Origin: Calothrix membranacea FACHB-236
GTDB lineage: Bacteria > Cyanobacteriota > Cyanobacteriia > Cyanobacteriales > Nostocaceae
Direction: 5' to 3'
Length of the DNA stretch: 64,000 nt
Assembly: GCF_014696315.1 (NCBI RefSeq)
Contig: NZ_JACJPX010000023.1
Location: 1 to 64,000 of the forward strand
Shown here: positions 1 to 64,000 of the stretch, piece after piece
Position numbering within the stretch: the stretch's first letter is position 1
Layout of the letters: every line of letters begins with the position of its first letter
Notes under the pieces: generated by a model
What the model saw: the letters and a program-made list of their open reading frames with translations, nothing else
What the model was told of the DNA's origin: nothing
Database searches by the model: none
Program-made: the position numbers and the translations under genes

Positions 1-2
1 TT

Positions 3-563
3 CTACATGGTGTGCGAAAGCTCAAATATCACGTCATTGCTGGTATCGCTTGTACTCGTAAATTAACTTCGGGATACAGCGTTTCTCAACTACATAAACG
101 CGGACAACTCCTGCGTCTTCGAGGTTTAAAGTTTCCTGTTTATGTATCTTGGTACTATTTCAAGCGTGATGATGGCAAGTATGAAAAACGCTTTGTCTTG
201 TCTACTAAAGCTCTCAAACCCAGCACCATTTCTTGGTGGGGTAAACGACGATGGCAGATAGAGGGTTGGTTTAAAACTGCCAAACACCGTTTCGGTTTAC
301 ACCGTTTTGGACAGGGAACACTCTTAGGTGTTTACCGTTGGTTGATACTGTCTTTGATCGCCTACATCTTAGCCCATTGGGCTTACTTATCTACAACGAT
401 TGCATCTACAAATTTACCCGATTGGGGACAAGCCGCAGAAATTGCATTCCAAATTATCTTTCCACAATTAGTACTGTTACTTCTTTTACAAGACATTGAA
501 CGTCTGAGAGACTTGGCACTTAGTCATGGAATTGACATTCAAATTTCCAGGTGCAAGATATAA
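3..563 (+). CDS. IS4-like transposase, C-terminal part (cut by window start)
   Basis: The frame is open to the first base of the window, so this is the 3' part of a longer gene. The visible ~187 residues look like the end of a DDE transposase of the IS4 superfamily. The segment RWQIEGWFKTAK fits the R-(3)-E-(6)-K part of the family's Y-(2)-R-(3)-E-(6)-K signature, which carries the catalytic Glu; the usual Tyr is not at its expected place. A hydrophobic C-terminal stretch (LLGVYRWLILSLIAYILAHW) follows, as is common in this group. The stop codon directly abuts, in the same frame, the interior of a broken FAD monooxygenase gene, which places the right end of the insertion sequence at about 560-565. 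I could not define its terminal inverted repeat. Whether the element is intact cannot be judged because its left part lies outside the window. Confidence 0.75.
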   Translation, partial: LHGVRKLKYHVIAGIACTRKLTSGYSVSQLHKRGQLLRLRGLKFPVYVSWYYFKRDDGKYEKRFVLSTKALKPSTISWWGKRRWQIEGWFKTAKHRFGLHRFGQGTLLGVYRWLILSLIAYILAHWAYLSTTIASTNLPDWGQAAEIAFQIIFPQLVLLLLLQDIERLRDLALSHGIDIQISRCKI

Positions 564-1532
564 GTTACGGGTGTACGAGTACGCCAAAAACTTGATAGCA
601 AGCAAGACACTTACCCCAGACAAACAGATTTCACTGCTGATTTAGTAGTAGATGCTAGCGGACGTAATTCTTGTGCGCCTCAGTGGTTAGAAGCAATGGG
701 TTATAAACCACCGCAAGAAACTGTGGTTAATTCCTTTTTGGGCTATACTAGCCGCTTGTATCAACTTCCAGAAAACTTTTCAGCTGATTGGTTGGGTGTA
801 TTGGTAACAGCTAAAGCACCAGACACACGTGGTGGTGTATTAACTGCGATCGAGGGAAATCGTTGGATAGTCACACTGCTTGGCGTTGGTCGAGATTATC
901 CGCCTACTGACGAAGCTGGATTTTTAAACTTTGCTCGGAGCTTACGCAATCCGATTATCTATGAAACTATCAAAGATGCTCAGCCCATTTCCCCTTTAAC
1001 TGCCTATCATCGCACGGCAAATAGATGGCGACACTATGAAAAACTGTCGAGATTGCCCTCAGGGTTTATGCTACTAGGTGATGCAGTGTGTGCTTTCAAT
1101 CCTGTCTATGGACAAGGTATGACTACTGCGGCTAATGCTGCATTATTGTTAGACGAGTGTTTGAGTCAGCAATTATCTCGCCATGCTCACGAAAATTTAG
1201 TCGGTCTATCTCAAAACTTTCAAAAACAACTGAGCAAAATAATTGCAGTTCCTTGGATGATGGCGACTAGCGAAGATTTTCGGTTTGCTACTACTGTGGG
1301 TGGACGACCCAGTTTAATGACACAATTTATGCAGATGTATCTAAATCAAGTATTACTGCAAGCGGCAGAAAGCGCCGAGATGCATAAGCTGTTCTTAGAG
1401 GTGATGCATTTACTCAAACCCCCCAGTGTATTTTTCCATAGCACTGTTCTCAAGCAAGTGTTACAGCGAATAATTAAGGAAAGTTCTCAAAAGTCGAACA
1501 GAACTGAGGATAGACTTTTGGTAGATCACTAA
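564..1532 (+). pseudogene. FAD-dependent monooxygenase/oxidoreductase, 3' fragment cut by an IS
   Basis: Reading in frame from just after the transposase stop gives VTGVRVRQK... followed by ADLVVDASGRNS, the conserved D-x-S/D-G-R block of class A flavoprotein monooxygenases (PheA/squalene-epoxidase type). About 125 residues later comes LLGDAVCAFNPVYGQGM, the second FAD-binding GD motif (G-D-A, then P-x-x-G-Q-G). The N-terminal Rossmann GxGxxG dinucleotide-binding segment is missing, so the protein cannot bind FAD normally. The first internal ATG is at 696, after the DASGR motif, and would give an even shorter product. The simplest explanation is that the adjacent IS4-like element inserted into the gene and removed or displaced its 5' half. 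Downstream genes are unrelated. The substrate cannot be inferred from the fragment. Confidence 0.8.
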
Positions 1533-1558
1533 TATCGTGTTCGCTTAAAGAAGGTAAT

Positions 1559-1846
1559 ATGGCAAATCCTCTTTCTTCATTGTTGAGAAAGATCATGAAG
1601 CATAGTCTGCTGCAATCATCAGCAAATAGGGTGATCCTGACGCTCCTGCTTATTTTTGCTTTGATCATCGTTTTATTTGTGTACGGTGGTTACCGAAAGA
1701 ACGCTCTCATCACAGCTTGTAAAGAACAAGGTGGTACTCCCGTTTACCGTACACAAGTTCAAGAATTTTTAGACGACGGACGGGGTAGTGGGAGTATTAA
1801 CCAAAAATATCAGGTTTTTGATTATTGTAAATCTGGTTCCAAATAA
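1559..1846 (+). CDS. Small single-pass membrane protein, unknown function
   Basis: A 95-residue protein preceded by a good ribosome-binding site (AGAAGG, 6 bases before ATG). Residues ~24-44 (VILTLLLIFALIIVLFVYGG) form one strong transmembrane helix after a basic N-terminus, so the C-terminal ~50 residues probably lie outside the cytoplasm. That part has two cysteines (one near residue 54, one near residue 90) that could form a disulfide, and a Gly/Ser-rich stretch between them. I do not recognise a family. It lies between the broken monooxygenase gene and the convergent mysD gene, with only ~22 bases to the mysD stop. Codon use and start site look genuine, but function is unknown. Confidence 0.55.
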   Translation: MANPLSSLLRKIMKHSLLQSSANRVILTLLLIFALIIVLFVYGGYRKNALITACKEQGGTPVYRTQVQEFLDDGRGSGSINQKYQVFDYCKSGSK

Positions 1847-1868
1847 TCTTCCCCATACTCAAACCTGT

Positions 1869-2915
1869 CTAGGAGAAAAAGCCATTGTCGCTATTACCCA
1901 AAGTTTCATTGATCGCCGTCATTAATAACTCATTTAAAGGGATTCCCGCTGTTTTTGCCATAGAGGAAATCACACTTTTAGGGGCAAAAGAACAATACAA
2001 GCCAGCTTCTAAAAACCAAGGTTCTCCCTTTGGATCTATGCGGAAATCAAACAAACTGTAGTGCCGACAACCTAAAGCCTGATGACACTTCTTCGCCTCC
2101 TGCTGAACCTTTTGGGTGATGCGATCGCTGGGATCTACAATCCAGGATTTTTTATTATCTTTAGCAGCAAAACCTAAGTTACCATCCTCTGTTTGCTGGA
2201 GTTTATCAGCATAGCTGCGAATAGGTTTTTCGTGGGGGTCTACCAAATACTCTTCCAGGGGTAAACCTACTAACTGCCCATCTTTAACTATGATGCCGCA
2301 TCTAACTTCTCGGCCGAGTTCGATGAATGCTTCTACAATTACCTCGGAAGCATATGCAAATGCTTTCTTTAAGGCAGCGTCATATTCACTCACATCTTTA
2401 ACTAAAACTACCCCTAAAGAATTATCGGCACTTGCAGGTTTAACGATCGCAGGAGGTGGAATTGTCGGAATGTCTCCTGGGCGCAGCAGTTCTCCATGAG
2501 GTACTTTCACCCCTGCGGCGGCAACAATAGCTTTGGTTCTGGCTTTGTGGGCTGTTATTGCCATAATATCTGGAGTATTGCCGATGTAAGGTATCTTCAG
2601 CAAATCGAATAAAGCCCGGTAGTGAGTCATTCCGGGAATACAAAACATTTGTGGTAACACCAGATCAATGTTTTGCGCTGTAATCAACTCTATAGCTTCA
2701 CCCAGAGTCATTGGTTTGGCGGCAGCAATATCTTCTTTGCTCAAAGAAGCAGGAAATCGCCATTGGCGATCAGGTGTGATGTATGCAATCAGAAAATCAT
2801 AGCGCGATCGCTCTGTTGTTGCTGTTAGACAATCTTGAGCATAAAGGCGTGACAAATCACAGTAAAAATCATTTTGGGCAGAGCCAACTAAATGCAGAAT
2901 ACGCAGTACTGACAT
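1869..2915 (-). CDS. mysD: MysD, D-Ala-D-Ala ligase-like MAA synthase
   Basis: An ATP-grasp enzyme of the D-alanine-D-alanine ligase family, 348 residues. In MAA-producing cyanobacteria MysD attaches a second amino acid (serine, threonine or glycine, depending on the homologue) to mycosporine-glycine, giving shinorine, porphyra-334 or mycosporine-2-glycine. Visible family features are the lid segment PPAIVKPASADNSLGV, the FIELGREVRCGI strand, and the C-terminal Mg-binding segment (FDFRIDPKGEPWFLEAG). The long open frame extends upstream into mysC, but the natural start is the ATG at 2915 (MSVLRILHLVGS), 35 bases after the mysC stop. It is the last gene of the minus-strand order mysA-mysB-mysC-mysD. 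Which amino acid it uses cannot be read from sequence alone. Confidence 0.9.
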   Translation of the reverse strand: MSVLRILHLVGSAQNDFYCDLSRLYAQDCLTATTERSRYDFLIAYITPDRQWRFPASLSKEDIAAAKPMTLGEAIELITAQNIDLVLPQMFCIPGMTHYRALFDLLKIPYIGNTPDIMAITAHKARTKAIVAAAGVKVPHGELLRPGDIPTIPPPAIVKPASADNSLGVVLVKDVSEYDAALKKAFAYASEVIVEAFIELGREVRCGIIVKDGQLVGLPLEEYLVDPHEKPIRSYADKLQQTEDGNLGFAAKDNKKSWIVDPSDRITQKVQQEAKKCHQALGCRHYSLFDFRIDPKGEPWFLEAGLYCSFAPKSVISSMAKTAGIPLNELLMTAINETLGNSDNGFFS

Positions 2916-2950
2916 GATTCTATTTTTTAAATATGTATAATTTTTGCTTT

Positions 2951-4348
2951 TTAGTCGCCGCCTAATTCCACCAGTTTGCCAATGTTGAAGTCTATTTTTA
3001 CCCAGCCTTTGAGTTGTTGCAGATTCTTGAGCAAAAGTAAGGGAATCTGCCAATGATGCAAAGTCAAAAATGGTACAGGGTCATCAAGGCGTAAAATCGC
3101 ATCAGTTCCCCTGACTAGGATATTCACCCGTGTTTGCAATTGTTTCCAGGAACGGATACCAGTAAATCGCCAGATTTCGTGATATGTCCAGTAAGTCGGC
3201 TTGCTACTGGCTAGAGGTTCTAAAGGTGCAGCTAGGGGAGTTTTACCAAAATAGGCCTCTGCAACACCAGGATGATTGTAAAACATTGTGATTGCCGAGT
3301 GAGTCCGGGGGTTGCATTCAATGGCGTAAACTGTACCGTCTGCGGCTTGGATAAAGTCGAAAGAAACTTGCCCAGTCAGTCGCAAACTTTTGACGAACTG
3401 TTGCACCCATTCACGGATTTGAGGATTTTCGACATTTTCATAGTTGATTTGAAAAGCAGAAGAGTGACAACAGCAATGCAATCTTAATTCCCCATCTCGG
3501 ACTGTACTATGTGTACAGAACTCCTTACCAGGAATAAATTCTTGCATAATCCAAGGATTTTCTGGACTGATGGGTAAACTTTTGACAAAGGCGGCTGTTT
3601 CTTCTGGTGTATCGCAGGGTAGTTTAGTTAAATCTAAGCGGCGCACGGAGTCGTAAGCAATACTTTTAAGTATATATTTGCGGGTTTCTTGACTAAAATC
3701 AAAATTAATGACTTGTTGAGGCTCGGTAATTTTAAAAGATTTGGGGACAGATAAACCAAGCGATCGCGCTTTATCGGTAAAGGCAAATTTATCATCTAAC
3801 ATCTTGGTGATATCTGCATCAAAGTGGAAAACTTCGCAGTACTCTGATAGCGCAGGCTTGGCTAAAGAGTCGTAGTAACTAGCTATAGGACTGCATACAG
3901 GTACATAAATGTCAACCTTTTCTTTCTTGACGATTTCTACTAGCGCTTGGATATAGCCTTCTGGGTCTTTTTGAGGTGCGGGAACTGTATAAAAACGACT
4001 CACAGCTTTGGAGAATCGATGCCCAGACAACCAATATTTGTGACCTTCAATCAAAATAACTCTGTGTCCGGCTGCATGGAAGGAACGAGCAAGTTGTAAG
4101 GCTTTGGTCATCTTGGCTCCACTTACCAAGATAGTTTGAGGGTGGGCAGCGACGACAGCTTTTTTCGTAAAGGGCGATCGCACAATTCCCCACAGCAAAG
4201 CTATCAAAACTATCAAAGCATTAAACGGCAAGGCTATGAGTAATAATGTCAGAGTCCCGAGAGTCTTGAATAGAGCCGCTATCTTTACGCCGACACTCGT
4301 TGAAGGTGTTGTAGATTCAGGCAGAGATAAAGAAATTGATTGTGCCAT
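2951..4348 (-). CDS. mysC: MysC, ATP-grasp mycosporine-glycine synthase
   Basis: ATP-grasp ligase of 465 residues that couples glycine to 4-deoxygadusol to give mycosporine-glycine, the first UV-absorbing cyclohexenone MAA. The N-terminus carries hydrophobic stretches (residues ~20-60, e.g. LTLLLIALPFNALIVLIALLWG) typical of cyanobacterial MysC. The ATP-grasp core follows, with FIPGKEFCTHS and the metal-binding VSFDFIQAADGTVYAIECNPR block (E-x-N-P-R) near residues 345-365. The start at 4348 is chosen because AAGGAAAG precedes this ATG by a few bases and the extra 21 residues upstream run into a palindromic repeat. It is separated from mysB by 55 bases containing that palindrome and lies 35 bases before mysD. 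Confidence 0.92.
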   Translation of the reverse strand: MAQSISLSLPESTTPSTSVGVKIAALFKTLGTLTLLLIALPFNALIVLIALLWGIVRSPFTKKAVVAAHPQTILVSGAKMTKALQLARSFHAAGHRVILIEGHKYWLSGHRFSKAVSRFYTVPAPQKDPEGYIQALVEIVKKEKVDIYVPVCSPIASYYDSLAKPALSEYCEVFHFDADITKMLDDKFAFTDKARSLGLSVPKSFKITEPQQVINFDFSQETRKYILKSIAYDSVRRLDLTKLPCDTPEETAAFVKSLPISPENPWIMQEFIPGKEFCTHSTVRDGELRLHCCCHSSAFQINYENVENPQIREWVQQFVKSLRLTGQVSFDFIQAADGTVYAIECNPRTHSAITMFYNHPGVAEAYFGKTPLAAPLEPLASSKPTYWTYHEIWRFTGIRSWKQLQTRVNILVRGTDAILRLDDPVPFLTLHHWQIPLLLLKNLQQLKGWVKIDFNIGKLVELGGD

Positions 4349-4372
4349 AAGTCTTTCCTTGATGTTGATTTT

Positions 4373-4397
4373 AGAGACGTTGCAATGCAACGTCTCT
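4373..4397. repeat. 25-bp palindromic repeat between mysB and mysC
   Basis: Perfect inverted repeat AGAGACGTTGC-AAT-GCAACGTCTCT (11-bp arms, 3-base loop) in the only sizeable gap inside the mys operon. Similar short palindromes are scattered between cyanobacterial genes. Here it could trim or attenuate the mysB-mysC transcript; it has no T-tract, so it is probably not a strong terminator. Confidence 0.7.
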
Positions 4398-4403
4398 ACT
4401 TCG

Positions 4404-5237
4404 TTAGGCAATGCGTCTAATTAAAGTCACGCCATCGCGTATAGGTAGCAAAACTTGCTCTACACGCGGATCTGCGGCAACAACAGAGTTAAACTGCGCG
4501 ATCGCTTCACCATTGGCAGTGCGTTGTGCTGGTGGTAGGTAAACTTGTCCTTGCAACAAAGTATTGTCCACGCAGATTAACCCATCGGGAGCTAATAAGT
4601 TACTCTCCAAAATTGTCTGGAAGTACTGTACATACTCCTTTTTATCGGCATCGATGAAGATTAAATCAAATGATTCTTTTCTCGCTGCGAGTTTGTGGAG
4701 TGTATCTAAAGCAGGTGCTACTTCGACGATGATTTTTTTGCCATCGGGAGATGCATCAAAGCAAGCTTGAGCAAATTGGGCAACATAAGAATCTACTTCG
4801 CAAGCTATGATTTGTCCATCACTGGGTAATGCTTCTGCCATTGCCAAGGCTGAATACCCTGTAAACATTCCCACTTCGAGAATCCGCCTGGCTTTGGTCA
4901 TGTAAACAAACATTTTCAATGTCTGCCCTTCAAGATGTCCTGAGAGCATTTCCTGCTCTAGTTGACGTACTGTTTCCCCATCACTAAAGCGTTTGCTCCA
5001 GTCTTCTTTAATGGTTTTTTGCGCCAATGCTGTTAATGCACTCGATTCTGGGGTAGTGTAATCATCTAAGTAGGGATCTAAACCCGCAGCTAATTGCACC
5101 GCTTGCTGTAGAGAATCTAATATCTCTGCGGGAATGTTTTGCTGTTGTGCTAACTTGAGGGTTTGTTGTAGCTGTGCTACTAAAATGCTGTGTGGCGTAA
5201 TTGGTCTAGCTGTTGGGAGTTTTACAACACTTGTCAT
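4404..5237 (-). CDS. mysB: MysB, SAM-dependent O-methyltransferase (4-deoxygadusol)
   Basis: A 277-residue methyltransferase of the caffeoyl-CoA/catechol O-methyltransferase family. With MysA it forms 4-deoxygadusol, methylating desmethyl-4-deoxygadusol. The SAM-binding motif ILEVGMFTGYSALAMAEALP lies near residues 115-135. The metal-binding motif FIDADKKEYVQYF and the later CVDNTLLQGQV are typical of the metal-dependent subfamily. The start at 5237 (MTSVVKLPTARP) lies 4 bases after the mysA stop at 5242; the longer frame upstream overlaps mysA and has no clear ribosome-binding site. The close spacing indicates translation coupled to mysA. Confidence 0.93.
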   Translation of the reverse strand: MTSVVKLPTARPITPHSILVAQLQQTLKLAQQQNIPAEILDSLQQAVQLAAGLDPYLDDYTTPESSALTALAQKTIKEDWSKRFSDGETVRQLEQEMLSGHLEGQTLKMFVYMTKARRILEVGMFTGYSALAMAEALPSDGQIIACEVDSYVAQFAQACFDASPDGKKIIVEVAPALDTLHKLAARKESFDLIFIDADKKEYVQYFQTILESNLLAPDGLICVDNTLLQGQVYLPPAQRTANGEAIAQFNSVVAADPRVEQVLLPIRDGVTLIRRIA

Positions 5238-5241
5238 ATTT

Positions 5242-6471
5242 TCATACCCCCAATAGCTGCGTTTCTTGAGTTTCAATGTATGCATCAATACCTTCCCCAC
5301 GACGAGGGTATTTAGCACAAAGAAGTTTGTGTTCAGATAAAGCAGCAACTAGTTCTTCACGCTTCAAATCGTTGACAAAGAAGCACTCACCAATCGGACG
5401 AGGCATAGCTGCGCGTTGTTTGCCATCTCGTGTCTGACTAATAGATTGGGTTGCATACCAGAGTAAATCGCCATCAAGGAGAGGATGATCGAGGGATAGA
5501 CCGATACGACTCATCAAGTCGAGAATGCGATCGCGTTCTGATGCGGGAATATAGCCACGCCGTGCGGCAATAGTTGCAGACAAGGCCATATCTATATTGA
5601 CAGCGTGACCATGATATAGCGGTACACGGGGCGCTAATTCTAGGGTAGGACTCCAAGTATGACCGTAAGCAATGACGCGATCGAGGTCTATTTCATGCAA
5701 GTTTGGAGTTTCTAATTCCAACATAGTTTTGATTGCTTCATAGTTGACTTTATGGGCAATCTCTTTGATTTTTTCTGTGCCATCTACATGTCCAAAGTGA
5801 GTGAAAAGTAATTCTTCACCATATTCGTAGAGCAATTCAAATACTTCTGAGTTACTAACTACAGCAATTTTTACTAACTCTGCCATCCCATTACGAACTT
5901 GAGCCTTTGGCAAGGTTTTCAAAAATGAAAAATCAAGGATAACTTTCAAAGGTGCATGATATGCTCCTAAGCGATTTTTTAACTTGCGATGGTTCACCGC
6001 TACCTTAATAGCTACACCTGCATCAATTAAACCAATCAAAGTGGTAGGAATGCGAATGTAGTTACTCTTGCGACGGTAAGCCGCACAAGCAAACCCAGCC
6101 ACATCCGTAATTAAACCCCCACCCACAACTAAGACTGGTTCTTTACGAACTAAGCCAAAATCTGCAAAAGCGTCAACAATTTTTTCAAAACTTGCAAGTG
6201 TTTTAGCTGGCTCAGTAATGATGATCGGAAATACTGTCAACTCAATGCCATAGTGCCTAAAATACAATTTGATCTGCTCGCCATAAAGTTCATAAACATT
6301 AGCATCAATCACAGTCAAACAGCGACCAAATTTAGCATAGCTATCGGCTATTTCTCGGTTTTCAATATTAAATGCACCATTCACATAGACAAGACTAAAA
6401 TCTATTTTTTCGTAACCTTCTACGTGAAATGCAGTTTCTGTCGCTTCAAACAATGCTTGAACTTTATTCAT
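5242..6471 (-). CDS. mysA: MysA, desmethyl-4-deoxygadusol synthase
   Basis: A 409-residue sugar-phosphate cyclase of the dehydroquinate-synthase superfamily. It converts sedoheptulose 7-phosphate to desmethyl-4-deoxygadusol, the committed step to MAAs. Seen in the sequence: the NAD-binding segment [18 protein letters not shown] (residues ~117-135), the [16 protein letters not shown] block, and metal-binding His/Glu positions in [17 protein letters not shown] and [13 protein letters not shown]. Close relatives make 2-epi-5-epi-valiolone instead; the adjacent O-methyltransferase and ATP-grasp genes argue for the MAA product. It is the first gene of the mysABCD run. The upstream gap is unusually long (1.5 kb) and full of repeats, so the promoter is probably just upstream of 6471. 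Confidence 0.93.
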
Positions 6472-6672
6472 GTGTGTTGACCTTTATTCAAACTAAAAAA
6501 TTTTGAGCTTGCAGTAATAATTCTGATTTAGCCTAATGCACACAGCAGCAAGTAATGCTCTTTATTTTGGGAAATTTAAGGCATTACAAAAGAAGCTTTC
6601 AATCGAAAAGCTTACTTGCATTACTGTTAGCATTGTTATTAAACAACGCCATCCATTTAAGTAAATTCTGTA

Positions 6673-6767
6673 ATACCAATTCCCTAAAATTCAACAACGT
6701 ATCCAAATTTATAAACCCTTTGATGGTTTGGATTTACTAATTTTGAAGTTGAATTTTAAATTGGTAT
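6673..6767. repeat. ~95-bp imperfect inverted repeat (MITE-like)
   Basis: Outer arms ATACCAATT / AATTGGTAT enclose inner arms (AAAATTCAAC / GTTGAATTTT and a GTATCCAAA / TTTGGAT pair), so the whole unit could fold into one long hairpin. No coding content. The design matches a small non-autonomous element or structured repeat. Confidence 0.6.
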
Positions 6768-7270
6768 AAGTGGGTTAACCTTTCATTCAGGATAACCTCT
6801 AAACAAGTCTAACTAATCCACTGGCAATATCGCTTCATAACGCTTGCATTCTTGCCTGAGGATGGTTAATTTTATTGAGAGTAAAATTATCCGAATTCAG
6901 ATTAATCCCACTGTGTTTAACTTTAGTGGCTTGCCAATAGTGCGATTTCGGAAAACTTCTGTTCTGGAGAAAAATTCGTATCGTTGGTCTCCAAGCTTGA
7001 ATTTGAGATTGGCACCTAAATTAATTGTAAGTTGGCTGTTTTTTAGCATTACTATCAAACCTTTATAGTTAACTGCTACATTCTATTTGGCGCAGGATGA
7101 CCTGCATTTAATTAACTCAACTATCTTTTTCTCTAGCCAATTGCCAATATTTCAAGTTGACAAAACTCTTAAAGTAATCCGATTTGAGTAATAAAATTAC
7201 TTGCTTAGGAAGGGAACAGGTGAGTCAGCGCGGTCTTCTCCCAAGGGGAGAGGCTAGCGCCAAGGGGGTT

Positions 7271-7321
7271 TCCACGCCACTTGCTACAACGGGGGGAACC
7301 CCCGCAACGCAGTGGCTCCCC
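7271..7321. repeat. GC-rich repeat, copy 1 (inverted copy near 38.53 kb)
   Basis: A GC-rich block in AT-rich surroundings with the core TTGCTACAACGG...GGGAACCCCCGCAACGC...TGGCTCCCC. Its reverse complement recurs at 38531-38590. A similar low-complexity GC stretch (AAGGGGAGAGGC..., GAATCCGAAGGGGAAGCAGG) flanks it from ~7210 to 7355. It is an interspersed palindromic repeat of the cyanobacterial type, not a gene. Confidence 0.6.
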
Positions 7322-7675
7322 ATGAGCGACTGACGAATCCGAAGGGGAAGCAGGGAATAAACTTGTACCTTACTTTCACTCAGAAATTTCAATTGGTTGA
7401 ATTGGCTTTTTAGCTCTAAATTAAACTTTCAGCTTAAATCAGTGTTACAAATCATAACATATACAAATAAATTCAGGTCAATCCATCATCCGACATGTAC
7501 TGATTTACAAAAAATTCTCACTAAATTCTGTCTCAAGATAGATATTTTATACAGCCGATTCATCTTACAACCTGTATTCCCTAGTCTGTTAGTTTTACTC
7601 TTTTCTGTTCCCTTCTTACAAATGTAATTTATTGGAATCAAACCAGATTTATAGAAAAAATAGGCTGACTGAATG

Positions 7676-7790
7676 CTATAGCAATCCTAAATGATTTGTA
7701 GAATATTACATAAAGGGTCATTCACTGTTAACAGTTAAATGTCAACCACCAAAAGCAATATTTTTCACAACTGAAATAGGATTGCTATAG
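7676..7790. repeat. MITE family A, copy 1 (terminal repeats CTATAGCAATCCTA)
   Basis: A 115-bp unit bounded by near-perfect terminal inverted repeats CTATAGCAATCCTA and TAGGATTGCTATAG. It is non-coding and AT-rich. A clearly related unit in the opposite orientation occurs at ~58524-58628, with matching internal blocks (TATTTCAGTTG, AAAAATATTG, ACTGTTAAC, TTCACAAATCATTTA-type end). This is what a miniature inverted-repeat transposable element looks like; no transposase is encoded. Confidence 0.75.
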
Positions 7791-7887
7791 TGCGTTAATC
7801 TTATACCAATTAGAAAAAAGAATGCGACAGATTGTAGGGGAACGGCATTACCGTTGCCTCTAGATTATATTGATGTGTCGCAAACAT

Positions 7888-8006
7888 TATAGCGTTTCTC
7901 AATCTGGTGAAGTACGAAATTACCCCTCCCCAACCCTCCCCTTGGTAAGGGGAGGGTGCGCGATAGCGCGGGTGGGGTGTATTTCATTTGCTTGGGAATT
8001 GCTATA
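7888..8006. repeat. MITE family B, copy 1
   Basis: A 119-bp unit starting TATAGCGTTTCTCAATCTGG and ending TTGGGAATTGCTATA, with a CCCTCCCC...GGGGAGGG hairpin in the middle. A near-identical but ~20-bp shorter copy lies at 54595-54692 in the same orientation. The terminal TATAGC/GCTATA bases are inverted. It lies 26 bases after the mysH-like stop codon. Confidence 0.75.
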
Positions 8007-8032
8007 TTTGATTTGGTATTAGAAATTTATAA

Positions 8033-8836
8033 CTATTGATGTAGTTGAACTTGAGGAAACATATCGCAATCTATCGGCTCACCAGTTTTTTTGGTTTTAA
8101 GTGAATTAAATTCTGGTAGATCAATTTCCTCAATAGATCTGAAAGGCCACGCCTTCGGACGCGGATAGTAAGTAACATCATCACCAGTCCAATTCGTCAC
8201 TACTGCACGTCGTTGTCTGGTAGAGATATTGGTTACTGAATGATGAATGGTCAGAAGATGATGAACTAAGCAATCTCCAGGCTCCATATCCCAAGACAGA
8301 AGTTCATTCGGCTCTGGCTCTACAAACCACGATGGATTTGAGTCTTCTCGTAACTCTTTACCCCATTGATGAGAGCCTTTTATGTACTCTAATCGACCAT
8401 TTTCTGCGTTGACATGATCTAAAGCCAGCCAAATTTTACAACACTGCCAGCCTTGTATAGGCCAGTAAGGTAGGTCGTTATGCCACCCGACACGACTCGT
8501 CGCTTTCGGCTTTTTGACAAAGAAACCGTCAGCCAAAAAGTTAAGTGTTTCTGATTGCAAGAGTTGAGCAGCAACTGTAGAGAGTGGAGATTCAAAAACC
8601 AAAGCACGGAAATCAGGATCAACAAGCCATAAACTACTAGTATGCTCCACACTAGCTTCTGGTTTGGAGATACCTTTCACCTCTAGAGGCCCAGCGATTG
8701 ATACATTCTTGTCAACGGCTGTTCGCATCCGTTCCACCCAACTTGCATCTAAAACATTTCTCAGACAGATAACACCGTCTCGCTCGAAAGCTTCGATGTG
8801 TTGGGGGCTAATTTTTAATGTGTCTATCTTTAGCAT
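8033..8836 (-). CDS. mysH: Phytanoyl-CoA dioxygenase-like Fe(II)/2-oxoglutarate oxygenase, MysH candidate
   Basis: A 267-residue protein of the PhyH family of non-haem iron, 2-oxoglutarate-dependent oxygenases. The iron-binding facial triad is visible: H-x-D in VGWHNDLPYW (residues ~135-145) and the distal His in VHHLLTIHHSV (~205). An Arg (TRQRRAVV) follows that would bind 2-oxoglutarate. In palythine-producing cyanobacteria MysH, an enzyme of this family, converts disubstituted MAAs such as shinorine into palythines. This gene is on the same strand as mysABCD but 1.56 kb upstream and not in the same tight operon, so the mysH assignment is an inference from family plus position. Start: ATG at 8836; a TTG eight codons upstream (8860) is also possible. 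Confidence 0.6.
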   Translation of the reverse strand: MLKIDTLKISPQHIEAFERDGVICLRNVLDASWVERMRTAVDKNVSIAGPLEVKGISKPEASVEHTSSLWLVDPDFRALVFESPLSTVAAQLLQSETLNFLADGFFVKKPKATSRVGWHNDLPYWPIQGWQCCKIWLALDHVNAENGRLEYIKGSHQWGKELREDSNPSWFVEPEPNELLSWDMEPGDCLVHHLLTIHHSVTNISTRQRRAVVTNWTGDDVTYYPRPKAWPFRSIEEIDLPEFNSLKTKKTGEPIDCDMFPQVQLHQ

Positions 8837-9352
8837 TTGATGTTTTTTCTGATTGTGCAATTTAACTTTTGTGATTTACACCAAAGAGTTGCGATTAATC
8901 ATTGCTAACTTTTATCTCTTTCTAAAGAAAGTCATCAAAAATTTCATTAATCCTGAGAAAGATGTCTTTAGAATTTACAGAAAGTCGGCGCAGCGTCCTG
9001 CGGGGCAGTCCTTCGGAAGAACCCCTACAGCCCTTCTCCTAACGGAGACGCTACGCGAACGGGAACGCTTTCAGTGAACGCAATGACGGGCATTTGAACG
9101 GACATGATATAAATTATTTGTTAAAGTTTCAGTGTCTGGCCCTATAGGCAATGAGCTATCAAGCGATCGCTCAATCAATATGATGAATGGTTTGATGGCT
9201 TTGGTCGTTACAATCGCGGTGCGGAAATAAACCAAAGTTGCTTCACAGAAGTTGATATTGTTAAACAGGCTTTCAAATAAATTGGACAATTCCAGTAAAT
9301 ATTAGAGTTATAGGAATTTGGAAAAATCAGCTTTTAAAAATTGGTAATAAAA

Positions 9353-9490
9353 TTACTGCATTTGTATTGCCTGTCTCTCCAATATCTCATTAGTTAAACT
9401 ATCATGTAGTAATCTATTTATTTCTGCTTCCCTTTTTGCAAGATTTACTTTAGCTTCTGCTTCCTTAGTGGACAAAGCGGGTATTGGCAT
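9353..9490 (-). pseudogene. Short charged helical remnant
   Basis: A 45-residue frame, MPIPALSTKEAEAKV...REAEINRLLHDSLTNEILER, strongly helical with alternating charge. It resembles the C-terminal coiled-coil tail of SPFH/prohibitin-type proteins (A-E-x-N-R-L-L...SLT-x-E-I-L) but is far too short to be one. There is no clear ribosome-binding site. Best regarded as a remnant. Confidence 0.3.
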
Positions 9491-9551
9491 AGTCGATCCA
9501 AATCCGGGCGATGCCTGCGGCAAGCCCTGCGGTCTACGCTTTTGCTCCTGC

Positions 9552-9638
9552 TTAACTGGGTAATAAAGCAGGCTCAGGAAAGACTTCTTCTAGATATTCA
9601 TCGATGATGGCAGACTCATAAATATTGATATCACCATG
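9552..9638 (-). pseudogene. Glutathione S-transferase N-terminal fragment
   Basis: Reads [20 protein letters not shown] then EPALLPS and a stop (28 residues). This is the conserved (L/I)YES-x-x-I-x-EYL-x-E motif of the glutathione-binding thioredoxin fold of GSTs, with the helix that follows it. Everything before and after is absent. It starts exactly where a thioredoxin-like fragment begins on the other strand, so two truncated genes have been joined. Confidence 0.55.
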
Positions 9639-9788
9639 TGCGATCGCAATTTGGGAATTGTGGCGATTAGCGCTAACGATGTCACCACTCATCCCGATGA
9701 TGCGCCGGAATTACTCAAAGCGTTTGCCCAAGAATTAGATTTATCCTATCCTTTGCTTTATGAAGAATCGCAGCAATCTGCAAGTTAA
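9639..9788 (+). pseudogene. Thioredoxin/peroxiredoxin-like protein, internal fragment
   Basis: A 49-codon stretch reading [20 protein letters not shown] then [21 protein letters not shown], a typical internal segment of the cyanobacterial thioredoxin-family (AhpC/TSA-like) proteins. The Cys-containing active-site part and the C-terminus are missing. Fragment boundaries touch the GST remnant (left) and a minus-strand remnant (right), as expected of rearrangement debris. Confidence 0.55.
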
Positions 9789-9888
9789 AGTGTTGTTGTA
9801 ATTCCTCACTTTTGCCAAAACACTCTGCTAAACCTGTGAGGTTTTTAATTTTATCTAAACGCGCCATAAAGCGACAAATTAATTCCAT
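9715..9888 (-). CDS. Possible short ORF at the 3' end of the kinase gene (57 aa)
   Basis: ATG at 9888, 3 bases after the stop of the large kinase-like gene, reading MELICRFMARLDKIKNL... for 57 residues. Its last ~20 codons are the antisense of the thioredoxin-like fragment, so the present C-terminus is chimeric. The N-terminal part could be the start of a gene once cotranscribed with the kinase. No family recognised; probably a remnant. Confidence 0.25.
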   Translation of the reverse strand: MELICRFMARLDKIKNLTGLAECFGKSEELQQHFNLQIAAILHKAKDRINLILGQTL

Positions 9889-9891
9889 TAT

Positions 9892-12800
9892 TTAGATGTG
9901 CTGCTCCATCCAACTGCTATCAAAAATCAATTGATAAATTCGGTTATGGACTTTGAGAGCACCTTGTTGTTTCACCACCAACCCTGACAAGAGCAACTCC
10001 CTTGCTTGTGGAGTATCAACTGCAGGAATTTCTCCTTGTTGCAAAATTTGTCGGTAGATCTCTAACAACTGAGTGGGTTGTCGTTCGCTCTTGAGAATGC
10101 GATCGCGAATCGTTCTTAAATGCTCTGGCTCGTCCTGGGATTCCCAATTGTCTATTACCTGAGTTTGTACCAGGTTCTTAATCCATTCGGCTTCACCTTT
10201 TGTGGGAATGGAAAACGAAGAATTACGAATGATCTGACAAAGCTTTTGAGTGAGAAAAGGCTGACCATTTGTCCAAGCTAATATTGCTTTCAGCACTACT
10301 TGAGGATTGCTAACTTTTTCTACCAATCCTTGCAGTAGCGGTTGAGCTTCATGTTCTTTAAATCCCTCAAGTTGAATTGCTTGGCCAATGTTAAATGGCG
10401 TTCTCTTGTAGTCACTAATTAAATCTGAAGGTGTAGCTACCCCAAATAATGCAAAAGTTAAACGCCCATACTTGGGATTAATACTGCGCTGATTGTAGCA
10501 GAAGCGTATCAGCGCAAAAAAGTCATTAACGGGGAAATCTAAACCTAAGATACTATCAATTTCATCTACAAATATAAAAATTTTTTCACTGTCAACTTGC
10601 TCTAGCAAAATATTTTCTATAAACTGACTCAAGCACTGGATAGGCGACAAATCTTTTTGCTCATTCCACCAAGCTTTGAGATTTACCAATCCTTGCAGGT
10701 TAAAACTCTGCCATAACTCCACCGCTAATCCTTTGTACCATTGAGCAGGAGTGATATTTTCACTACCAAGGCGAGTCATATCGATCGCAGCACAGCGAAA
10801 CCCCTCTTGCTGAAAATGGTGCATCATGCGTACCATCAGGCTTGATTTGCCCATCTGCCGTGCATTGAGAATGTAACAAAATTCTCCGCGTTTCAATGCC
10901 TTGTAGAGCTGGCGATCGGCAGAACGCACTACATAAGTAAGAGCATCCATAGGCAAACTACCCCCAACTTGATAATCGTAGTTTGAGGGTTGGGCGGCAC
11001 TTTGCAAAAGAGCGTTTTCAAATACAAGTTTGGCTTGGGTAGCTTTGAGAATTTCTAGTGTTTGTAACAGTTCTTGAGTACGCTCCTCAACTTTTTGTTC
11101 TAAAGAAGAGTTGGATTCAGCTAATGCTTTTGTCGCCTGTTCTAAGGCAACATTCTTAATAGCAAGTTCTTGAGTAAACTGAATCCGCTCAGCTTCCGCT
11201 CGCTTGCGTTGGCTAATATCGGTAAAGGCAGCTATGGCATAAACAATTTGACTCTTTTCATCAAAAATAGGAGTAGCAGATACCTCTAGAGGGAAAATTT
11301 TATCTGTTTGGCGAATCTCCATATTATCAATGGTGATGCAATCGCCACTCAATGCTTGGACAATAGGTTGCTGTTCGGTAGGGTATAACTGCTCAGTTCC
11401 ACTTACGTATACTTGATATATCTCGCTTAATTGAGCAGTTGTAGCTTCGGTGAGGATACCTTTGCCAAGTATCTGTTGTGCAGTCTGATTGGCATAGTAG
11501 GGTTTGCCATGAGCATCAACAACAAATATACCCACAGGGACAGCTTCCAAAAATTGAGCTAGTCTTCTTTCACTTTCACGCAATGCCTCTTCTGCCTGTT
11601 GGCGTTTGTCAATTTCTTGCTTTAAGTTAAGATTTAAAGCAGTCATTTCTGCATAAAGTTGAGCGTTTTTCAGCGAGATTGCTGCTTGAGAGGAGAGTAT
11701 TTTTAATACTTCTAATCGTTCGGAGGTGAAAGCATTGGTAGTAAGATTATTTTTCAAATATAGCAGACCAATTAGCTGACCTTGATGGATAATCGGGATG
11801 CACAATATAGATTTGGGTTTATGTCTTGTAATATAAGGATCGTTAATAAATCTCCCTTCATGGGTTGCATCATTTAAAACTACATATTCTTTTGTTCTTT
11901 TGACATAATTAATTAGAGATAAGGGGAGACAATCACCAATATTTACTGGCGACAAGCGACAGACAATAAATTCATCTTTATCTATATATCCCCTGGCTTC
12001 TACTACCAGTTGACCATTTCTTTCTAACATCAAACAACTGGCTTGAGCACCAGCATTCTCCATCACAATTTTCATGAGCTTATTGAGGAGTTTGTCGGTA
12101 ACAATTTCACTAGCCAGTGTTTGTGAAGCTTTGATTGTAGTCGCCAAGTCTAAAGCGCCAGTATTGCTAGTTTCTGATGCAAATGTCTGCAAAACGAATT
12201 GTGGATATCTTGATTCTAAATCTCTTACCTTGGCAGTTGCTCCCCAACGCATATAGCAATAGTGAGCTTTGGCCATGTAGCTTTGGGCAATCTCTTTTCT
12301 TCCTAAAGACAAATAGAATTCTGCTGCTAGTTCGTAAGCCAAACCTTCTTCTTGAATATAGCCCTGTTGTCTAGCTCCTTGAATTGCGCGATCGTAATAC
12401 TCCATCGCTACCAGAGTTTGCCCCAAGACACGGGCTTTTTCTGCCTCCACCAACTCGTACTTATGCTGATAATTCATTGGGCAATGTTGCGCCCAATATT
12501 GCATTTTTTCTTGATTTTCTAAGACTTGGCTTAAATACTGGTGTTGCTCGTTCTTGCTACCTAAACTTACCTGTACCCCTGTAGGAAAATGATGAGCTAG
12601 CAGTGACAAAGAATAGTAAAAATTATGTTGTACAAAAATAATTTCACTCTGAACATATCCTGAATATCTGGCTCCTATTTGGGCAGATTCTAGAGATTTT
12701 TCATAATTTTTAAACAAGTAACAAAGCATACATTTGGCAAAATATATGCTGAACAAGGAGATTAAGTTATTATGTTGTTGCAAATATGCTATGGTTTCTT

Positions 12801-15800
12801 CCTCATTCAGATACTCACCAGTTAAAACTAATTTATCTGGGGAACACTCTCTTAAATTATCTACTAACTGCCCATCAATCCTTGTTAAGTAAAGCTGATG
12901 TTCTTGCCTAAATTTCTCGATAAAATTAATATATTGTTTCTGCTTATCTTGCACGTATTCTAAGTTATCACCGTTGAAGAATAAATGACCGCAGTAAAAA
13001 TGAGCAGCATGGCAAGCAAATTCTATATCGCCAACTTCCAACGCATCTTGAATTGACCGCAGCAACGGTTCTATAGTTTCTCTGGTGTGCTGCTTCCAAT
13101 GAGTAATATTAATAGAAATTGGTAGTAATGATTTAGCTTGAAACTCTCTAGCATTCAACTGCTCTAATAATAGCTGAGCTAATTGACCGAGTTGATACGC
13201 AAAATCTATATTTGGGACTAGCCAAATCCTGATATTGCCATAAACAACATAGGCATAAATAGATGGTGGCGAATTTCCATATTGCCTGGATAGTTCGACC
13301 ATTGTATATATGATAGGTAGCGCTAATCCGCTTTCTCCAAAACAAGCGGGTGCGTGTATGAGCATTAAAATTTCCATCGCTGCCAGTTTATCGGGAGCCG
13401 TCATGCTTGATAATTGAGCTATCTCCTCAATATCTAGTTCTTGTGGTAGCGATCGCACTAAAGCCACCCCCAGCATTTCCAGAACCTGTAATCCTATCTC
13501 TATTGCTAGTTCAATCTGATTTTGAGCAAGCGCCAGCTTAATTTTAATTTTGTATATTTTGACTTTTTCTATTACTGTTTTGATATGCTGAAAGGCAATA
13601 TTACATAATGTTGCCGCTTGTTCTAAATTAGAGTTAAGATATTGCGCTTCTGAGGTTTCTAAATAGAGGTTAGAAGTTAAATTATATTGAGATTCCCAGC
13701 TATCTGTTCCTAAAAGATTTAAACCTATGTTTAAGTAATTAACCGCGGCTTCGTATGCTATAGCTGCCTTCGCTTTCCGTCCAGCAATAAAATTTAACTT
13801 AGCTAATTCATCTTTTTGCGCTTGGGTAGTGAGTAGCTCGACACCAAAATTTAACTGATTGACAAGAGCAAAAATATTATCATTTTGCTCTGGGAGAGAC
13901 ATATTTTTTAGTAATAATTGACCAATTTTATAATGAGTTGATTGAATTTCATCTGCGGTAATTAGATAATAAGCAGCTTGTTGCACTCGGTCATGCAAAA
14001 ACTTGTAGTCAACTCGCACATCATGTAATGGCAAATCTAGTGCTTCTAGTTCAGAGAAAACAAGAGGAATTTTATATGTATTAGATTGAGGTAAAATCAA
14101 ACCTGCTTGAAGAGCTGGCCAAAGTTTGTTAGCTGTAGATAATTCCGATTCTTCCGTGACAATTGCCAGGACTTTTAAATTAAAATAGTTACCGATGCAA
14201 GCAGCAAGTTTTAAAACTTTCTGAGTTTCTGGTGGTAGTTGGCGAATATTTCTAGCGATAAGTTCAACAATATTGCAATCAAGTATACCAATAGCTTGGA
14301 TTTGCTCTATGTCCCAATACCAGGAATCACAATCTACTCGATAAATTAGTAACTTTTCTGTATATAATGTTTGGATGAACTGGGTAATAAAAAAGGGATT
14401 GCCTTGGGTTTTATTAAAAGCTAACTCTGATAACTGCTTCACATGCTCTGTTTGGACGTTTTCCCCCAAGATATCTTCTATTAATTGAGTCACATGGATA
14501 TCAGATAAAGGTGCAATAGTTAGGTTAGCGATCGCAGTCCCATCTGTCTTAATGTTCTCAATCGTCTGAACTAGTGGGTGAGTCAGATCCACTTCGTTAT
14601 CTCGATATGCTCCAATCACAAACAAATATTGACTGTTATCATCAGCAGTCAAGAGTTGAATTAATTTTAGAGATGCTGCATCTGCCCACTGTAAATCATC
14701 GAGGAAAATTACAAGCGGATGTTCTGGCTGGCAGAATGCATTAATAAACTGCTGAAATACTCGATTGAACCTATTTTGCGACTCAGTTAACCCCAGTTGT
14801 GTTACCTCTGGTTGCTTTCCAATAATTAGTTCTACTTCTGGAATCACGTCAATAATAATCTGTCCGTTGGACGCTAAAGCATCTAAAAGCTGCTGTTTCC
14901 AAGCAGCAATTTGTGCTTCGCTTTCTGTTAGCATCTGACGAATCAATTCTCGAAAAGCCTGAATTAAACCATCGTAGGGAATATTGCGCTTAAACTGGTC
15001 AAATTTACCAGCAATAAAATATCCCTGTGCTTCTACAATCGGTTTATTAACCTCATTCACAATTGAAGTTTTGCCAATGCCTGAGTAACCAGAAACCAGC
15101 ACAATCTCAGTTGCGCCCTGAGCAACTCTGGCAAAAGTATCTAAGAGCAGCTGTACTTCTTTTTCGCGTCCGTAAAGTTGTTGTGGGATGAAAAGTTGAC
15201 TACCGCGATCGCGTCTCGCCAGTGGAAAGGTTTCAATTTTTCCCGTAGTTTGGAGTTGAAGTAGGCAGTTTTCTAAATCAAACTTTAGTCCCGCAGCATT
15301 TTGGTATCTGTCGTCAGCATTTTTGGCTAAAAGTTTCATCACAATATGTGAAACTGCTGCGGGAATTTTTCTGATTTCTGAAGGTGGTACTGGTTGCTTT
15401 GCTATATGGCAATAAACCAACTCCATTGGATCGGAGCTAGGAAAAGGAACAACTCCAGTCAGCATTTCATAAAAGGTAATGCCTAAACTGTAAAAGTCAG
15501 TACGGTAGTCAAGGGAACGATTCATTCTACCGGTTTGTTCCGGTGAGATATAAGTTAGCGTACCTTCTATTAAGTTAGGGCTATTAATTATTTGTTGCTC
15601 TTTTGGTAGTGTAATAGCACTATTAAAACCAGTAAGCTTTACCTGATTGGTATCCAAATTTATAATAATATTATCAGGTTTTATATCTTTATGAATAATT
15701 GCATAGCTATGCAATTGAACTAATGTTTGAGTCAGAGAAATTGCAATAGTAAGAAACTCAGTCAGGGACAGTTGATTTTTTGGGAGCAACTCAGACAGAA

Positions 15801-16068
15801 GTTGACCGCCAATATCTTCTAAAATCAGCGCTAAATAATTTTGGTATTTTTCTAGTTTATAAGCTTTCAAAACTCCTTGCTCATTTAAATCATGAGTAAT
15901 TTTATACTCTTGTTTCAAGCCAGTAATTTCTTCAAGGTTAGGGTATTCTGTTTTAATTATTTTAATTAGAACTGGCTGTTGCGATCGCTCGTCTATGCCT
16001 CGATAAATAGTTGTTTTTAATTTTTCGTAAATAGTTTCTCTTACGTCGTATCCTGGTAGCACGAACAT
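9892..16068 (-). CDS. Giant kinase-like/AAA/GAF/PAS/AAA-like signalling protein
   Basis: A 2058-residue protein. From the N-terminus: Ser/Thr kinase-like domain (~5-270; catalytic loop HKDIKPDN ~126); AAA_16/STAND-type ATPase (~300-480; Walker [11 protein letters not shown] ~329, Walker [10 protein letters not shown]); a long helical TPR-like region (~650-1300); GAF (~1325-1480); PAS (~1495-1615); coiled coil; and a second P-loop domain of the AAA-like (PF14516) type (~1695-2058; [11 protein letters not shown]). The kinase DFG position reads TGFNSA, so the Mg-binding Asp is absent and the domain may be a pseudokinase. Related COG3899 proteins usually end in a histidine kinase or cyclase; here the end is the AAA-like ATPase. 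Start at 16068 (MFVLPGYDV) chosen for AGGAAAG upstream. Likely a cytoplasmic sensor; signal unknown. Confidence 0.85.
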
Positions 16069-16089
16069 AATAACTTTCCTCAGCAGCAA

Positions 16090-16114
16090 TAGGATGCGTT
16101 ATCAACGCATCCTA
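16090..16114. repeat. 25-bp palindrome TAGGATGCGTT-ATC-AACGCATCCTA
   Basis: Perfect 11-bp inverted repeat between the carotenoid oxygenase stop and the kinase-like gene start. A near-identical hairpin (AGGATGCGTT/AACGCATCCT) sits at 18438-18462 on the other side of the oxygenase gene, so the two bracket it. Interspersed repeat; it may act as a weak transcript end. Confidence 0.65.
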
Positions 16115-16142
16115 CTGTATTCTCAAACTATTGATCAATCTA

Positions 16143-18173
16143 TTACTCAAATAGATTTTGAATTTCCTGCTTAAGCTCTGTCTTGAGATCTTGACCACCC
16201 CTTGGTACAGGAGCATCGTCAAGAGAGGACAAGCTATCTATGCGGTCAAGCAACTCCTTTAATATCGAGCGTGGATAATCTTCCGCGACCGGAACCCTAT
16301 ACTTATCCTGTGCAGGGCCGAGATTCTGCAACCATGTTGTGTGCAATGATAGCCCAAAGTTAAGTTGAGGATGATACAGCTTACACAAGGGTTTTTCGAC
16401 ATTTAGATTGTCAGCATCAAAAATCCAAATTTCATCGCGTTCTGGAGTAAAAACGGTACACATGATATAACCGTTAGTTGAACTTTCTTCACCGACACTG
16501 CGAGGGATAAACTGGGGTGAAAGTGCTATATGGCCTGGAGGGAATTCGTAGTAATCATTGCGATCAATCTTCATTGATTCTTTTGATGCAGTGTTTAATC
16601 GGAATAAGCAAGACGGTTTACCTTTTTTAGCAAGTTGCAGCACTTCATCCAGAGGGACTTTTCTATAACGATAGTCCTCGTATTGCTCGCGCATCGATTC
16701 AGTTGTCAGTTCTTCCCAAAGTCCAAAAGACACCCAGTAAATATTATCTAGTTTTTTGGGAGTCATACCTGAAGATGGTAGCCTGTCAAGATAAGTGAAT
16801 ACACCGGTTCCCCAAGTACAAACGGGATGGTCAATGACTTTGTTTTCTTCAACTTTCAAGTTATCAACATCTATGACATAACGTCCCATACGGCTGATAT
16901 CCATCGGACTCTGTTGGGTGCCACTCAAACGAGGCGAAACAGGTTGAGATGTATCATAAGGAGAGCGATCGCTTTTACGCAACCATTCAGCAACATCCCA
17001 AGCGCAGATATGGGCAGCATGAAGTGTAATTTTGTTACCAGGATTTTCATAGTCCAGCAAAAAGTGAGATGCTTCGAGCGGGATCACTATCTTTTGCGCC
17101 ACAACCTTTTCTTTGCCCTCTTGCAAATCGTCGCGGCGAATAATATATATGGTGGAGTCCGGTGACGGCTCAATCCGGAGTAATTTTCTTTCGTCTATTA
17201 GGGGAATATCTGGAATATTAGTCAAAATTTGCTCAATTCCAGTGGTAAAGGATGTATCCATCAGCACGATATAATCTTCAGTTAACCCAATCTGATGCAT
17301 ACTCTGCCTAATTGTGACTGGCGAACCATTGGGGTGAATCAGCTGCCATTTTTTCAATTCACCTGTACCATCCCAAAGCATCAGATGGACAAAATCATTA
17401 TTCCATAAGTTACGATTCAATACTTGTTCCAGTAATTCACAAATTACTGATAGCCGTTGATGTTTTTCTTGCTCTTGTTCTTTTGCTTTTTCCACATTTA
17501 ACTTACGAATAATATCTTTTAAATATTGACTTAGAGTTCTGGCGTAATTGACTGTAAACATCTCGTGTTTGTAGGTATCAAACACAGGATGGGCAGTGCT
17601 TAAAATTGGCTTATAGCGATAAATAGGAAAGTCAATTGCTCCTTCCCATTCCTTTAGTTTTCCAACTGGAGTTACTAACTCCAGAGTTTGTGTATCAACT
17701 TCGTAGGGACGACCTGCGTCATAAGTAACTAGCAGACGCTCGTTTGATTCCCCAGGAAATTTCATTGGCAAGAAGCCTGTATTTAACTCATTGCGCGAAC
17801 CAAGTAACCAAGAAAATCTGATCAATCCGTGGTTGCGGAATCGCAACAAATCTCGCACCAAGGGGTTGCGTATATTCTGAGTGTCCTCATCTGCTTTATA
17901 GTCTGGTGTTTTGGCGAGCCGTTGCTTCCATCTCACCTCACCAGGTTGATTGAAGTCAAATCGATAAATCATACCGTCGCCATTCAAAAAAGTATTTCCG
18001 TTTTTGTAAGGAAGACCTTTTGAATTGACTGTGCCGACTGGTGCAACCAGAAAAACATGACCCTGTAGATCGTTAGGTAGTTTTCCTTCAGCAATCTGCA
18101 TTGTCAGATTGGGAAGTTCATCCCGATTCGCATCCATAATCGATTGTGGGACTTTGGGAGATGCCTGAACCAT
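16143..18173 (-). CDS. Carotenoid cleavage oxygenase family protein
   Basis: A 676-residue protein of the RPE65/carotenoid-cleavage oxygenase family, seven-bladed propeller enzymes with a four-His Fe(II) centre that split carotenoids or related polyenes. Family features: N-terminal GKLPNDLQGHVFLVAPVG, then GNTFLNGDGMIYRFDF (the conserved N-G-D-G-M-x-x-x-F block), candidate iron His residues in SMHQIGLTEDY and HAAHICAWDVAEW, and the C-terminal GLSLHTTWL. At 676 residues it is longer than typical bacterial apocarotenoid oxygenases (~480-500), with extra internal segments such as the charged KAKEQEQEKHQ stretch. Start at 18173 has AGGATA upstream. Substrate and cleavage site cannot be deduced. 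Same strand as the kinase-like gene, 74 bases away, so cotranscription is possible. Confidence 0.85.
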   Translation of the reverse strand: MVQASPKVPQSIMDANRDELPNLTMQIAEGKLPNDLQGHVFLVAPVGTVNSKGLPYKNGNTFLNGDGMIYRFDFNQPGEVRWKQRLAKTPDYKADEDTQNIRNPLVRDLLRFRNHGLIRFSWLLGSRNELNTGFLPMKFPGESNERLLVTYDAGRPYEVDTQTLELVTPVGKLKEWEGAIDFPIYRYKPILSTAHPVFDTYKHEMFTVNYARTLSQYLKDIIRKLNVEKAKEQEQEKHQRLSVICELLEQVLNRNLWNNDFVHLMLWDGTGELKKWQLIHPNGSPVTIRQSMHQIGLTEDYIVLMDTSFTTGIEQILTNIPDIPLIDERKLLRIEPSPDSTIYIIRRDDLQEGKEKVVAQKIVIPLEASHFLLDYENPGNKITLHAAHICAWDVAEWLRKSDRSPYDTSQPVSPRLSGTQQSPMDISRMGRYVIDVDNLKVEENKVIDHPVCTWGTGVFTYLDRLPSSGMTPKKLDNIYWVSFGLWEELTTESMREQYEDYRYRKVPLDEVLQLAKKGKPSCLFRLNTASKESMKIDRNDYYEFPPGHIALSPQFIPRSVGEESSTNGYIMCTVFTPERDEIWIFDADNLNVEKPLCKLYHPQLNFGLSLHTTWLQNLGPAQDKYRVPVAEDYPRSILKELLDRIDSLSSLDDAPVPRGGQDLKTELKQEIQNLFE

Positions 18174-18591
18174 ATATTTATCCTTGAATATGGAAAAATT
18201 ATCAACTTTGATTGCCTCTCAACGAGCAATTAGAAAAATACTTGGCATTCGAGGCAAAATAGGAGCTAAGTTATGCTACTCCGCCCAAATTCCAGAGAAG
18301 GCCATTTTGGCGGACATCTAAATCTTAAAATGAATTTCAGCACGTGTTAACACATAAAACTCATACAAATCTCATATCTTCTCAAGATATTTAATGAGAT
18401 TTGCTAGAGCCATCCTATTCAAGATATGAAAAATTGTAGGATGCGTTATGAAAACGCATCCTTCTGAATATTTAGATGAGAATTTGTATGAGATTTCTAT
18501 CAACCAATAGCTGTAATAGTAGCTATAGTAGTACAAACTGTCATCTACTTATGCGTAAATATCATTATTTAGGATAAAAGCGAGCAGTACT
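18174..18591. other. Divergent intergenic region with a hairpin repeat
   Basis: No gene. Contains the promoter area for the carotenoid oxygenase gene (minus) and the lysozyme-like gene (plus), plus the palindromic repeat at 18438-18462. Two direct copies of an 'AATCTCATA'-like phrase flank the hairpin (near 18360 and 18480-18500). No operator could be assigned. Confidence 0.5.
18438..18462. repeat. 25-bp hairpin AGGATGCGTT-ATGAA-AACGCATCCT
   Basis: 10-bp perfect arms with a 5-base loop; second member of the hairpin family seen at 16090-16114. Confidence 0.65.
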
Positions 18592-19293
18592 TTGGATGAG
18601 ATTGTAAATATTAAAAATGAGATTATGAATCCAGATAACAATCAATTTATAGAAAAATCTAAATTTTTGCAGGAAATTCCAACAATCTCCCCCGAAATCT
18701 TAAAAAATAATCAAAGTAAAGGCAATTTTTTAGATCTGCTAGAAGCTCTGGGAGCATTTCAATCAGGACTACCAATCGGAGATCCCAAGCAATATCAGGT
18801 TGAAAATATATTGGGTTTTATCGGCAAGTATCAGTTTGGAGAACCTATATTAATCGAGCTAGGCTACTACAGAACCAATATTTATTATGGACATGGATCT
18901 GACAAGAATTACTGGCAAGATAAGTGGATAGGAAAGCATGCTATTGATAGCAAAGAGAAATTTCTGCAATCCCCAGAGGTTCAAGAAATCGCCATTCGTG
19001 AAGCTTTTACTCTCAACTGGATGCTGATTGACAAGACGCTGAAAAAACAAGGAAAATCCCTAGAAATCTACCTCGGTCAGGAAAAGACTTTTGATGATGG
19101 AGGGGAGTCAAAAACAATTACTATTACTCTTTCTGGTATTCTCGCAGCTGCACACTTGCGCGGCCCCTATGGAATGGCAAACCTGCTACTTAAAAATCCA
19201 TCATCCCACGATGAATTTAGCATTTCTATTCTCCGCTATTTAAATGAATACAGCGGTTACAATATGACTATAGAGGATTTCGCTATTAGTTAA
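18592..19293 (+). CDS. Lysozyme-like fold protein (tentative), unknown function
   Basis: Up to 233 residues from a TTG start at 18592; an ATG at 18625 gives 222 residues and is equally plausible, since neither has a strong ribosome-binding site. The central region (FIGKYQFGEPILIELGYY, ~residues 70-90) resembles the G-x-Y-Q-x-G core of phage-type muramidases and transglycosylases. A later SGILAAAHLRGPYGMANLL matches the helix that follows the active-site groove in such proteins. A Glu soon after the YQF segment could be catalytic, but I cannot place the catalytic residues with certainty. No signal peptide is visible. It stands alone, divergent from the carotenoid oxygenase and convergent with the vMAP-like gene. 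It could act on peptidoglycan or be an orphan endolysin-like protein. Confidence 0.5.
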   Translation: MDEIVNIKNEIMNPDNNQFIEKSKFLQEIPTISPEILKNNQSKGNFLDLLEALGAFQSGLPIGDPKQYQVENILGFIGKYQFGEPILIELGYYRTNIYYGHGSDKNYWQDKWIGKHAIDSKEKFLQSPEVQEIAIREAFTLNWMLIDKTLKKQGKSLEIYLGQEKTFDDGGESKTITITLSGILAAAHLRGPYGMANLLLKNPSSHDEFSISILRYLNEYSGYNMTIEDFAIS

Positions 19294-19402
19294 GTGCGAT
19301 CGCCTATATTAAATATTCCTCCTCACTCAAAATATTAAATCTTACTTTTAACAGCGATCGCACTTATTACCAAAGCGATCAAATATCTTCGCAGCTTTGA
19401 TT

Positions 19403-20767
19403 TTAGCTCGGCATTGCAGATATCTCTTCAGCACGCCTGTAATTTGATTGTTGATTTTCAAAATACTGTCGATATAGCTGGCAACTGAGTGTTACTTTGT
19501 TCCCATATAACTCAATTAGCCCCATACTAGATAATTTGTAACCTAGAATAGGTTCTATTTGTACAGGTTCCGCAGCATTCATAACAGTATAAAGAGCTGC
19601 TGCTAATTCTGGCTGTTGTTCTAAAACTGCCCAATGGTGCTGTAAGTGATGGGAGTAAATTCCCGTAGATGTAGGTGCAAATTGTAGCAGTTGCGCCATA
19701 CTCACATCCCCACAGCTTAGGTGATAGAGCGCTAGATGTACAAGTGCTGGATGTCCTCCTATTAAGGCCATGAGCTGGTGAGCTTCTTGTGCATTCCAAT
19801 CAATTCCATAGCGTTGCGCTAACTGCTGCACCTGCTCTAAACTGAATTTGCTTAACTGAATCGGTAGCCCTACATTGAAAGGAGACTGGTTCAGTTGCAG
19901 AGGAACATAAACTTCTGTTGAATGTACCACAATTAGGCGTAGCTTTTGCCACGACGGTATCCTTTTAGCTTCTTCGTACCAGGAACGCAACATAGGGAAA
20001 AAATCTTTCGCTACCTGCGGATGCTCAAAAATTTTGTTCACTTCATCCAATGCTAAAACCACAGGAGAGTTAAGTTGCTCCAGTAAATAATTGCGAAAGT
20101 AGAGGGTACAGCTAACTTTACTGCCAATATCATCATCCCAATAATCGTTGAGTCGAGGCTGTAACTGCAACTGATGGGAAACGTTAGCACATAACCAGCG
20201 TAAAAATCGATTGAGATCGCTCAAAATTGTGTAATCAATTTGCTCTAGATTTAAGCTCACTGTGCGGTAGCCTTGGGAGTTTGCATAGTTAAGCATTCTC
20301 AGCATTAGTGAAGTTTTGCCCCTTTCTCTGGGAGCTTTAATTCGCACCAAGGCTCCTGGTTTTGTAATTTCTGCATAGGCTTGAGCCTCAATGGTGGAGT
20401 GCTGAATATAAAAAGGCGAGTTGAGAGGTACTGAACCACTGGGGTAGCTTGGCGATATCTCTTGGGGATCGACAGGGGAAAAGACATTTGTTTGTGATGT
20501 GCTTTGTGCGGCATAAGACTCTAGCAATGCTCGACAGTTTTTTTTAGTTACGCGCCTGCCAATCACCCCAGAAAGGCGTTGCCATAATTCTGGAGCCACA
20601 ACATTGGTGAAGTAGCCAGGGCTATAACCCTGTTTTTGGGCAATTTGGTTATAGGTTTGATACTGCCATATACCCTGCAGAACCATTACTTCAGTAGTAT
20701 TGAGCGGGCGATTTTGGCTCTCAACCAGCTTGCTGTTAATAAATTCAAGGAGAGAATCGAGATTCAT
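19403..20767 (-). CDS. vMAP-type HTH plus AAA-like ATPase protein
   Basis: A 454-residue two-domain protein. Residues 1-90 form a helix-turn-helix-like domain (TEVMVLQGIWQYQTYNQIAQ, then YSPGYFTNVVAPELW and TKKNCRALLE). It matches the N-terminal domain of cyanobacterial vMAP (vWA-MoxR-associated) proteins. Residues ~115-440 are an AAA-like (PF14516) P-loop ATPase: Walker A as APRERGKTSLM (~145), Walker B VVLALDEVNKIF (~245). This ATPase family is also found at the C-terminus of the giant kinase-like protein at 9892-16068. vMAP proteins are components of proposed ternary conflict systems with STAND/MoxR ATPases and proteases. Here the partner vWA and MoxR genes are not adjacent; the nearest candidates are the unknown genes at 21.3-22.5 kb and the caspase genes beyond. 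Confidence 0.8.
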   Translation of the reverse strand: MNLDSLLEFINSKLVESQNRPLNTTEVMVLQGIWQYQTYNQIAQKQGYSPGYFTNVVAPELWQRLSGVIGRRVTKKNCRALLESYAAQSTSQTNVFSPVDPQEISPSYPSGSVPLNSPFYIQHSTIEAQAYAEITKPGALVRIKAPRERGKTSLMLRMLNYANSQGYRTVSLNLEQIDYTILSDLNRFLRWLCANVSHQLQLQPRLNDYWDDDIGSKVSCTLYFRNYLLEQLNSPVVLALDEVNKIFEHPQVAKDFFPMLRSWYEEAKRIPSWQKLRLIVVHSTEVYVPLQLNQSPFNVGLPIQLSKFSLEQVQQLAQRYGIDWNAQEAHQLMALIGGHPALVHLALYHLSCGDVSMAQLLQFAPTSTGIYSHHLQHHWAVLEQQPELAAALYTVMNAAEPVQIEPILGYKLSSMGLIELYGNKVTLSCQLYRQYFENQQSNYRRAEEISAMPS

Positions 20768-21301
20768 AGATGCGACTGACTCGTTTGATTATATTTGAGA
20801 TTTGCCAGAATGCGCTAATCTACAAGTTCATTTTCTAACTTTCCAGATAATTGCATTATTTAAATATTTAATAGTATTTATATACATTTATACTATTTTC
20901 TGCTGCTCAATAAACTTCTACTCGTATTTAAATTGTCTATTATTTGTTTGCATATAGTGCAAAGAATTTATATGAGATTTTATATGAGATTTATATCTTG
21001 TGTAAATCATGAAGCAAAGCTAATAATATTCTAATTAAATGAATTTAATTAATAATTTAGCAGTCTTAATAAGCAGGAGGAACATTCACACTGCTTACCT
21101 ACCATACTGAATATTTACTTTATAAAGTATTTCTTAGATAAGTTTATTTTTTATAACTCCGAAAAATAATTCATTTACTCTAGTCTAAATATCTAAAAAT
21201 AATTAATAGCAATTCAACGGTGAAAAGATAATATTGATATAAGCAAACATGGAAAAAGCACACAAATAGTTGAATTATCACCCAGGAGTAATATAAAAAT
21301 G
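20768..21301. other. AT-rich intergenic region upstream of the small tandem genes
   Basis: About 530 bases, strongly AT-rich, no gene on either strand. It must hold the promoters for the vMAP-like gene (minus) and the first small gene (plus). No clear repeat or operator; a GCAGGAGGAAC Shine-Dalgarno-like run near 21073 is not followed by an open frame. Confidence 0.5.
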
Positions 21302-21550
21302 ATGTCTACATATCACCATGAATACTACTCTAATGCTTGCGAATTTACGGTTCCTATCAAATTGAAAATTCCTATCTTAATTGAGCCGACACTAGTGATT
21401 CAACCCGTTGAGCCTGTCAGAGAGAAAGTAAATATTCATCTCGAACCAGATATTCATCTAAGACCAGAGGTATCAGCATCATCACCTGTTTGCGTTCCTC
21501 AAAATGGATACAGTAAACAGCATTTTCCTGTTGAATCAAATCACCAATAG
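21302..21550 (+). CDS. Small protein of unknown family, tandem paralogue 1
   Basis: An 82-residue protein beginning MSTYHHEYYSNACEFTVPIK; start chosen to match its neighbour (two adjacent ATGs, with CAGGAGTAAT upstream). Its core reads KLKIPILIEPT, then EPVREKVNIHLEPDIHLRPEV, and the end carries a Cys in PVCVPQNGY. The next gene repeats this design almost exactly: a Cys shortly before FTVP, the KLKIP strand, the PVREKVNIHLE block, and a second Cys in P-x-CVPQ-x-GYS. No signal peptide or transmembrane helix. Alternating hydrophobic/polar beta-like strands suggest a small beta-rich fold, possibly with a disulfide or metal between the two conserved cysteines. Function unknown; I recognise no family. 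Confidence 0.65.
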   Translation: MSTYHHEYYSNACEFTVPIKLKIPILIEPTLVIQPVEPVREKVNIHLEPDIHLRPEVSASSPVCVPQNGYSKQHFPVESNHQ

Positions 21551-21606
21551 TTATCGATAACACCAGTGATTTACACCATTTATTATCTAGAAAAAGGATG
21601 CAATCA

Positions 21607-21867
21607 ATGTCTACATATAACTCTGAAGCTAACTGCGAGTACTACCCTAACGTTTGCGAATTTACGGTTCCTGTCAAATTAAAAATTCCCATGTTCATTG
21701 AGCCAACGCCAGTAATCCAATCCATTGAGGCTGTTAGAGAGAAAGTAAATATTCATCTGGAATCAGATATTTACCTCAAACCAGAAGTAACGTCTACTCC
21801 ACCTATTTGCGTGCCACAAAGTGGATATAGCAGACAGCAGTTACCCACTTCGCAGATCCTACCATAG
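21607..21867 (+). CDS. Small protein of unknown family, tandem paralogue 2
   Basis: An 86-residue paralogue of the preceding gene (57 bases apart) from an evident tandem duplication. It starts MSTYNSEANCEYYPNVCEFT; the ATG at 21607 is preferred over 21598 because AAAAAGGATG then serves as its ribosome-binding site and the protein aligns with the first copy. Shared blocks are CEFTVPVKLKIPMFIEPT, then VREKVNIHLESDIYLKPEV and PPICVPQSGYS. The second copy has an extra Cys near the N-terminus. The duplication and strong conservation of the core over the variable ends suggest a selected structure. Function unknown. Confidence 0.65.
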   Translation: MSTYNSEANCEYYPNVCEFTVPVKLKIPMFIEPTPVIQSIEAVREKVNIHLESDIYLKPEVTSTPPICVPQSGYSRQQLPTSQILP

Positions 21868-21898
21868 CCACACATTGTTGCTTAGTAAATAAACTTAA

Positions 21899-21920
21899 CG
21901 GGGTGTAAGATATTGCACCC
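21899..21920. terminator. Possible hairpin GGGGTG...CACCCC between small genes
   Basis: 22-base inverted repeat (GGGGTGTAAGATATTGCACCCC) 31 bases after the second small gene and 26 before the third. There is no T-run, so it may be an attenuator or repeat rather than a strong terminator. Confidence 0.4.
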
Positions 21921-21946
21921 CTACTACACTCTTACCTATAAAACCT

Positions 21947-22471
21947 ATGTTTTCTTCAGATAGCACACAGAAACGCAAACTTAATATTTCTATGATACTC
22001 AAAGTACCTATTGATTTGGAACTAGAAGTTTTAGGAGTACCACCTGTAAATAATCTCCATACTGAAGAGACAACAGATAATCCAGAAATTTTTAATTTTA
22101 ATGGAGTATCTGAACCAGAAGTTATTGTCAATAGAGCGCAACTAGATGAGCTTGATGAAAATAGTCTGGCTCTAGTTACCCAGCTTGTAGATCAGCTTCA
22201 GCAAAAAAGCCAGACTTTTTCTACCTTTTTAACAAGCTCATATCAGTCAGATTACTTAGTAAATGATGAACAAGATATAGTAAAAAATAGCGATTATATC
22301 GATAATTTTTCCTTGAAAGATTTGACAGAGTTAGAACTGCAATTTTTACCGAAAAACACCAAAAATAAAATGCAATTAATGGACTATTTCAATGATGGTT
22401 TTGCTTTTGTTATCAATGCTATGGCAACAGTTTTATTTTTGGGTAAGCTAGCGAATTATAGCTGGGACTAA
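21947..22471 (+). CDS. Unknown acidic protein with a C-terminal hydrophobic segment
   Basis: A 174-residue protein of no recognised family. The first ~30 residues (KLNISMILKVPIDLELEV) echo the KLKIPILIEPT strand of the two small paralogues just upstream, so it may be a distant, longer relative. The middle is acidic and Ser/Gln-rich (ALVTQLVDQLQQKSQTFSTF). Residues ~145-168 (FVINAMATVLFLGKLANYSW) are hydrophobic and could be a membrane helix or a buried amphipathic one. The 79-base spacing and shared strand suggest cotranscription with the two paralogues. The position between the vMAP ATPase and the caspase-STAND-WD40 gene makes it a candidate member of that neighbourhood's system; this is inference only. 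Confidence 0.6.
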   Translation: MFSSDSTQKRKLNISMILKVPIDLELEVLGVPPVNNLHTEETTDNPEIFNFNGVSEPEVIVNRAQLDELDENSLALVTQLVDQLQQKSQTFSTFLTSSYQSDYLVNDEQDIVKNSDYIDNFSLKDLTELELQFLPKNTKNKMQLMDYFNDGFAFVINAMATVLFLGKLANYSWD

Positions 22472-22503
22472 AGCAAAATATATTAAGAAGTAATCAAGTC
22501 AAA

Positions 22504-22523
22504 AGACGCGATTAATCGCGTCT
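22504..22523. repeat. 20-bp perfect palindrome AGACGCGATTAATCGCGTCT
   Basis: Perfect palindrome 33 bases after the third small gene, in the convergent gap with the caspase-WD40 gene. The identical 20-mer recurs at 29938-29957. Interspersed repeat that could end transcripts from both sides. Confidence 0.7.
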
Positions 22524-22585
22524 GTACAAAGGAAATATAGGTTAAGCTTTCAAGATCTATTTTGGGTTGTCCTGCAGTGAAATAA

Positions 22586-22675
22586 ATCTACATCATCCAC
22601 TATGGTACACCCACCTACTGTCAGTTAGCGGATACCTGTGCAGAGGAAATCAAACAAGGTGCAGATGATGAATGA
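22586..22675 (+). pseudogene. Possible flavodoxin-like quinone reductase (WrbA-type) N-terminal remnant
   Basis: A 29-codon frame, IYIIHYGTPTYCQLADTCAE then EIKQGADDE-stop, resembles the first strand and helix of WrbA-like flavoproteins (I-x-I-I-Y-Y-S-T-Y-G-H...L-A...E-I-K-x-G-A-D). It lacks its own start, and the FMN loop is altered. The rest of the 22472-22930 gap contains only low-complexity and repeat sequence (e.g. TTTGCGCCTTTGCGTGAGAT at ~22838). Confidence 0.3.
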
Positions 22676-22930
22676 GAGATGGGTGTTTTCCACAAGCTGT
22701 ATCAATTCCAAAAGACAGCTAACCTCCACACCCGTTTGGATGAATATATGCCAATCGGGATGGAAGCATATATTATTTACATTACAGCAGTTTTCATATA
22801 TTTAGACCACACGCTAATATCTGTATTTCTTTGTTCCTTTGCGCCTTTGCGTGAGATATAAAGATGTAGTTCATTTACCTGAAAATCGCTGTAACTAAAT
22901 CCTCATTACAAAACTTTACTTCTGACTTCT

Positions 22931-25900
22931 TTAATTGTTGCAGAGATGCCGATCGCTGTTAGGATTATTCTCTAGGTAGTCATGCAGGCGATCGCAAGTT
23001 TGCTTTCTCAACTGATCAAAAGTTTCAATTTGCCACACCTTAACACTGCCGTCTCCTCCTGCGGTAGCTAGTAACTTATCATCCTGGCTTAAAGTGACAC
23101 TGTTTACCGATAATTGCTCGGTTTTCCATGCTGCTAAAGGTAATTGGTCTTCCAATTCTAAGTTCCACAACTGCACAGTGCCGTTACTAGCACCACTGAA
23201 AATCCTCTTGCCATCACGGCTGAATACAACTGACATCACTTTTGGCCCATATAGCTGAAATGACCGCTCTTTTAATCCGTTTTGCAAGTTCCACAAGCGA
23301 ATAGTTCCATCGTCTCCACCACTGATAACTTGCTTGCCATCAGGGCTAAATACTAAGCTGTTAACAGGGCCTAAATGCCCCTCAAATTTCCTTTGCAGCT
23401 GACCCTTTAAGTCCCAAACACGGATAGTACTATTGTTTCCAGCGCTAACGATTCGCTGACCATCCGGACTAAAATTAACGCTATTCACCCCTTCTTGTTG
23501 TGCTTGCCAAACCAAAAGCTGCTTTTGAACGTTTGACGAACTGAGATTACCGGATTCTGACAACTGTTTATTCTGTACGTTCCATAGGCGGATAGTATCA
23601 TCCTTTCCTGCACTAACCAAGTTTTGGCCATCCGGACTAAAACTGACACTATTGACCAGTCCTTGATGCCCTATTAATTCTGCTAATTTTTCACCCTGCA
23701 AATTCCAGATGCGAATGATGCCATTTTTTCCACCACCTGCCCATCGTTGACCATCTGGGCTAAAACTCACACTGCTGAATGACCCTCGATCCGCTTTCCA
23801 TCCTATTAACTGCTGACCCTTTAAAGTCCAACGGTATGTACCATCATTACCAGCACTAACAATGAAGCGACCATCTGGGCTAAAACTGATGCTTGTAATA
23901 GGAGCTTGATGCTGTTTAGATTCTGCAAATTCTTGACCTTGCAAATTCCACAGCCTAACAGTGAGGTCATCACTAGCACTAGTAATTGTTTGTCCAGTGG
24001 GACTAAAACTAATGCTTCTCACTGGGCCTTGATGCCCTACAAATTTCTCCAACTCATTACCTTGGAAGTCCCAAAAACGGACAGTACCATCTCCTCCTGC
24101 GGTAACTAATTGCTTACCATTGGGGCTAAACGCTAGATCCCAGATTTTTTGTTGATTGGTTGTCCATTGTTTCAGCTGCTGGCCTTGCAAGTTCCACAAA
24201 CGCACAGTTTCATCCTCAGCAGCACTAGCAATTCTGCGACCATCTAGACTAAAACCGACGCTGCTAATTGATTTTTGATGGCCTTTCAATTCTATTACTT
24301 GTTGATTTTGCAAGTTCCTCACGCGGACAATTTTGTCATCCCCAACGCTAGCAATTAGCTGACCATCTGGACTAAAACTGACCCTTCTCACTGAACCTTG
24401 ATGCTCTTTAAATTCTATTAGTTGCTGGCCCTGTAAGTTCCACAAACGTACAGTACCGTCCTCTCCAGCGCTAGCGATTTGTTGAGCGTCTGGGCTAAAT
24501 GCTATACTCCAGACCCTACCTTGTTGCGCTTCCCATTTTTTTTCCAACTGCCAATTCTGCAAGTTCCACACCCTAACTATACCGTCATCTCCAGCACTAA
24601 CCAGTAACTGACTATTAAGGCTAAAGCTAATACTTCTGACCGAATCTTTATGCCCCTGCAATTCTGCTAACAACTTACCGTGCAAGTCCCACACCCTAAC
24701 TATACCGTCATCGCCGCTGGTAGCTAATTGATTGCCATCTGGGTTAAAACTGACACTTCTAAGTGGGCGTTGATATCTTTCTAGGCGGTTACTTTCTCTA
24801 ACTGTATAAACTGCCTTTTGCAGCGTTCCTTCTACTTGCTCCCGTAACTTGGTTTCTGGGGGAAATAACCACAAAAGTGGGTGCTGAAAAATTTTTCTGG
24901 CGTGTAAAATTTCTATCATCCCATCTAACGTTTGATTCTCGCGTAGGCTGACTACAGCGGTTTTTCTAGATTCACCAATTCGACCTATTAGCTCACCTCT
25001 TTGGTTAATCAAAGCTATGGTAGTCAACCCGCTTAACCCGAGGATAACTGCGATCGCAATGCTCCACCGCAGATGAATATTCCTGTGTTTTTGCCTGACA
25101 CTTTGCTGGACAAACTCAGCTTCTAACTGGTTGAACCAGTTGGCATTGGAGATGAGGTTTTCATTCAACACATCTAGATAGGGATTAGCATTCCACAGAA
25201 ACTGTTGCGGTTTGTCACGCGATCGCTCTTGATTATCCGATGTTTGTCGCTGCGATCGCACAAACTGAGCATTGATTTTGTTAATTAAGTTTTCGACAAA
25301 GTAAAAACTCCGATCCAGCCAATCTAGCGCAGGTTCAACCTTTGATGGTTGTTTCTTACTTTTGATATTTTGCCATTCTTGGGCTGCTGGAGTGAGTCGT
25401 CGTTGCAGAATTAAATTTTCCTCTGCATCTTGTTTCCACATCAGCAGTTTTGTCCATCCTCGTACTAAAGCATCATGGGCAGGCTCTACGTATGGTTTTC
25501 CTTGTGCATCTTGTCCTTCCATAAGTAGGCGTGCTGCCGAAAACCGCCTAATTACTTCTTTCACCCTTGTGTATTCTGGTTCTGGGTACTCTAATTCTGA
25601 CAAAGGTACTCGTCTGCGTGCCAACTCACTGCCGCCCACTGCTACCATTCGCAACATTACATGACGGATAGTCTGCTCATAAACTTGATCCTGTTTGGCT
25701 AATTCCTCATACTCACTATCAGCTCTTTGGGTGAGGCTTTGCATTACTCCACCCAGTTCTTTGTAATCAGCCTCGGTGATAGCTCTGTCAACCGTTTCAC
25801 CCCGTTGTTGAGCGATTCTCTGCCGTTTTAGATACTTGAGATAAAGCTCACTTAGTGTAAAAGATAACAAAGGCAGTGTGCCAGGCATATCTGCCACTTC

Positions 25901-27478
25901 ATCAATTAGGCGATCGACCAAAGGATAATTGGGGTCGTCCGATTTAAAATACATTACCTTGGCTGATGCGGGTTCTTCTATGCAAGAGCGCAATTGGGAG
26001 CGTGTCATTGCTGGAACAATAAATCGCGCCGCTGTCCAATGTGGTTCTAATACCGTGCTTTTAAATTGGGGTTCAAAATCTGAGCGTAGTGTCAGCACTA
26101 AGCGCAATCTTTTTGGGTAATCATGTACTGCTTTCGCCAAAACACCAAGAAATTTTTCCCGCTCTTGTTCATCCCGGCAAAGGGTGATTAGTTCTTCCAA
26201 TTGGTCAACTATCAGTAGCAAATTCGACTGAGGATTTAACCGCATCCAAGTAGCTAAATTGATAAAAATGGTTTCTAATTTTTGCTCCCAAGGCAGGTTG
26301 CTAATAGAAGAAATAGCTGATTTATCTTGTTGCAGTATATTATTTAAAGCCTGTAATGGAGATTCCCCAGGACGCATTGGAGCTAGAATTTGCCAAGAAA
26401 GAGATGTTGCTTGCAACGTCGTTACATTCCTGATATAAGGAATCAATCCCGCCTTAACTAAACTGGATTTACCCGTACCGGAAGCACCCAGTACTACTGT
26501 TAATGGTTGCGTTGAGATCTGTTGATACAGCTGTTCAGTTAATCCTTGCCTACCGAAAAACAGATGGCTGTGTTCTTCATCAAACGACTGCAAGCCACGG
26601 TAGGGGTTTTGGGATTCATTTAGAGGTGGCGCTGGTGGTAAATTGAGTGGATGCCCTGGAGTCAGGAAAATATACTCGCCTTTATCATGCTTCTTGAGAG
26701 GCCAAATTCCAGGGGTTTGTCGTCGCTGATATTTTTCAGTTGCTGGTTCAATGCGATCGCGCAGATATAAATATAATTCAGTTGCTGTAATGACTCCATC
26801 GCCGGAAGGTTTACCCAAAGCAGCAGGGGGATAGATATCTGCTTTCCCTGCCAGTGCTTCCAGTAATGCAGCAGCAAAGGGAGAATGATTGCCAATTTGA
26901 CCACGATTGGTATTGATACTAAAGGCATCTAAAGCTTTTTGGTCATAGGCTGCAGAGGTAATTACCTGCCAAGCAGAGTCAGAAATGAAGCGATCGTAAC
27001 GTTCTTGATGAATGACTTCTGGAACTGATAATAAATCTCTTGTACTCGACCAACGAAAAGCGCCAGCAAAACAGCAATCTAATATGCCCAGGAAATGACG
27101 GCAAGGTAATTTTTCTAGGCATTGTTGTAAAGTAGTCATTGCTAGGTAAGTATTAATATCACCCAAGACAGCATCTTGAGGAATTAAATAACCAGTCGGC
27201 CCATCTTCATTATTGAGGGCAATTCCATGCCCGGCAAAGTAAAATAACAGTCGGTCATCACAGCTGATTTCTTGGGGGAGAGTTTTTTCCAGTAATGTGA
27301 GCAGGTTTTTTTTGGTTGCAAACTCATCCAAGCAAACCCAAACCTGATAATTATGCTGAGTACGTAGAGATTCTATCAACTTTTTGGCATCGTTAACTGC
27401 GTTTTGTAGAGAAGAAATCCCGTTGTGATAGTTGTTAATGCCGACGATCAATGCCAGATTCTTTGAGAACTCAGGCAT
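22931..27478 (-). CDS. Caspase-STAND ATPase-WD40 giant protein (copy 1)
   Basis: A 1515-residue protein. Residues 1-280: Peptidase_C14 caspase-like domain with catalytic His84 (FYFAGHGIAL) and Cys136 (GILDCCFAGAF). About residues 295-650: nSTAND1-type NTPase starting NPYRGLQSFDEEHSHLFFG; Walker A GASGTGKSS, Walker B LLLIVDQLEEL. One transmembrane helix near ~830 (IAIAVILGLSGLTTIAL). The C-terminal ~600 residues hold about 14 WD40 repeats, many almost identical (ISFSPDGR..SAG..LWNLQGQ), i.e. high internal similarity from recent amplification. This layout matches bacterial STAND sensors in which the repeats detect a ligand and the NTPase triggers the caspase. Its paralogue lies at 38958-43340 on the opposite strand. 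Likely membrane-anchored; trigger and substrates unknown. Confidence 0.9.
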   Translation of the reverse strand: MPEFSKNLALIVGINNYHNGISSLQNAVNDAKKLIESLRTQHNYQVWVCLDEFATKKNLLTLLEKTLPQEISCDDRLLFYFAGHGIALNNEDGPTGYLIPQDAVLGDINTYLAMTTLQQCLEKLPCRHFLGILDCCFAGAFRWSSTRDLLSVPEVIHQERYDRFISDSAWQVITSAAYDQKALDAFSINTNRGQIGNHSPFAAALLEALAGKADIYPPAALGKPSGDGVITATELYLYLRDRIEPATEKYQRRQTPGIWPLKKHDKGEYIFLTPGHPLNLPPAPPLNESQNPYRGLQSFDEEHSHLFFGRQGLTEQLYQQISTQPLTVVLGASGTGKSSLVKAGLIPYIRNVTTLQATSLSWQILAPMRPGESPLQALNNILQQDKSAISSISNLPWEQKLETIFINLATWMRLNPQSNLLLIVDQLEELITLCRDEQEREKFLGVLAKAVHDYPKRLRLVLTLRSDFEPQFKSTVLEPHWTAARFIVPAMTRSQLRSCIEEPASAKVMYFKSDDPNYPLVDRLIDEVADMPGTLPLLSFTLSELYLKYLKRQRIAQQRGETVDRAITEADYKELGGVMQSLTQRADSEYEELAKQDQVYEQTIRHVMLRMVAVGGSELARRRVPLSELEYPEPEYTRVKEVIRRFSAARLLMEGQDAQGKPYVEPAHDALVRGWTKLLMWKQDAEENLILQRRLTPAAQEWQNIKSKKQPSKVEPALDWLDRSFYFVENLINKINAQFVRSQRQTSDNQERSRDKPQQFLWNANPYLDVLNENLISNANWFNQLEAEFVQQSVRQKHRNIHLRWSIAIAVILGLSGLTTIALINQRGELIGRIGESRKTAVVSLRENQTLDGMIEILHARKIFQHPLLWLFPPETKLREQVEGTLQKAVYTVRESNRLERYQRPLRSVSFNPDGNQLATSGDDGIVRVWDLHGKLLAELQGHKDSVRSISFSLNSQLLVSAGDDGIVRVWNLQNWQLEKKWEAQQGRVWSIAFSPDAQQIASAGEDGTVRLWNLQGQQLIEFKEHQGSVRRVSFSPDGQLIASVGDDKIVRVRNLQNQQVIELKGHQKSISSVGFSLDGRRIASAAEDETVRLWNLQGQQLKQWTTNQQKIWDLAFSPNGKQLVTAGGDGTVRFWDFQGNELEKFVGHQGPVRSISFSPTGQTITSASDDLTVRLWNLQGQEFAESKQHQAPITSISFSPDGRFIVSAGNDGTYRWTLKGQQLIGWKADRGSFSSVSFSPDGQRWAGGGKNGIIRIWNLQGEKLAELIGHQGLVNSVSFSPDGQNLVSAGKDDTIRLWNVQNKQLSESGNLSSSNVQKQLLVWQAQQEGVNSVNFSPDGQRIVSAGNNSTIRVWDLKGQLQRKFEGHLGPVNSLVFSPDGKQVISGGDDGTIRLWNLQNGLKERSFQLYGPKVMSVVFSRDGKRIFSGASNGTVQLWNLELEDQLPLAAWKTEQLSVNSVTLSQDDKLLATAGGDGSVKVWQIETFDQLRKQTCDRLHDYLENNPNSDRHLCNN

Positions 27479-27847
27479 GTGGTTACTCCTTCTTGCAATC
27501 TGACTTTTAAATTTTTTACTGAGAGTCGAGAATAGGCAGAAATGGCGATATCTAGCGAAAAGCCGTTTTGCGTCTACTTTTTTATCAAAATTAGCTAATT
27601 ACAGCCTATTTAAACTGTATGAGGTACAAATTGGCTAATTTTGAGGCAGAAGGTGAGGCATTGCAGTGGACGGGTTCCCAAGGCACTTTCAAGTCAGCCA
27701 TTAACGCCGGGTTTTGGCACAAACAAGCATAAAAATCTGTCTTTCCTATGTCCCATACCCATTTTCAAGCTAATAGGTAGAACAAGAATGTTTATCTTTA
27801 ATTGCTTTGTTTTGTTGTGTACCTCATTTATTTGCAAAATGCTGTAT
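27479..27847. other. Intergenic region upstream of the caspase-STAND-WD40 gene
   Basis: No gene recognised. It holds the promoter of the minus-strand caspase gene. Short frames in the plus direction have no family features. A phrase near 27665 (GGTTCCCAAGGCACTTTCAA) looks like the edge of an interspersed repeat. Confidence 0.4.
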
Positions 27848-28357
27848 TTAGCTTCGCTGTTTTGTTCTCCAGAGTTGAGGGGTGGTTTGATGATAGTTAC
27901 GAAACTGGCAATAAAAGTGATTGATATTTTGATAACCTACTGTTAAAGCAATATCATTGACGGAATAATTAGTTTCTAAAAGTAAGTGACATGCTTGCTT
28001 AATTCGGCGTTCTATAATCCAGTCATTGACAGTTTTTCCAGTAATTCTTCGCACTAAATCTGTTAAGTAAGCTGAGGAATAACCAACAGCATGAGCTACT
28101 TCTTTCAAACTAATAGGTTGATGATAATTTGATTCTATAAACTCAAAAACTTTACCTAGCCGGGGGATGCATGGAAATATGGATTGAGGATTATTTATTT
28201 TTTTACATTCTTCAGCCACAGATAATTTATCCTGTCCTAAATGCACGCGGAAAAGACCATTTTCTCTGATTGTGACCTCAAATCCTGCTGTCTTCAAACA
28301 TTTAAGCAAGAGGTTTTTAGTTTCGTGATTCTCATCTACTACTAAGATATTAGTCAT
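27848..28357 (-). CDS. AraC-type regulator with a remnant receiver domain
   Basis: About 169 residues from ATG at 28357 (MTNILVVDENHETKNLLL; 28372 is an alternative start). The first ~40 residues copy the start of a response-regulator receiver (ILVVDE, helix 1, strand 2 TAGFEVTIREN), but the domain then stops. The phosphoacceptor strand (…D-x-x-M-P…) is absent. The rest is a complete AraC/XylS DNA-binding domain with two helix-turn-helices: LKEVAHAVGYSSAYLTDLVR and VNDIALTVGYQNINHFYCQF. Complete cyanobacterial relatives have a ~120-residue receiver first, so an internal deletion is likely; the protein may bind DNA without phosphorylation control. Possible targets are the neighbouring caspase-region genes (inference). 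Confidence 0.75.
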   Translation of the reverse strand: MTNILVVDENHETKNLLLKCLKTAGFEVTIRENGLFRVHLGQDKLSVAEECKKINNPQSIFPCIPRLGKVFEFIESNYHQPISLKEVAHAVGYSSAYLTDLVRRITGKTVNDWIIERRIKQACHLLLETNYSVNDIALTVGYQNINHFYCQFRNYHQTTPQLWRTKQRS

Positions 28358-28506
28358 TTGATTATCTAACATTTAATAGAGTTAATGCCTAATCAATTTT
28401 CATCATTGGAAACCCCTGTAATTTAGAGGTTTATAGTTTAAATAAGGTTAAGCGTTAAAGGTTTTGCTTACCCTTTTTCCTCATAACCGACAAGTATTGC
28501 ATTGCT

Positions 28507-29883
28507 TCATGCTTCGCTGCGATCGCTAACTCCCGTTTGGCCTCTTAAAACTTGCAAGCTACTTAAGCTGCTGCTAGCCACATTAGCACTCAACCCCCAA
28601 AGGATGAGTCCAAAGTAGTCGGCAAACCTTTTAGCTCCAAATGTTGAGCCATTTTCTACATAAAGATTTACCATTCCAACTGCTGATAACCCGATCAGCA
28701 AAGTCAGCCATAGCAGCGGTCGTACAACCCAAAAGTTGGCTTCAGCGCGAACTTGCTCGGAGAATCCAGAAAGGTGAATCAAATACTGTTGCAGGCGCTC
28801 CCATTGGGTAGATTCAATCTCAGGGAATGATACGATTTTGCGATTCTTTTCTAAGCTTTCTATTGCGCCTTTTGCGGCTGCTTCTAAGTCATTTGTAGTA
28901 CTAGGGGATCTAGTACTTACACTTGCCAAAATATTATTTATCTTCTCCAGAAGTTCTTGCGCTTCAGTATCCTGCGCTAGCTGAATCTTTTTCCTAGCAA
29001 GACTAATTTGTGCCAATGCTTCCTTAATCTCATCTTCAGCCAGAGTTTGCTCAGGTTGCTTTAAAATAGCCTCAATAGTACGCAATTTTATCAACACATC
29101 CAAGCGGTTACGAATCAGATCAAGCTCAGAATTAGTTTTTTCCAGTTGCTCTCGAACAACCAATTTCTTGACTCGCCTTAGCATTGGCAATAAGATTACT
29201 TGGTCTTGGGGATCTGCTGCTCTAATATCTAATTCCAAACGTATGACTTCTTGATATGCTTTTGTTTGCGGCTCCCCCCGCTCCTGCCAATACTTGAACA
29301 ATTGCCCTAAAATAATTCCCAGTAATAAGAATACTAGCGGCATCAACGGGCCACTTCTAACGCTGACATTCAAAGGTAAAATCAGGCGATTTTGCTGGGG
29401 AGTTAGCGTGATATACACAGCGCCAGTATATCGATCGGGTGGCAGAGCCGATCGCTGAATATTTAAAGGTAAACTACTAATTTGGTTGGTGGCTAGCGAT
29501 AGAGAGCCTTTGGGGATTGAAATCTCTGAGGTCAACGGATAGTTGCTTGTGACTCCTTGTGCGATCGTAGCAGTATTCAGGATGCTGACAGCAGTTGAAG
29601 CACGATTATCAAACTGAAGTTGTCGGACATTGAGAAAAGCACTAGCAGGTAAGAACCAACGCGCCAAACTGCAATCTAACCATCCACTGCAATTGACGAG
29701 TTGCAGTTGAATTTGCTCTGTACCTGGAAGGACAACCAAAGCACCTTGCTCGTTATCTACCGCAATTTTGGCAGAAGTACCGCCTTGTCCATCTGCTTCA
29801 ACTGCTGACTCAGTTTGAGCTAATGCGGGATTCTGTATCGCCAGTACCAACGGCATGAAAACTGCAAATATCGATTGTTTCAT
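28507..29883 (-). CDS. Membrane protein with signal peptide and coiled coil, unknown
   Basis: A 458-residue protein. Residues 1-23 form a signal peptide ending NPALAQ. An extracytoplasmic beta-rich domain (~25-175) contains a Cys pair (NCSGWLDC). A transmembrane helix lies near 180-200 (LMPLVFLLLGIILGQLFKYW), then a long charged helical region (~205-340) likely to be a cytoplasmic coiled coil. Two more helices follow near the C-terminus (LLWLTLLIGLSAVGMVNLYV and FGLILWGLSANVASSSLSSL). I do not recognise a named family. It lies downstream of the L,D-transpeptidase-like gene (176-base gap with a palindrome) on the same strand. With the caspase and the peptidoglycan-acting protein it could form an envelope-associated set; that is inference. 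Confidence 0.65.
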   Translation of the reverse strand: MKQSIFAVFMPLVLAIQNPALAQTESAVEADGQGGTSAKIAVDNEQGALVVLPGTEQIQLQLVNCSGWLDCSLARWFLPASAFLNVRQLQFDNRASTAVSILNTATIAQGVTSNYPLTSEISIPKGSLSLATNQISSLPLNIQRSALPPDRYTGAVYITLTPQQNRLILPLNVSVRSGPLMPLVFLLLGIILGQLFKYWQERGEPQTKAYQEVIRLELDIRAADPQDQVILLPMLRRVKKLVVREQLEKTNSELDLIRNRLDVLIKLRTIEAILKQPEQTLAEDEIKEALAQISLARKKIQLAQDTEAQELLEKINNILASVSTRSPSTTNDLEAAAKGAIESLEKNRKIVSFPEIESTQWERLQQYLIHLSGFSEQVRAEANFWVVRPLLWLTLLIGLSAVGMVNLYVENGSTFGAKRFADYFGLILWGLSANVASSSLSSLQVLRGQTGVSDRSEA

Positions 29884-29937
29884 GATTTATACCATTTTTC
29901 TAAATCCTGGCTACTGGTAATTCTCCCCTGTTTGTTG

Positions 29938-29957
29938 AGACGCGATTAATCGCGTCT
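29938..29957. repeat. 20-bp palindrome, second copy (AGACGCGATTAATCGCGTCT)
   Basis: Identical to the palindrome at 22504-22523; extended here by one base pair on each side (G...C). Lies between the L,D-transpeptidase-like gene and the membrane-protein gene and may separate their transcripts. Confidence 0.7.
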
Positions 29958-30059
29958 CTGCTCCGTTGCTATTTCCAATAAACAACCATCACTGGTAATA
30001 TGGAGCGATCGCACCATATCTGCGTTGATTTGATTACCTTAAGCTGTGACGATAATTTT

Positions 30060-31043
30060 TTAACTTACGGTGACATCATTTTCCGGCTTCATCAGGTCAT
30101 CGCCTGCAATTACAGTTGAATAGAATACATAATTTTTATTTGCTCGATAGCGCTTATCTTGCTTCACCAATTCCATAAATTGTCTGTGTCCTGCTGTTGT
30201 GCGCCCCACTAGGCAACCAGCACTGGCTGTCTTGATATCGTTTTGGGGAAAGTCAAATCCCCAATGCTGATTGATGCCGAAGTAACCAGTATCAATTTTG
30301 TCATTGGTACGCAGGAAGTTTTTATCAAAGTCTCTATGAACGCTCACCTCACCGCCTGTTTGCACTAATGCCTCATGTGCCGTTGGTTTACCTGCTTGGT
30401 GGGTTCCTACCTGCCAAGCTCGATACTGTCCAAACTTAATCCTGGCAGCGCCGTTGCGATTTACGGGTGTATTAGTGTACCTGACTCCCGGTTCGGTTGT
30501 TCCCTCCCATTGGTCTAAGATTACAGGCTTGCCTTCTTGAATTTCCAACACCAAGCGCAGATCGTTGAAATAGTTGGGGCGATCGTCGTTGAGTGTCAGA
30601 TCTACATTCATTCCTTCTATATAGATGATGTTGTATTCCTGTCTTTCTGTGAATACGGTATAGCCCTTTTTCACCATGTAGTTGTAAATCCGACTAGCCA
30701 TGTCGCCAGTTTGGGATTTGCCATTACTTTTGGAACTTTTGAGCTGAACTGCTGCTCTGGCGTTAGGCTTGGTATCTAGAAGGCTGGTTGCAGTTTCCGC
30801 ACTGAAGAAACCATACAGCCGTTCTGCACTAGTTTCTGGCAAGTATTCAGCTTGAAACTTCAACAAAGCAGAAATGCTAGCATCATCAAAACCTTTTTCT
30901 GATAAGGATTCTTCACCAGATGGAGGTTGTAGATAACCAATTTCAACGAGTATCTCTTGAATTTCATAAGCCAGCATACTGTCTTGAGCGATCGCCTCGA
31001 CACTGTACTTTTCGTTTGTACCAACAAAACCTTGTATATTCAT
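30060..31043 (-). CDS. Peptidoglycan-binding plus L,D-transpeptidase-like protein
   Basis: About 327 residues from ATG at 31043 (MNIQGFVGTNEKYS, with GCGAGGTC upstream). The N-terminal ~90 residues resemble a peptidoglycan-binding helical bundle (SMLAYEIQEILVEIGYLQPP...DDASISALLKFQAEYLP). The C-terminal half ends in HWGFDFPQNDIKTASAGCLVGR, where S-A-G-C-L-V-G-R parallels the S-x-G-C-x-R active-site motif of YkuD L,D-transpeptidases, preceded by a conserved-type His. No signal peptide is visible, which is odd for a cell-wall enzyme. It is 25 bases after the caspase-like gene and evidently cotranscribed with it. If the caspase cleaves it, or it acts on the wall from inside, it could be an effector; this is inference. 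Confidence 0.6.
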   Translation of the reverse strand: MNIQGFVGTNEKYSVEAIAQDSMLAYEIQEILVEIGYLQPPSGEESLSEKGFDDASISALLKFQAEYLPETSAERLYGFFSAETATSLLDTKPNARAAVQLKSSKSNGKSQTGDMASRIYNYMVKKGYTVFTERQEYNIIYIEGMNVDLTLNDDRPNYFNDLRLVLEIQEGKPVILDQWEGTTEPGVRYTNTPVNRNGAARIKFGQYRAWQVGTHQAGKPTAHEALVQTGGEVSVHRDFDKNFLRTNDKIDTGYFGINQHWGFDFPQNDIKTASAGCLVGRTTAGHRQFMELVKQDKRYRANKNYVFYSTVIAGDDLMKPENDVTVS

Positions 31044-31068
31044 GGTTGACCTCGCAATATAGATTTGA

Positions 31069-33171
31069 TTATTTGGCAATTTTGAGTGTTACTTGCTTCG
31101 TCGTCCACTCACTACTGGCAGATGCAGCAACGGTAAGCTTACGTGTTTGCGGTTGCTCGTCATCAATTGCTGCCAATAGTGCTTCGAGTGGATTTCCTGA
31201 ACGAGAGCTAAATCCCTTTGATTGCAGTTGCTCATCTAGGGATGGCAGCTCTAACCAGCGAAAATTAGCCGCACCAACTGTGGCAAAAACTTTCACAGTG
31301 TTTTCTACTGCACCACCATCCCCTTCGAGTGAGGGTTTTAAGGGTATGACTTGTGTCTTACCGGGGTCGAGGGTGATGAAATATTCTCCTTGTCTGCTAG
31401 GGTAAATTTGCTCAATCGCCCAGTCTGACGCTAGGTTTAAGACGGCAATATTCAGAGGTTGGGAATAATTATTGCGAATGGACAGGAAAATATATTCACC
31501 AATTGTCGCCTTTGGCTGACTGGGGGCTGTAAACATTTTCAACTGCGACTTGGGTGGAATTTTGTCGCCTAATTCGTAGGTGTCGGATGTGCCTAGCCAT
31601 TCAACCGCCAACTTGCCAGCTAAGGGGGAGTCTTTATCAGTATTATCTAGCTCTGCTGTTGCATGATATTTTGCTAGATGCACAAGGCGGTTGACGATTT
31701 TTTTCGCAGCAATTGGGTCGCCAACTTTGATGACTGGCTTCATGTTTTGATAAGGAGAACCAGTGCGATCGCAGATTTCATACTCTCCATTTTTGTTCGC
31801 TACCACCTGATAAGCAACGCCTTCATCATCATCGGTAGTTGCAACATCTTCTGCTAATTCTATCCAACCATTTCCAGCTAAGGCTTGCTTAATTGGCTCT
31901 GTGGCTTGTGCTTCCAAGAAAAGAGAAATTTTGCGGACGAGATTCACCGAAGCAGAGATTAAAACAGCTTGGTCTCCCTGTTCAACTTTCAATTCCTTAC
32001 CTTCAATCGGTTCTAGCCGACACTGTGATTCTGTGGCTCCCCGTTGAATAATTCTGGCGATCGCAATGCGATTTTCTTTGGTGCTCAGGTTAGTTGTCCC
32101 ACGCTGGTAGATGGCAAATTCTGCTCCTTTGCCCACCCCGTTTGCTTGACCGATTCCTAGTACCGCTTGGGTTTCACCAGTAGGTAAGGTCTCGACTTGT
32201 AGCACAGGTACAGCATACACAGTTGTGGCTGACTCACTACCAAACAATTCGCGATTGCCTGCACCCATCAGCATTGGGGTTTGTTGGGAGAACTGACTGT
32301 GAATTTTGGCGTTGATGCGATCATATAGATCCTTGTAGGTCTGTCCGGGATTTTGTTGTCTCAAGGTATCTAACAACCAGTAGGTAAGCGCCCCATTTCG
32401 CTCTTTAGTTTCACGGTTAAAGGCATACTCGAAGGCAAATTCGTTGGGACGACAAGCTGCTAAGACTACATAATCTTCTGATTGCGGTAATCCTCCTGCT
32501 TTCAGTCCGCGAGTTTCTCCTGCTGTTAAAGATTGCCAAGTTGTGGCTAGAGTTTCTAGCGGTGCCACAAGTTCTTGATCTGCAAGCAGGGGCTTGTCGT
32601 CAACCACATCCATGCCGCGGATTTCTGCGTCACCTCTGGTTGCTCCTCCAGAGTGGCAGCAATCCAACACTAGCGTCACAGTTAATTGCCGATCTACTAA
32701 ATCTTGCAACAATTGTGCTAGCTCTAGGTCGCGCAAATACTGCCCTTCTGAACTACCGATATCTGTAGGGACTAATCCTTCATCAATGCCATCTGGATCT
32801 TTAATATCTGGGAAAATAGTTTTTGCGCGTCCACCATGTCCAGAATAGTGAATGTATACTTGCGATCCAGGTGGCGCGATCGCGCCGAGTTTTCTAAAGT
32901 AATCGACAATGTTTTGGCGCGTCGGTAATTTTTCTGGCGGCTCCAGTGGTTTTGTGGCTTCGGCAGGATTTTTAGAAGCTGTTAATTTCAAAATTTGAGC
33001 TTCTGGAACTTTCCGCATCTGTTTGAGAAAAGCTTCCACATGATTGATGTCTCGCACGCAACCACTAAGGCTCTTGTAAGAACTACCATCAGGTAGACGG
33101 TTAGGTAAATAGTAATCAATACCAATAAGTAAGGCGTACAAGTTACTGGTTTGGTCTGTTTGTGCGGTCAT
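31069..33171 (-). CDS. Metacaspase-like caspase-family protein A
   Basis: A 700-residue protein. The N-terminal ~290 residues are a Peptidase_C14 domain with an intact dyad: His in VYIHYSGHGGRAK (~115) and Cys in LVLDCCHSGGATRG (~180). The region around 130-165 (DPDGIDEGLVPTDIG) is the usual metacaspase acidic loop. After a linker, residues ~300-700 contain beta-rich segments, including a DUF4384-like C-terminal part (ATIGEYIFLSIRNNYSQPLN, then the FITLDPGKTQVIPLK strand). There is no signal peptide. The start at 33171 avoids the extended N-terminus. It follows the alpha-amylase gene by 40 bases and precedes the L,D-transpeptidase-like gene by 25, forming an operon. Its paralogue is at 36471-38486. 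Arg/Lys specificity is typical of metacaspases, but the substrate is unknown. Confidence 0.85.
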   Translation of the reverse strand: MTAQTDQTSNLYALLIGIDYYLPNRLPDGSSYKSLSGCVRDINHVEAFLKQMRKVPEAQILKLTASKNPAEATKPLEPPEKLPTRQNIVDYFRKLGAIAPPGSQVYIHYSGHGGRAKTIFPDIKDPDGIDEGLVPTDIGSSEGQYLRDLELAQLLQDLVDRQLTVTLVLDCCHSGGATRGDAEIRGMDVVDDKPLLADQELVAPLETLATTWQSLTAGETRGLKAGGLPQSEDYVVLAACRPNEFAFEYAFNRETKERNGALTYWLLDTLRQQNPGQTYKDLYDRINAKIHSQFSQQTPMLMGAGNRELFGSESATTVYAVPVLQVETLPTGETQAVLGIGQANGVGKGAEFAIYQRGTTNLSTKENRIAIARIIQRGATESQCRLEPIEGKELKVEQGDQAVLISASVNLVRKISLFLEAQATEPIKQALAGNGWIELAEDVATTDDDEGVAYQVVANKNGEYEICDRTGSPYQNMKPVIKVGDPIAAKKIVNRLVHLAKYHATAELDNTDKDSPLAGKLAVEWLGTSDTYELGDKIPPKSQLKMFTAPSQPKATIGEYIFLSIRNNYSQPLNIAVLNLASDWAIEQIYPSRQGEYFITLDPGKTQVIPLKPSLEGDGGAVENTVKVFATVGAANFRWLELPSLDEQLQSKGFSSRSGNPLEALLAAIDDEQPQTRKLTVAASASSEWTTKQVTLKIAK

Positions 33172-33211
33172 AGTTTCTTTGTTAATTACTATCAATCGCT
33201 GTGCAGCACCT

Positions 33212-35252
33212 CTAGAATTTTTTTACTAGTACAAGCACTTCAGCCGGTGGAACATCGCGAATTTCGATGAAGGCAGGTTCGTTGGCCTTGGCTCCTTTGA
33301 CGGTGACTGTTGATCCCAGTGGATGGGAGGAACTACCGAAAGCGATGTAGGCTGTGTTGGCTATGACTGTAAACTCTGTTCCTGGCGACCAGAGTTCTCT
33401 CGATACCACTACGTCACCGCCGCGAGTAGCCGCACCATTCGGGTTAATAATACATATAGCTTCTTGGTTGTCAAGGAGGCGCGACCAAGCAACAAGCTCT
33501 CCTGCTGGGGGAAATTCAAATCCAGTGCCAGGGAGACGGATTTGTCGAGGATACTGCCGACCGACACGCAAAATGAGATTCTCGGCTCGGATGCGACTGA
33601 GGTGAGCAATCCGCACGTAAGCCGGACTACTTTGATCAAAGCAATGCTTGCCAGCAGTACCAAAGGCTCCAAAACCTGGTATTTTGGTGTCCTTTTCTTT
33701 TACTTGAGTGGTCAAATCTTCCTTGAAGTTTGCTCGTGGGTGTTCAGCACCAAACATCGTTTCGCGCAGATAGCGATCGCCAAAATTATTGGGGTCTTTC
33801 CAGCCTTCAGCGCGGATAAACTGGTGCTGCGATTGAGCTGGGCCAGCAAAAGCCTGTTCTGTACCGTAGTAAATACAAGGAATTCCCAGGGTAAATAGTT
33901 GTAAGGCTGTAGCTGCAACCACCTGATAATCTTTCACAGGCGAGTCATCCGGAATCTCTGCTGAGAAGCGGATTTTTTCGCCAGATACGTGGTCGTGGTC
34001 GTCAAGAATGGAGACGTGGCGATTGCCAAGACTGCGGTGAGAGCCGAAATCATCACTATTTTCGATAAAGATCGCCTCCAGGAACCAACCCTTTGGCAAC
34101 ATTATTAAGAGTGACTCTGGCGTTACCAATATCTAACGCGGCGCTGAGATTACGCTGTAAAATCGCCAGGCGATCGATAAAGAAATCTTGAAAATAATCG
34201 CCACCAGCAATTTCGCCCACTAACAGAAAATTACGCTTACCCAACGTGTCTGTGAATTCGCGAATTGCACCGCAGAAGCTCCGTGCTTGTTCCAGCGATA
34301 TGTGCTTCACTGTGTCAATGCGGAAGCCATCACAATCGGTCAGCGCAATCCAATATTTGAAGCAATCAGCTAGAAATGAAAGCGCATTGGGTGCATCAAG
34401 GGCAAAATCTTTCAGACTAAAAAAGTCAGTGCGCTTGTTTTCAGCATGAGGATCGTTGATATCACCTGCCCCCAAATCGCCTTTACCAGCACGGGTATAA
34501 AGCTGTGAATTCTGCAACTCGCGAGGCCAAATGCCTTGGTGCGGCTCTTTGATATCTTCAGAGTTAGTGGTGAATCCGATTTCCTGCTCGTTTCGCCAAG
34601 CTAAACGCCAATTTTGACGATCTGATCTGTTTGGGTTGCCGTAATAGTCAGGCCACTGCAAGTATGGTGGCTCATTACGGACATCGCTCAACGGTTGCTC
34701 TGGTGGTACGTATCCCCAATTGTCACCAGAATGATTCATGATAATATCGAGAATAATCCGCATCTGCTTGTTGTGGGCTGCACTTACCAAGTCGATCAAG
34801 TCGCGGCGTGTCCCAAAACGGGGATCAACTTCGAGGAAATCTTGAATGCCGTAACCGTGGTAGGTATCGAGTCTAACCCGCTGTTTAAAGACTGGGCCAA
34901 CCCAAATAGTTGTAATTCCCAATTCTTGTAAATAGTCAAGTTGTCCAGTAATTCCCTTAATCGTGCCACCTTGCCAACATCTGCCAGAATCTGCCCAAGC
35001 TTTCCAGTTCCAATTGGGTCGGCTCGATGCTCTGCGTAAATCTCTAATTTCATCGCGGGTAAGTAGCGATCGCGATGCCTCGTTGCCATCACTAAATCTG
35101 TCAGGTAAAAGAAAGTACAGCACTTCATCCCGCCAATCTATGGGCGATGGAAAGTATGTTATACCTTCACGACGCGCTCGATCAAGTAGCGCCCGCACTT
35201 CTTGCAAAGAGTCTGGTCGATTAATATTAAGTAGATCGCTAGGTGTGGGCAT
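33212..35252 (-). pseudogene. GH13 alpha-amylase family protein, frameshifted
   Basis: Two overlapping frames together encode one glycoside hydrolase family 13 protein of about 680 residues. The first (from 35252) holds the N-terminus and (beta/alpha)8 barrel: LGITTIWVGPVFKQR, IILDIIMNHSGDN, the nucleophile Asp in DGFRIDTVKH (~309), and the acid/base Glu in LVGEIAGGD (~347). It then ends early. The second frame (to 33212) continues at GWFLEAIFIENSDDF with the third catalytic Asp in SILDDHDHV and the C-terminal beta domain. The junction lies near 34087-34092 (minus strand AAAGGGTTGG); removing one T restores one frame. So either a one-base insertion mutation, a sequencing error or, less likely, frameshifting. 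All three carboxylates survive but are split between fragments. First gene of the operon with the caspase. Confidence 0.85.
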
Positions 35253-36470
35253 TTTTTCTCGAGCCTCCAGATGTAACTAAATTTCAACCTACTTGCTTGT
35301 ATTGATCGGCAAAGTTGCGATCGCTGTTTCTAACAAAACTGCCTCTCATCTGTGCGTGACTGAAATACTATTTCACCTGTTTTATGCGGATCGTTACTTG
35401 ATGCGGATAGCCAAAAGTCAGAACTGGATAACTCATAAGCGCTCGGCAATTAGATAAAGCGTGTCTCCTACCTGTACGGTATAAGCAGTACCAGATGCAC
35501 AAACCATAAGCAATTTTCAATTAGTAAATTCTTTCAGCCTTGTTAAGAAAAGTCTTGAAAGATTTTTCAGAGCAACAATTTGAGCTTACTTTTGAATTTA
35601 ACAATTATCTGACTGAGTAATCTCATAACAATCTCATGCAAATACTCATACAAAAGCAAATAAGTGCTGGGGCTTAAGATAATATGAGAAAAATATTTTC
35701 GTCGTTGTGTAATAAAAGCCAGGCTTGAAGTAATTTACTGTACAATATCCAGACTAGGGGGATTTGTTACATAAATAAAAAAGACAAACTCTCTCGGGGT
35801 ATAGTGGGTGATTAATCTTCAATATTATATGAAATAACCCAATTTAACAGATGCGATCGCAGCCTAAAAGTCTTGAATAAATATAGTTGTAGCCCCATTA
35901 GCGATTCCTTATCGACGTGCCAATTATATTATGATTATCAATGATAATTTGGAATTTGTAGCCAGTCATATCAGTAAATTTTTCCCTCAACTGCGTCATA
36001 ACCTCAGCCCCAGCAATGGCATCAATTGCCAGCTTTTGGAATATAAATACTCGCAGCTTCGCCACCATAAATATATTCTTAGTGCGGAACAAGCAAAGTT
36101 TTACTTATGATTTTGATTTGATGCTCCCATTGCAGCAGCATTTAGCAGTGCTGTTGTAATCAGCTCGATTCTTCTGAATGCAGTAACTCTAAAATAGCAA
36201 TTATTTAAATTAAATTTTCTTATAGTAAATTACTATCGTAAATTTGCTAATGCTGCTAATATACTCTTAAATGCTGTTCTATAGATTTGTACGAATATCA
36301 TCTGGAAAATAGTAGCTATATGAATTTGTGTTGCATACGAGTTAAGACGTATGGAGCTACTATCCATAGTTTGTGTTGACTAACTATGAGCTAGCCAGGT
36401 TTGAGTAGAGTAAATCAAAACAGAAATTAGACAAATTTAACTAATTGAAGTGCATCGTCAAGAAAAGACT
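35253..36470. other. 1.2-kb mostly non-coding region, divergent promoters
   Basis: Separates the amylase/caspase operon (minus) from the second caspase gene (plus). AT-rich. Contains the LysM micro-frame at 35433-35507 and a 64-codon minus-strand frame at 35898-36092 (EVMTQLREKFTDMTGYKFQI...) that I do not recognise, probably a remnant. A palindrome ATTATCA-A-TGATAAT sits at 35934-35948 inside that frame. Nothing else is evident. Confidence 0.5.
35433..35507 (-). CDS. LysM-motif micro-ORF (24 aa)
   Basis: ATG at 35507 reads MVCASGTAYTVQVGDTLYLI then AERL and stop. YTVQVGDTLYLIAERL is the first half of a LysM glycan-binding module (Y-T-V-x-x-G-D-T-L-x-x-I-A). A full LysM needs ~44 residues, so this is a truncated remnant or an unusually short peptide. 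It lies 180 bases upstream of the amylase gene on the same strand; the downstream frames do not continue the motif. Confidence 0.45.
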   Translation of the reverse strand: MVCASGTAYTVQVGDTLYLIAERL

Positions 36471-38486
36471 ATGACGCGTAATTTATATGCTTTGCTGGTT
36501 GGAATTGATGAATATGTACGTCCTGTTTCTCGATTGCAGGGTTGTGTAAACGATGTAACTGCAATCAAAGAGTATTTAGAAGGACGAGTAGATAGCGATG
36601 GATATCAGCTCCATTTACGTACACTCTTTAATAAAGATGCTACTCGGCAGGCAGTTGTTAATGGTTTTCGTCAACATCTGTGTCAAGCAGAAAGTGGAGA
36701 TGTAGCGCTTTTCTACTATGCAGGGCATGGTTCTCAAGAAGAAGCCCCGCAAGAGTTTTGGGCTATAGAGCCAGACAGACTCAATGAAACACTGGTTTGT
36801 TACGACAGTATGAGTCCGGGGGGATGGGGCTTGGCAGATAAGGAAATAGCAAAGCTGATTGCAGAGATTGCCCAGAAAAACCCTCACATTACAATTATTA
36901 TGGACTGTTGCCACTCCAGCTCTGGCACCCGTGGTGATATTGAAGCAGACACCGCAGAGCGGAAAGCACCTATCGATCGCAGAAAACGTCCATTAGAAAG
37001 CTACATTGTGTCTCATTTAGAAGCCGAACAACTATTAACTGAACGCAGTCTAGCAAAAGAACCCACACCTTGGAATTTACCAAGAGCAAAACATATTTTT
37101 CTAGCAGCTTGTCGCGATCGCGAAACAGCGAAAGAATATTCTATCAATGGGCAACGCCGGGGAGCATTTTCTTATTTCTTAGTTGATACTTTAAAAAAAG
37201 CCAATGGCAGTTTAACTTATAGAGATTTATTCAAACGTACCCATGCTTTAGTTCAGAGTAAAGTTTTAGCGCAATCTCCGCAATTAGAAGCCACAGACTT
37301 AGATGATATAGAACAACCGTTTTTAGGAGGAGCGATCGCTCAACATAAACCCTACCTCACTGTCAGTTATCATAAAGAGCATCAGTGGGTAATTGATGCA
37401 GGTTCAGTGCATGGAATCCCGCAACCTTCAGGGGAAGAAACAACTTTACTAGCATTATTTCCCTTTGATAGCTCCCCACAACAGATGCAGAAATTGTCTG
37501 CAGCTATAGGTGAAGCGAAAGTAATTGCAGTTATGCCACAACTAAGTGTAGTGCAGATTAGCGGTATTGAAGCTTTAGAAGCAGGGATGACTTTTAAAGG
37601 TGCGATCGCTAGTCTACCTTTACCACCTAAAGGAGTTGTGATTACTGGTGAATCAGCAGGAGTAGAACTAGCCCGCACCGCTTTACAGACAATTAGCGCT
37701 GGTTTCCAGCCCTCACTCTACTTAAAAGAAGTTGCAACCCCTGAAGAAGCTGAATTTAAGTTACTTGCACGGAATGGACAATATGCAATTACTCGCCCAG
37801 CCGATTACAGCCCAATAGTTGCACCAATTCAAGGTTATACAGAACAAAATGCCTTGCAAGCAATTGAGCGATTAGAGCATATTACTCGTTGGACAAATAT
37901 TGCTGAACTCTCCAGCCCAGCTACCAGTAGTATTCCAGCAGATGCAGTGCAAATAGTCATTTATCAAGAAGGGCAAGAACTCAAAGATCCTCAGATTAAC
38001 TTACACTATCAACTGCAAAATGGTAGGTGGAAAGGCCCTGCTTTTAAACTCAAACTCAAAAATACTAGCAATCAAGAACTTTTTTGCGCCCTTCTAGATT
38101 TGACAGATAGCTATGCAGTTATTCCGGAATTATTAGAAACTGGAGGTGTTTGGCTCAAACCAGGAGAAGAAGCTTGGGCATTAGGAGGACAAAACATCTA
38201 TCCGACTGTGCGAGAAAAACTTTGGAAACAGGGAATCACTCAAAGCCAAGATATTCTCAAGCTGATTGTTAGCACTGCTGAGTTTGATGCTAGCTTACTC
38301 AGACAAAATGAACTAGATTTGCCTTTCTTTCCGGAAAGAGCAGTAGGAAGAGGAAATGGAACCCTCAACCGTTTAATGAAGCGCGTCCAATCTCGCGATT
38401 TGAGAGCCGTACCAGAGGAAGAAGAACTCTATGATGACTGGATTACTAGTCAAATCCACATTACTACCGTGCGCCCTAGGCCATAA
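36471..38486 (+). CDS. Metacaspase-like caspase-family protein B
   Basis: A 671-residue protein starting MTRNLYALLVGIDEYV (ATG at 36471; a GTG-type extension upstream adds 7 residues without support). Peptidase_C14 domain in the N-terminal ~270 residues with His in ALFYYAGHGSQEE (~88) and Cys in TIIMDCCHSSSGTRGD (~144). The domain layout and the C-terminal part (VIYQEGQELKDPQINLHYQL, then QELFCALLDLTDSYAVIP) parallel caspase protein A, so the two are paralogues, with a DUF4384-like end. It is transcribed divergently from the caspase-A operon across a 1.2-kb gap and is followed after 471 bases by the second caspase-STAND-WD40 gene. Cytoplasmic by sequence; substrate unknown. Confidence 0.85.
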   Translation: MTRNLYALLVGIDEYVRPVSRLQGCVNDVTAIKEYLEGRVDSDGYQLHLRTLFNKDATRQAVVNGFRQHLCQAESGDVALFYYAGHGSQEEAPQEFWAIEPDRLNETLVCYDSMSPGGWGLADKEIAKLIAEIAQKNPHITIIMDCCHSSSGTRGDIEADTAERKAPIDRRKRPLESYIVSHLEAEQLLTERSLAKEPTPWNLPRAKHIFLAACRDRETAKEYSINGQRRGAFSYFLVDTLKKANGSLTYRDLFKRTHALVQSKVLAQSPQLEATDLDDIEQPFLGGAIAQHKPYLTVSYHKEHQWVIDAGSVHGIPQPSGEETTLLALFPFDSSPQQMQKLSAAIGEAKVIAVMPQLSVVQISGIEALEAGMTFKGAIASLPLPPKGVVITGESAGVELARTALQTISAGFQPSLYLKEVATPEEAEFKLLARNGQYAITRPADYSPIVAPIQGYTEQNALQAIERLEHITRWTNIAELSSPATSSIPADAVQIVIYQEGQELKDPQINLHYQLQNGRWKGPAFKLKLKNTSNQELFCALLDLTDSYAVIPELLETGGVWLKPGEEAWALGGQNIYPTVREKLWKQGITQSQDILKLIVSTAEFDASLLRQNELDLPFFPERAVGRGNGTLNRLMKRVQSRDLRAVPEEEELYDDWITSQIHITTVRPRP

Positions 38487-38530
38487 CGGAGTTCAAAATA
38501 ATAATAATCGCTTTGGCAAGCAGAGGAAGC

Positions 38531-38590
38531 AGGGGAGCCAGTGCGTTGCGGAGGTTCCCTCCGTTGTAGCAACTGGCGTGAGCAGAGGGG
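38531..38590. repeat. GC-rich repeat, copy 2
   Basis: AGGGGAGCCAGTGCGTTGCG... CCGTTGTAGCAACTGGCG. Reverse complement of the block at 7271-7321, with a few mismatches. Confidence 0.6.
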
Positions 38591-38826
38591 GAGAAAGAAT
38601 TTACTCAATATCTTCGCCCTTGCTAAGTAGCTGGTGGGAATTAAATATAAGATGGACGTAGGTTGGGTTGAGGAACGTAGACGCGCAGCGGCTTCCCGCA
38701 GGGTAACCCAACACCCGCATGGGTTACGCTATCGCTAACCCATCCTACAAATAATTATGCCTCCCTACTTAATTAAATAATTTAATTTCTAGAAGTCCCT
38801 AATCTGCGTTGTCAAATTATTTGTAG

Positions 38827-38882
38827 GGGCACGGCACCAGTAAGATAATTTGATATACCAAAAAATTATTAATGCCGTGCCC
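38827..38882. repeat. 56-bp inverted repeat GGGCACGGCA...TGCCGTGCCC
   Basis: Perfect 10-bp arms around a 36-base AT-rich centre that itself contains TTGATATACCAA. A similar GGGGAACGGCATTACCGTTGCC phrase occurs at ~7838-7860. Interspersed hairpin element. Confidence 0.6.
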
Positions 38883-38957
38883 TGAAGCGCGTAACTTATT
38901 TACTGAAATACGATATCGATTTTCAACAAATAGAAAAAATAACTAATAAAATTACTT

Positions 38958-41900
38958 ATGTCTGAGTTCTCTAGAAATCTAGCATTTATCGTCGGCATCA
39001 ATAATTACACAAACGGTATTTCTCCTTTACAGAATGCTGTTGATGATGCCAAAAAGTTAGTTGAAATACTGCGAGAAAAGCATGAATATAAAGTATGGGT
39101 ATGTTTAGACGAAGTAGCTACCCTGAAAAATTTAAATCAACTTTTAGAAAAAACATTAGCAGAACAAGTACGTGAAAATGACCGCTTGCTGTTTTACTTT
39201 GCTGGTCATGGAATAGCTTTAAATGGTGATGATGGCCCAACAGGTTATTTAATTCCCCAAGATGCCAAATTGAATGCTACTGAAACTTATTTGCCCATGA
39301 CCAAATTGCAGGAGTCTTTAGAGAAATTACCTTGCCGTCATTTCTTAGGAATCCTGGACTGCTGTTTTGCAGGAGCATTTCGTTGGTCAAGCACCAGGGA
39401 TTTATTAACTACACCAGAAGTCATCCACAAAGAACGCTATGACCGTTTTATTACCGACCCCGCTTGGCAAGTAATTACTAGTGCTGCTTATGACCAAAAA
39501 GCTTTAGATGCCTTCGTACTCAAATCGGAACGAGGTCAAGTAGGCAATCATTCCCCCTTTGCAGCAGCACTAATAGAAGCACTTGCAGGTAAAGCTGATG
39601 CCTATCCTCCTTCTAGCAATGGTAAACCCCCAGGAGATGGAGTCATCACTGCTACCGAACTCTACTTATATTTACGGGATGCAGTTGAACCAGCCACGGA
39701 AGGAAATCGCCAACGCCAAACCCCTGGAATTTGGCCTTTGAAAAAGCATGATAAAGGCGAATATATTTTCCTGACCCCTGGACATGAACTTAACTTACCA
39801 CCTGCAGAACCTTTGAATGCTAAGAAAAATCCCTACCGAGGTTTGGAATCTTATGATGAGGAACACAGCAAACTGTTTTTTGGCAGAAGTAAACTGGTAG
39901 AAAAATTACATCAGTTTGTGAAAAGTCATCCCTTGACAGTAGTTTTGGGTGCTTCGGGTTCGGGTAAATCTAGTTTAGTCAAAGCAGGATTAATTCCTCA
40001 ACTCCGCCAAGATAATACTGAAAAATGGGAAATCTTAGAACCTATCCGTCCTGGCGAGACTCCTTTACAAGCGTTAAATAATGCTTTAAAAAATGCCCAA
40101 TTACCAGAAATACCAGCCCAAAATCCAGAGCAGAACTTGGCAATGAGTATTGATGCTTGGGCTAAAAATCACCCTAAATCTAAGTTATTACTGTTTATTG
40201 ACCAAAGCGAAGAAATTATTACTCTCTGTCAAAACGAAGATGAACGTAAAGAATTTTTTCAACAAATACTCACAGCAATTAATGTTCATCGCCATAGATT
40301 ACGAGTAGTTTTATCCTTACGTTCTGACTTTGAACCCCAAATCAGAGATGCTGGTTTAAAGTTTGTCCCCACAAACTATAACGCGGGAAATACTGAGCTT
40401 AAAAGTCGTTGGTACAGCGGACGATTTATTGTATCGGCAATGACAAGAGGAGAATTGCGCGAAGCGATTGAGAAACCTGCAGAAGCACGGGTAATGTATT
40501 TTCAGCCCCACGAATTAGTAGAACAATTGATTGATGAAGTAGCGGATATGCCAGGAGCATTACCTCTGCTGTCTTTTGCCTTGAGCGAACTTTATCTGAG
40601 ATATTTAAAGCGACAACGAGATGCAGAAAATAGAGGTGTCACAATTGACAGAGCGCTAACTCAAGCAGATTATCAAGATTTGGGTGGAGTCATCCAATCA
40701 TTGACTCAAAAGGCTGATGAAGAATATGAGGTTTTAGTTCAACAAAATCCTGCTTATGCCCAAATTATCCGTCAAGTAATGTTGCGGATGGTTGCCCTTG
40801 GTGGAGGTGAATTAGCACGCAGACGAGTACCGGAATCGGAACTAGAATATCCGCCTCCTAAACATGATTTAGTTAAAGAAGTAATTGAGCATTTTACCAA
40901 AGCAAGGTTACTGGTTACAGGAGAAGATGCTGAAGGTAATAACTTTGTAGAACCTGCCCATGATGCTTTGGTGCGGGGATGGCAAAAATTGCTGGGGTGG
41001 AAGCAAGAGGATGAACAAAGTGTAATTCTACAACGGAGGTTAACTCCGGCAGCACAGGAGTGGAAAAGTGTTAAAAGCAAGGAACAGCCATCAGTTTTTC
41101 AAGCCAAGGCTGAACCTGTCATTGATTGGTTGGATATTAGTTTCTACTCAGCTGAAAACTTGTTTAACAATGTAAATTCTAAGATTGTCAAACTATGGCG
41201 ACGGACACCGAATCAGCAAGAGCATCCAAAAAATAAACAAGTCCAATTTCTTTGGAATGCTAATCCCTATCTTGATATATTAAATGGAGAACTCAACTCT
41301 AATGAAAATTGGTTTAATCAGTTAGAAGCGGAGTTTGTAAAGCGTAGTGTGCGCCAAAAAAGCCGGAATGCTCGATTACGGAGATTTCTAGCTTTAGGAA
41401 TTTTGGCAGGATCGATTACAGCAGCTATTGTCTTCAATTTTCTACGACAAGAAGCCGTTGCGCGTTTGTTACTAGCTCGCGCTGAGTTAACTAGAAAAGA
41501 AGAAACCACTCCTCTTTCCAGAAGTGTTTTGCTTGCTATAGAAGCTACAAAATTATCCAGTACTGATGAAGCAAATGATATCATCCGTGACGGGTTAGTA
41601 TTACTTGCCCCTCTAGAGGCTCGTATTAGTTTTGAGAACCAACAAACAGAAAGTTATAGTCCAGATAACAAATATCAAGCTATTTTGAGTAATTTAAATG
41701 GTGATTCTGATCAAAAATTTGTGTTTACAAATGATACTTCATGGGAAGTGCAGGTAAAGGATAACACTAGCGGTGAAATAATAGGTACATTACAGCACAG
41801 CCCTGACTCACCAATTGAAAACCTCAGCCCAGATAAGAGATACAAAGTCAACGCGAATCCTGGTAGCAGCACAGCTCAAGTGTGGGAAATAAACGAGAAA

Positions 41901-43340
41901 GGAGAAAATCTACAGCAAGTGGCTCAACTCAGCCATGATGGTGCGATTACAGGTGTTGCCTTTAGCAATGACGGTCAATATATCATCACTGTTAGTGGAG
42001 ATACAACTCTAGGAAATCAAGGTTTCCCAACTACAGGAGATAATACTGTCCGCTTGTGGAAGCTACCACCAGCAGTGACTAGATTTAGTCAAAAACAAGG
42101 CTTACTATCTGCTAAATTCAGCCCGGATGGAAAATACATAGCTTTAGCCAGAGAAGGAGATCAGACAGTGCAAGTATGGGAGGTAGATAGTAACAAAAAA
42201 GTTGCTAGCCTAGTTCATGAAGACTATCAAGGCCTAAACGGTGAATCGTATACCGCTCAGATAGGAGATGTGTCTTTTAGCCCAGATAGCAAATATATAG
42301 CTACTGCTCCCATGCTCCATAGCGGAAATTTCCAGCTATGGGATTTTAATAGTAGACGTAAAATAGCAACCTTTCCGGCTAGCGCTGATCTGGGAGAAGT
42401 TAGTTTCAGCCCTAAAGGAAATTATCTGATCGCAGGCGATATTCGCAGTGGTGACTATCAAGTCTGGAACATTAGCGATCTACAAAATCCGCAACCTGTA
42501 AAAGGCTTGGCCGCAGCAGAAGACAAATTCACTAATATTGCCTTCAGCCCAGATGAGAAGTATATAGCTATAGCCAACCTTGGCGATGGTATAGTTAAGG
42601 TTTTTGATATTGCTAGTGGTAATGTCAAAAAACACACCACTAAAGAAATAGTAACTAAAGTTGCCTTCAGCCCAAATGGTAAATACATAGCATTAGCTGG
42701 AGACAAAACAACCCAATTATGGGACTTAGAAAGCGATCGCAAATTACCCCCTCTCAGTCATGAAGGTGCAATCAACACGATCACCTTCAGCCCTGATGGC
42801 AACTATATTGCAACAGCTAGTGAAGACAAGACCTTCAAGTTATGGGAAGTAGAAAGTGGTAAAAATATATACAGTCGCAGTCACGGAAATGCAGTAAATG
42901 CCATTGCTTTTAGCCCTGATGGAAAATACTTAGCCACTTCTGCAAATACAGACCTCGGTGGTGGGGAAGCAGTAGGGATTTTGAGGGGGGATAATGCAGT
43001 ACGGATATGGGAAGTTAAAAATGGTAAGCAAGTAGCTAGACTTTCTAATGAAGGTCAGATAAACAGGCTTGCCTTTAGCCCAGATGGCAAATATGTGATG
43101 GCAAAACCTTATGTCAGTGAGGAAACTGGGCAAAGCGAGAAAGGAGGAACACCTTCTGCCTACCTGTGGCTGTGGCAAACTGATGACCTAATTCAGCAAG
43201 CCTGTGTCCGTCTCACTCGTAACTTAATATTGGAGGAGTGGAAAACTTACCTTGGGAATCAACCTTACCAAAAGACTTGCGATAACTTACCTGTTCCACC
43301 TAATAAGAATGAGGAGAGTGAAAATGAATTTTACAATTAA
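38958..43340 (+). CDS. Caspase-STAND ATPase-WD40 giant protein (copy 2)
   Basis: A 1460-residue paralogue of the protein at 22931-27478, with high similarity over the first ~800 residues. Caspase-like domain (1-280): His84 in FYFAGHGIAL and Cys136 in GILDCCFAGAF. nSTAND1 NTPase (~295-660): NPYRGLESYDEEHSKLFFG, Walker A GASGSGKSS. Transmembrane helix near 810 (FLALGILAGSITAAIVFNFL). The C-terminal part has about eleven WD40-like repeats (AFSPDGKYIA...LWE) that are much more diverged from one another than in copy 1, with insertions between blades. Thus the enzyme part is conserved while the sensor part has diversified, as expected if each copy recognises a different trigger. It has no partner gene in the same transcript. 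Membrane-anchored, substrates unknown. Confidence 0.9.
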   Translation: MSEFSRNLAFIVGINNYTNGISPLQNAVDDAKKLVEILREKHEYKVWVCLDEVATLKNLNQLLEKTLAEQVRENDRLLFYFAGHGIALNGDDGPTGYLIPQDAKLNATETYLPMTKLQESLEKLPCRHFLGILDCCFAGAFRWSSTRDLLTTPEVIHKERYDRFITDPAWQVITSAAYDQKALDAFVLKSERGQVGNHSPFAAALIEALAGKADAYPPSSNGKPPGDGVITATELYLYLRDAVEPATEGNRQRQTPGIWPLKKHDKGEYIFLTPGHELNLPPAEPLNAKKNPYRGLESYDEEHSKLFFGRSKLVEKLHQFVKSHPLTVVLGASGSGKSSLVKAGLIPQLRQDNTEKWEILEPIRPGETPLQALNNALKNAQLPEIPAQNPEQNLAMSIDAWAKNHPKSKLLLFIDQSEEIITLCQNEDERKEFFQQILTAINVHRHRLRVVLSLRSDFEPQIRDAGLKFVPTNYNAGNTELKSRWYSGRFIVSAMTRGELREAIEKPAEARVMYFQPHELVEQLIDEVADMPGALPLLSFALSELYLRYLKRQRDAENRGVTIDRALTQADYQDLGGVIQSLTQKADEEYEVLVQQNPAYAQIIRQVMLRMVALGGGELARRRVPESELEYPPPKHDLVKEVIEHFTKARLLVTGEDAEGNNFVEPAHDALVRGWQKLLGWKQEDEQSVILQRRLTPAAQEWKSVKSKEQPSVFQAKAEPVIDWLDISFYSAENLFNNVNSKIVKLWRRTPNQQEHPKNKQVQFLWNANPYLDILNGELNSNENWFNQLEAEFVKRSVRQKSRNARLRRFLALGILAGSITAAIVFNFLRQEAVARLLLARAELTRKEETTPLSRSVLLAIEATKLSSTDEANDIIRDGLVLLAPLEARISFENQQTESYSPDNKYQAILSNLNGDSDQKFVFTNDTSWEVQVKDNTSGEIIGTLQHSPDSPIENLSPDKRYKVNANPGSSTAQVWEINEKGENLQQVAQLSHDGAITGVAFSNDGQYIITVSGDTTLGNQGFPTTGDNTVRLWKLPPAVTRFSQKQGLLSAKFSPDGKYIALAREGDQTVQVWEVDSNKKVASLVHEDYQGLNGESYTAQIGDVSFSPDSKYIATAPMLHSGNFQLWDFNSRRKIATFPASADLGEVSFSPKGNYLIAGDIRSGDYQVWNISDLQNPQPVKGLAAAEDKFTNIAFSPDEKYIAIANLGDGIVKVFDIASGNVKKHTTKEIVTKVAFSPNGKYIALAGDKTTQLWDLESDRKLPPLSHEGAINTITFSPDGNYIATASEDKTFKLWEVESGKNIYSRSHGNAVNAIAFSPDGKYLATSANTDLGGGEAVGILRGDNAVRIWEVKNGKQVARLSNEGQINRLAFSPDGKYVMAKPYVSEETGQSEKGGTPSAYLWLWQTDDLIQQACVRLTRNLILEEWKTYLGNQPYQKTCDNLPVPPNKNEESENEFYN

Positions 43341-43634
43341 GTCTTTTCCACTTAATACCAAGTTGAAGGCATACTTTGCCAGTCCTTTGCACAGTTGCTC
43401 TAAACTAACTACGTCTTAATTGACAATCCAATTTCTATGAGCGATCGCGCGGTGGCTTGACTCAACATCTGCGATCGCATTTTTATTGAGCCGATCTGTC
43501 TCAGAAAGACTCTTGGCAAGTGTCAAATGTTAGTAAATTTCAGTAATCATACTATATTTAGTTACTTTAGACACAATTTTTTCTTTTTGAGCATCTAAGA
43601 TGAGATGTATAAGATGCTCTTTTAGGATTTATTT

Positions 43635-44105
43635 ATGAGTCTTAGAGAAATTAAAATTCGTCAGTTAGAGTCAATCAAGGGAGGAATGGTTGAGTTCTTT
43701 ACTCCTCAAGCCAGCCATGAAACTATGCTGGCACAAATCGCGCCACATACCATAGATGATTTGTTTGTTCATAAATCACAAACTGACCAATTACTTGTAG
43801 TTAAAGGACAAGTTGTACTCGTAACTTTAATTAATAGACAATATCAATATATTCCTTTAAGTGAAGACTATCCTGTGGTAGTGACTATCCCTCCTGGGGT
43901 TTTACACGGTGCAATTAATTTAAGTTCGCAACCCTGTTTGGTGGTGAATGCTGTATTGCGTCATCGACCTTCTCAGGAAAGAGATTATATTACTTGTCCT
44001 AGACCTTTTCCTTATGATTTGGATGCTGCGACTCTGGCATTAAAGCAGTTGGAAGTCACAAAGAAAATAGAAGTTTTTGGTGCGACACCTACACAGGTTG
44101 TTTAG
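43635..44105 (+). CDS. Cupin-fold protein (RmlC-like)
   Basis: A 156-residue protein with a single beta-barrel cupin fold: FFTPQASHETMLAQIAPHTI, then DQLLVVKGQVVLVTL and YPVVVTIPPGVLHGAINLS, which matches the P-x-G-x-x-H second cupin motif. It resembles dTDP-4-dehydrorhamnose 3,5-epimerase-like (RmlC-type) cupins annotated in many cyanobacteria, but the catalytic His/Asp pair of true epimerases cannot be placed with confidence. Good ribosome-binding site (AGGA, ~8 bases before ATG at 43635). It stands alone between the caspase gene and the transposase remnant upstream of the isi cluster. No evidence links it to either. Confidence 0.65.
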   Translation: MSLREIKIRQLESIKGGMVEFFTPQASHETMLAQIAPHTIDDLFVHKSQTDQLLVVKGQVVLVTLINRQYQYIPLSEDYPVVVTIPPGVLHGAINLSSQPCLVVNAVLRHRPSQERDYITCPRPFPYDLDAATLALKQLEVTKKIEVFGATPTQVV

Positions 44106-45052
44106 ATAAATTTTATCGTTACCATTTAGACCTACATAGCTTCTAATATATATCCGGTATTCCCTAAATCTAGGTTAATTTTTTTTGCTAGTAGCAGGTA
44201 CTCATTTAATTACCGATGCCTTCATTAGCTGATATCGAATTGGTAAATTAAAACTACTACGAAGTATTAGTAATAGTATGTTGTTAACGTGGGACAGCGG
44301 ATTGCATTCGTTCCAGATGGTTGATGCTGCAATCAAACAAAAAAGTCATATTATTGGTCTTGTGCCAGCCCATGTAAAATTTGAGTTTGTTAAAGCTGGT
44401 GATGGCTTAAGGATGCCTAAAAAATAAATTATTCCAATGTCTGAATTCAACACAACTGTTTCTCTCCCCTGCTCCCTGCCTACATAGCGAAGTCCTTTAA
44501 GCTTTTTGGACTTTTGAGAACCTAAGTGTGAAATATACAATTTAAATGCGTAATAGCTTAACAGCTTACTACCTTTATTTGCTAAACCTATCTGCGGATG
44601 CGATCGCTTCTCTCATGACAGAGGCGATCGCATCCTGCTAAATCTGCATAATTTTTTATTTCTATAACAATTACTAAAAATAACTCTCAACTATTAAGCA
44701 TGATTCTTACCCAAGCCCTGATCTAATCTGGCGCGGCTAAATAAGGACAGCAAGTTACAATGACGTTAAACCTCACTATATCGCATTTAGCATGATATTT
44801 TAATGGCTATAGGGTTAAAGTTACAGAAATCTGCAATTTTTACTCATATATAGCCTGATTTAGCCTTCCGGAATACCTCTAAATCAGTTATTCCTGGCTA
44901 GCTCAAGGTGATTTTTACAAAAATTTATTTGGGACTACTGAAAATAAATCTCAATTAATCTGATAAGATATGCTCGGAGCTTATTGAACATCTATCTCAA
45001 TAAGTATTTTCCATATCACAACTACTTCAAAGCATTCTTAGGAAATGACACG
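44106..45052. other. Intergenic region upstream of the isi cluster
   Basis: About 950 bases with one transposase remnant (44278-44427) and no intact gene. The right-hand ~300 bases must contain the promoter of the first IsiA-type gene. AT-rich runs are present, but I could not identify a Fur box with confidence. A pair of HIP1-containing arms (GATGCGATCGCTTC / GAGGCGATCGCATC) at ~44597-44634 forms an imperfect palindrome. Confidence 0.5.
44278..44427 (+). pseudogene. Transposase remnant (DDE type)
   Basis: A 49-codon frame, MLLTWDSGLHSFQMVDAAIK then QKSHIIGLVPAHVKFEFVKAG, is a typical internal segment of a DDE transposase around the second catalytic Asp (WDSGLHS parallels the D-R/S-G-L/F-Y/H-S motif). 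Neither end of a transposase nor inverted repeats are recognisable, so the element is dead. Confidence 0.6.
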
Positions 45053-46081
45053 ATGACGAGCATGGCTGTGCAAACTCCAGACTCAATTCCTTGGTGGTCA
45101 GGGAACGCTCGATTAACTAATCTTTCGGGGCGATTGTTAGGCGCTCACGTGGCTCATGCCGGCTTAATTGTACTGTGGGCAGGAGCAACAACCTTGTTTG
45201 AAGTCGCCCGGTTTCAAACTTCGCAACCAATGTATGAGCAAGGCTTAATCCTTTTACCCCACTTAGCAACTTTGGGTTGGGGAGTAAGTAGTGGCGGTCA
45301 AATTGTCGATACTCATCCTTACTTTGCGATCGGAGTATTACACCTAATTAGCTCTGCCTTTCTCGGTCTAGGCGGGATTTTTCATGCACTCCGCGGCCCC
45401 GCTATTCTCGAAGAAAAATCTTCCTTTTTTGGCTACAGTTGGCAAGATGCTAATAAAATGACCACAATCCTGGGCATTCACTTAATTTTATTAGGTCTAG
45501 GAGCAGGCTTACTCGTTGCCAAAGCCGTCTTTTTTGGTGGTTTATATGACTCCCATTTAGGAGAAGTGCGAGTTATTGCTCATCCTACTTGGAACTTTGG
45601 CACAATATTTAGCTATTTGCTTGGTGGGCATAAATATTGGATTGCTGGAGTTAACAACCTAGAAGACTTAGTTGGTGGACATATTTGGGTGAGTATTCTC
45701 TGCATTGCTGGGGGTATCTGGCACATTACCACCGAGCCTTCAGATGTTGTGAAAGGCCTCTTTGTTTGGTCAGGAGAAGCTTATCTTGCTTACAGCTTAG
45801 GAGCATTAAGCTTAATGAGTTTGATAGCTGCTTATTTTGTCTCCATCAACACCCTAGCTTACCCTGTAGAGTTTTTTGGCCCAGCATTAAGTATTGAGTG
45901 CGATCGCTTCCCATATTTCCAAAGTGCAGATTTACTATCCTCTCGCGTTTGGTTAGCAAATGCTCACTTTTGGCTGGGCTTTTTCTTCCTCCAAGGGCAT
46001 CTTTGGCACGCCCTGCGATCTGCGGGTTTTAACTTCCGCACCGGCAAAGTTGAGCATCCCACTCGTGGAGAGGTAATTTAA
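45053..46081 (+). CDS. IsiA/Pcb-family chlorophyll antenna protein, paralogue 1
   Basis: A 342-residue CP43-like chlorophyll-a-binding protein (PSII antenna superfamily, six transmembrane helices, no large lumenal loop). Family signatures: [20 protein letters not shown] with chlorophyll-binding His (GAHVAHAG); [38 protein letters not shown]; and the final [18 protein letters not shown]. The start at 45053 (MTSMAVQ) has AGGAAA upstream; the longer frame adds 23 non-conserved residues. It differs in the N-terminus from canonical IsiA (MQTYDNP-type, encoded at 49344) and resembles the N-terminal half of the next gene's product. It precedes the IsiA-PsaL fusion by only 2 bases, so they are cotranscribed. 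Expected to associate with photosystem I under iron limitation; role as antenna or quencher not decidable here. Confidence 0.9.
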
Positions 46082-46083
46082 CT

Positions 46084-47514
46084 ATGACTACAGCAACAAT
46101 CACCCCCCAACAATATGGATGGTGGGCAGGTAACGCTAAGTTTATCAATCTCTCCGGTCGGTTATTAGGCGCACACATTGCCCATGCAGGTTTAATTGTC
46201 CTTTGGGCAGGGGCTATGACTTTATTTGAAATTACCAAATACAACCCTTCCCTACCAATATATGAACAAGGGTTAATTTTATTGCCCCATTTATCAACCC
46301 TGGGATTTGGTGTAGGTAATGGCGGACAAATCATTGATACCTATCCCTATTTCGTCATTGGTGTAGTGCATTTAATCAGTTCGGCTGTACTTGGTGCTGG
46401 CGGTATTTATCACGCCTTGTTAGGGCCAGAAGTATTGCCAGAAACCAATCAATTTCCTGGTTTTTTTGGTTACGACTGGGAAGATGAAGATAAAATGACC
46501 ACCATCATCGGCATTCACCTACTTTTATTAGGTTTAGGTGCTTGGTTGCTGGTAGCAAAAGCCCTCTTTTGGGGTGGTCTTTACGATGGGAAAGTTGCAT
46601 CTGTCAGAGTGATTACCGATCCAACTCTCAACCCTACAAGGATTTTTGGTTACCTCTTTGGTACATTTGGTAATCAAGGAATGGCGGACGTGAATAACTT
46701 AGAAGATGTAGTTGGCGGTCATATTTGGGTAGGTATTCTCTGTTTTGGTGGTGGATTTTGGCATATCTTCACTCAACCTTTTGCTTGGGCAAAAAAGGTA
46801 CTTGTTTGGTCTGGTGAAGCTTATCTATCTTATAGTTTGGCAGCTTTGGCATATATGGGTTTATTGGCAGCATACTTTGTAACTGTCAACGACACCGTTT
46901 ATCCCACTGAGTTTTATGGCCCCTTGGGATTGAGTAGCGCATCAGGGGTGATTTCGGTTCGTACTTGGTTAGCTACTAGCCATTTTGCTTTGGCAATTGT
47001 GTTTTTATCTGGTCATATCTGGCATGCTTTGAGAGTGCGTGTTCTCGAAGCTGGATTAAATTTTGAACAGGGAGTAATTAACTATCTGGATACACCAGAA
47101 TTAGGAAACCTGCAAACCCCAGTTAACGCTTCTAATGTAATCCTGAAATTTTTGGGGAATCTTCCTATTTACCGTGCTGGGTTGTCTCCATTTTCTCGTG
47201 GTTTAGAAATTGGGATGGCGCATGGTTACTTCTTAGTAGGGCCTTTCATTAAATTAGGGCCGTTGCGGAATACAGAATTAGCCAATCAAGCTGGACTACT
47301 AGCAGCGATCGCTCTACTGTTGATTTTATCAATTTGTCTGTGGTTATATGGCAGAGCGTGGTTTAAAGAAGGCATATCTCCACAAGGAGAACTACCAGAA
47401 AATCTGCAAACAGCTAAGTCTTGGAGTCAATTTAATACTGGTTGGATTGTTGGTAGTTGTGGCGGCGCTTTATTTGCTTATTTACTAATCGGCAATAGCA
47501 GTTTGTTCTGGTAA
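46084..47514 (+). CDS. IsiA-PsaL fusion (CP43'-PsaL) protein
   Basis: A 476-residue fusion. Residues 1-325 are an IsiA-type six-helix chlorophyll antenna ([52 protein letters not shown], and [20 protein letters not shown]). Residues ~340-476 are a PsaL-like photosystem I subunit XI domain: [20 protein letters not shown], then [17 protein letters not shown], followed by two hydrophobic helices. Such fusions are known from some cyanobacteria and are thought to dock the antenna to the PsaL edge of PSI, where trimer contacts form. Start ATG at 46084 follows GAGAGGTAATT. Cotranscription with the preceding paralogue (2-base gap) and isiB (28 bases downstream) is likely. Confidence 0.93.
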
Positions 47515-47542
47515 TTTGTTCTTTTAAATATCAGGTGTGAAA

Positions 47543-48055
47543 ATGTCGAAAAAAATCGGTTTATTCTACGGTACACAAACTGGTAAAACAGAATCCGTAG
47601 CAGAAATGATTCGGGATGAATTTGGTGATGGTGTAGTGACACTTCACGACATTTCCCAAGCGGACACTGCTGATTTTGATGAGTATCAATATCTGATTGT
47701 TGGCTGTCCTACTTGGAATATTGGCGAACTCCAAAGTGATTGGGAAGGATTTTTTAGCGAACTAGATGAAATAGATTTTAATGGTAAGATGGTTGCTTAT
47801 TTTGGTACTGGCGACCAGATGGGTTATGCCGATAATTTTCAGGATGCTATCGGTATTTTGGAAGAAAAGATTTCTCAACTCGGTGGTAAGACTGTAGGCT
47901 ATTGGCCGAATGAGGGATACGATTTTAATGAGTCTAAGGCGTTACGAAATGGTAAGTTTGTGGGTTTAGCAATTGATGAGGATAATCAATCTGATTTAAC
48001 AGATGAACGAATCAAAACTTGGGTATCTCAGTTAAAGGCAGAGTTGGGTTTGTAG
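47543..48055 (+). CDS. isiB: Flavodoxin IsiB
   Basis: A 170-residue long-chain flavodoxin, the FMN protein that replaces ferredoxin as electron acceptor of PSI when iron is scarce. FMN phosphate-binding loop YGTQTGKTES (~residues 8-18); second FMN loop GCPTWNIGELQSDW (~55-68, with the stacking Trp); 90s loop YFGTGDQMGYADNF with the stacking Tyr. The long-chain insertion is present. Start ATG at 47543, with AGGTGTG as ribosome-binding site; a GTG two codons upstream is also in frame. It sits 28 bases after the IsiA-PsaL gene in the isi cluster. Confidence 0.95.
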   Translation: MSKKIGLFYGTQTGKTESVAEMIRDEFGDGVVTLHDISQADTADFDEYQYLIVGCPTWNIGELQSDWEGFFSELDEIDFNGKMVAYFGTGDQMGYADNFQDAIGILEEKISQLGGKTVGYWPNEGYDFNESKALRNGKFVGLAIDEDNQSDLTDERIKTWVSQLKAELGL

Positions 48056-48207
48056 TGTGAGCAGTTAAAGTTTTTGTACCCGATGCTGAACCACAGATAC
48101 ACACAGAGAATTTTGTTTTTAAACGCAAAGGGACTCTGGGGTTTAAAACAATCTCTATGTATTTGTGGTTATTTAATTTGCTTAATTTTTGAGGTGGGAA
48201 AGTTTTT

Positions 48208-48960
48208 ATGTCTAATGATATTGATGTTGTGTGGGTCAGTTCTAGCCTTGCATTGCAGCGCTTCGATAAACCGTTACTACAATATATATCGCAATATGTA
48301 AATGTAGCTCAGTGGGAATATCGTCACGGTAAAGATGAAGGTAGCTCGATAGATGAGGCTGTAGCTTTACTGGACGAGTATTTGTCACAGTGTCCCCATC
48401 CCATACATTTAGCAGGTCATGGTGCGGGTGGTGCGATCGCATTAAGCTATGCACAGCGCTATCCGCAAAAAGTGCGATCGCTCACTCTCCTAGCTGTCGC
48501 TTCTCAACCTGCAAATACTTGGCACGCCCATTATTATCTGCAAAGACAACTATTTACCATCAGCCGTGAGCAGGTTTTAGCCATGAGCGTTCGCAATCTC
48601 TTTGGTGAGCAACCGCATTACACGACTAAAAAGTTAGTGGCGGTGTTAAATAAAGATTTAGAACAATCTCCCATATCACACTCTCTGTTCAAGTTAATTA
48701 ATTTACCTGAAGATGGAGTTTCTATGCCCATGATGGTATGTGGTAGCAATAACGATCCAATTGTCAACTCACCTGCTTTACTAGGCTGGTTAAAGTGGTT
48801 TAAAGCTGAAGATTATCTCTGGGAATGTCCAAAAGGGCATCATTTTTTTCATTATTTTTACCCTCAAAAGGTTGGGGAACAAATGTTGAGTTTTTGGCAA
48901 CCATATCATCGACAACTAACATTAGAATCTCAAATACTTTCTCCCAATTTGATAAATTAG
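48208..48960 (+). CDS. isiC: IsiC, alpha/beta-hydrolase-fold protein with altered nucleophile
   Basis: A 250-residue alpha/beta-hydrolase-fold protein at the position where isiC is found in iron-stress operons, 152 bases after isiB. The nucleophile elbow reads LAGHGAGGAIAL: the G-x-S-x-G consensus becomes G-H-G-A-G, so the catalytic Ser is Gly. A C-terminal His (CPKGHHFFHYF) and an acidic residue (GSNNDPIVNS) are still present. This suggests loss of classical hydrolase activity, or that the isiC group does not use Ser. The function of IsiC is not established. Start at the ATG in frame with MSNDIDVVWV; it overlaps an unrelated shadow frame. No signal peptide. Confidence 0.75.
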   Translation: MSNDIDVVWVSSSLALQRFDKPLLQYISQYVNVAQWEYRHGKDEGSSIDEAVALLDEYLSQCPHPIHLAGHGAGGAIALSYAQRYPQKVRSLTLLAVASQPANTWHAHYYLQRQLFTISREQVLAMSVRNLFGEQPHYTTKKLVAVLNKDLEQSPISHSLFKLINLPEDGVSMPMMVCGSNNDPIVNSPALLGWLKWFKAEDYLWECPKGHHFFHYFYPQKVGEQMLSFWQPYHRQLTLESQILSPNLIN

Positions 48961-49343
48961 TAAGTTTTGATTTAGGGGCGTAGATACACCCCTATTAATT
49001 TATTAATTAACTTTATGACAGCGATTAAATTAGCACATCGCTTTTTTGTCGTGCTTAATTTTTTTTACTTTTAATTATTAAGTTTTGTTAAGCAAGTAGC
49101 TAAATAGGAAATATTTTCAATAGTCTAAAGTTGTAGTCACCAAGCTCAACAATTCAGCAGATTGCAAGTTGATGAGGTATAGATAATTGTAAAAGCAAGG
49201 CAGTGCTTTGCTTTTACCCACTTACCTCATTTACCTGAAATACGCTGTAACTTCAACTACTAACTATTGTCTTCACTTTTATTGGTTGAAGTTAAGTAGT
49301 AAATACTTGAATATTTCTGGCAATAACTCATAGCATAGAAGCA
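48961..49343. promoter_or_regulatory. Intergenic region upstream of canonical isiA, with a hairpin
   Basis: No gene. A hairpin GTAAAAGCAAGGC...TTGCTTTTAC (10-bp arms) spans 49189-49217 and is followed by CCCAC without a T-run; it may end isiC transcripts or be a repeat. The rest is AT-rich and likely holds the isiA promoter; no confident Fur box was found. Confidence 0.45.
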
Positions 49344-50378
49344 ATGCAGACATACGATAATCCCAATGTCAAATATGATTGGTGGGTTGGTAATGCCCGC
49401 TTCGCTGATCTCTCTGGCTTATTTATCGGCGCACATGTAGCACAAGCGGCTCTGACAACCCTGTGGGCGGGGGCGTTTACATGGTTTGAAATCTCTCGTT
49501 ACAAACCTGATATCCCTATGGGAGACCAAGGACTCATCTTGTTACCCCATCTAGCCACTTTAGGCTTTGGTGTTGGTGCAGGTGGTCAAGTAATTGATAC
49601 TTACCCTTACTTCGTCATTGGCGCTTTGCATCTAATCTCCTCTGCTGTCCTAGGAGCAGGCGCGCTCTTTCATACTTTTAAAGGGCCGCGCAATTTAAAA
49701 AACACTACTGGTTCGGCTCGTAAATTTCACTTTGAATGGAACGATCCCAAACAACTCGGTTTAATTTTAGGACATCACCTCCTATTTTTGGGGATAGCAG
49801 CTTTATTACTAGTTGGCAAAGCAATGTTTTGGGGCGGACTATACGACGCAACAACTCACGCTGTCAGAGTAGTAAACAACCCCACTCTCAACCCCTTTGT
49901 TATCTACGGCTATCAAACTCACTTTGCTAGTGTGAACAACCTAGAAGATTTAGTTGGTGGTCATATATATGTAGGTTTAATCCTCATTGGTGGAGGGATT
50001 TGGCATATTTTACAAGAGCCGTTACCTTGGGCGAAAAAGCTATTAATCTTTTCTGGTGAAGCAATTCTTTCTTATTCTTTAGGAGGTATTGCCTTGGCTG
50101 GGTTTGTTGCTGCTTACTTCTGTGCAGTCAACACCTTAGCTTATCCTGTAGAGTTCTATGGTGCGCCCCTAGAATTAAAATTTGGTGTCACCCCTTATTT
50201 TGCCGATACAGTCAAGTTAGCCAATGGCGGCTATAGTGCTAGAGCATGGTTAGCTAATGCTCACTTCTTCTTAGCATTCTTCTTTTTGCAAGGTCATCTT
50301 TGGCACGCGCTACGAGCTATTGGTGTTGACTTTAGACAAGTTGAAAAGTCATTGAACGCCATTAGTAGTGCTGAGTGA
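49344..50378 (+). CDS. isiA: IsiA, canonical iron-stress chlorophyll-binding protein
   Basis: A 344-residue protein with the canonical IsiA N-terminus [20 protein letters not shown]. Other blocks: [41 protein letters not shown] (then [11 protein letters not shown]), and [20 protein letters not shown], ending [14 protein letters not shown]. These are hallmarks of the IsiA that forms an 18-subunit ring around trimeric PSI under iron starvation and also quenches light energy. Chlorophyll-ligating His residues lie in GAHVAQA, LPHLATL, LHLISS, GHHLLF, GGHIYV and [13 protein letters not shown] precedes the ATG. It follows the hairpin region, so it may have its own promoter. Confidence 0.96.
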
Positions 50379-50677
50379 ATCAATTTTGGATTTTGGATTT
50401 TAGATTAAAATTTCCTCAATCAAAAATTTCCAATCTAAAGTTCGGTGATTTTGGATTGTATATTTATTTCATGAATAAATTCGCTTGCTTCATATTCCCA
50501 GAGCGATATTAACCTATGAATATTCAATCCAAAATTTAAAATCTAAAATCTAAAATTTGACGTTCAATCCTCAGTTAACAGTTTTGCTCTCACTCTCTAA
50601 GTGATAAGGATAAGGATCGGGTAAGCGTGCTGAGTCTATACAAAACTCAGCACTTTTCTAGAAAGGATGAGGTAAAA
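50379..50677. other. Gap with inverted copies of a TTTTGGATTTTAGATT-type repeat
   Basis: No gene. Runs of the form TTTTGGATTTTAGATT (~50390-50405) and AATTTAAAATCTAAAATCTA (~50537-50560) form a long inverted repeat typical of cyanobacterial intergenic DNA. The ribosome-binding site for the next gene (GGATGAGG) is at ~50665-50672. Confidence 0.5.
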
Positions 50678-51640
50678 GTGGCAATTTCTACTGATAGAAC
50701 TTTTGCAGCAAATACACAATTACCTTGGTTAATTGGTAATGCTCGTTTAACTGATTTATCTGGTCAATTATTAGGCGCACATATTGCCCATGCAGGCTTA
50801 ATTATGTTTTGGACAGGAACAACTACCATCTCAGAAGTAATTCGCTTTCTTCCTGATATATCAATGCATGAACAAGGCTTGATTTTATTACCACACTTAG
50901 CAACTTTAGGTTGGGGAGTAGGCGCTGGTGGACAAGTAGTTGATACCTATCCCTATTTCGTTATTGGTGTACTGCATTTAATCGCCTCTGCAGTTTTAGG
51001 TGCAGGAGGACTATTTCATGTGTTTCGCGCTCCAGCAATTTTATATAATCATGGCGGCAGAGTAGTGAAATTTCATTATGAATGGAATGACCCTAAACAA
51101 TTGAGTTTAATTTTAGGTCATCACTTAATTATTTTGGGCTTCGGAGCATTTTTATTAGTACTAAAAGCCATGTTTTTTGGCGGCATTTATGATACTCATT
51201 TAGGCGATGTCCGCCTCATTAGTAACCCCACTCTGAACCCAGTAACCATTTTTAGCTACCTACTTGGGTTTCAAGATAATCATTGGACTATTTTAGGGCT
51301 AGCCAGTGTGGATAATTTAGAAGATGTCATTGGTGGTCATATTTGGATTGGATGCATTTTAATTGTGGGGGGTATATGGCATATTATTGTACAGCCTTTT
51401 GCTTGGGTAAGAAAAATTTTACCCATAGAAAATGGTGAAGAAATTCTTGCTTATAGTTTGCTAGGTTTAGCATTAATGGCTTGGATTTCTGCTAGCTTTG
51501 TGGGATATAACACTACAGTTTTTCCACCAGAATTTTACGGTTTTGAACGTTTAGTTGCAGCAAATATACAGTTTCTTCTAGGGATATTAGCTTTCTTAGG
51601 TTATGCTTGGCACGCTTGGAGAGCGCGTAGCATTGCCTAA
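50678..51640 (+). CDS. IsiA/Pcb-family chlorophyll antenna protein, paralogue 3
   Basis: A 320-residue member of the IsiA family, probably starting at GTG 50678 (MAISTDRTF) with GGATGAGG five bases upstream; the longer frame from ATG 50627 adds 17 residues that are not conserved. Family signatures: [58 protein letters not shown], and [12 protein letters not shown]. Compared with canonical IsiA the C-terminus is short: after the helix-6 region ([15 protein letters not shown]) the protein ends without the FRQVEK-type tail, and the His in Q-G-H-L-W-H-A is replaced (G-Y-A-W-H-A). So it may bind fewer chlorophylls or interact differently with PSI. Last antenna gene of the cluster. Confidence 0.88.
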
Positions 51641-51752
51641 TTTTTCCAGTTTACTCAACAACAGCTATTCTCAAGTTCCTTCCCCTGCCTGCGGTTCAAA
51701 GTAGTTGGCTGTGGGCACTTTCCTCAAAATTTCTGTGGAGTAATAGATAGTA

Positions 51753-52049
51753 ATGGCGACGATTTTTTATGCATTATCTGCTTGGATAATCATGATTTTA
51801 TTGTTTTGGAGTTTAGGGATAACTCTCAAAAAAGGGATAAGTTTTCTGTGGAAATTACATCAGGTTCCTTGCCATAATTGTGAATTTTTTACTAATGAAT
51901 ATCGTCTAAAATGTACAGTACATCCCAAAAAAGCTTGTTCGGAACAGGCGATTGGCTGTATTGATTTTGAGGCGAAGACTGCTACTTGTAATGCTTGCCA
52001 ACAGGGTCGAAACTGGAAAATAGGCAAGGGAATTTTACCATCAAATTAA
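51753..52049 (+). CDS. Small membrane-anchored Cys-rich protein, unknown
   Basis: A 98-residue protein: an N-terminal transmembrane helix (IFYALSAWIIMILLFWSLGI), then a ~70-residue cytoplasmic or lumenal domain with eight cysteines in the pattern PCHNC, KCTVHPKKAC, GC and TCNAC. Four Cys pairs could bind an Fe-S cluster or zinc, or act as a redox relay. It follows the third IsiA paralogue by 112 bases on the same strand and ends the cluster, so it is probably iron-regulated too. I do not recognise a named family. The Cys clusters plus TM anchor suggest a thylakoid or plasma-membrane redox or metal-binding accessory of the iron-stress response (inference). Confidence 0.65.
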   Translation: MATIFYALSAWIIMILLFWSLGITLKKGISFLWKLHQVPCHNCEFFTNEYRLKCTVHPKKACSEQAIGCIDFEAKTATCNACQQGRNWKIGKGILPSN

Positions 52050-52205
52050 TTGAATATAGGTAAAAATATAATTTATAGAAATTGTCTGAGTTTTATGTAT
52101 GTAATTTATTACTGATTAAAAGAAATTTTTGGGCATAGGTCATGGGAAAAGCCACCAATGCCCAAGTCCCGGTAAATCCCACTCCCTTGTATGGGTGGGA
52201 TGAGC

Positions 52206-53537
52206 TTAATTCAAATTGCTGTATTCTACATCGTGGTCGGGGATCATATCTTCAACATTCCGCAGCACAGGTACAAAAAAGCCTAGCCAACCTACTAGCA
52301 ACATAGCCACAGCACAGATCGCAAATAGTAATGCAATTCCTGCACCAGTACCAGTTCCAAATAATCCTCCCAAAATCCCAACCAGAACCCCCCCTGATTG
52401 CAAAGCTGGTGTAAAAACTCGATCTGCCAATGGGCCTGCTATTAAATAGCCTACAGCAGAAGCGATTTGTAAAAGTAGCGATCGCGTTGCAAAAACTCTT
52501 CCTTGGACATGGGGAGGTACTTTCGCTAGCCAAATAGCATTATCCGAACTACCATTCAAAGGGAAATTTAAAGAAGAACAAAATTGCGCTGGAATCCAAA
52601 CCCAAGGTGTTCTCCCCAAACTAAAAACGATTTTACTAATACCCGCACCCATCATCCCCAATAACACACCTTTGATTTTCCGTCTCAAGCCGCCCCAAGT
52701 TGTAACGACTATCGCGCCTGTGACACCACCAAAACCAGCCGCAGAAGCCAAGGTACCTAGTACTAAAGTATTGTTATGAGTGCGCGATAAAATCATTGGT
52801 GCATAAAGAGAATCCCCAATATCATGGGGTAGCCAAAATAATAAGTTAATTACTAACAATGCTAATAAACTTTTGTGAGTAGTAATATAACGCCAACCAA
52901 ATCCTAAATCTTGCCTAACATTGGCGACACTTTCATTTTTTGTGGTTAGCGGTGCTTGAGGAATACTAACTAATAATAAACTGCTAATTGCTATCACAAA
53001 AGTAAAGATGTCAATTAACCAAATTCCTATAAAACCAATAACTGTGTAAAGATATCCTGCTATAGCAGGGGCAATAATATTACTACCATAACCGGATAAA
53101 AATTGTAGGCTACTAGCGCGGGTATAGTGTTGTTTAGGAATCATCAGCGACACTGATGCTGAATATGCTAAAGACTGAAATTGATTGAAGGTTCCGACAA
53201 CAGCACCAGTGAGGTAAAAGTGCCAAATTTGCAAATTATTAGTTAGATAAAGTAGCAAGATAAAAACTGTGCTGAGGACGGCTATTGTGTCACCAACCAT
53301 CATCAATAACTTACGGTTAAATCGGTCTACAATTACACCACTAATGGGGGTAATAATAATACTTGGTAGTAAACTAAAAAAACCTACTAAAGTCAAGGTT
53401 GTTGCTTTACCTGTAATTTCCCATGCCCAAATTTCAATCGCAAAACTGGTCATGCTGCTACCAATGGTAGAAATTAGTTGACCAAGCCAAACGATCAGGA
53501 AATGACGCATGCTCGCGGAGTTGGGTTGTTGTGTCAT
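52206..53537 (-). CDS. MFS transporter, siderophore-exporter (EntS)-like
   Basis: A 443-residue major facilitator of the MFS_3/EntS type with ~12 transmembrane helices. N-terminus FLIVWLGQLISTIGSSMTSF, the characteristic MFS loop GVIVDRFNRKLLMMVGD between helices 2 and 3, and a mid-protein loop after helix 6. EntS-type proteins export catecholate siderophores; others in the group export macrolides. Its place at the end of a minus-strand run with a siderophore-binding lipoprotein (29 bases upstream) and a TonB-dependent receptor supports siderophore export or release of the siderophore after iron removal (inference). The C-terminal tail is acidic (EDMIPDHDVEYSN). Confidence 0.75.
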   Translation of the reverse strand: MTQQPNSASMRHFLIVWLGQLISTIGSSMTSFAIEIWAWEITGKATTLTLVGFFSLLPSIIITPISGVIVDRFNRKLLMMVGDTIAVLSTVFILLLYLTNNLQIWHFYLTGAVVGTFNQFQSLAYSASVSLMIPKQHYTRASSLQFLSGYGSNIIAPAIAGYLYTVIGFIGIWLIDIFTFVIAISSLLLVSIPQAPLTTKNESVANVRQDLGFGWRYITTHKSLLALLVINLLFWLPHDIGDSLYAPMILSRTHNNTLVLGTLASAAGFGGVTGAIVVTTWGGLRRKIKGVLLGMMGAGISKIVFSLGRTPWVWIPAQFCSSLNFPLNGSSDNAIWLAKVPPHVQGRVFATRSLLLQIASAVGYLIAGPLADRVFTPALQSGGVLVGILGGLFGTGTGAGIALLFAICAVAMLLVGWLGFFVPVLRNVEDMIPDHDVEYSNLN

Positions 53538-53566
53538 TTGGATGTGAAGGAATTACAGTGTAAGGC

Positions 53567-54568
53567 TTATGGGTTATGTGATAGTAAAAGTGATGGTAGT
53601 TGTTCTAATATCAGAGAATTAGCAATAGGTGAGCCAATTACACCACCCCATAAGGTGTAGTCCACAAAATACACTCTTCCCTCTTTCCAGGCTTGTGAAT
53701 TGTGCAATAGAGGATTTTTAGCCCATTTTTCCTTGAGTTCTTCGAGAGGAACTGTATAAGTAGATTTACCATCCCAATTGTCTAGCCAAGTACTAACAAG
53801 CACAATATCTGCATTGAGTTGAGCCAAGGTTTCTAGGTTAATCTGTGGTCTTAAACCTAGCTTTCGTTCTATATCTGGTAGGAATACTGGTTGAAATCCA
53901 ATTTTTTCAAGGAGTTCAATCGTATGTCCATTGTATGCAACCTCTATATAGTTCATTGATTGGCTACAAGTAATACTTAGCACTCGCGGATGGGTGCTGA
54001 CGAGAGGGGCTAATTGATTGCGGACTTTAGCTAGCTGTTGCTGTTGTGCAGTAATTATTGATGGAATATTTTTCTGGCTATTCAGGGCTTTAGCGATAAT
54101 TTTCAGATTTTCCTGCCAATTCTTATCGTTATCGATGAATACAGTTGGCGCGATCGCAGTCAATAATTGATTTTCCTGAGAATTTAAGCCCAGAATTACA
54201 TCGGGTTTGAGTAGAGCCAAAGTTTCTAGGGAAGGACTAGAGCGATCGCCTAAATTAATCGGTTGACTCGTGACCAAATTTCCTAAATAGGGAATCTGTT
54301 GGCTAGGGTTGTCAAATTGGGGCGATCGCACTAAATAAGCATCGGCGTAAGCAGCAGGTTGCTCACCAAGTGCTAGGATCATACTTAGTATTTTTGGTTC
54401 CAGAACCGCTATTTTCTGGGGTTTGCCACAAATCTTGGTTTTTCCCATCGCGTGTTCTACCACTCGACAATCAGCAGATGGTGGTAAGTTGCTTTCTACA
54501 CTGGGTTTATCAGAGATACTACCTTGACAACCTGCGATCAAGATAGCTGTGAGCAAAACCAAGGCCAT
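53567..54568 (-). CDS. Fe(III)-siderophore-binding lipoprotein (FecB/FhuD type)
   Basis: A 333-residue substrate-binding protein of the cluster used for ferric siderophores and cobalamin. Start chosen at 54568 because MALVLLTAILIAGCQGS is a lipoprotein signal with lipobox I-A-G-C; the longer upstream frame reads through a MITE copy. Two-lobe binding-protein features: KIAVLEPKILSMILALGEQP, LLKPDVILGLNSQENQLLT, LAQLNADIVLVSTWLDNWDG and the C-terminal LILEQLPSLLL. It delivers substrate to the FecCD/FecE importer encoded at 59.7-62.6 kb. It lies between the TonB-dependent receptor gene (upstream) and the MFS gene. Confidence 0.88.
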   Translation of the reverse strand: MALVLLTAILIAGCQGSISDKPSVESNLPPSADCRVVEHAMGKTKICGKPQKIAVLEPKILSMILALGEQPAAYADAYLVRSPQFDNPSQQIPYLGNLVTSQPINLGDRSSPSLETLALLKPDVILGLNSQENQLLTAIAPTVFIDNDKNWQENLKIIAKALNSQKNIPSIITAQQQQLAKVRNQLAPLVSTHPRVLSITCSQSMNYIEVAYNGHTIELLEKIGFQPVFLPDIERKLGLRPQINLETLAQLNADIVLVSTWLDNWDGKSTYTVPLEELKEKWAKNPLLHNSQAWKEGRVYFVDYTLWGGVIGSPIANSLILEQLPSLLLSHNP

Positions 54569-54594
54569 GTATTTATATAAAAAAGCGATCGCCT

Positions 54595-54692
54595 TATAGC
54601 ATTTCTCAGTCTGGTGAAGTACGAAATTACCCCTCCCCAACCCTCCCCTTGGTAAGGCGGGTGGGGTGTATTTCATTTGCTTGGGAATTGCA
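54595..54692. repeat. MITE family B, copy 2 (inserted between receptor and FecB genes)
   Basis: Starts TATAGCATTTCTCAGTCTGG and ends TTGGGAATTGCA; matches the unit at 7888-8006 with a ~20-bp deletion in the central hairpin. It is followed by tandem TGCCTCC repeats (~54702-54725). It lies just before the FecB-like start and extends the open frame of that gene by chance. Confidence 0.75.
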
Positions 54693-54734
54693 TTACCTTC
54701 TGCCTCCTGCCTCCTGCCTCCTGCCTTTCTCCCG

Positions 54735-57317
54735 TTAAAACTGAATTGAAAACGAACCAATGACGGTAAAAGGCGCACCAGGATAAATTGTATTTCTGGC
54801 TTGAGATGTTTCATAGTAAGTTTCATTGAAAAGGTTGCGGAAATTTAGGGCTAACCTCCAGTTATCCTGTTTGTAATAAATAGCGGAATCTGTTCGGAAA
54901 TAGCTGGGCATAATGCTTGTATTTTCCACATCGGCGTATCTATCTCCCACATAATAAAGCCCTAAACCAAAACCCAAACCTTTTAAATTACCGCTTTGCA
55001 GTTCATAGGTTGTCCAAAAACTAGCCGCGTGTTCGGGTACATTATCGATGCGATTGCCAACAGGAATTGTATTGTCTTTTGAGGTAATCGCGTCTGTGTA
55101 GGTGTAAGAAGCAATAAGATTCCAACCTGGCATAATTTCGCCGCCAATGTCTAATTCAATACCTCTACTTCTTTGTTCCCCAACCTGCACAGATAAATTG
55201 GGATCGTTGGGGTCGGCAGTGACAACATTAGTTTTGGTAATCTCGAAGGCTGCTAGGGTTGCTGAAAACCGTTCAGTGATATCTGCTTTGATACCAACTT
55301 CGTATTGCGTCCCTCTCGTTGGCTTAAAAGGTTCGTTGCTTCCCGAACGACCAAAAAAGCGATCGGGTTTAAACGATTGAGAATAACTGGCATAGAGAGA
55401 AATCGGTTTAATTGGCTGGTAAACAATACCAACACGGGGGCTAAAGGCTGTGAGAGATTCTTCTTCAGGGGTGCCAAAGTCCTCTTTGCGGTAGAAAGCG
55501 TCAAAACGACCACCAACTAAAAGCTTCAAATTATCTGCAAAAGTAATTTGGTCTTGGAGGTAAATCCCTAGAGTATCTCTTTGAGTTGTGTAGGAGAAAG
55601 TGCTTTCATCAGGTGTAGCAGGGAGTTCTACATCATAATTAGGATTAAAAATATCCAGCAATATAGGATCTGCCACATCGAATGAGGTGTATTTCCAGGT
55701 GTTGCGTCTTAACTCCACCCCAATTAAAGGTTGATGGACAATCGATCCCGTCTTGAACTTTCCAACTAATTCTGTTTGTAGGGTATAGATGTCTCGTTTG
55801 AATTCATCCCGACTCACATAGATGGGGGCAAACTGGTCATCAACTAGGTCATAGCCACCATAAGTATAAGTACCAAATGATTTACCAGATACAAAGGAAA
55901 ACGCATTACGTAGTTGCCAATTATTACTAAATTCATGCTCAAGTCGATAGCCAACCCGAAGAGTACTATCGTTATAAACATGGGGCAAACCAACGAAGCG
56001 ACTAATGGGGACAGGAGCAGGTCGATCGCCAATTGAAGGAAGCCCGCGATCAAAGAGATAATCGTTGTCCTGGTATTCCAAGTCCAGGCTTAAGGTAGTG
56101 CGATCGCTAATATTCCAGGTAACGACAGGTGCAATAAATACACGTTCTAGAAAGTTATAATCTCGAAAACTGCCAGAATTTTGATAAGCCACGTTCAACC
56201 GATATAACAGCGAACCATCATCGGCGAGAGGCCCTGATAAATCAACGCTGGAGCGATAAAAGGCATAATTGCCGACATTAAATTCTGCTGAATAATATGG
56301 GCTACTCAGGGGTTGTTTTGTGACAACATTGATAATTCCTCCTGGTTCAGCCTGACCAAATAGAACAGAAGCCGGCCCTTTGAGGACTTCGATGCGATCA
56401 ATGTTAGCTGGGTCTACCAAAGAATAAAAGTCAGTATCATTAAAACCATTACGGAAGTTACCATCTTGATCGAAACCACGAATTCTATACCCACCCGCAT
56501 CTGTACCTCCATAGTTACCTTGTTTTTCCACACCACTGACATTCTCTAAGGCTTCTTGTATGCGCGTCGTTTTTTGGTCTTCTAAGATTTGACGGGGGAT
56601 TACTTGAATTGAACCAGGAATGTCGCGCACAGGAGTATCAGTTTTAGTCGCAGTTGAGGCGTTTGGTACGCGATATCTGTCTTCCTCTCCCGTTGCTACC
56701 AATTCAATCGGCTCATCTTGTTGGGCTGTGGGTTGTTCTGGAGGTGTCTGGGTTGCTGGTGGTTCCTGGGTTTGGGGTGTTTGGGGTGGTTGTGCTGCTG
56801 TTGTTGCTGATGCTACTTCAAAAATCAACCCTGCATTATCATCAAATAATTCCACCGCAGGTAAAGATTTCTCACCTACTACTGTTAACCGCACAGTAGT
56901 TGCGTCAATATTAGTAACTGTTATCTCAGTAATTCCCGTTATCGGTTTTTCTGAGCGATATGTAAATCTATCTCCGTTGGGTAGTTGTAATTGCCCACCA
57001 GCAATATCTGCAATAAAATTATTTCCTGTACTGCGACTTGTAACTTGCAGCTGCTCCCCTTGGGTTGTTTCTAAAATTACCTCCAAACCTTTGGCTGTGG
57101 AATTGGCTTTTACTCCGGTAATGAGAATAATCGTTTCTTGGGTGGGGGTTGGTGTTTGTGCCAAAATACGAGTGTTGGCGATGGGAACTTTAATTTCCTT
57201 CTTTCCTATTGTCTTGGCTGTTGTGGGATTGGCGAATAAAATTGCGATCGCCAACGGCGCAAACGAAGCGATCGCACTTGTCAGTAGCAAGCCTGGAAAC
57301 AATTTATTTACTCTCAT
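54735..57317 (-). CDS. TonB-dependent siderophore receptor with N-terminal AMIN domain
   Basis: An 860-residue outer-membrane receptor. Signal peptide 1-34 (FAPLAIAILFANPTTAK); AMIN domain (~60-170, beta-rich, ITEITVTNIDATTVRLTVVG), a cell-wall/envelope-binding module common in cyanobacterial receptors; Pro/Gln linker (QPPQTPQTQEPPATQTPP); then a plug domain (VRDIPGSIQVIPRQILEDQK, IRIRGFDQDGNF-type, VLFGQAEPGGIINVVTKQP) and a 22-strand barrel ending in FSIQF with the terminal aromatic residue expected of an OMP. It imports ferric siderophore; specificity unknown. GGGGAG precedes the ATG at 57317. First gene of the minus-strand run receptor-FecB-MFS. Confidence 0.93.
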   Translation of the reverse strand: MRVNKLFPGLLLTSAIASFAPLAIAILFANPTTAKTIGKKEIKVPIANTRILAQTPTPTQETIILITGVKANSTAKGLEVILETTQGEQLQVTSRSTGNNFIADIAGGQLQLPNGDRFTYRSEKPITGITEITVTNIDATTVRLTVVGEKSLPAVELFDDNAGLIFEVASATTAAQPPQTPQTQEPPATQTPPEQPTAQQDEPIELVATGEEDRYRVPNASTATKTDTPVRDIPGSIQVIPRQILEDQKTTRIQEALENVSGVEKQGNYGGTDAGGYRIRGFDQDGNFRNGFNDTDFYSLVDPANIDRIEVLKGPASVLFGQAEPGGIINVVTKQPLSSPYYSAEFNVGNYAFYRSSVDLSGPLADDGSLLYRLNVAYQNSGSFRDYNFLERVFIAPVVTWNISDRTTLSLDLEYQDNDYLFDRGLPSIGDRPAPVPISRFVGLPHVYNDSTLRVGYRLEHEFSNNWQLRNAFSFVSGKSFGTYTYGGYDLVDDQFAPIYVSRDEFKRDIYTLQTELVGKFKTGSIVHQPLIGVELRRNTWKYTSFDVADPILLDIFNPNYDVELPATPDESTFSYTTQRDTLGIYLQDQITFADNLKLLVGGRFDAFYRKEDFGTPEEESLTAFSPRVGIVYQPIKPISLYASYSQSFKPDRFFGRSGSNEPFKPTRGTQYEVGIKADITERFSATLAAFEITKTNVVTADPNDPNLSVQVGEQRSRGIELDIGGEIMPGWNLIASYTYTDAITSKDNTIPVGNRIDNVPEHAASFWTTYELQSGNLKGLGFGLGLYYVGDRYADVENTSIMPSYFRTDSAIYYKQDNWRLALNFRNLFNETYYETSQARNTIYPGAPFTVIGSFSIQF

Positions 57318-57492
57318 CTATCTCCCCACATGAAAACAAACTACTTGTCCGTAATTCCAGCAGACAGCTATTGCAGAAATGTTTTTGGAATTACCGACTA
57401 AAATCTTATTAATAAGGTTTGTCAATAATCTTACGAGAAGTCAAGGAAAAGCTAAAGTCTGGGATGTTCTCCCAACGGAATTTTTTGGTTCT

Positions 57493-58488
57493 TTAAACGG
57501 AATTTTTGCGGGAATAAACGCTAGGACTAACACCAAATTTCTTACAAAAAGCCGTCATAAAAGCACTGCGGCTAGCATAACCTACATATTGGGCTACTTG
57601 ATTGACAGTCAATTTTGTATCCAAAAGTAATTCTTGCGCTCGTTCCATGCGATAGTTATGTAAATAACCAAAGACAGTTGTACCAAATATTTGCTGAAAG
57701 CCTTTTTTGAGAGTGCAGTCATTTAGATTGACTTGCCTTGCTAACGCTATTAATGTTGGTGGATTCGTAAAATTCTTAACAAGAATATCTCTAGCTTGAT
57801 AAATACTATCAATTTGTATCGGCTTGAGAGTGATAGAGGTATCTAAAGGTGGCGAATCTTGCAAGTCTTCTAAACGTAATGCCATCAATTCTAATACTTT
57901 AGCCTCTAAATATAGTTGCTTTGTCAAAGCCTGATAAGGACAATTTAATATTTGTTGTAAAATAGTTTGCATTTGTGGCGTTGTTCTACCAACTTGAAAG
58001 AAATTTATTTCACTATTGGCTTTTTCAATAATATTTCTAAAATTCACAGGTAATATATCAAAATGAGAAATTATCAAGCTTTTAAATAAAGAATATTCAA
58101 TGTGAATATCTAACTTGAAAAGCCTTGCTTGTGCCTTCCACTCTTGATATCCTATTTCGCCATGATCAACATCCAACAATACAAAATTTTTTCCTGTTCT
58201 TAAATCTCCATCACTGCTATCACTAAAAATATTAAAACCTAATTCTAAATAAGTACAAGTTTGATTTGAGGAAGTAACAATCACTAAATCTTCTTGCAAA
58301 TTATAATTATCTATCAAAAGAGAAATTCCCGGTCGCAGGTGATACCAATGCCTATAACCATGACTGATCCCTTTTGGATCATGTAGTTTAAATTCGTAAG
58401 TTATGGGTTGAAAAGGGCGGTTATTATCCGGTAAAGTTGACGGCAATAAATGATGACAATCTGGTGATTCTTGTAAAACAAGGGTCAT
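57493..58488 (-). CDS. AraC-family regulator, PchR type
   Basis: A 331-residue transcription factor. The N-terminal ~230 residues contain a beta-rich sensory half. The C-terminal ~100 residues are an AraC DNA-binding domain with two helix-turn-helices (LIALARQVNLNDCTLKKGFQ and VNQVAQYVGYASRSAFMTAF), typical of PchR-like regulators that respond to ferric siderophores. It lies 175 bases upstream of the receptor gene on the same strand and is presumably its regulator. It is separated from the FecCD side by a MITE copy and the DUF1636 gene. Likely activates uptake genes when the siderophore is sensed (family knowledge). Confidence 0.85.
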   Translation of the reverse strand: MTLVLQESPDCHHLLPSTLPDNNRPFQPITYEFKLHDPKGISHGYRHWYHLRPGISLLIDNYNLQEDLVIVTSSNQTCTYLELGFNIFSDSSDGDLRTGKNFVLLDVDHGEIGYQEWKAQARLFKLDIHIEYSLFKSLIISHFDILPVNFRNIIEKANSEINFFQVGRTTPQMQTILQQILNCPYQALTKQLYLEAKVLELMALRLEDLQDSPPLDTSITLKPIQIDSIYQARDILVKNFTNPPTLIALARQVNLNDCTLKKGFQQIFGTTVFGYLHNYRMERAQELLLDTKLTVNQVAQYVGYASRSAFMTAFCKKFGVSPSVYSRKNSV

Positions 58489-58821
58489 AAAATTTGAATT
58501 TTATGTTTGGGAATTGATGAGATATATCAATCCTATTTCAGTTGCGAAAAATATTGGTTTTGACTGTTAACCGTTGACTGTCAACAACCCTACTGTAATA
58601 TTTCACAAATCATTTATGATTGCTATAGGTGAGAAAGACTATCATTAAGATAACTATAAAATGAGTGTCAAGAGTTACAAATATTGTCTCAAAGAAGTAG
58701 TGCAACACCAAATGTAGTGTTGCAAATACAGCAATCCGGTTTGATTTAAAGACAATCTTCTTTGACCAGGAAACAGGGAAGAGTACGCCGAGTTTTTTCA
58801 GAAATCAACTATGAGTTGCAA
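58489..58821. other. Intergenic gap holding a MITE family A copy
   Basis: Apart from the repeat at 58524-58628, no gene or clear regulatory motif; AT-rich. The DUF1636 gene ends at 58822 (minus strand). Confidence 0.5.
58524..58628. repeat. MITE family A, copy 2
   Basis: ~105 bp, related in inverted orientation to 7676-7790 (ATCAATCCTATTTCAGTTGC... ATTTATGATTGCTATAG). Terminal repeats are degenerate at the left end. It lies 35 bases upstream of the PchR-type gene start. Confidence 0.7.
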
Positions 58822-59211
58822 CTAATCTTCAGGTTTGGTCAGTACAGAAGGAATACTTGCAAAAATAGCAGATTCCAACACTTTGGGGAGTTTTTCCCAC
58901 ATAAACGCGCCTTTGCGATTATTGATATACATCTGCGTAAACTCAAGTAATGCTGAGGCATTTTCTGCATTTGGAAGCAGATCTACAAGCAAATAGGTTG
59001 GTTTTTCGGGGCTAGAAACCGCCACAACACAGCCACGGCTACAAGCCCATAAACATCCTACAGGCTGAATTTCTAGTTCTTCTGTTGTAAATTCGGATGA
59101 CAAAGCAGCGATCGCGTCAAGTAAAATGCTGCCATCGCAACGCTGATTTTCTGCTAGTTCTTCGGATGAACGATGGCAAGATTTGCAAACGTATAGAGTA
59201 TGTTTGTTCAT
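58822..59211 (-). CDS. DUF1636 putative metal-binding protein
   Basis: A 129-residue protein of the DUF1636 family. Cysteines: VCKSCHRS near the N-terminus (C-x-x-C), an isolated RCDG, and GCLWACSRGC in the middle, as in small thioredoxin-fold (2Fe-2S) ferredoxin-like proteins. Proteins of this type are often encoded next to iron or cobalamin uptake genes; activity is not established. It is transcribed toward the PchR-type gene, divergently from the FecCD genes across a 487-base region with a Fur-like box. Iron regulation is likely but inferred. Confidence 0.8.
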   Translation of the reverse strand: MNKHTLYVCKSCHRSSEELAENQRCDGSILLDAIAALSSEFTTEELEIQPVGCLWACSRGCVVAVSSPEKPTYLLVDLLPNAENASALLEFTQMYINNRKGAFMWEKLPKVLESAIFASIPSVLTKPED

Positions 59212-59698
59212 TGGTTAAATGTGTGTCGATGAAGATAAGAAATGGTAAAAATCTGTAAATGATTGCAGGATGACAGTCATCTGAAGTTATGTTCACAGAA
59301 CTATTTATTGAGAAATAGTATCATTAATTTGTAATGCTTATAGTTCATCAGTAGCAGACATGATCATCTGTCGCGCATCTGGGATATTTTCTCGTATTGA
59401 CTGTTAACTGCTGACTAAACAGCAACTAGCTGACTATTCCAGCTATTTGATAATGATTTTCTTATTTTCATGAAACAAGCACATAAGCAGTTGAAAAAAA
59501 CTACTAACAAGTATAAAGTATAATCTTGACACTTATCGCGCACCCTAGGCTGCAAAGCTAAATATTATAGGCATGTTCCTTGTCTCAATACTTGATAGTT
59601 ATATAAAAATTCTCAATTAAGATATAGGATTTGCAAATGTCAAAGAAGACACAACTAGGTTACCTAAATGAACATGATTTTCAATTAATCAAAAGATA
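59212..59698. other. Divergent promoter region DUF1636 / FecCD genes
   Basis: No gene. AT-rich, with one Fur-like box (listed separately) near its centre. A short palindrome GACATGATCATCTGTC-like stretch occurs near 59358-59373. Confidence 0.5.
59449..59467. promoter_or_regulatory. Candidate Fur box (GATAATGATTTTCTTATTT)
   Basis: About 13 of 19 positions match the Fur consensus GATAATGATAATCATTATC, with the first nine identical. It is centred between the divergent DUF1636 and FecCD genes, ~230 bases from either start, so it could serve both. Iron-regulated control of this locus is expected; the box itself is unproven. Confidence 0.35.
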
Positions 59699-60730
59699 AT
59701 GACAAGAGCAACCACAGCATTGCCAAGGAACTGGAACAAACCGAAAATATCGCCATTAGCGGGTCTGATTCTGGGCATACTGATTCTGCTAACTTGCTTG
59801 GTGTACAGCGTTACTTTAGGCGCGGCAGAAATACCTATAAAAAAGATTCTAGAATCCTTTATCCTATTTGACGGTTCTTACGAACATCTGGTGATCCAGA
59901 CAGTGAGATTACCGCGATCGCTCATTGCTCTGCTTGTAGGATCGGCCTTAGCAGTCTCCGGCGCATTAATGCAAGGTTTGACGCGCAACCCCTTAGCAGA
60001 TCCAGGAATCTTGGGTATTGAGTCAGGAGCCGCATTAGCTGTAGTTACCACAATTTTTGTGTTTGGTAGCCCCTCGTTGAGTGTTTTAACCATTGTGGCC
60101 TTTTTGGGAGCAGGCGTGACTGCAATGTTAGTCTATATCCTAGGCTCTCTAGGGAAAGGAGGAGCCACACCACTGAATTTGACAGTTGCAGGTGCAGCAC
60201 TGACAGCGCTCATTTCTTCTGTGATGACTGGGATTCTCATAGTTAGTCAAAGAACCTTAGAAGAAATTCGATTTTGGTTAGCTGGTTCCCTAGCTGGACG
60301 GGATATCAACATATTGTTGTCAGCATTACCTTTCGTCGTTATTGGCTTAGTAGTGGCCTTTGCCCTTGGTAGACAAATTACAACTATGAGTCTGGGCGAA
60401 GATATAGCTAAAGGCTTGGGTCAACAGACAGGTTGGGTGAAAATTGCCACTGCGATCGCTGTTGTGTTACTGGCGGGAAGTTCAGTATCTCTAGCTGGGC
60501 CAGTTGGCTTTATTGGCTTAGTCGTTCCCCATATCGTGCGATTTTTTATCAAAGCTGATTACCGTTGGATTTTGCCTTATTCGGCAATAGTTGGTGCAAC
60601 TTTACTTTTAGTTGCAGATGTGGCGGCGCGTGTATTACTCAAACCCCAGGAATTACCCGTGGGAGTTATGACAGCATTGATTGGCGCACCCTTTTTTGTC
60701 TACTTGGCTAAATCGAAGGTGAAAAAATGA
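59699..60730 (+). CDS. FecCD-family permease 1 (ferric-siderophore ABC importer)
   Basis: A 343-residue integral membrane protein of the BtuC/FecCD family with ~10 transmembrane helices. Signatures: [20 protein letters not shown]-like segment ([20 protein letters not shown]), [20 protein letters not shown], and [15 protein letters not shown], the permease-ATPase coupling and gating motifs. It forms the inner-membrane channel with the next gene's product, fed by the FecB-like lipoprotein at 53.6-54.6 kb. Its stop overlaps the next start (ATGA, 4 bases), so the two are translationally coupled. Confidence 0.92.
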
Positions 60731-61767
60731 ACTTGGATTGGCTTGTTATCCGTTCCGAGGCGATATCTTTTCGCATAGATCGACGTGTACCTTTAATACT
60801 GCTATGTCTGGTAGTAGCGGTTGTGGTCGCGATGGTAATGAATTTAGGGCGGGGTGAGTATCCAATTGCACCCTTAGATATCGTTAAAACTGTATTGGGT
60901 ATAGATACAGGCAACCGGGATCATGTTTTTGTAATTTATAACCTCCGCCTACCTCGTACCCTTGTAGCTTTCATGGTGGGAATGGCATTGGCTGTTTCTG
61001 GCACAATCTTTCAAGGTATCACCCGTAATCCATTAGCCGACCCCGGTATTATTGGCATCAATGCGGGAGCAAGCCTAGCAGCAGTTTCAGTAATTGTGTT
61101 ATTTCCATCAGCACCCATTTACACTTTGCCTTTATCAGCTTTTGTCGGTGCTTTATTGATGGCTGCTTTAATTTATTCCTTAGCTTGGAATAATGGTAGT
61201 TCTCCGGTTTTGTTTATTTTAATGGGTGTGGGATTATCTGCGATCGCCAGTGCATTCACCAGCTTATTAATTACCTTTGGCGATATTTATAGCGTTAGTG
61301 ATGCACTTGTTTGGTTAGCTGGTAGCGTCTATGGTCGCACCTGGGAACAAGTCTTTTCCTTCTTTCCTTGGTTAATTATTTTTGTCCCAATGGCGTTGAC
61401 CTTAGCCAGACATTTAAACGCCTTAAATTTGGGAGATGATGTTGCCAAAGGTTTAGGAACTCGTGTGGAATGGCAACGGGGTTTGTTGGTATTAGTGGCT
61501 GTAGCCTTAGCAGGTGCAGGAGTAGCCACAGCAGGAATGATTGGTTTTGTAGGATTAATTTCCCCCCATTTAGGAAGGCAGTTAGTAGGTACAAATCATG
61601 AAGGATTGCTCCCTACCTCTGCATTGTTGGGTGGAATGTTAGTTGTAGTAGCAGATTTTTTCGGAAGAACACTCTTTGCACCTATCGAAATTCCTTGTGG
61701 CGTGGTGACAGCAGCTGTTGGTGCGCCTTACTTTCTCTATTTGTTAATTCGTAATCGGAAAAAATAG
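60727..61767 (+). CDS. FecCD-family permease 2 (ferric-siderophore ABC importer)
   Basis: A 346-residue partner permease of the same family: [57 protein letters not shown], and ~9-10 hydrophobic helices. Two different permeases encoded in tandem form a heterodimer, as in FecCD. The overlap with the first permease and the short gap (26 bases) to the ATPase gene define an operon. Ligand specificity not deducible. Confidence 0.92.
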
Positions 61768-61793
61768 TCAACAGTCAACATTTAACAGTCAAC

Positions 61794-62615
61794 ATGATAG
61801 CTAATATGAAAGGATTATCAACAAAAGGTTTGTCTTTAGCTTATGATGGCGCGCCAATTATTCGCGACCTCAATTTGACAATTCCTAGCGGACAAATTAG
61901 TGCTTTAGTGGGTGCAAATGGTTGCGGTAAATCAACCTTATTAAGAGGTTTAGCCAGATTGCTAAAACCCTATGGTGGTACGGTTTATCTTGATGGGCAA
62001 TCTATTTTTAACCTTTCTACTAAAGAAGTAGCACAACAATTAGGAATATTACCTCAAAGTCCAGTTGCACCCGAAGGATTAACTGTCCGAGACTTGGTAG
62101 GACAAGGACGTTATCCTTATCAAAATTGGTTGCAGCAATGGTCAGAAAAAGATGAAAAAATTGTCCAACAAGCGCTAGAGATTACAAATTTATTAGACTT
62201 GTCAGATAGAGCCTTAGATACTTTATCTGGCGGACAAAGACAACGTGCTTGGATTGCAATGGCACTGGCGCAAGATACAGATATTTTACTATTAGATGAA
62301 CCCACTACTTTTTTAGATTTAGCGCATCAAATAGAAGTTTTAGATTTGTTATACGATTTAAACCAGCATCAGGGAAGAACTGTTGTCATGGTATTGCATG
62401 ATTTAAATCAGGCTTGTCGTTATGCAGATTATCTAGTTGCTGTTAAACAAGGTCGGATTTTTACTGCTGGTGAACCAAAACAAGTTATGACTGAGGATAT
62501 GGTAAAAGAGGTTTTTGGTTTAGACTGTCGTGTTGTTTGCGATCCAGTTGTAGGAACACCGATGTGTGTACCCATAGGACGCAAAGGCAAAGTCAACATC
62601 ATTCGTAATTCATAA
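61794..62615 (+). CDS. FecE-type ATPase of the siderophore ABC importer
   Basis: A 273-residue ABC ATPase. Walker [13 protein letters not shown] (~residue 40), Q-loop [15 protein letters not shown], signature [20 protein letters not shown], Walker [21 protein letters not shown], and H-loop [14 protein letters not shown]. The C-terminal tail ([20 protein letters not shown]) is typical of siderophore/haem importers of the FecE/FepC group. The start is at 61794, or four codons later at 61806; the region between the permease and this start carries imperfect AGTCAACA repeats. Cytoplasmic subunit powering the two permeases. Confidence 0.95.
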
Positions 62616-62715
62616 TTTCGGCGTTGCTGAATGAAGAGATGAAAATTCAAAATTTGATTTCTCAAACTCTGACTCTCTGCGTCTCTGTAATTACTTATGC
62701 AATTGGGGAGAAAAA

Positions 62716-63147
62716 ATGTTAGATAACGAAGCAATTAGTATATTTTATGCCCTGTTATCAGCATTTTTTGCAGCTTTGACAACGATATTTGCCAAGATTG
62801 GAGTCGAGACGATTAACTCTAATGTAGCAACCGCCATCCGCACAGTAGTCATTTTAATTATGGTTTGGGGTTGGGTTGTTGTTAAAGGACAGCTAGATAC
62901 AATACTGACGATTAGTTCAAAAACCCTACTATTTCTCGTCTTATCTGGTTTGTCCACAGGCTTATCTTGGTTGTTTTACTTTCGCGCTTTACAAGTCGGA
63001 AAAGCTTCTTTAGTCGCACCTTTGGACAAATCGAGTTTAGTTTTAGTGCTGATTTTTTCAGTACTTTTTCTTCGGGAACCGCTAACCCTACCTGTGATAT
63101 TGGGAACTAGCTTGATTTTAACTGGTACACTGATTTTGATTCGTTGA
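62716..63147 (+). CDS. Half-size EamA/DMT-superfamily transporter
   Basis: A 143-residue protein with five predicted transmembrane helices: YALLSAFFAALTTIFAKIGV, VVILIMVWGWVVV, LLFLVLSGLSTGLSWLFYF, VLVLIFSVLFL, and VILGTSLILTGTLILIR. Full-length EamA transporters have ten helices made of two such repeats; single-repeat forms exist and work as dimers, like the small multidrug resistance group. GGGGAGAAAAA precedes the ATG. It lies 100 bases after the FecE-type ATPase gene on the same strand; a link to iron uptake is unproven. Confidence 0.8.
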   Translation: MLDNEAISIFYALLSAFFAALTTIFAKIGVETINSNVATAIRTVVILIMVWGWVVVKGQLDTILTISSKTLLFLVLSGLSTGLSWLFYFRALQVGKASLVAPLDKSSLVLVLIFSVLFLREPLTLPVILGTSLILTGTLILIR

Positions 63148-63311
63148 AAGTCCTGTCAAGATATTCTCATTGTTTGCGATCGCATCTTTGTTGTGCTTCT
63201 CTGTAGCGATCGCCAAATTTAATAAGAGAATTTCCTAGTTAGAACCTAGAAATTAATGCTTATAGGATTATTTCTATTTCTTTTTTCAAATTGGTATAAA
63301 ACAAAATAAAT

Positions 63312-63632
63312 TTATTCTGCCTTCGTTTCTGCTAGCAGCCAATTCATATAGTCCTGATTCCCTCCTTTAATGGGCATAGCTACTACACAAGGAACTTCAT
63401 AGCTATGCTCCAATTTGACTTTTTTCGTTAGCTCCTCCAGCAAATCATAGCGGGATTTCAGAATCAAAACTGCTTCCTTGCCCACCTCCAATTGACCTTT
63501 CCACCAATAAATGCTTTCCATACCATCAATCACGTTGGCACAGGCAGCGAGGCGTTCTTCAACTAGGGCTTTGCCCACCTGAAAAGCCTCGGCACGGTCT
63601 TTACAAGTGACATAAACAAAAATAGGTTCCAT
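63312..63632 (-). CDS. cutA: CutA1 divalent-cation tolerance protein
   Basis: A 106-residue protein of the CutA1 family, which forms a compact trimer. Features: FVYVTCKDRAEAFQVGKALV, ERLAACANVIDGMESIYWWKGQLE and EVGKEAVLILKSRYDLLEEL, ending HSYEVPCVVAMPIKGGNQDY. The conserved A-C-x-N-V and YWW-x-G segments are intact. Length is normal. It is transcribed toward the EamA gene and is not part of the iron cluster. CutA1 is linked genetically to copper tolerance, but its molecular role is unsettled. Confidence 0.93.
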   Translation of the reverse strand: MEPIFVYVTCKDRAEAFQVGKALVEERLAACANVIDGMESIYWWKGQLEVGKEAVLILKSRYDLLEELTKKVKLEHSYEVPCVVAMPIKGGNQDYMNWLLAETKAE

Positions 63633-63847
63633 GCGGTGTTTTGATGAATTTTAATCCTTTGCATACAGCTAGGGTAAACATAACAAAGAGTCAATTTAAT
63701 TAGCAACGCTCTTTATGTAAACGTAGAACTCCACAGTACGCCGAAACACTATTTCCGCTAATGAAAATTTTTCATCGTGATTGTCTCCTGCCTCAAAACG
63801 AGTCAAATTGTACCTTATTAATGAGAATTCCCTGGTTCTGCAAGGCG

Positions 63848-64000
63848 TTAATTATTAGCATGACAGGATGCTGAAGTTAAGTGAGAAGCATAAGGGATAG
63901 CTGTAGGAGAATCTGCGGTCAGGATCAGTACACCTTTGGGGTTCACATACCAACCTTGGGCTGGGGGTGGTAGTTGGGAGACGTGGGTTTTGGCTGTGGC
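63848..64000 (-). CDS. C-terminal end of a probable filamentous-haemagglutinin-like protein (partial)
   Basis: Reading the minus strand from the window edge gives ...ATAKTHVSQLPPPAQGWYVN then PKGVLILTADSPTAIPYASH and a stop at 63848. The tail P-P-P-A-Q-G-W-x-V-N-x-K-G-x-x-x-L-T-A is a C-terminal signature I associate with cyanobacterial two-partner-secretion haemagglutinin-like proteins, but only 50 residues are visible, so this is tentative. The open frame continues beyond the window. Confidence 0.45.
   Translation of the reverse strand, partial: ATAKTHVSQLPPPAQGWYVNPKGVLILTADSPTAIPYASHLTSASCHANN

Follow-up and report, generated by a model that had tools for sequence, protein, structure and literature searches.

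The antenna cluster described here occupies positions 45053-52049 on the + strand of a 64,000-nt stretch (hereafter the window) of contig NZ_JACJPX010000023.1 from Calothrix membranacea FACHB-236. Its genes, and the conserved block preceding them, are:

44940..45005, +: conserved block upstream of gene 1, probable promoter with a FurA-box-like site at 44987-45005
45053..46081, +: isiA gene 1, IsiA3 type (PDB match, diagnostic residue, tree clade A)
46084..47514, +: isiA-psaL fusion (gene 2), Anabaena IsiA2 / Leptolyngbya IsiA4 type, All4002 orthologue (Pfam, 7y3f chain 1)
47537..48055, +: isiB, flavodoxin (NCBIfam FldA)
48208..48960, +: isiC, alpha/beta-hydrolase-fold protein (Pfam PF00561)
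49344..50378, +: isiA gene 3, canonical IsiA1 type, All4001 orthologue (7y3f chain 4)
50678..51640, open frame from 50627, +: isiA gene 4, IsiA5 type (9zjt chain 3)
51753..52049, +: gene of a conserved 98-aa protein, end of the cluster (synteny in relatives)

Open frames at these places bear out the reading of a first-pass annotation, which had placed three separate genes of the IsiA family, plus a fourth fused to PsaL, on one strand with isiB and isiC and had noted a 2-base spacing between isiA genes 1 and 2 (last base of gene 1 at 46081, first base of gene 2 at 46084). The gene order of the cluster is common to seven related genomes, and the 2-base gap was found in 7/7 related genomes having such an order (the seventh being L006/L028). 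In the Pfam search, PF00421 (PSII/CP43 domain) was present in all four IsiA-type proteins and PF02605 (PsaL) in the second one only (E 3e-59, residues 331-472). With high confidence, the cluster is intact and of the Anabaena/Nodularia iron-stress antenna type; this kind of cluster is already known, having been described, and its proteins structurally solved, in close relatives. The 98-aa gene at 51753-52049 is an addition to the genes listed in the first-pass annotation.

Divergence of the four IsiA-type proteins

Using NCBIfam TIGR03041 (IsiA/Pcb antenna family) at its curated cut-off of 335 bits, genes 1, 2 and 3 scored above the threshold with 431.7, 419.4 and 489.3 bits, respectively. Gene 4 remained below it (326.9 bits, aligned to model positions 1-263 of 321 only) and was therefore filed as IsiA5 type via orthology to a chain of PDB entry 9zjt and the tree. 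The gene 1 protein gave a full-length match to 9zjt chain 2 (692.9 bits), carries the diagnostic residue T46, falls into clade A and is probably the All4003 orthologue. For the gene 3 protein, a full-length match to 7y3f chain 4 (753 bits) was obtained, and the diagnostic set F45/W47/K279/G281/V282/T283 is complete. Gene 4 carries T49 and matched 9zjt chain 3 from residue 2 to 319 of 320 (627.1 bits); its start is probably the GTG at 50678 (320 aa) and not 50627, in agreement with this chain. All paralogue-diagnostic residues from PMC9938196 that were checked agree, for genes 1, 3 and 4 as well as for the fusion.

In a quick tree, a phylogeny having been proposed earlier as a check, the four proteins were placed in separate old clades, of which three are firm and one, clade A with gene 1, has 83% support. 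Identity among the four window paralogues is only 51-61%, that to an orthologue from a different genus up to 97%. Conserved histidines of the IsiA family serve as chlorophyll ligands; seven His columns (31, 96, 110, 145, 207, 221 and 321, gene 3 numbering) were invariant in every row reaching them, in all groups, and further ligand His columns differ from paralogue to paralogue, with I at column 144 in 34/34 IsiA3 rows versus H in 19/20 IsiA1 rows of the alignment. The separate clades and the paralogue-specific ligand patterns fit the earlier claim that the proteins are not redundant. If the four genes were redundant dosage copies, with any IsiA at any place, one would expect what is indeed seen in the CP43-type core and the many ligands common to all four, and in the joint change of the four isiA genes of Anabaena 7120 under peroxide and nitrogen step-down (table in PMC4518582); such redundancy is nevertheless very unlikely, given that the paralogues are much less alike than orthologues from different genera can be and that ligand and loop differences track the paralogue. 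Judged by sequence, the four proteins are instead specialised through the PsaL domain, chlorophyll-ligand changes and the segment linking helices 5 and 6.

The latter is 20 residues long in 17/17 IsiA5-type rows, that of the window among them, whereas canonical IsiA has a median of 44, a difference of 24 residues; in addition, ligand positions in the last helix of gene 4 are changed in the alignment, with Gln, and with Tyr or Phe, in place of His in the IsiA5 type. Of the altered last helix that had been ascribed to paralogue 3 in the first-pass annotation, the changed ligands and a shortened preceding stretch could thus be confirmed, whereas the helix itself is retained (290-319) in an AlphaFold2 model of gene 4, which contains six long helices; the six-helix core of genes 1-3 is assigned by homology only. 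Were gene 4 a degenerating copy with an impaired end, this would also account for its short helix 5-6 stretch, its missing tail, its changed ligands and its score below the family cut-off, but such decay is barely credible, since its frame is open, 16 other rows of 58-90% identity share the 20-residue stretch and 9zjt contains the 7120 orthologue.

Upstream region and antisense matches

Within the block 44940..45005, positions common to all 8 aligned upstream regions were found, and the site at 44987-45005 roughly matches the location of the FurA site predicted 67 bases before the start of all4003 (PMC4005646). Scanning with the published 19-base FurA consensus at up to 3 mismatches gave no match upstream of the cluster and a sole match at 7508, while 14/100 shuffled controls gave at least one match. 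A shorter, footprint-derived pattern gave one match with 0 mismatches, at 44950, and 3 further matches with a single mismatch, and was discarded as circular evidence. Regulation of the cluster is consequently argued from position and the 7120 data.

Opposite all four isiA-type genes, Rfam RF01419 (IsrR) matched with 125.6-145.6 bits; the psbC of the same genome, taken as control, reached 166.8 bits. Since psbC outscores the isiA genes, the model follows coding sequence, and these matches were set aside as a sign of special regulation and are no evidence for IsrR. That the Rfam model also marks psbC should be borne in mind in annotation. For Nodularia spumigena, PMC3610870 reports an antisense start mapped at +426 near the first gene.

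The IsiA-PsaL fusion and the probable antenna around PSI

The fusion, which carries IsiA and PsaL domains within one frame, aligned with 476/476 residues to 7y3f chain 1 (985.7 bits) and is equal in length to the 7120 orthologue. It possesses the diagnostic residue M45 and shares the ligand changes H34, I144 and S309 described for the fusion of 7120. All four of the residues W426/F427/N451/W454, by which 7120 IsiA2 is distinguished from PsaL, are found as well; they are no marker of the whole fusion family, as F427 occurs in 27, N451 in 10, W454 in 9 and W426 in 4 of 36 fusions. A different fusion type, considered for the 517-538-aa frames with partial matches in the genomes G070, G083, G104, G125 and G155, was rejected, tblastn having revealed a PsaL part, more diverged, in all five.

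In 7y3f, the 7120 fusion orthologue takes position 1 with its PsaL-like domain in PsaL's place, PSI stays monomeric, and canonical IsiA1 is located at positions 4 and 5 (PMC9938196). A separate psaL is retained in the Calothrix genome, as a competition model needs. In PDB entry 9zjt, Anabaena PsaA is accompanied by four chains of the IsiA1 type and by a single chain each of the fusion, the IsiA3 type and the IsiA5 type, and the four window proteins match chains 1-4 of this entry one-to-one over nearly their whole length; a literature search on '9zjt' found no paper dealing with IsiA. The stand-alone Anabaena PsaL sequence is contained in entries 6jeo, 6k61 and 9wd5 and not in 9zjt, which, among the 60 listed of 86 matches in the PsaL search, appeared via the fusion only.

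The first-pass annotation had deduced distinct positions around PSI from the different termini of the paralogues and had named detection of canonical IsiA alone as the contrary outcome. In Anabaena 7120, the purified supercomplex contained all four IsiA proteins, so that the contrary outcome did not occur there. Distinct, non-redundant roles are supported in orthologues, where the place of the fusion is shown, whereas the exact places of IsiA3 and IsiA5 are deduced; a terminus as cause of position is established for the PsaL domain only.

It might also be supposed that genes 1, 2 and 4 provide a CP43-like extra antenna for photosystem II and that gene 3 alone serves PSI, the more so as the former are 58-60% identical to the genome's own psbC versus 51% for gene 3, and as the annotation of their counterparts in 7120 names PsbC homologues (PMC4518582). 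This assignment is highly improbable: in the alignment, none of the four proteins has the large lumenal loop of CP43 that the genome's psbC encodes, orthologues of all four share a PDB entry with PsaA, and part of the fusion is PsaL, which belongs to PSI.

The isiB product scored 262.2 bits with NCBIfam FldA (cut-off 202) and has its sole match in the own genome to itself; flavodoxin substitutes for iron-containing ferredoxin. By analogy with the orthologues, an antenna for PSI with a fusion anchor, mixed IsiA units and a flavodoxin switch is very probably the mechanism of the cluster as a whole. Under iron shortage, repression by Fur would be lifted and the cluster expressed. The PsaL-like domain of the fusion would take PsaL's place on PSI, so that no oligomers form, and would hold an IsiA unit at the side of PsaA; both effects have been shown with the orthologue from 7120. 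From this anchor, a row of IsiA3-, IsiA5- and multiple IsiA1-type units, in an order that we infer, would extend and form a mixed chlorophyll antenna round the PSI monomer, with a composition as in the orthologues (PDB 9zjt, PMC9938196). The ligand and loop differences seen across orthologues supply concrete residues to inspect in 9zjt, above all in IsiA5. The cluster is a clean further case of a known system, with a gene fusion replacing a photosystem subunit and switching PSI from an oligomer to a monomer with a mixed antenna.

Known clusters and companion genes

The isiA1-5 genes of Leptolyngbya sp. JSC-1 reportedly go back to Shen et al. 2016. According to the available text of papers citing them (PMC9938196, PMC12090762, PMC12214013), this iron-starvation-induced family likewise includes a PsaL fusion, but it has five isiA genes, the fusion is named IsiA4 and cpcG2 lies inside the cluster. 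Four paralogues are shared with Anabaena sp. PCC 7120 (All4000-All4003, PSI-monomer-IsiA; 7y3f, 9zjt; PMC9938196), and the diagnostic residues and ligand changes that were compared are equal; there, however, isiB (alr2405) has a locus number remote from those of the isiA genes (PMC4005646), whereas isiB and isiC lie between the fusion and isiA1 in the window. In Nodularia spumigena CCY9414 (nsp37450-nsp37510; PMC3610870, 2013), four IsiA/PsbC-like genes, one of them fused to a PsaL domain, are likewise clustered with isiB and a gene for an alpha/beta hydrolase; the available part of that paper revealed no essential difference from the present cluster and does not mention the 98-aa end gene.

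In IsiC, Gly replaces the nucleophile Ser (GHGAGG versus GHSxGG), and within the accessible text of the literature no paper on isiC and isiA covering the lost serine was found. This glycine form is predicted to lack hydrolase activity, whereas the IsiC of relatives in which Ser is kept may be active. For the 98-aa protein, searches of Pfam, NCBIfam and the PDB were all negative; its sequence comprises a single hydrophobic stretch at the N-terminus and a region rich in Cys. A serine-less IsiC binding and not cutting a ligand (lipid or chlorophyll tail), and a one-helix Cys-rich protein, might act as helpers loading or inserting the mixed antenna, a proposal from sequence that we consider unlikely; such a helper set is described nowhere in the accessible portions of the literature found. 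The 98-aa gene is syntenic in relatives, and its family is widespread, with members in 222/242 genomes and 4 matches in the own genome; because the family is so broad, the presence of the protein alone says little and only its place is telling.

Gene content and assignment of the IsiA-type proteins

The genome of the strain is cyanobacterial and 8.81 Mb in size, and the window corresponds to bases 1-64000 of its contig C81. Open frames together with Pfam/NCBIfam matches delimited a cluster of seven genes.

Genes of the cluster in their order
45053-52049, + strand: whole cluster, seven genes
first, + strand: isiA gene 1, 342 aa
second, + strand: isiA-psaL fusion, 476 aa
third, after the fusion, + strand: isiB
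48208-48960, + strand: isiC, alpha/beta-hydrolase gene, between isiB and isiA gene 3
after isiC, + strand: isiA gene 3, 344 aa
probably from GTG 50678 (open frame from 50627), + strand: isiA gene 4, 320 aa
51753-52049, + strand: 98-aa gene, last in the cluster

A PSII/CP43 domain was matched by Pfam in the four IsiA-type proteins and a PsaL domain in the second only, which bears out the first-pass annotation of four such genes, one fused to psaL, on the same strand as isiB and isiC. The PSII/CP43 family had two further members in the genome, read as psbC (contig C85) and the CP47 gene (contig C54), with 62% and 27% identity to the window proteins, respectively. One more psaL was found besides the fusion, and the single isiB match was the window copy itself.

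Paralogues were assigned by phmmer of each window protein against the PDB, using the PSI-IsiA entries of Anabaena sp. PCC 7120. The gene 1 product matched 9zjt chain 2 (692.9 bits), the fusion chain 1 of 7y3f and 9zjt (985.7 bits), gene 3 chain 4 of 7y3f (753 bits) and of 9zjt (748.8 bits), and gene 4 9zjt chain 3 (627.1 bits). Paralogue-diagnostic residues in excerpts of PMC9938196 agreed with the window proteins as far as compared. Judged by sequence, gene 1 is of the IsiA3, the fusion of the IsiA2, gene 3 of the IsiA1 and gene 4 of the IsiA5 type. In tables from parts of PMC4518582 and PMC4390870, all4001 of PCC 7120 is entered as IsiA, and all4000, all4002 and all4003 as homologues of PsbC; the available text of PMC3610870 names All4002 as the fusion; by gene order, all4003 would be IsiA3 and all4000 IsiA5.

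Phylogeny and distribution

The phylogeny of the four proteins, proposed earlier as a check, was inferred by a rapid maximum-likelihood analysis of 97 antenna domains with psbC as the root, and yielded four separate clades with SH-aLRT supports of 83 (IsiA3), 99 (fusion), 99 (IsiA1) and 100 (IsiA5), IsiA1 and IsiA5 grouping at 98. Since each window protein was placed with Nostoc/Anabaena orthologues of its own clade, the duplications predate the sampled families. In sections of PMC12090762 and PMC3610870, the extra paralogues are set apart from IsiA1, near CP43. Some PsaL-less copies fell inside the fusion clade, among them members from two relatives (genomes G203 and G240), paired at 95 and nested among fusions at 90, a position which suggests that the PsaL part was probably lost there.

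PsaL-less fusion-clade IsiA, by tree position among fusions
Locus L030, 8915-9946
Locus L031, 9141-10106

The survey covered 242 genomes of the order, own genome included. A match spanning both fusion parts (query end at residue 468 or later) was present in at least 66 of the 242, a lower bound as weak matches fell outside the listing; five further genomes held a fusion with a more diverged PsaL part, and in G231 the match stopped at residue 379, the end of the contig. IsiA5 matches had E-values of 2e-113 or better and were separated by a clear gap from CP43-type matches, from 1e-104 down. IsiA5 above this gap, matched to the protein end, occurred in 39/242 genomes, 30 of them among the 66 fusion genomes (G046, cut at a contig end, was excluded).

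The complete order from gene 1 to the 98-aa gene was kept in seven related genomes (L003, L004, L005, L006, L008, L027, L029). In L007 the stretch covered contained only fusion, gene 3, gene 4 and the 98-aa gene; in L031, where the PsaL part is absent, the cluster was split into two directions, and in more distant genomes it was inverted or split. In L033, L034 and L055 an additional PsaL-less copy of the fusion antenna part adjoins the fusion, an arrangement that may match the layout with five genes described for Leptolyngbya JSC-1.

Paralogue differences and proposed places around PSI

Residues were compared in an alignment of 34 IsiA3, 36 fusion, 20 IsiA1, 17 IsiA5 and 5 psbC rows. The IsiA1 Q34 column held Q in 19/20 IsiA1 and H in 33/34 IsiA3, 32/36 fusions and 17/17 IsiA5; the H144 column held H in 19/20 IsiA1 and 16/17 IsiA5, and I in 34/34 IsiA3 and 34/36 fusions. 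Q316 was conserved in 34/34 IsiA3 and in 19/19 IsiA1 rows reaching the column, and was found in 0/17 IsiA5 and 0/36 fusions. The last-helix His was present in 33/34 IsiA3 and 19/19 IsiA1, with Q in 17/17 IsiA5 and 7/36 fusions. The first H of GHLWH was Y or F in 10/17 IsiA5 and H in the remaining 7, and the stretch between helices 5 and 6 measured 20 residues in 17/17 IsiA5 (medians: fusions 32, IsiA3 40, IsiA1 44). An altered last helix had been claimed for the gene 4 product: its residues are changed and the stretch is shortened, but the helix count is intact, the AlphaFold2 model (mean pLDDT 79.4, residues 1-27 under 50) retaining six predicted long helices, with CP43 and IsiA chains as closest solved folds.

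According to excerpts of PMC9938196, the PSI supercomplex purified from iron-starved PCC 7120 contains all four IsiA proteins and consists of a PSI monomer with six IsiA along the PsaA side, the C-terminal domain of IsiA2 occupying the PsaL site; positions 4 and 5 are IsiA1, and three further positions are given there without an identified IsiA. Position 1 of 7y3f is taken by the fusion, which is its chain 1, and its chain 4 is an IsiA1; chain labels 1, 2, 3 and 4 of 9zjt (one copy each of chains 1-3, four of chain 4) may therefore reflect the same succession of units around PSI. The PsaA sequence of 9zjt is that of 7y3f and 6jeo; among the best 60 of 86 matches, the stand-alone Anabaena PsaL sequence was common to 6jeo, 6k61 and 9wd5, not 9zjt. 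The proposal of different places for the four proteins is in agreement with published and deposited data on close orthologues (excerpts of PMC9938196; 7y3f, 9zjt), by analogy with which it would apply here.

Upstream regions, isiC and the 98-aa gene

Two conserved upstream blocks, one before gene 1 and a shorter one before gene 3, with little conserved between genes 3 and 4, suggest two transcription starts. For all4003, part of PMC4005646 gives a predicted FurA site 67 bases ahead of the start; CTCAATAAGT lies at about this distance in the window and was unmatched in a strict FurA consensus scan. For N. spumigena, sections of PMC3610870 describe one start mapped 83 bases before the first gene, an antisense start and a proposed long operon. 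Rfam IsrR matches lay opposite all four isiA genes.

IsrR matches
45440-45617, - strand
46477-46654, - strand
49737-49914, - strand
51083-51260, - strand

The model scored higher opposite psbC than opposite these genes and hence seems not specific for isiA.

The cluster core holds nothing new; the less described parts of the cluster are the missing serine of isiC and the 98-aa protein encoded at its 3' end. In isiC, GHGAGG replaces GHSxGG, the nucleophile-serine motif of alpha/beta hydrolases; the elbow residue was Gly in 14 and Ser in 7 of the 21 rows covering it, window included. By eye, the Asp and His usually completing the triad look retained. IsiC is probably a non-hydrolytic family member. 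The 98-aa protein has a hydrophobic N-terminal stretch and a conserved Cys-rich pattern; its gene follows that of IsiA5 in close relatives, and its family occurs, often in multiple copies, in 222/242 genomes. In a PCC 7120 sigC mutant, all3999 (unknown protein) was affected together with all4000-4003, as stated in part of PMC4390870; from its position, our guess is that all3999 is the orthologue.

Beside the cluster (52206-62615) lie iron-siderophore transport genes, encoding an MFS transporter, an Fe-siderophore binding protein, a TonB receptor with AMIN domain, an AraC-type regulator, two FecCD permeases and an ABC ATPase. At 36450-43340, ahead of the iron-stress region, lie two genes with caspase domains; the second of them is a fusion with a STAND NTPase and WD40 repeats.
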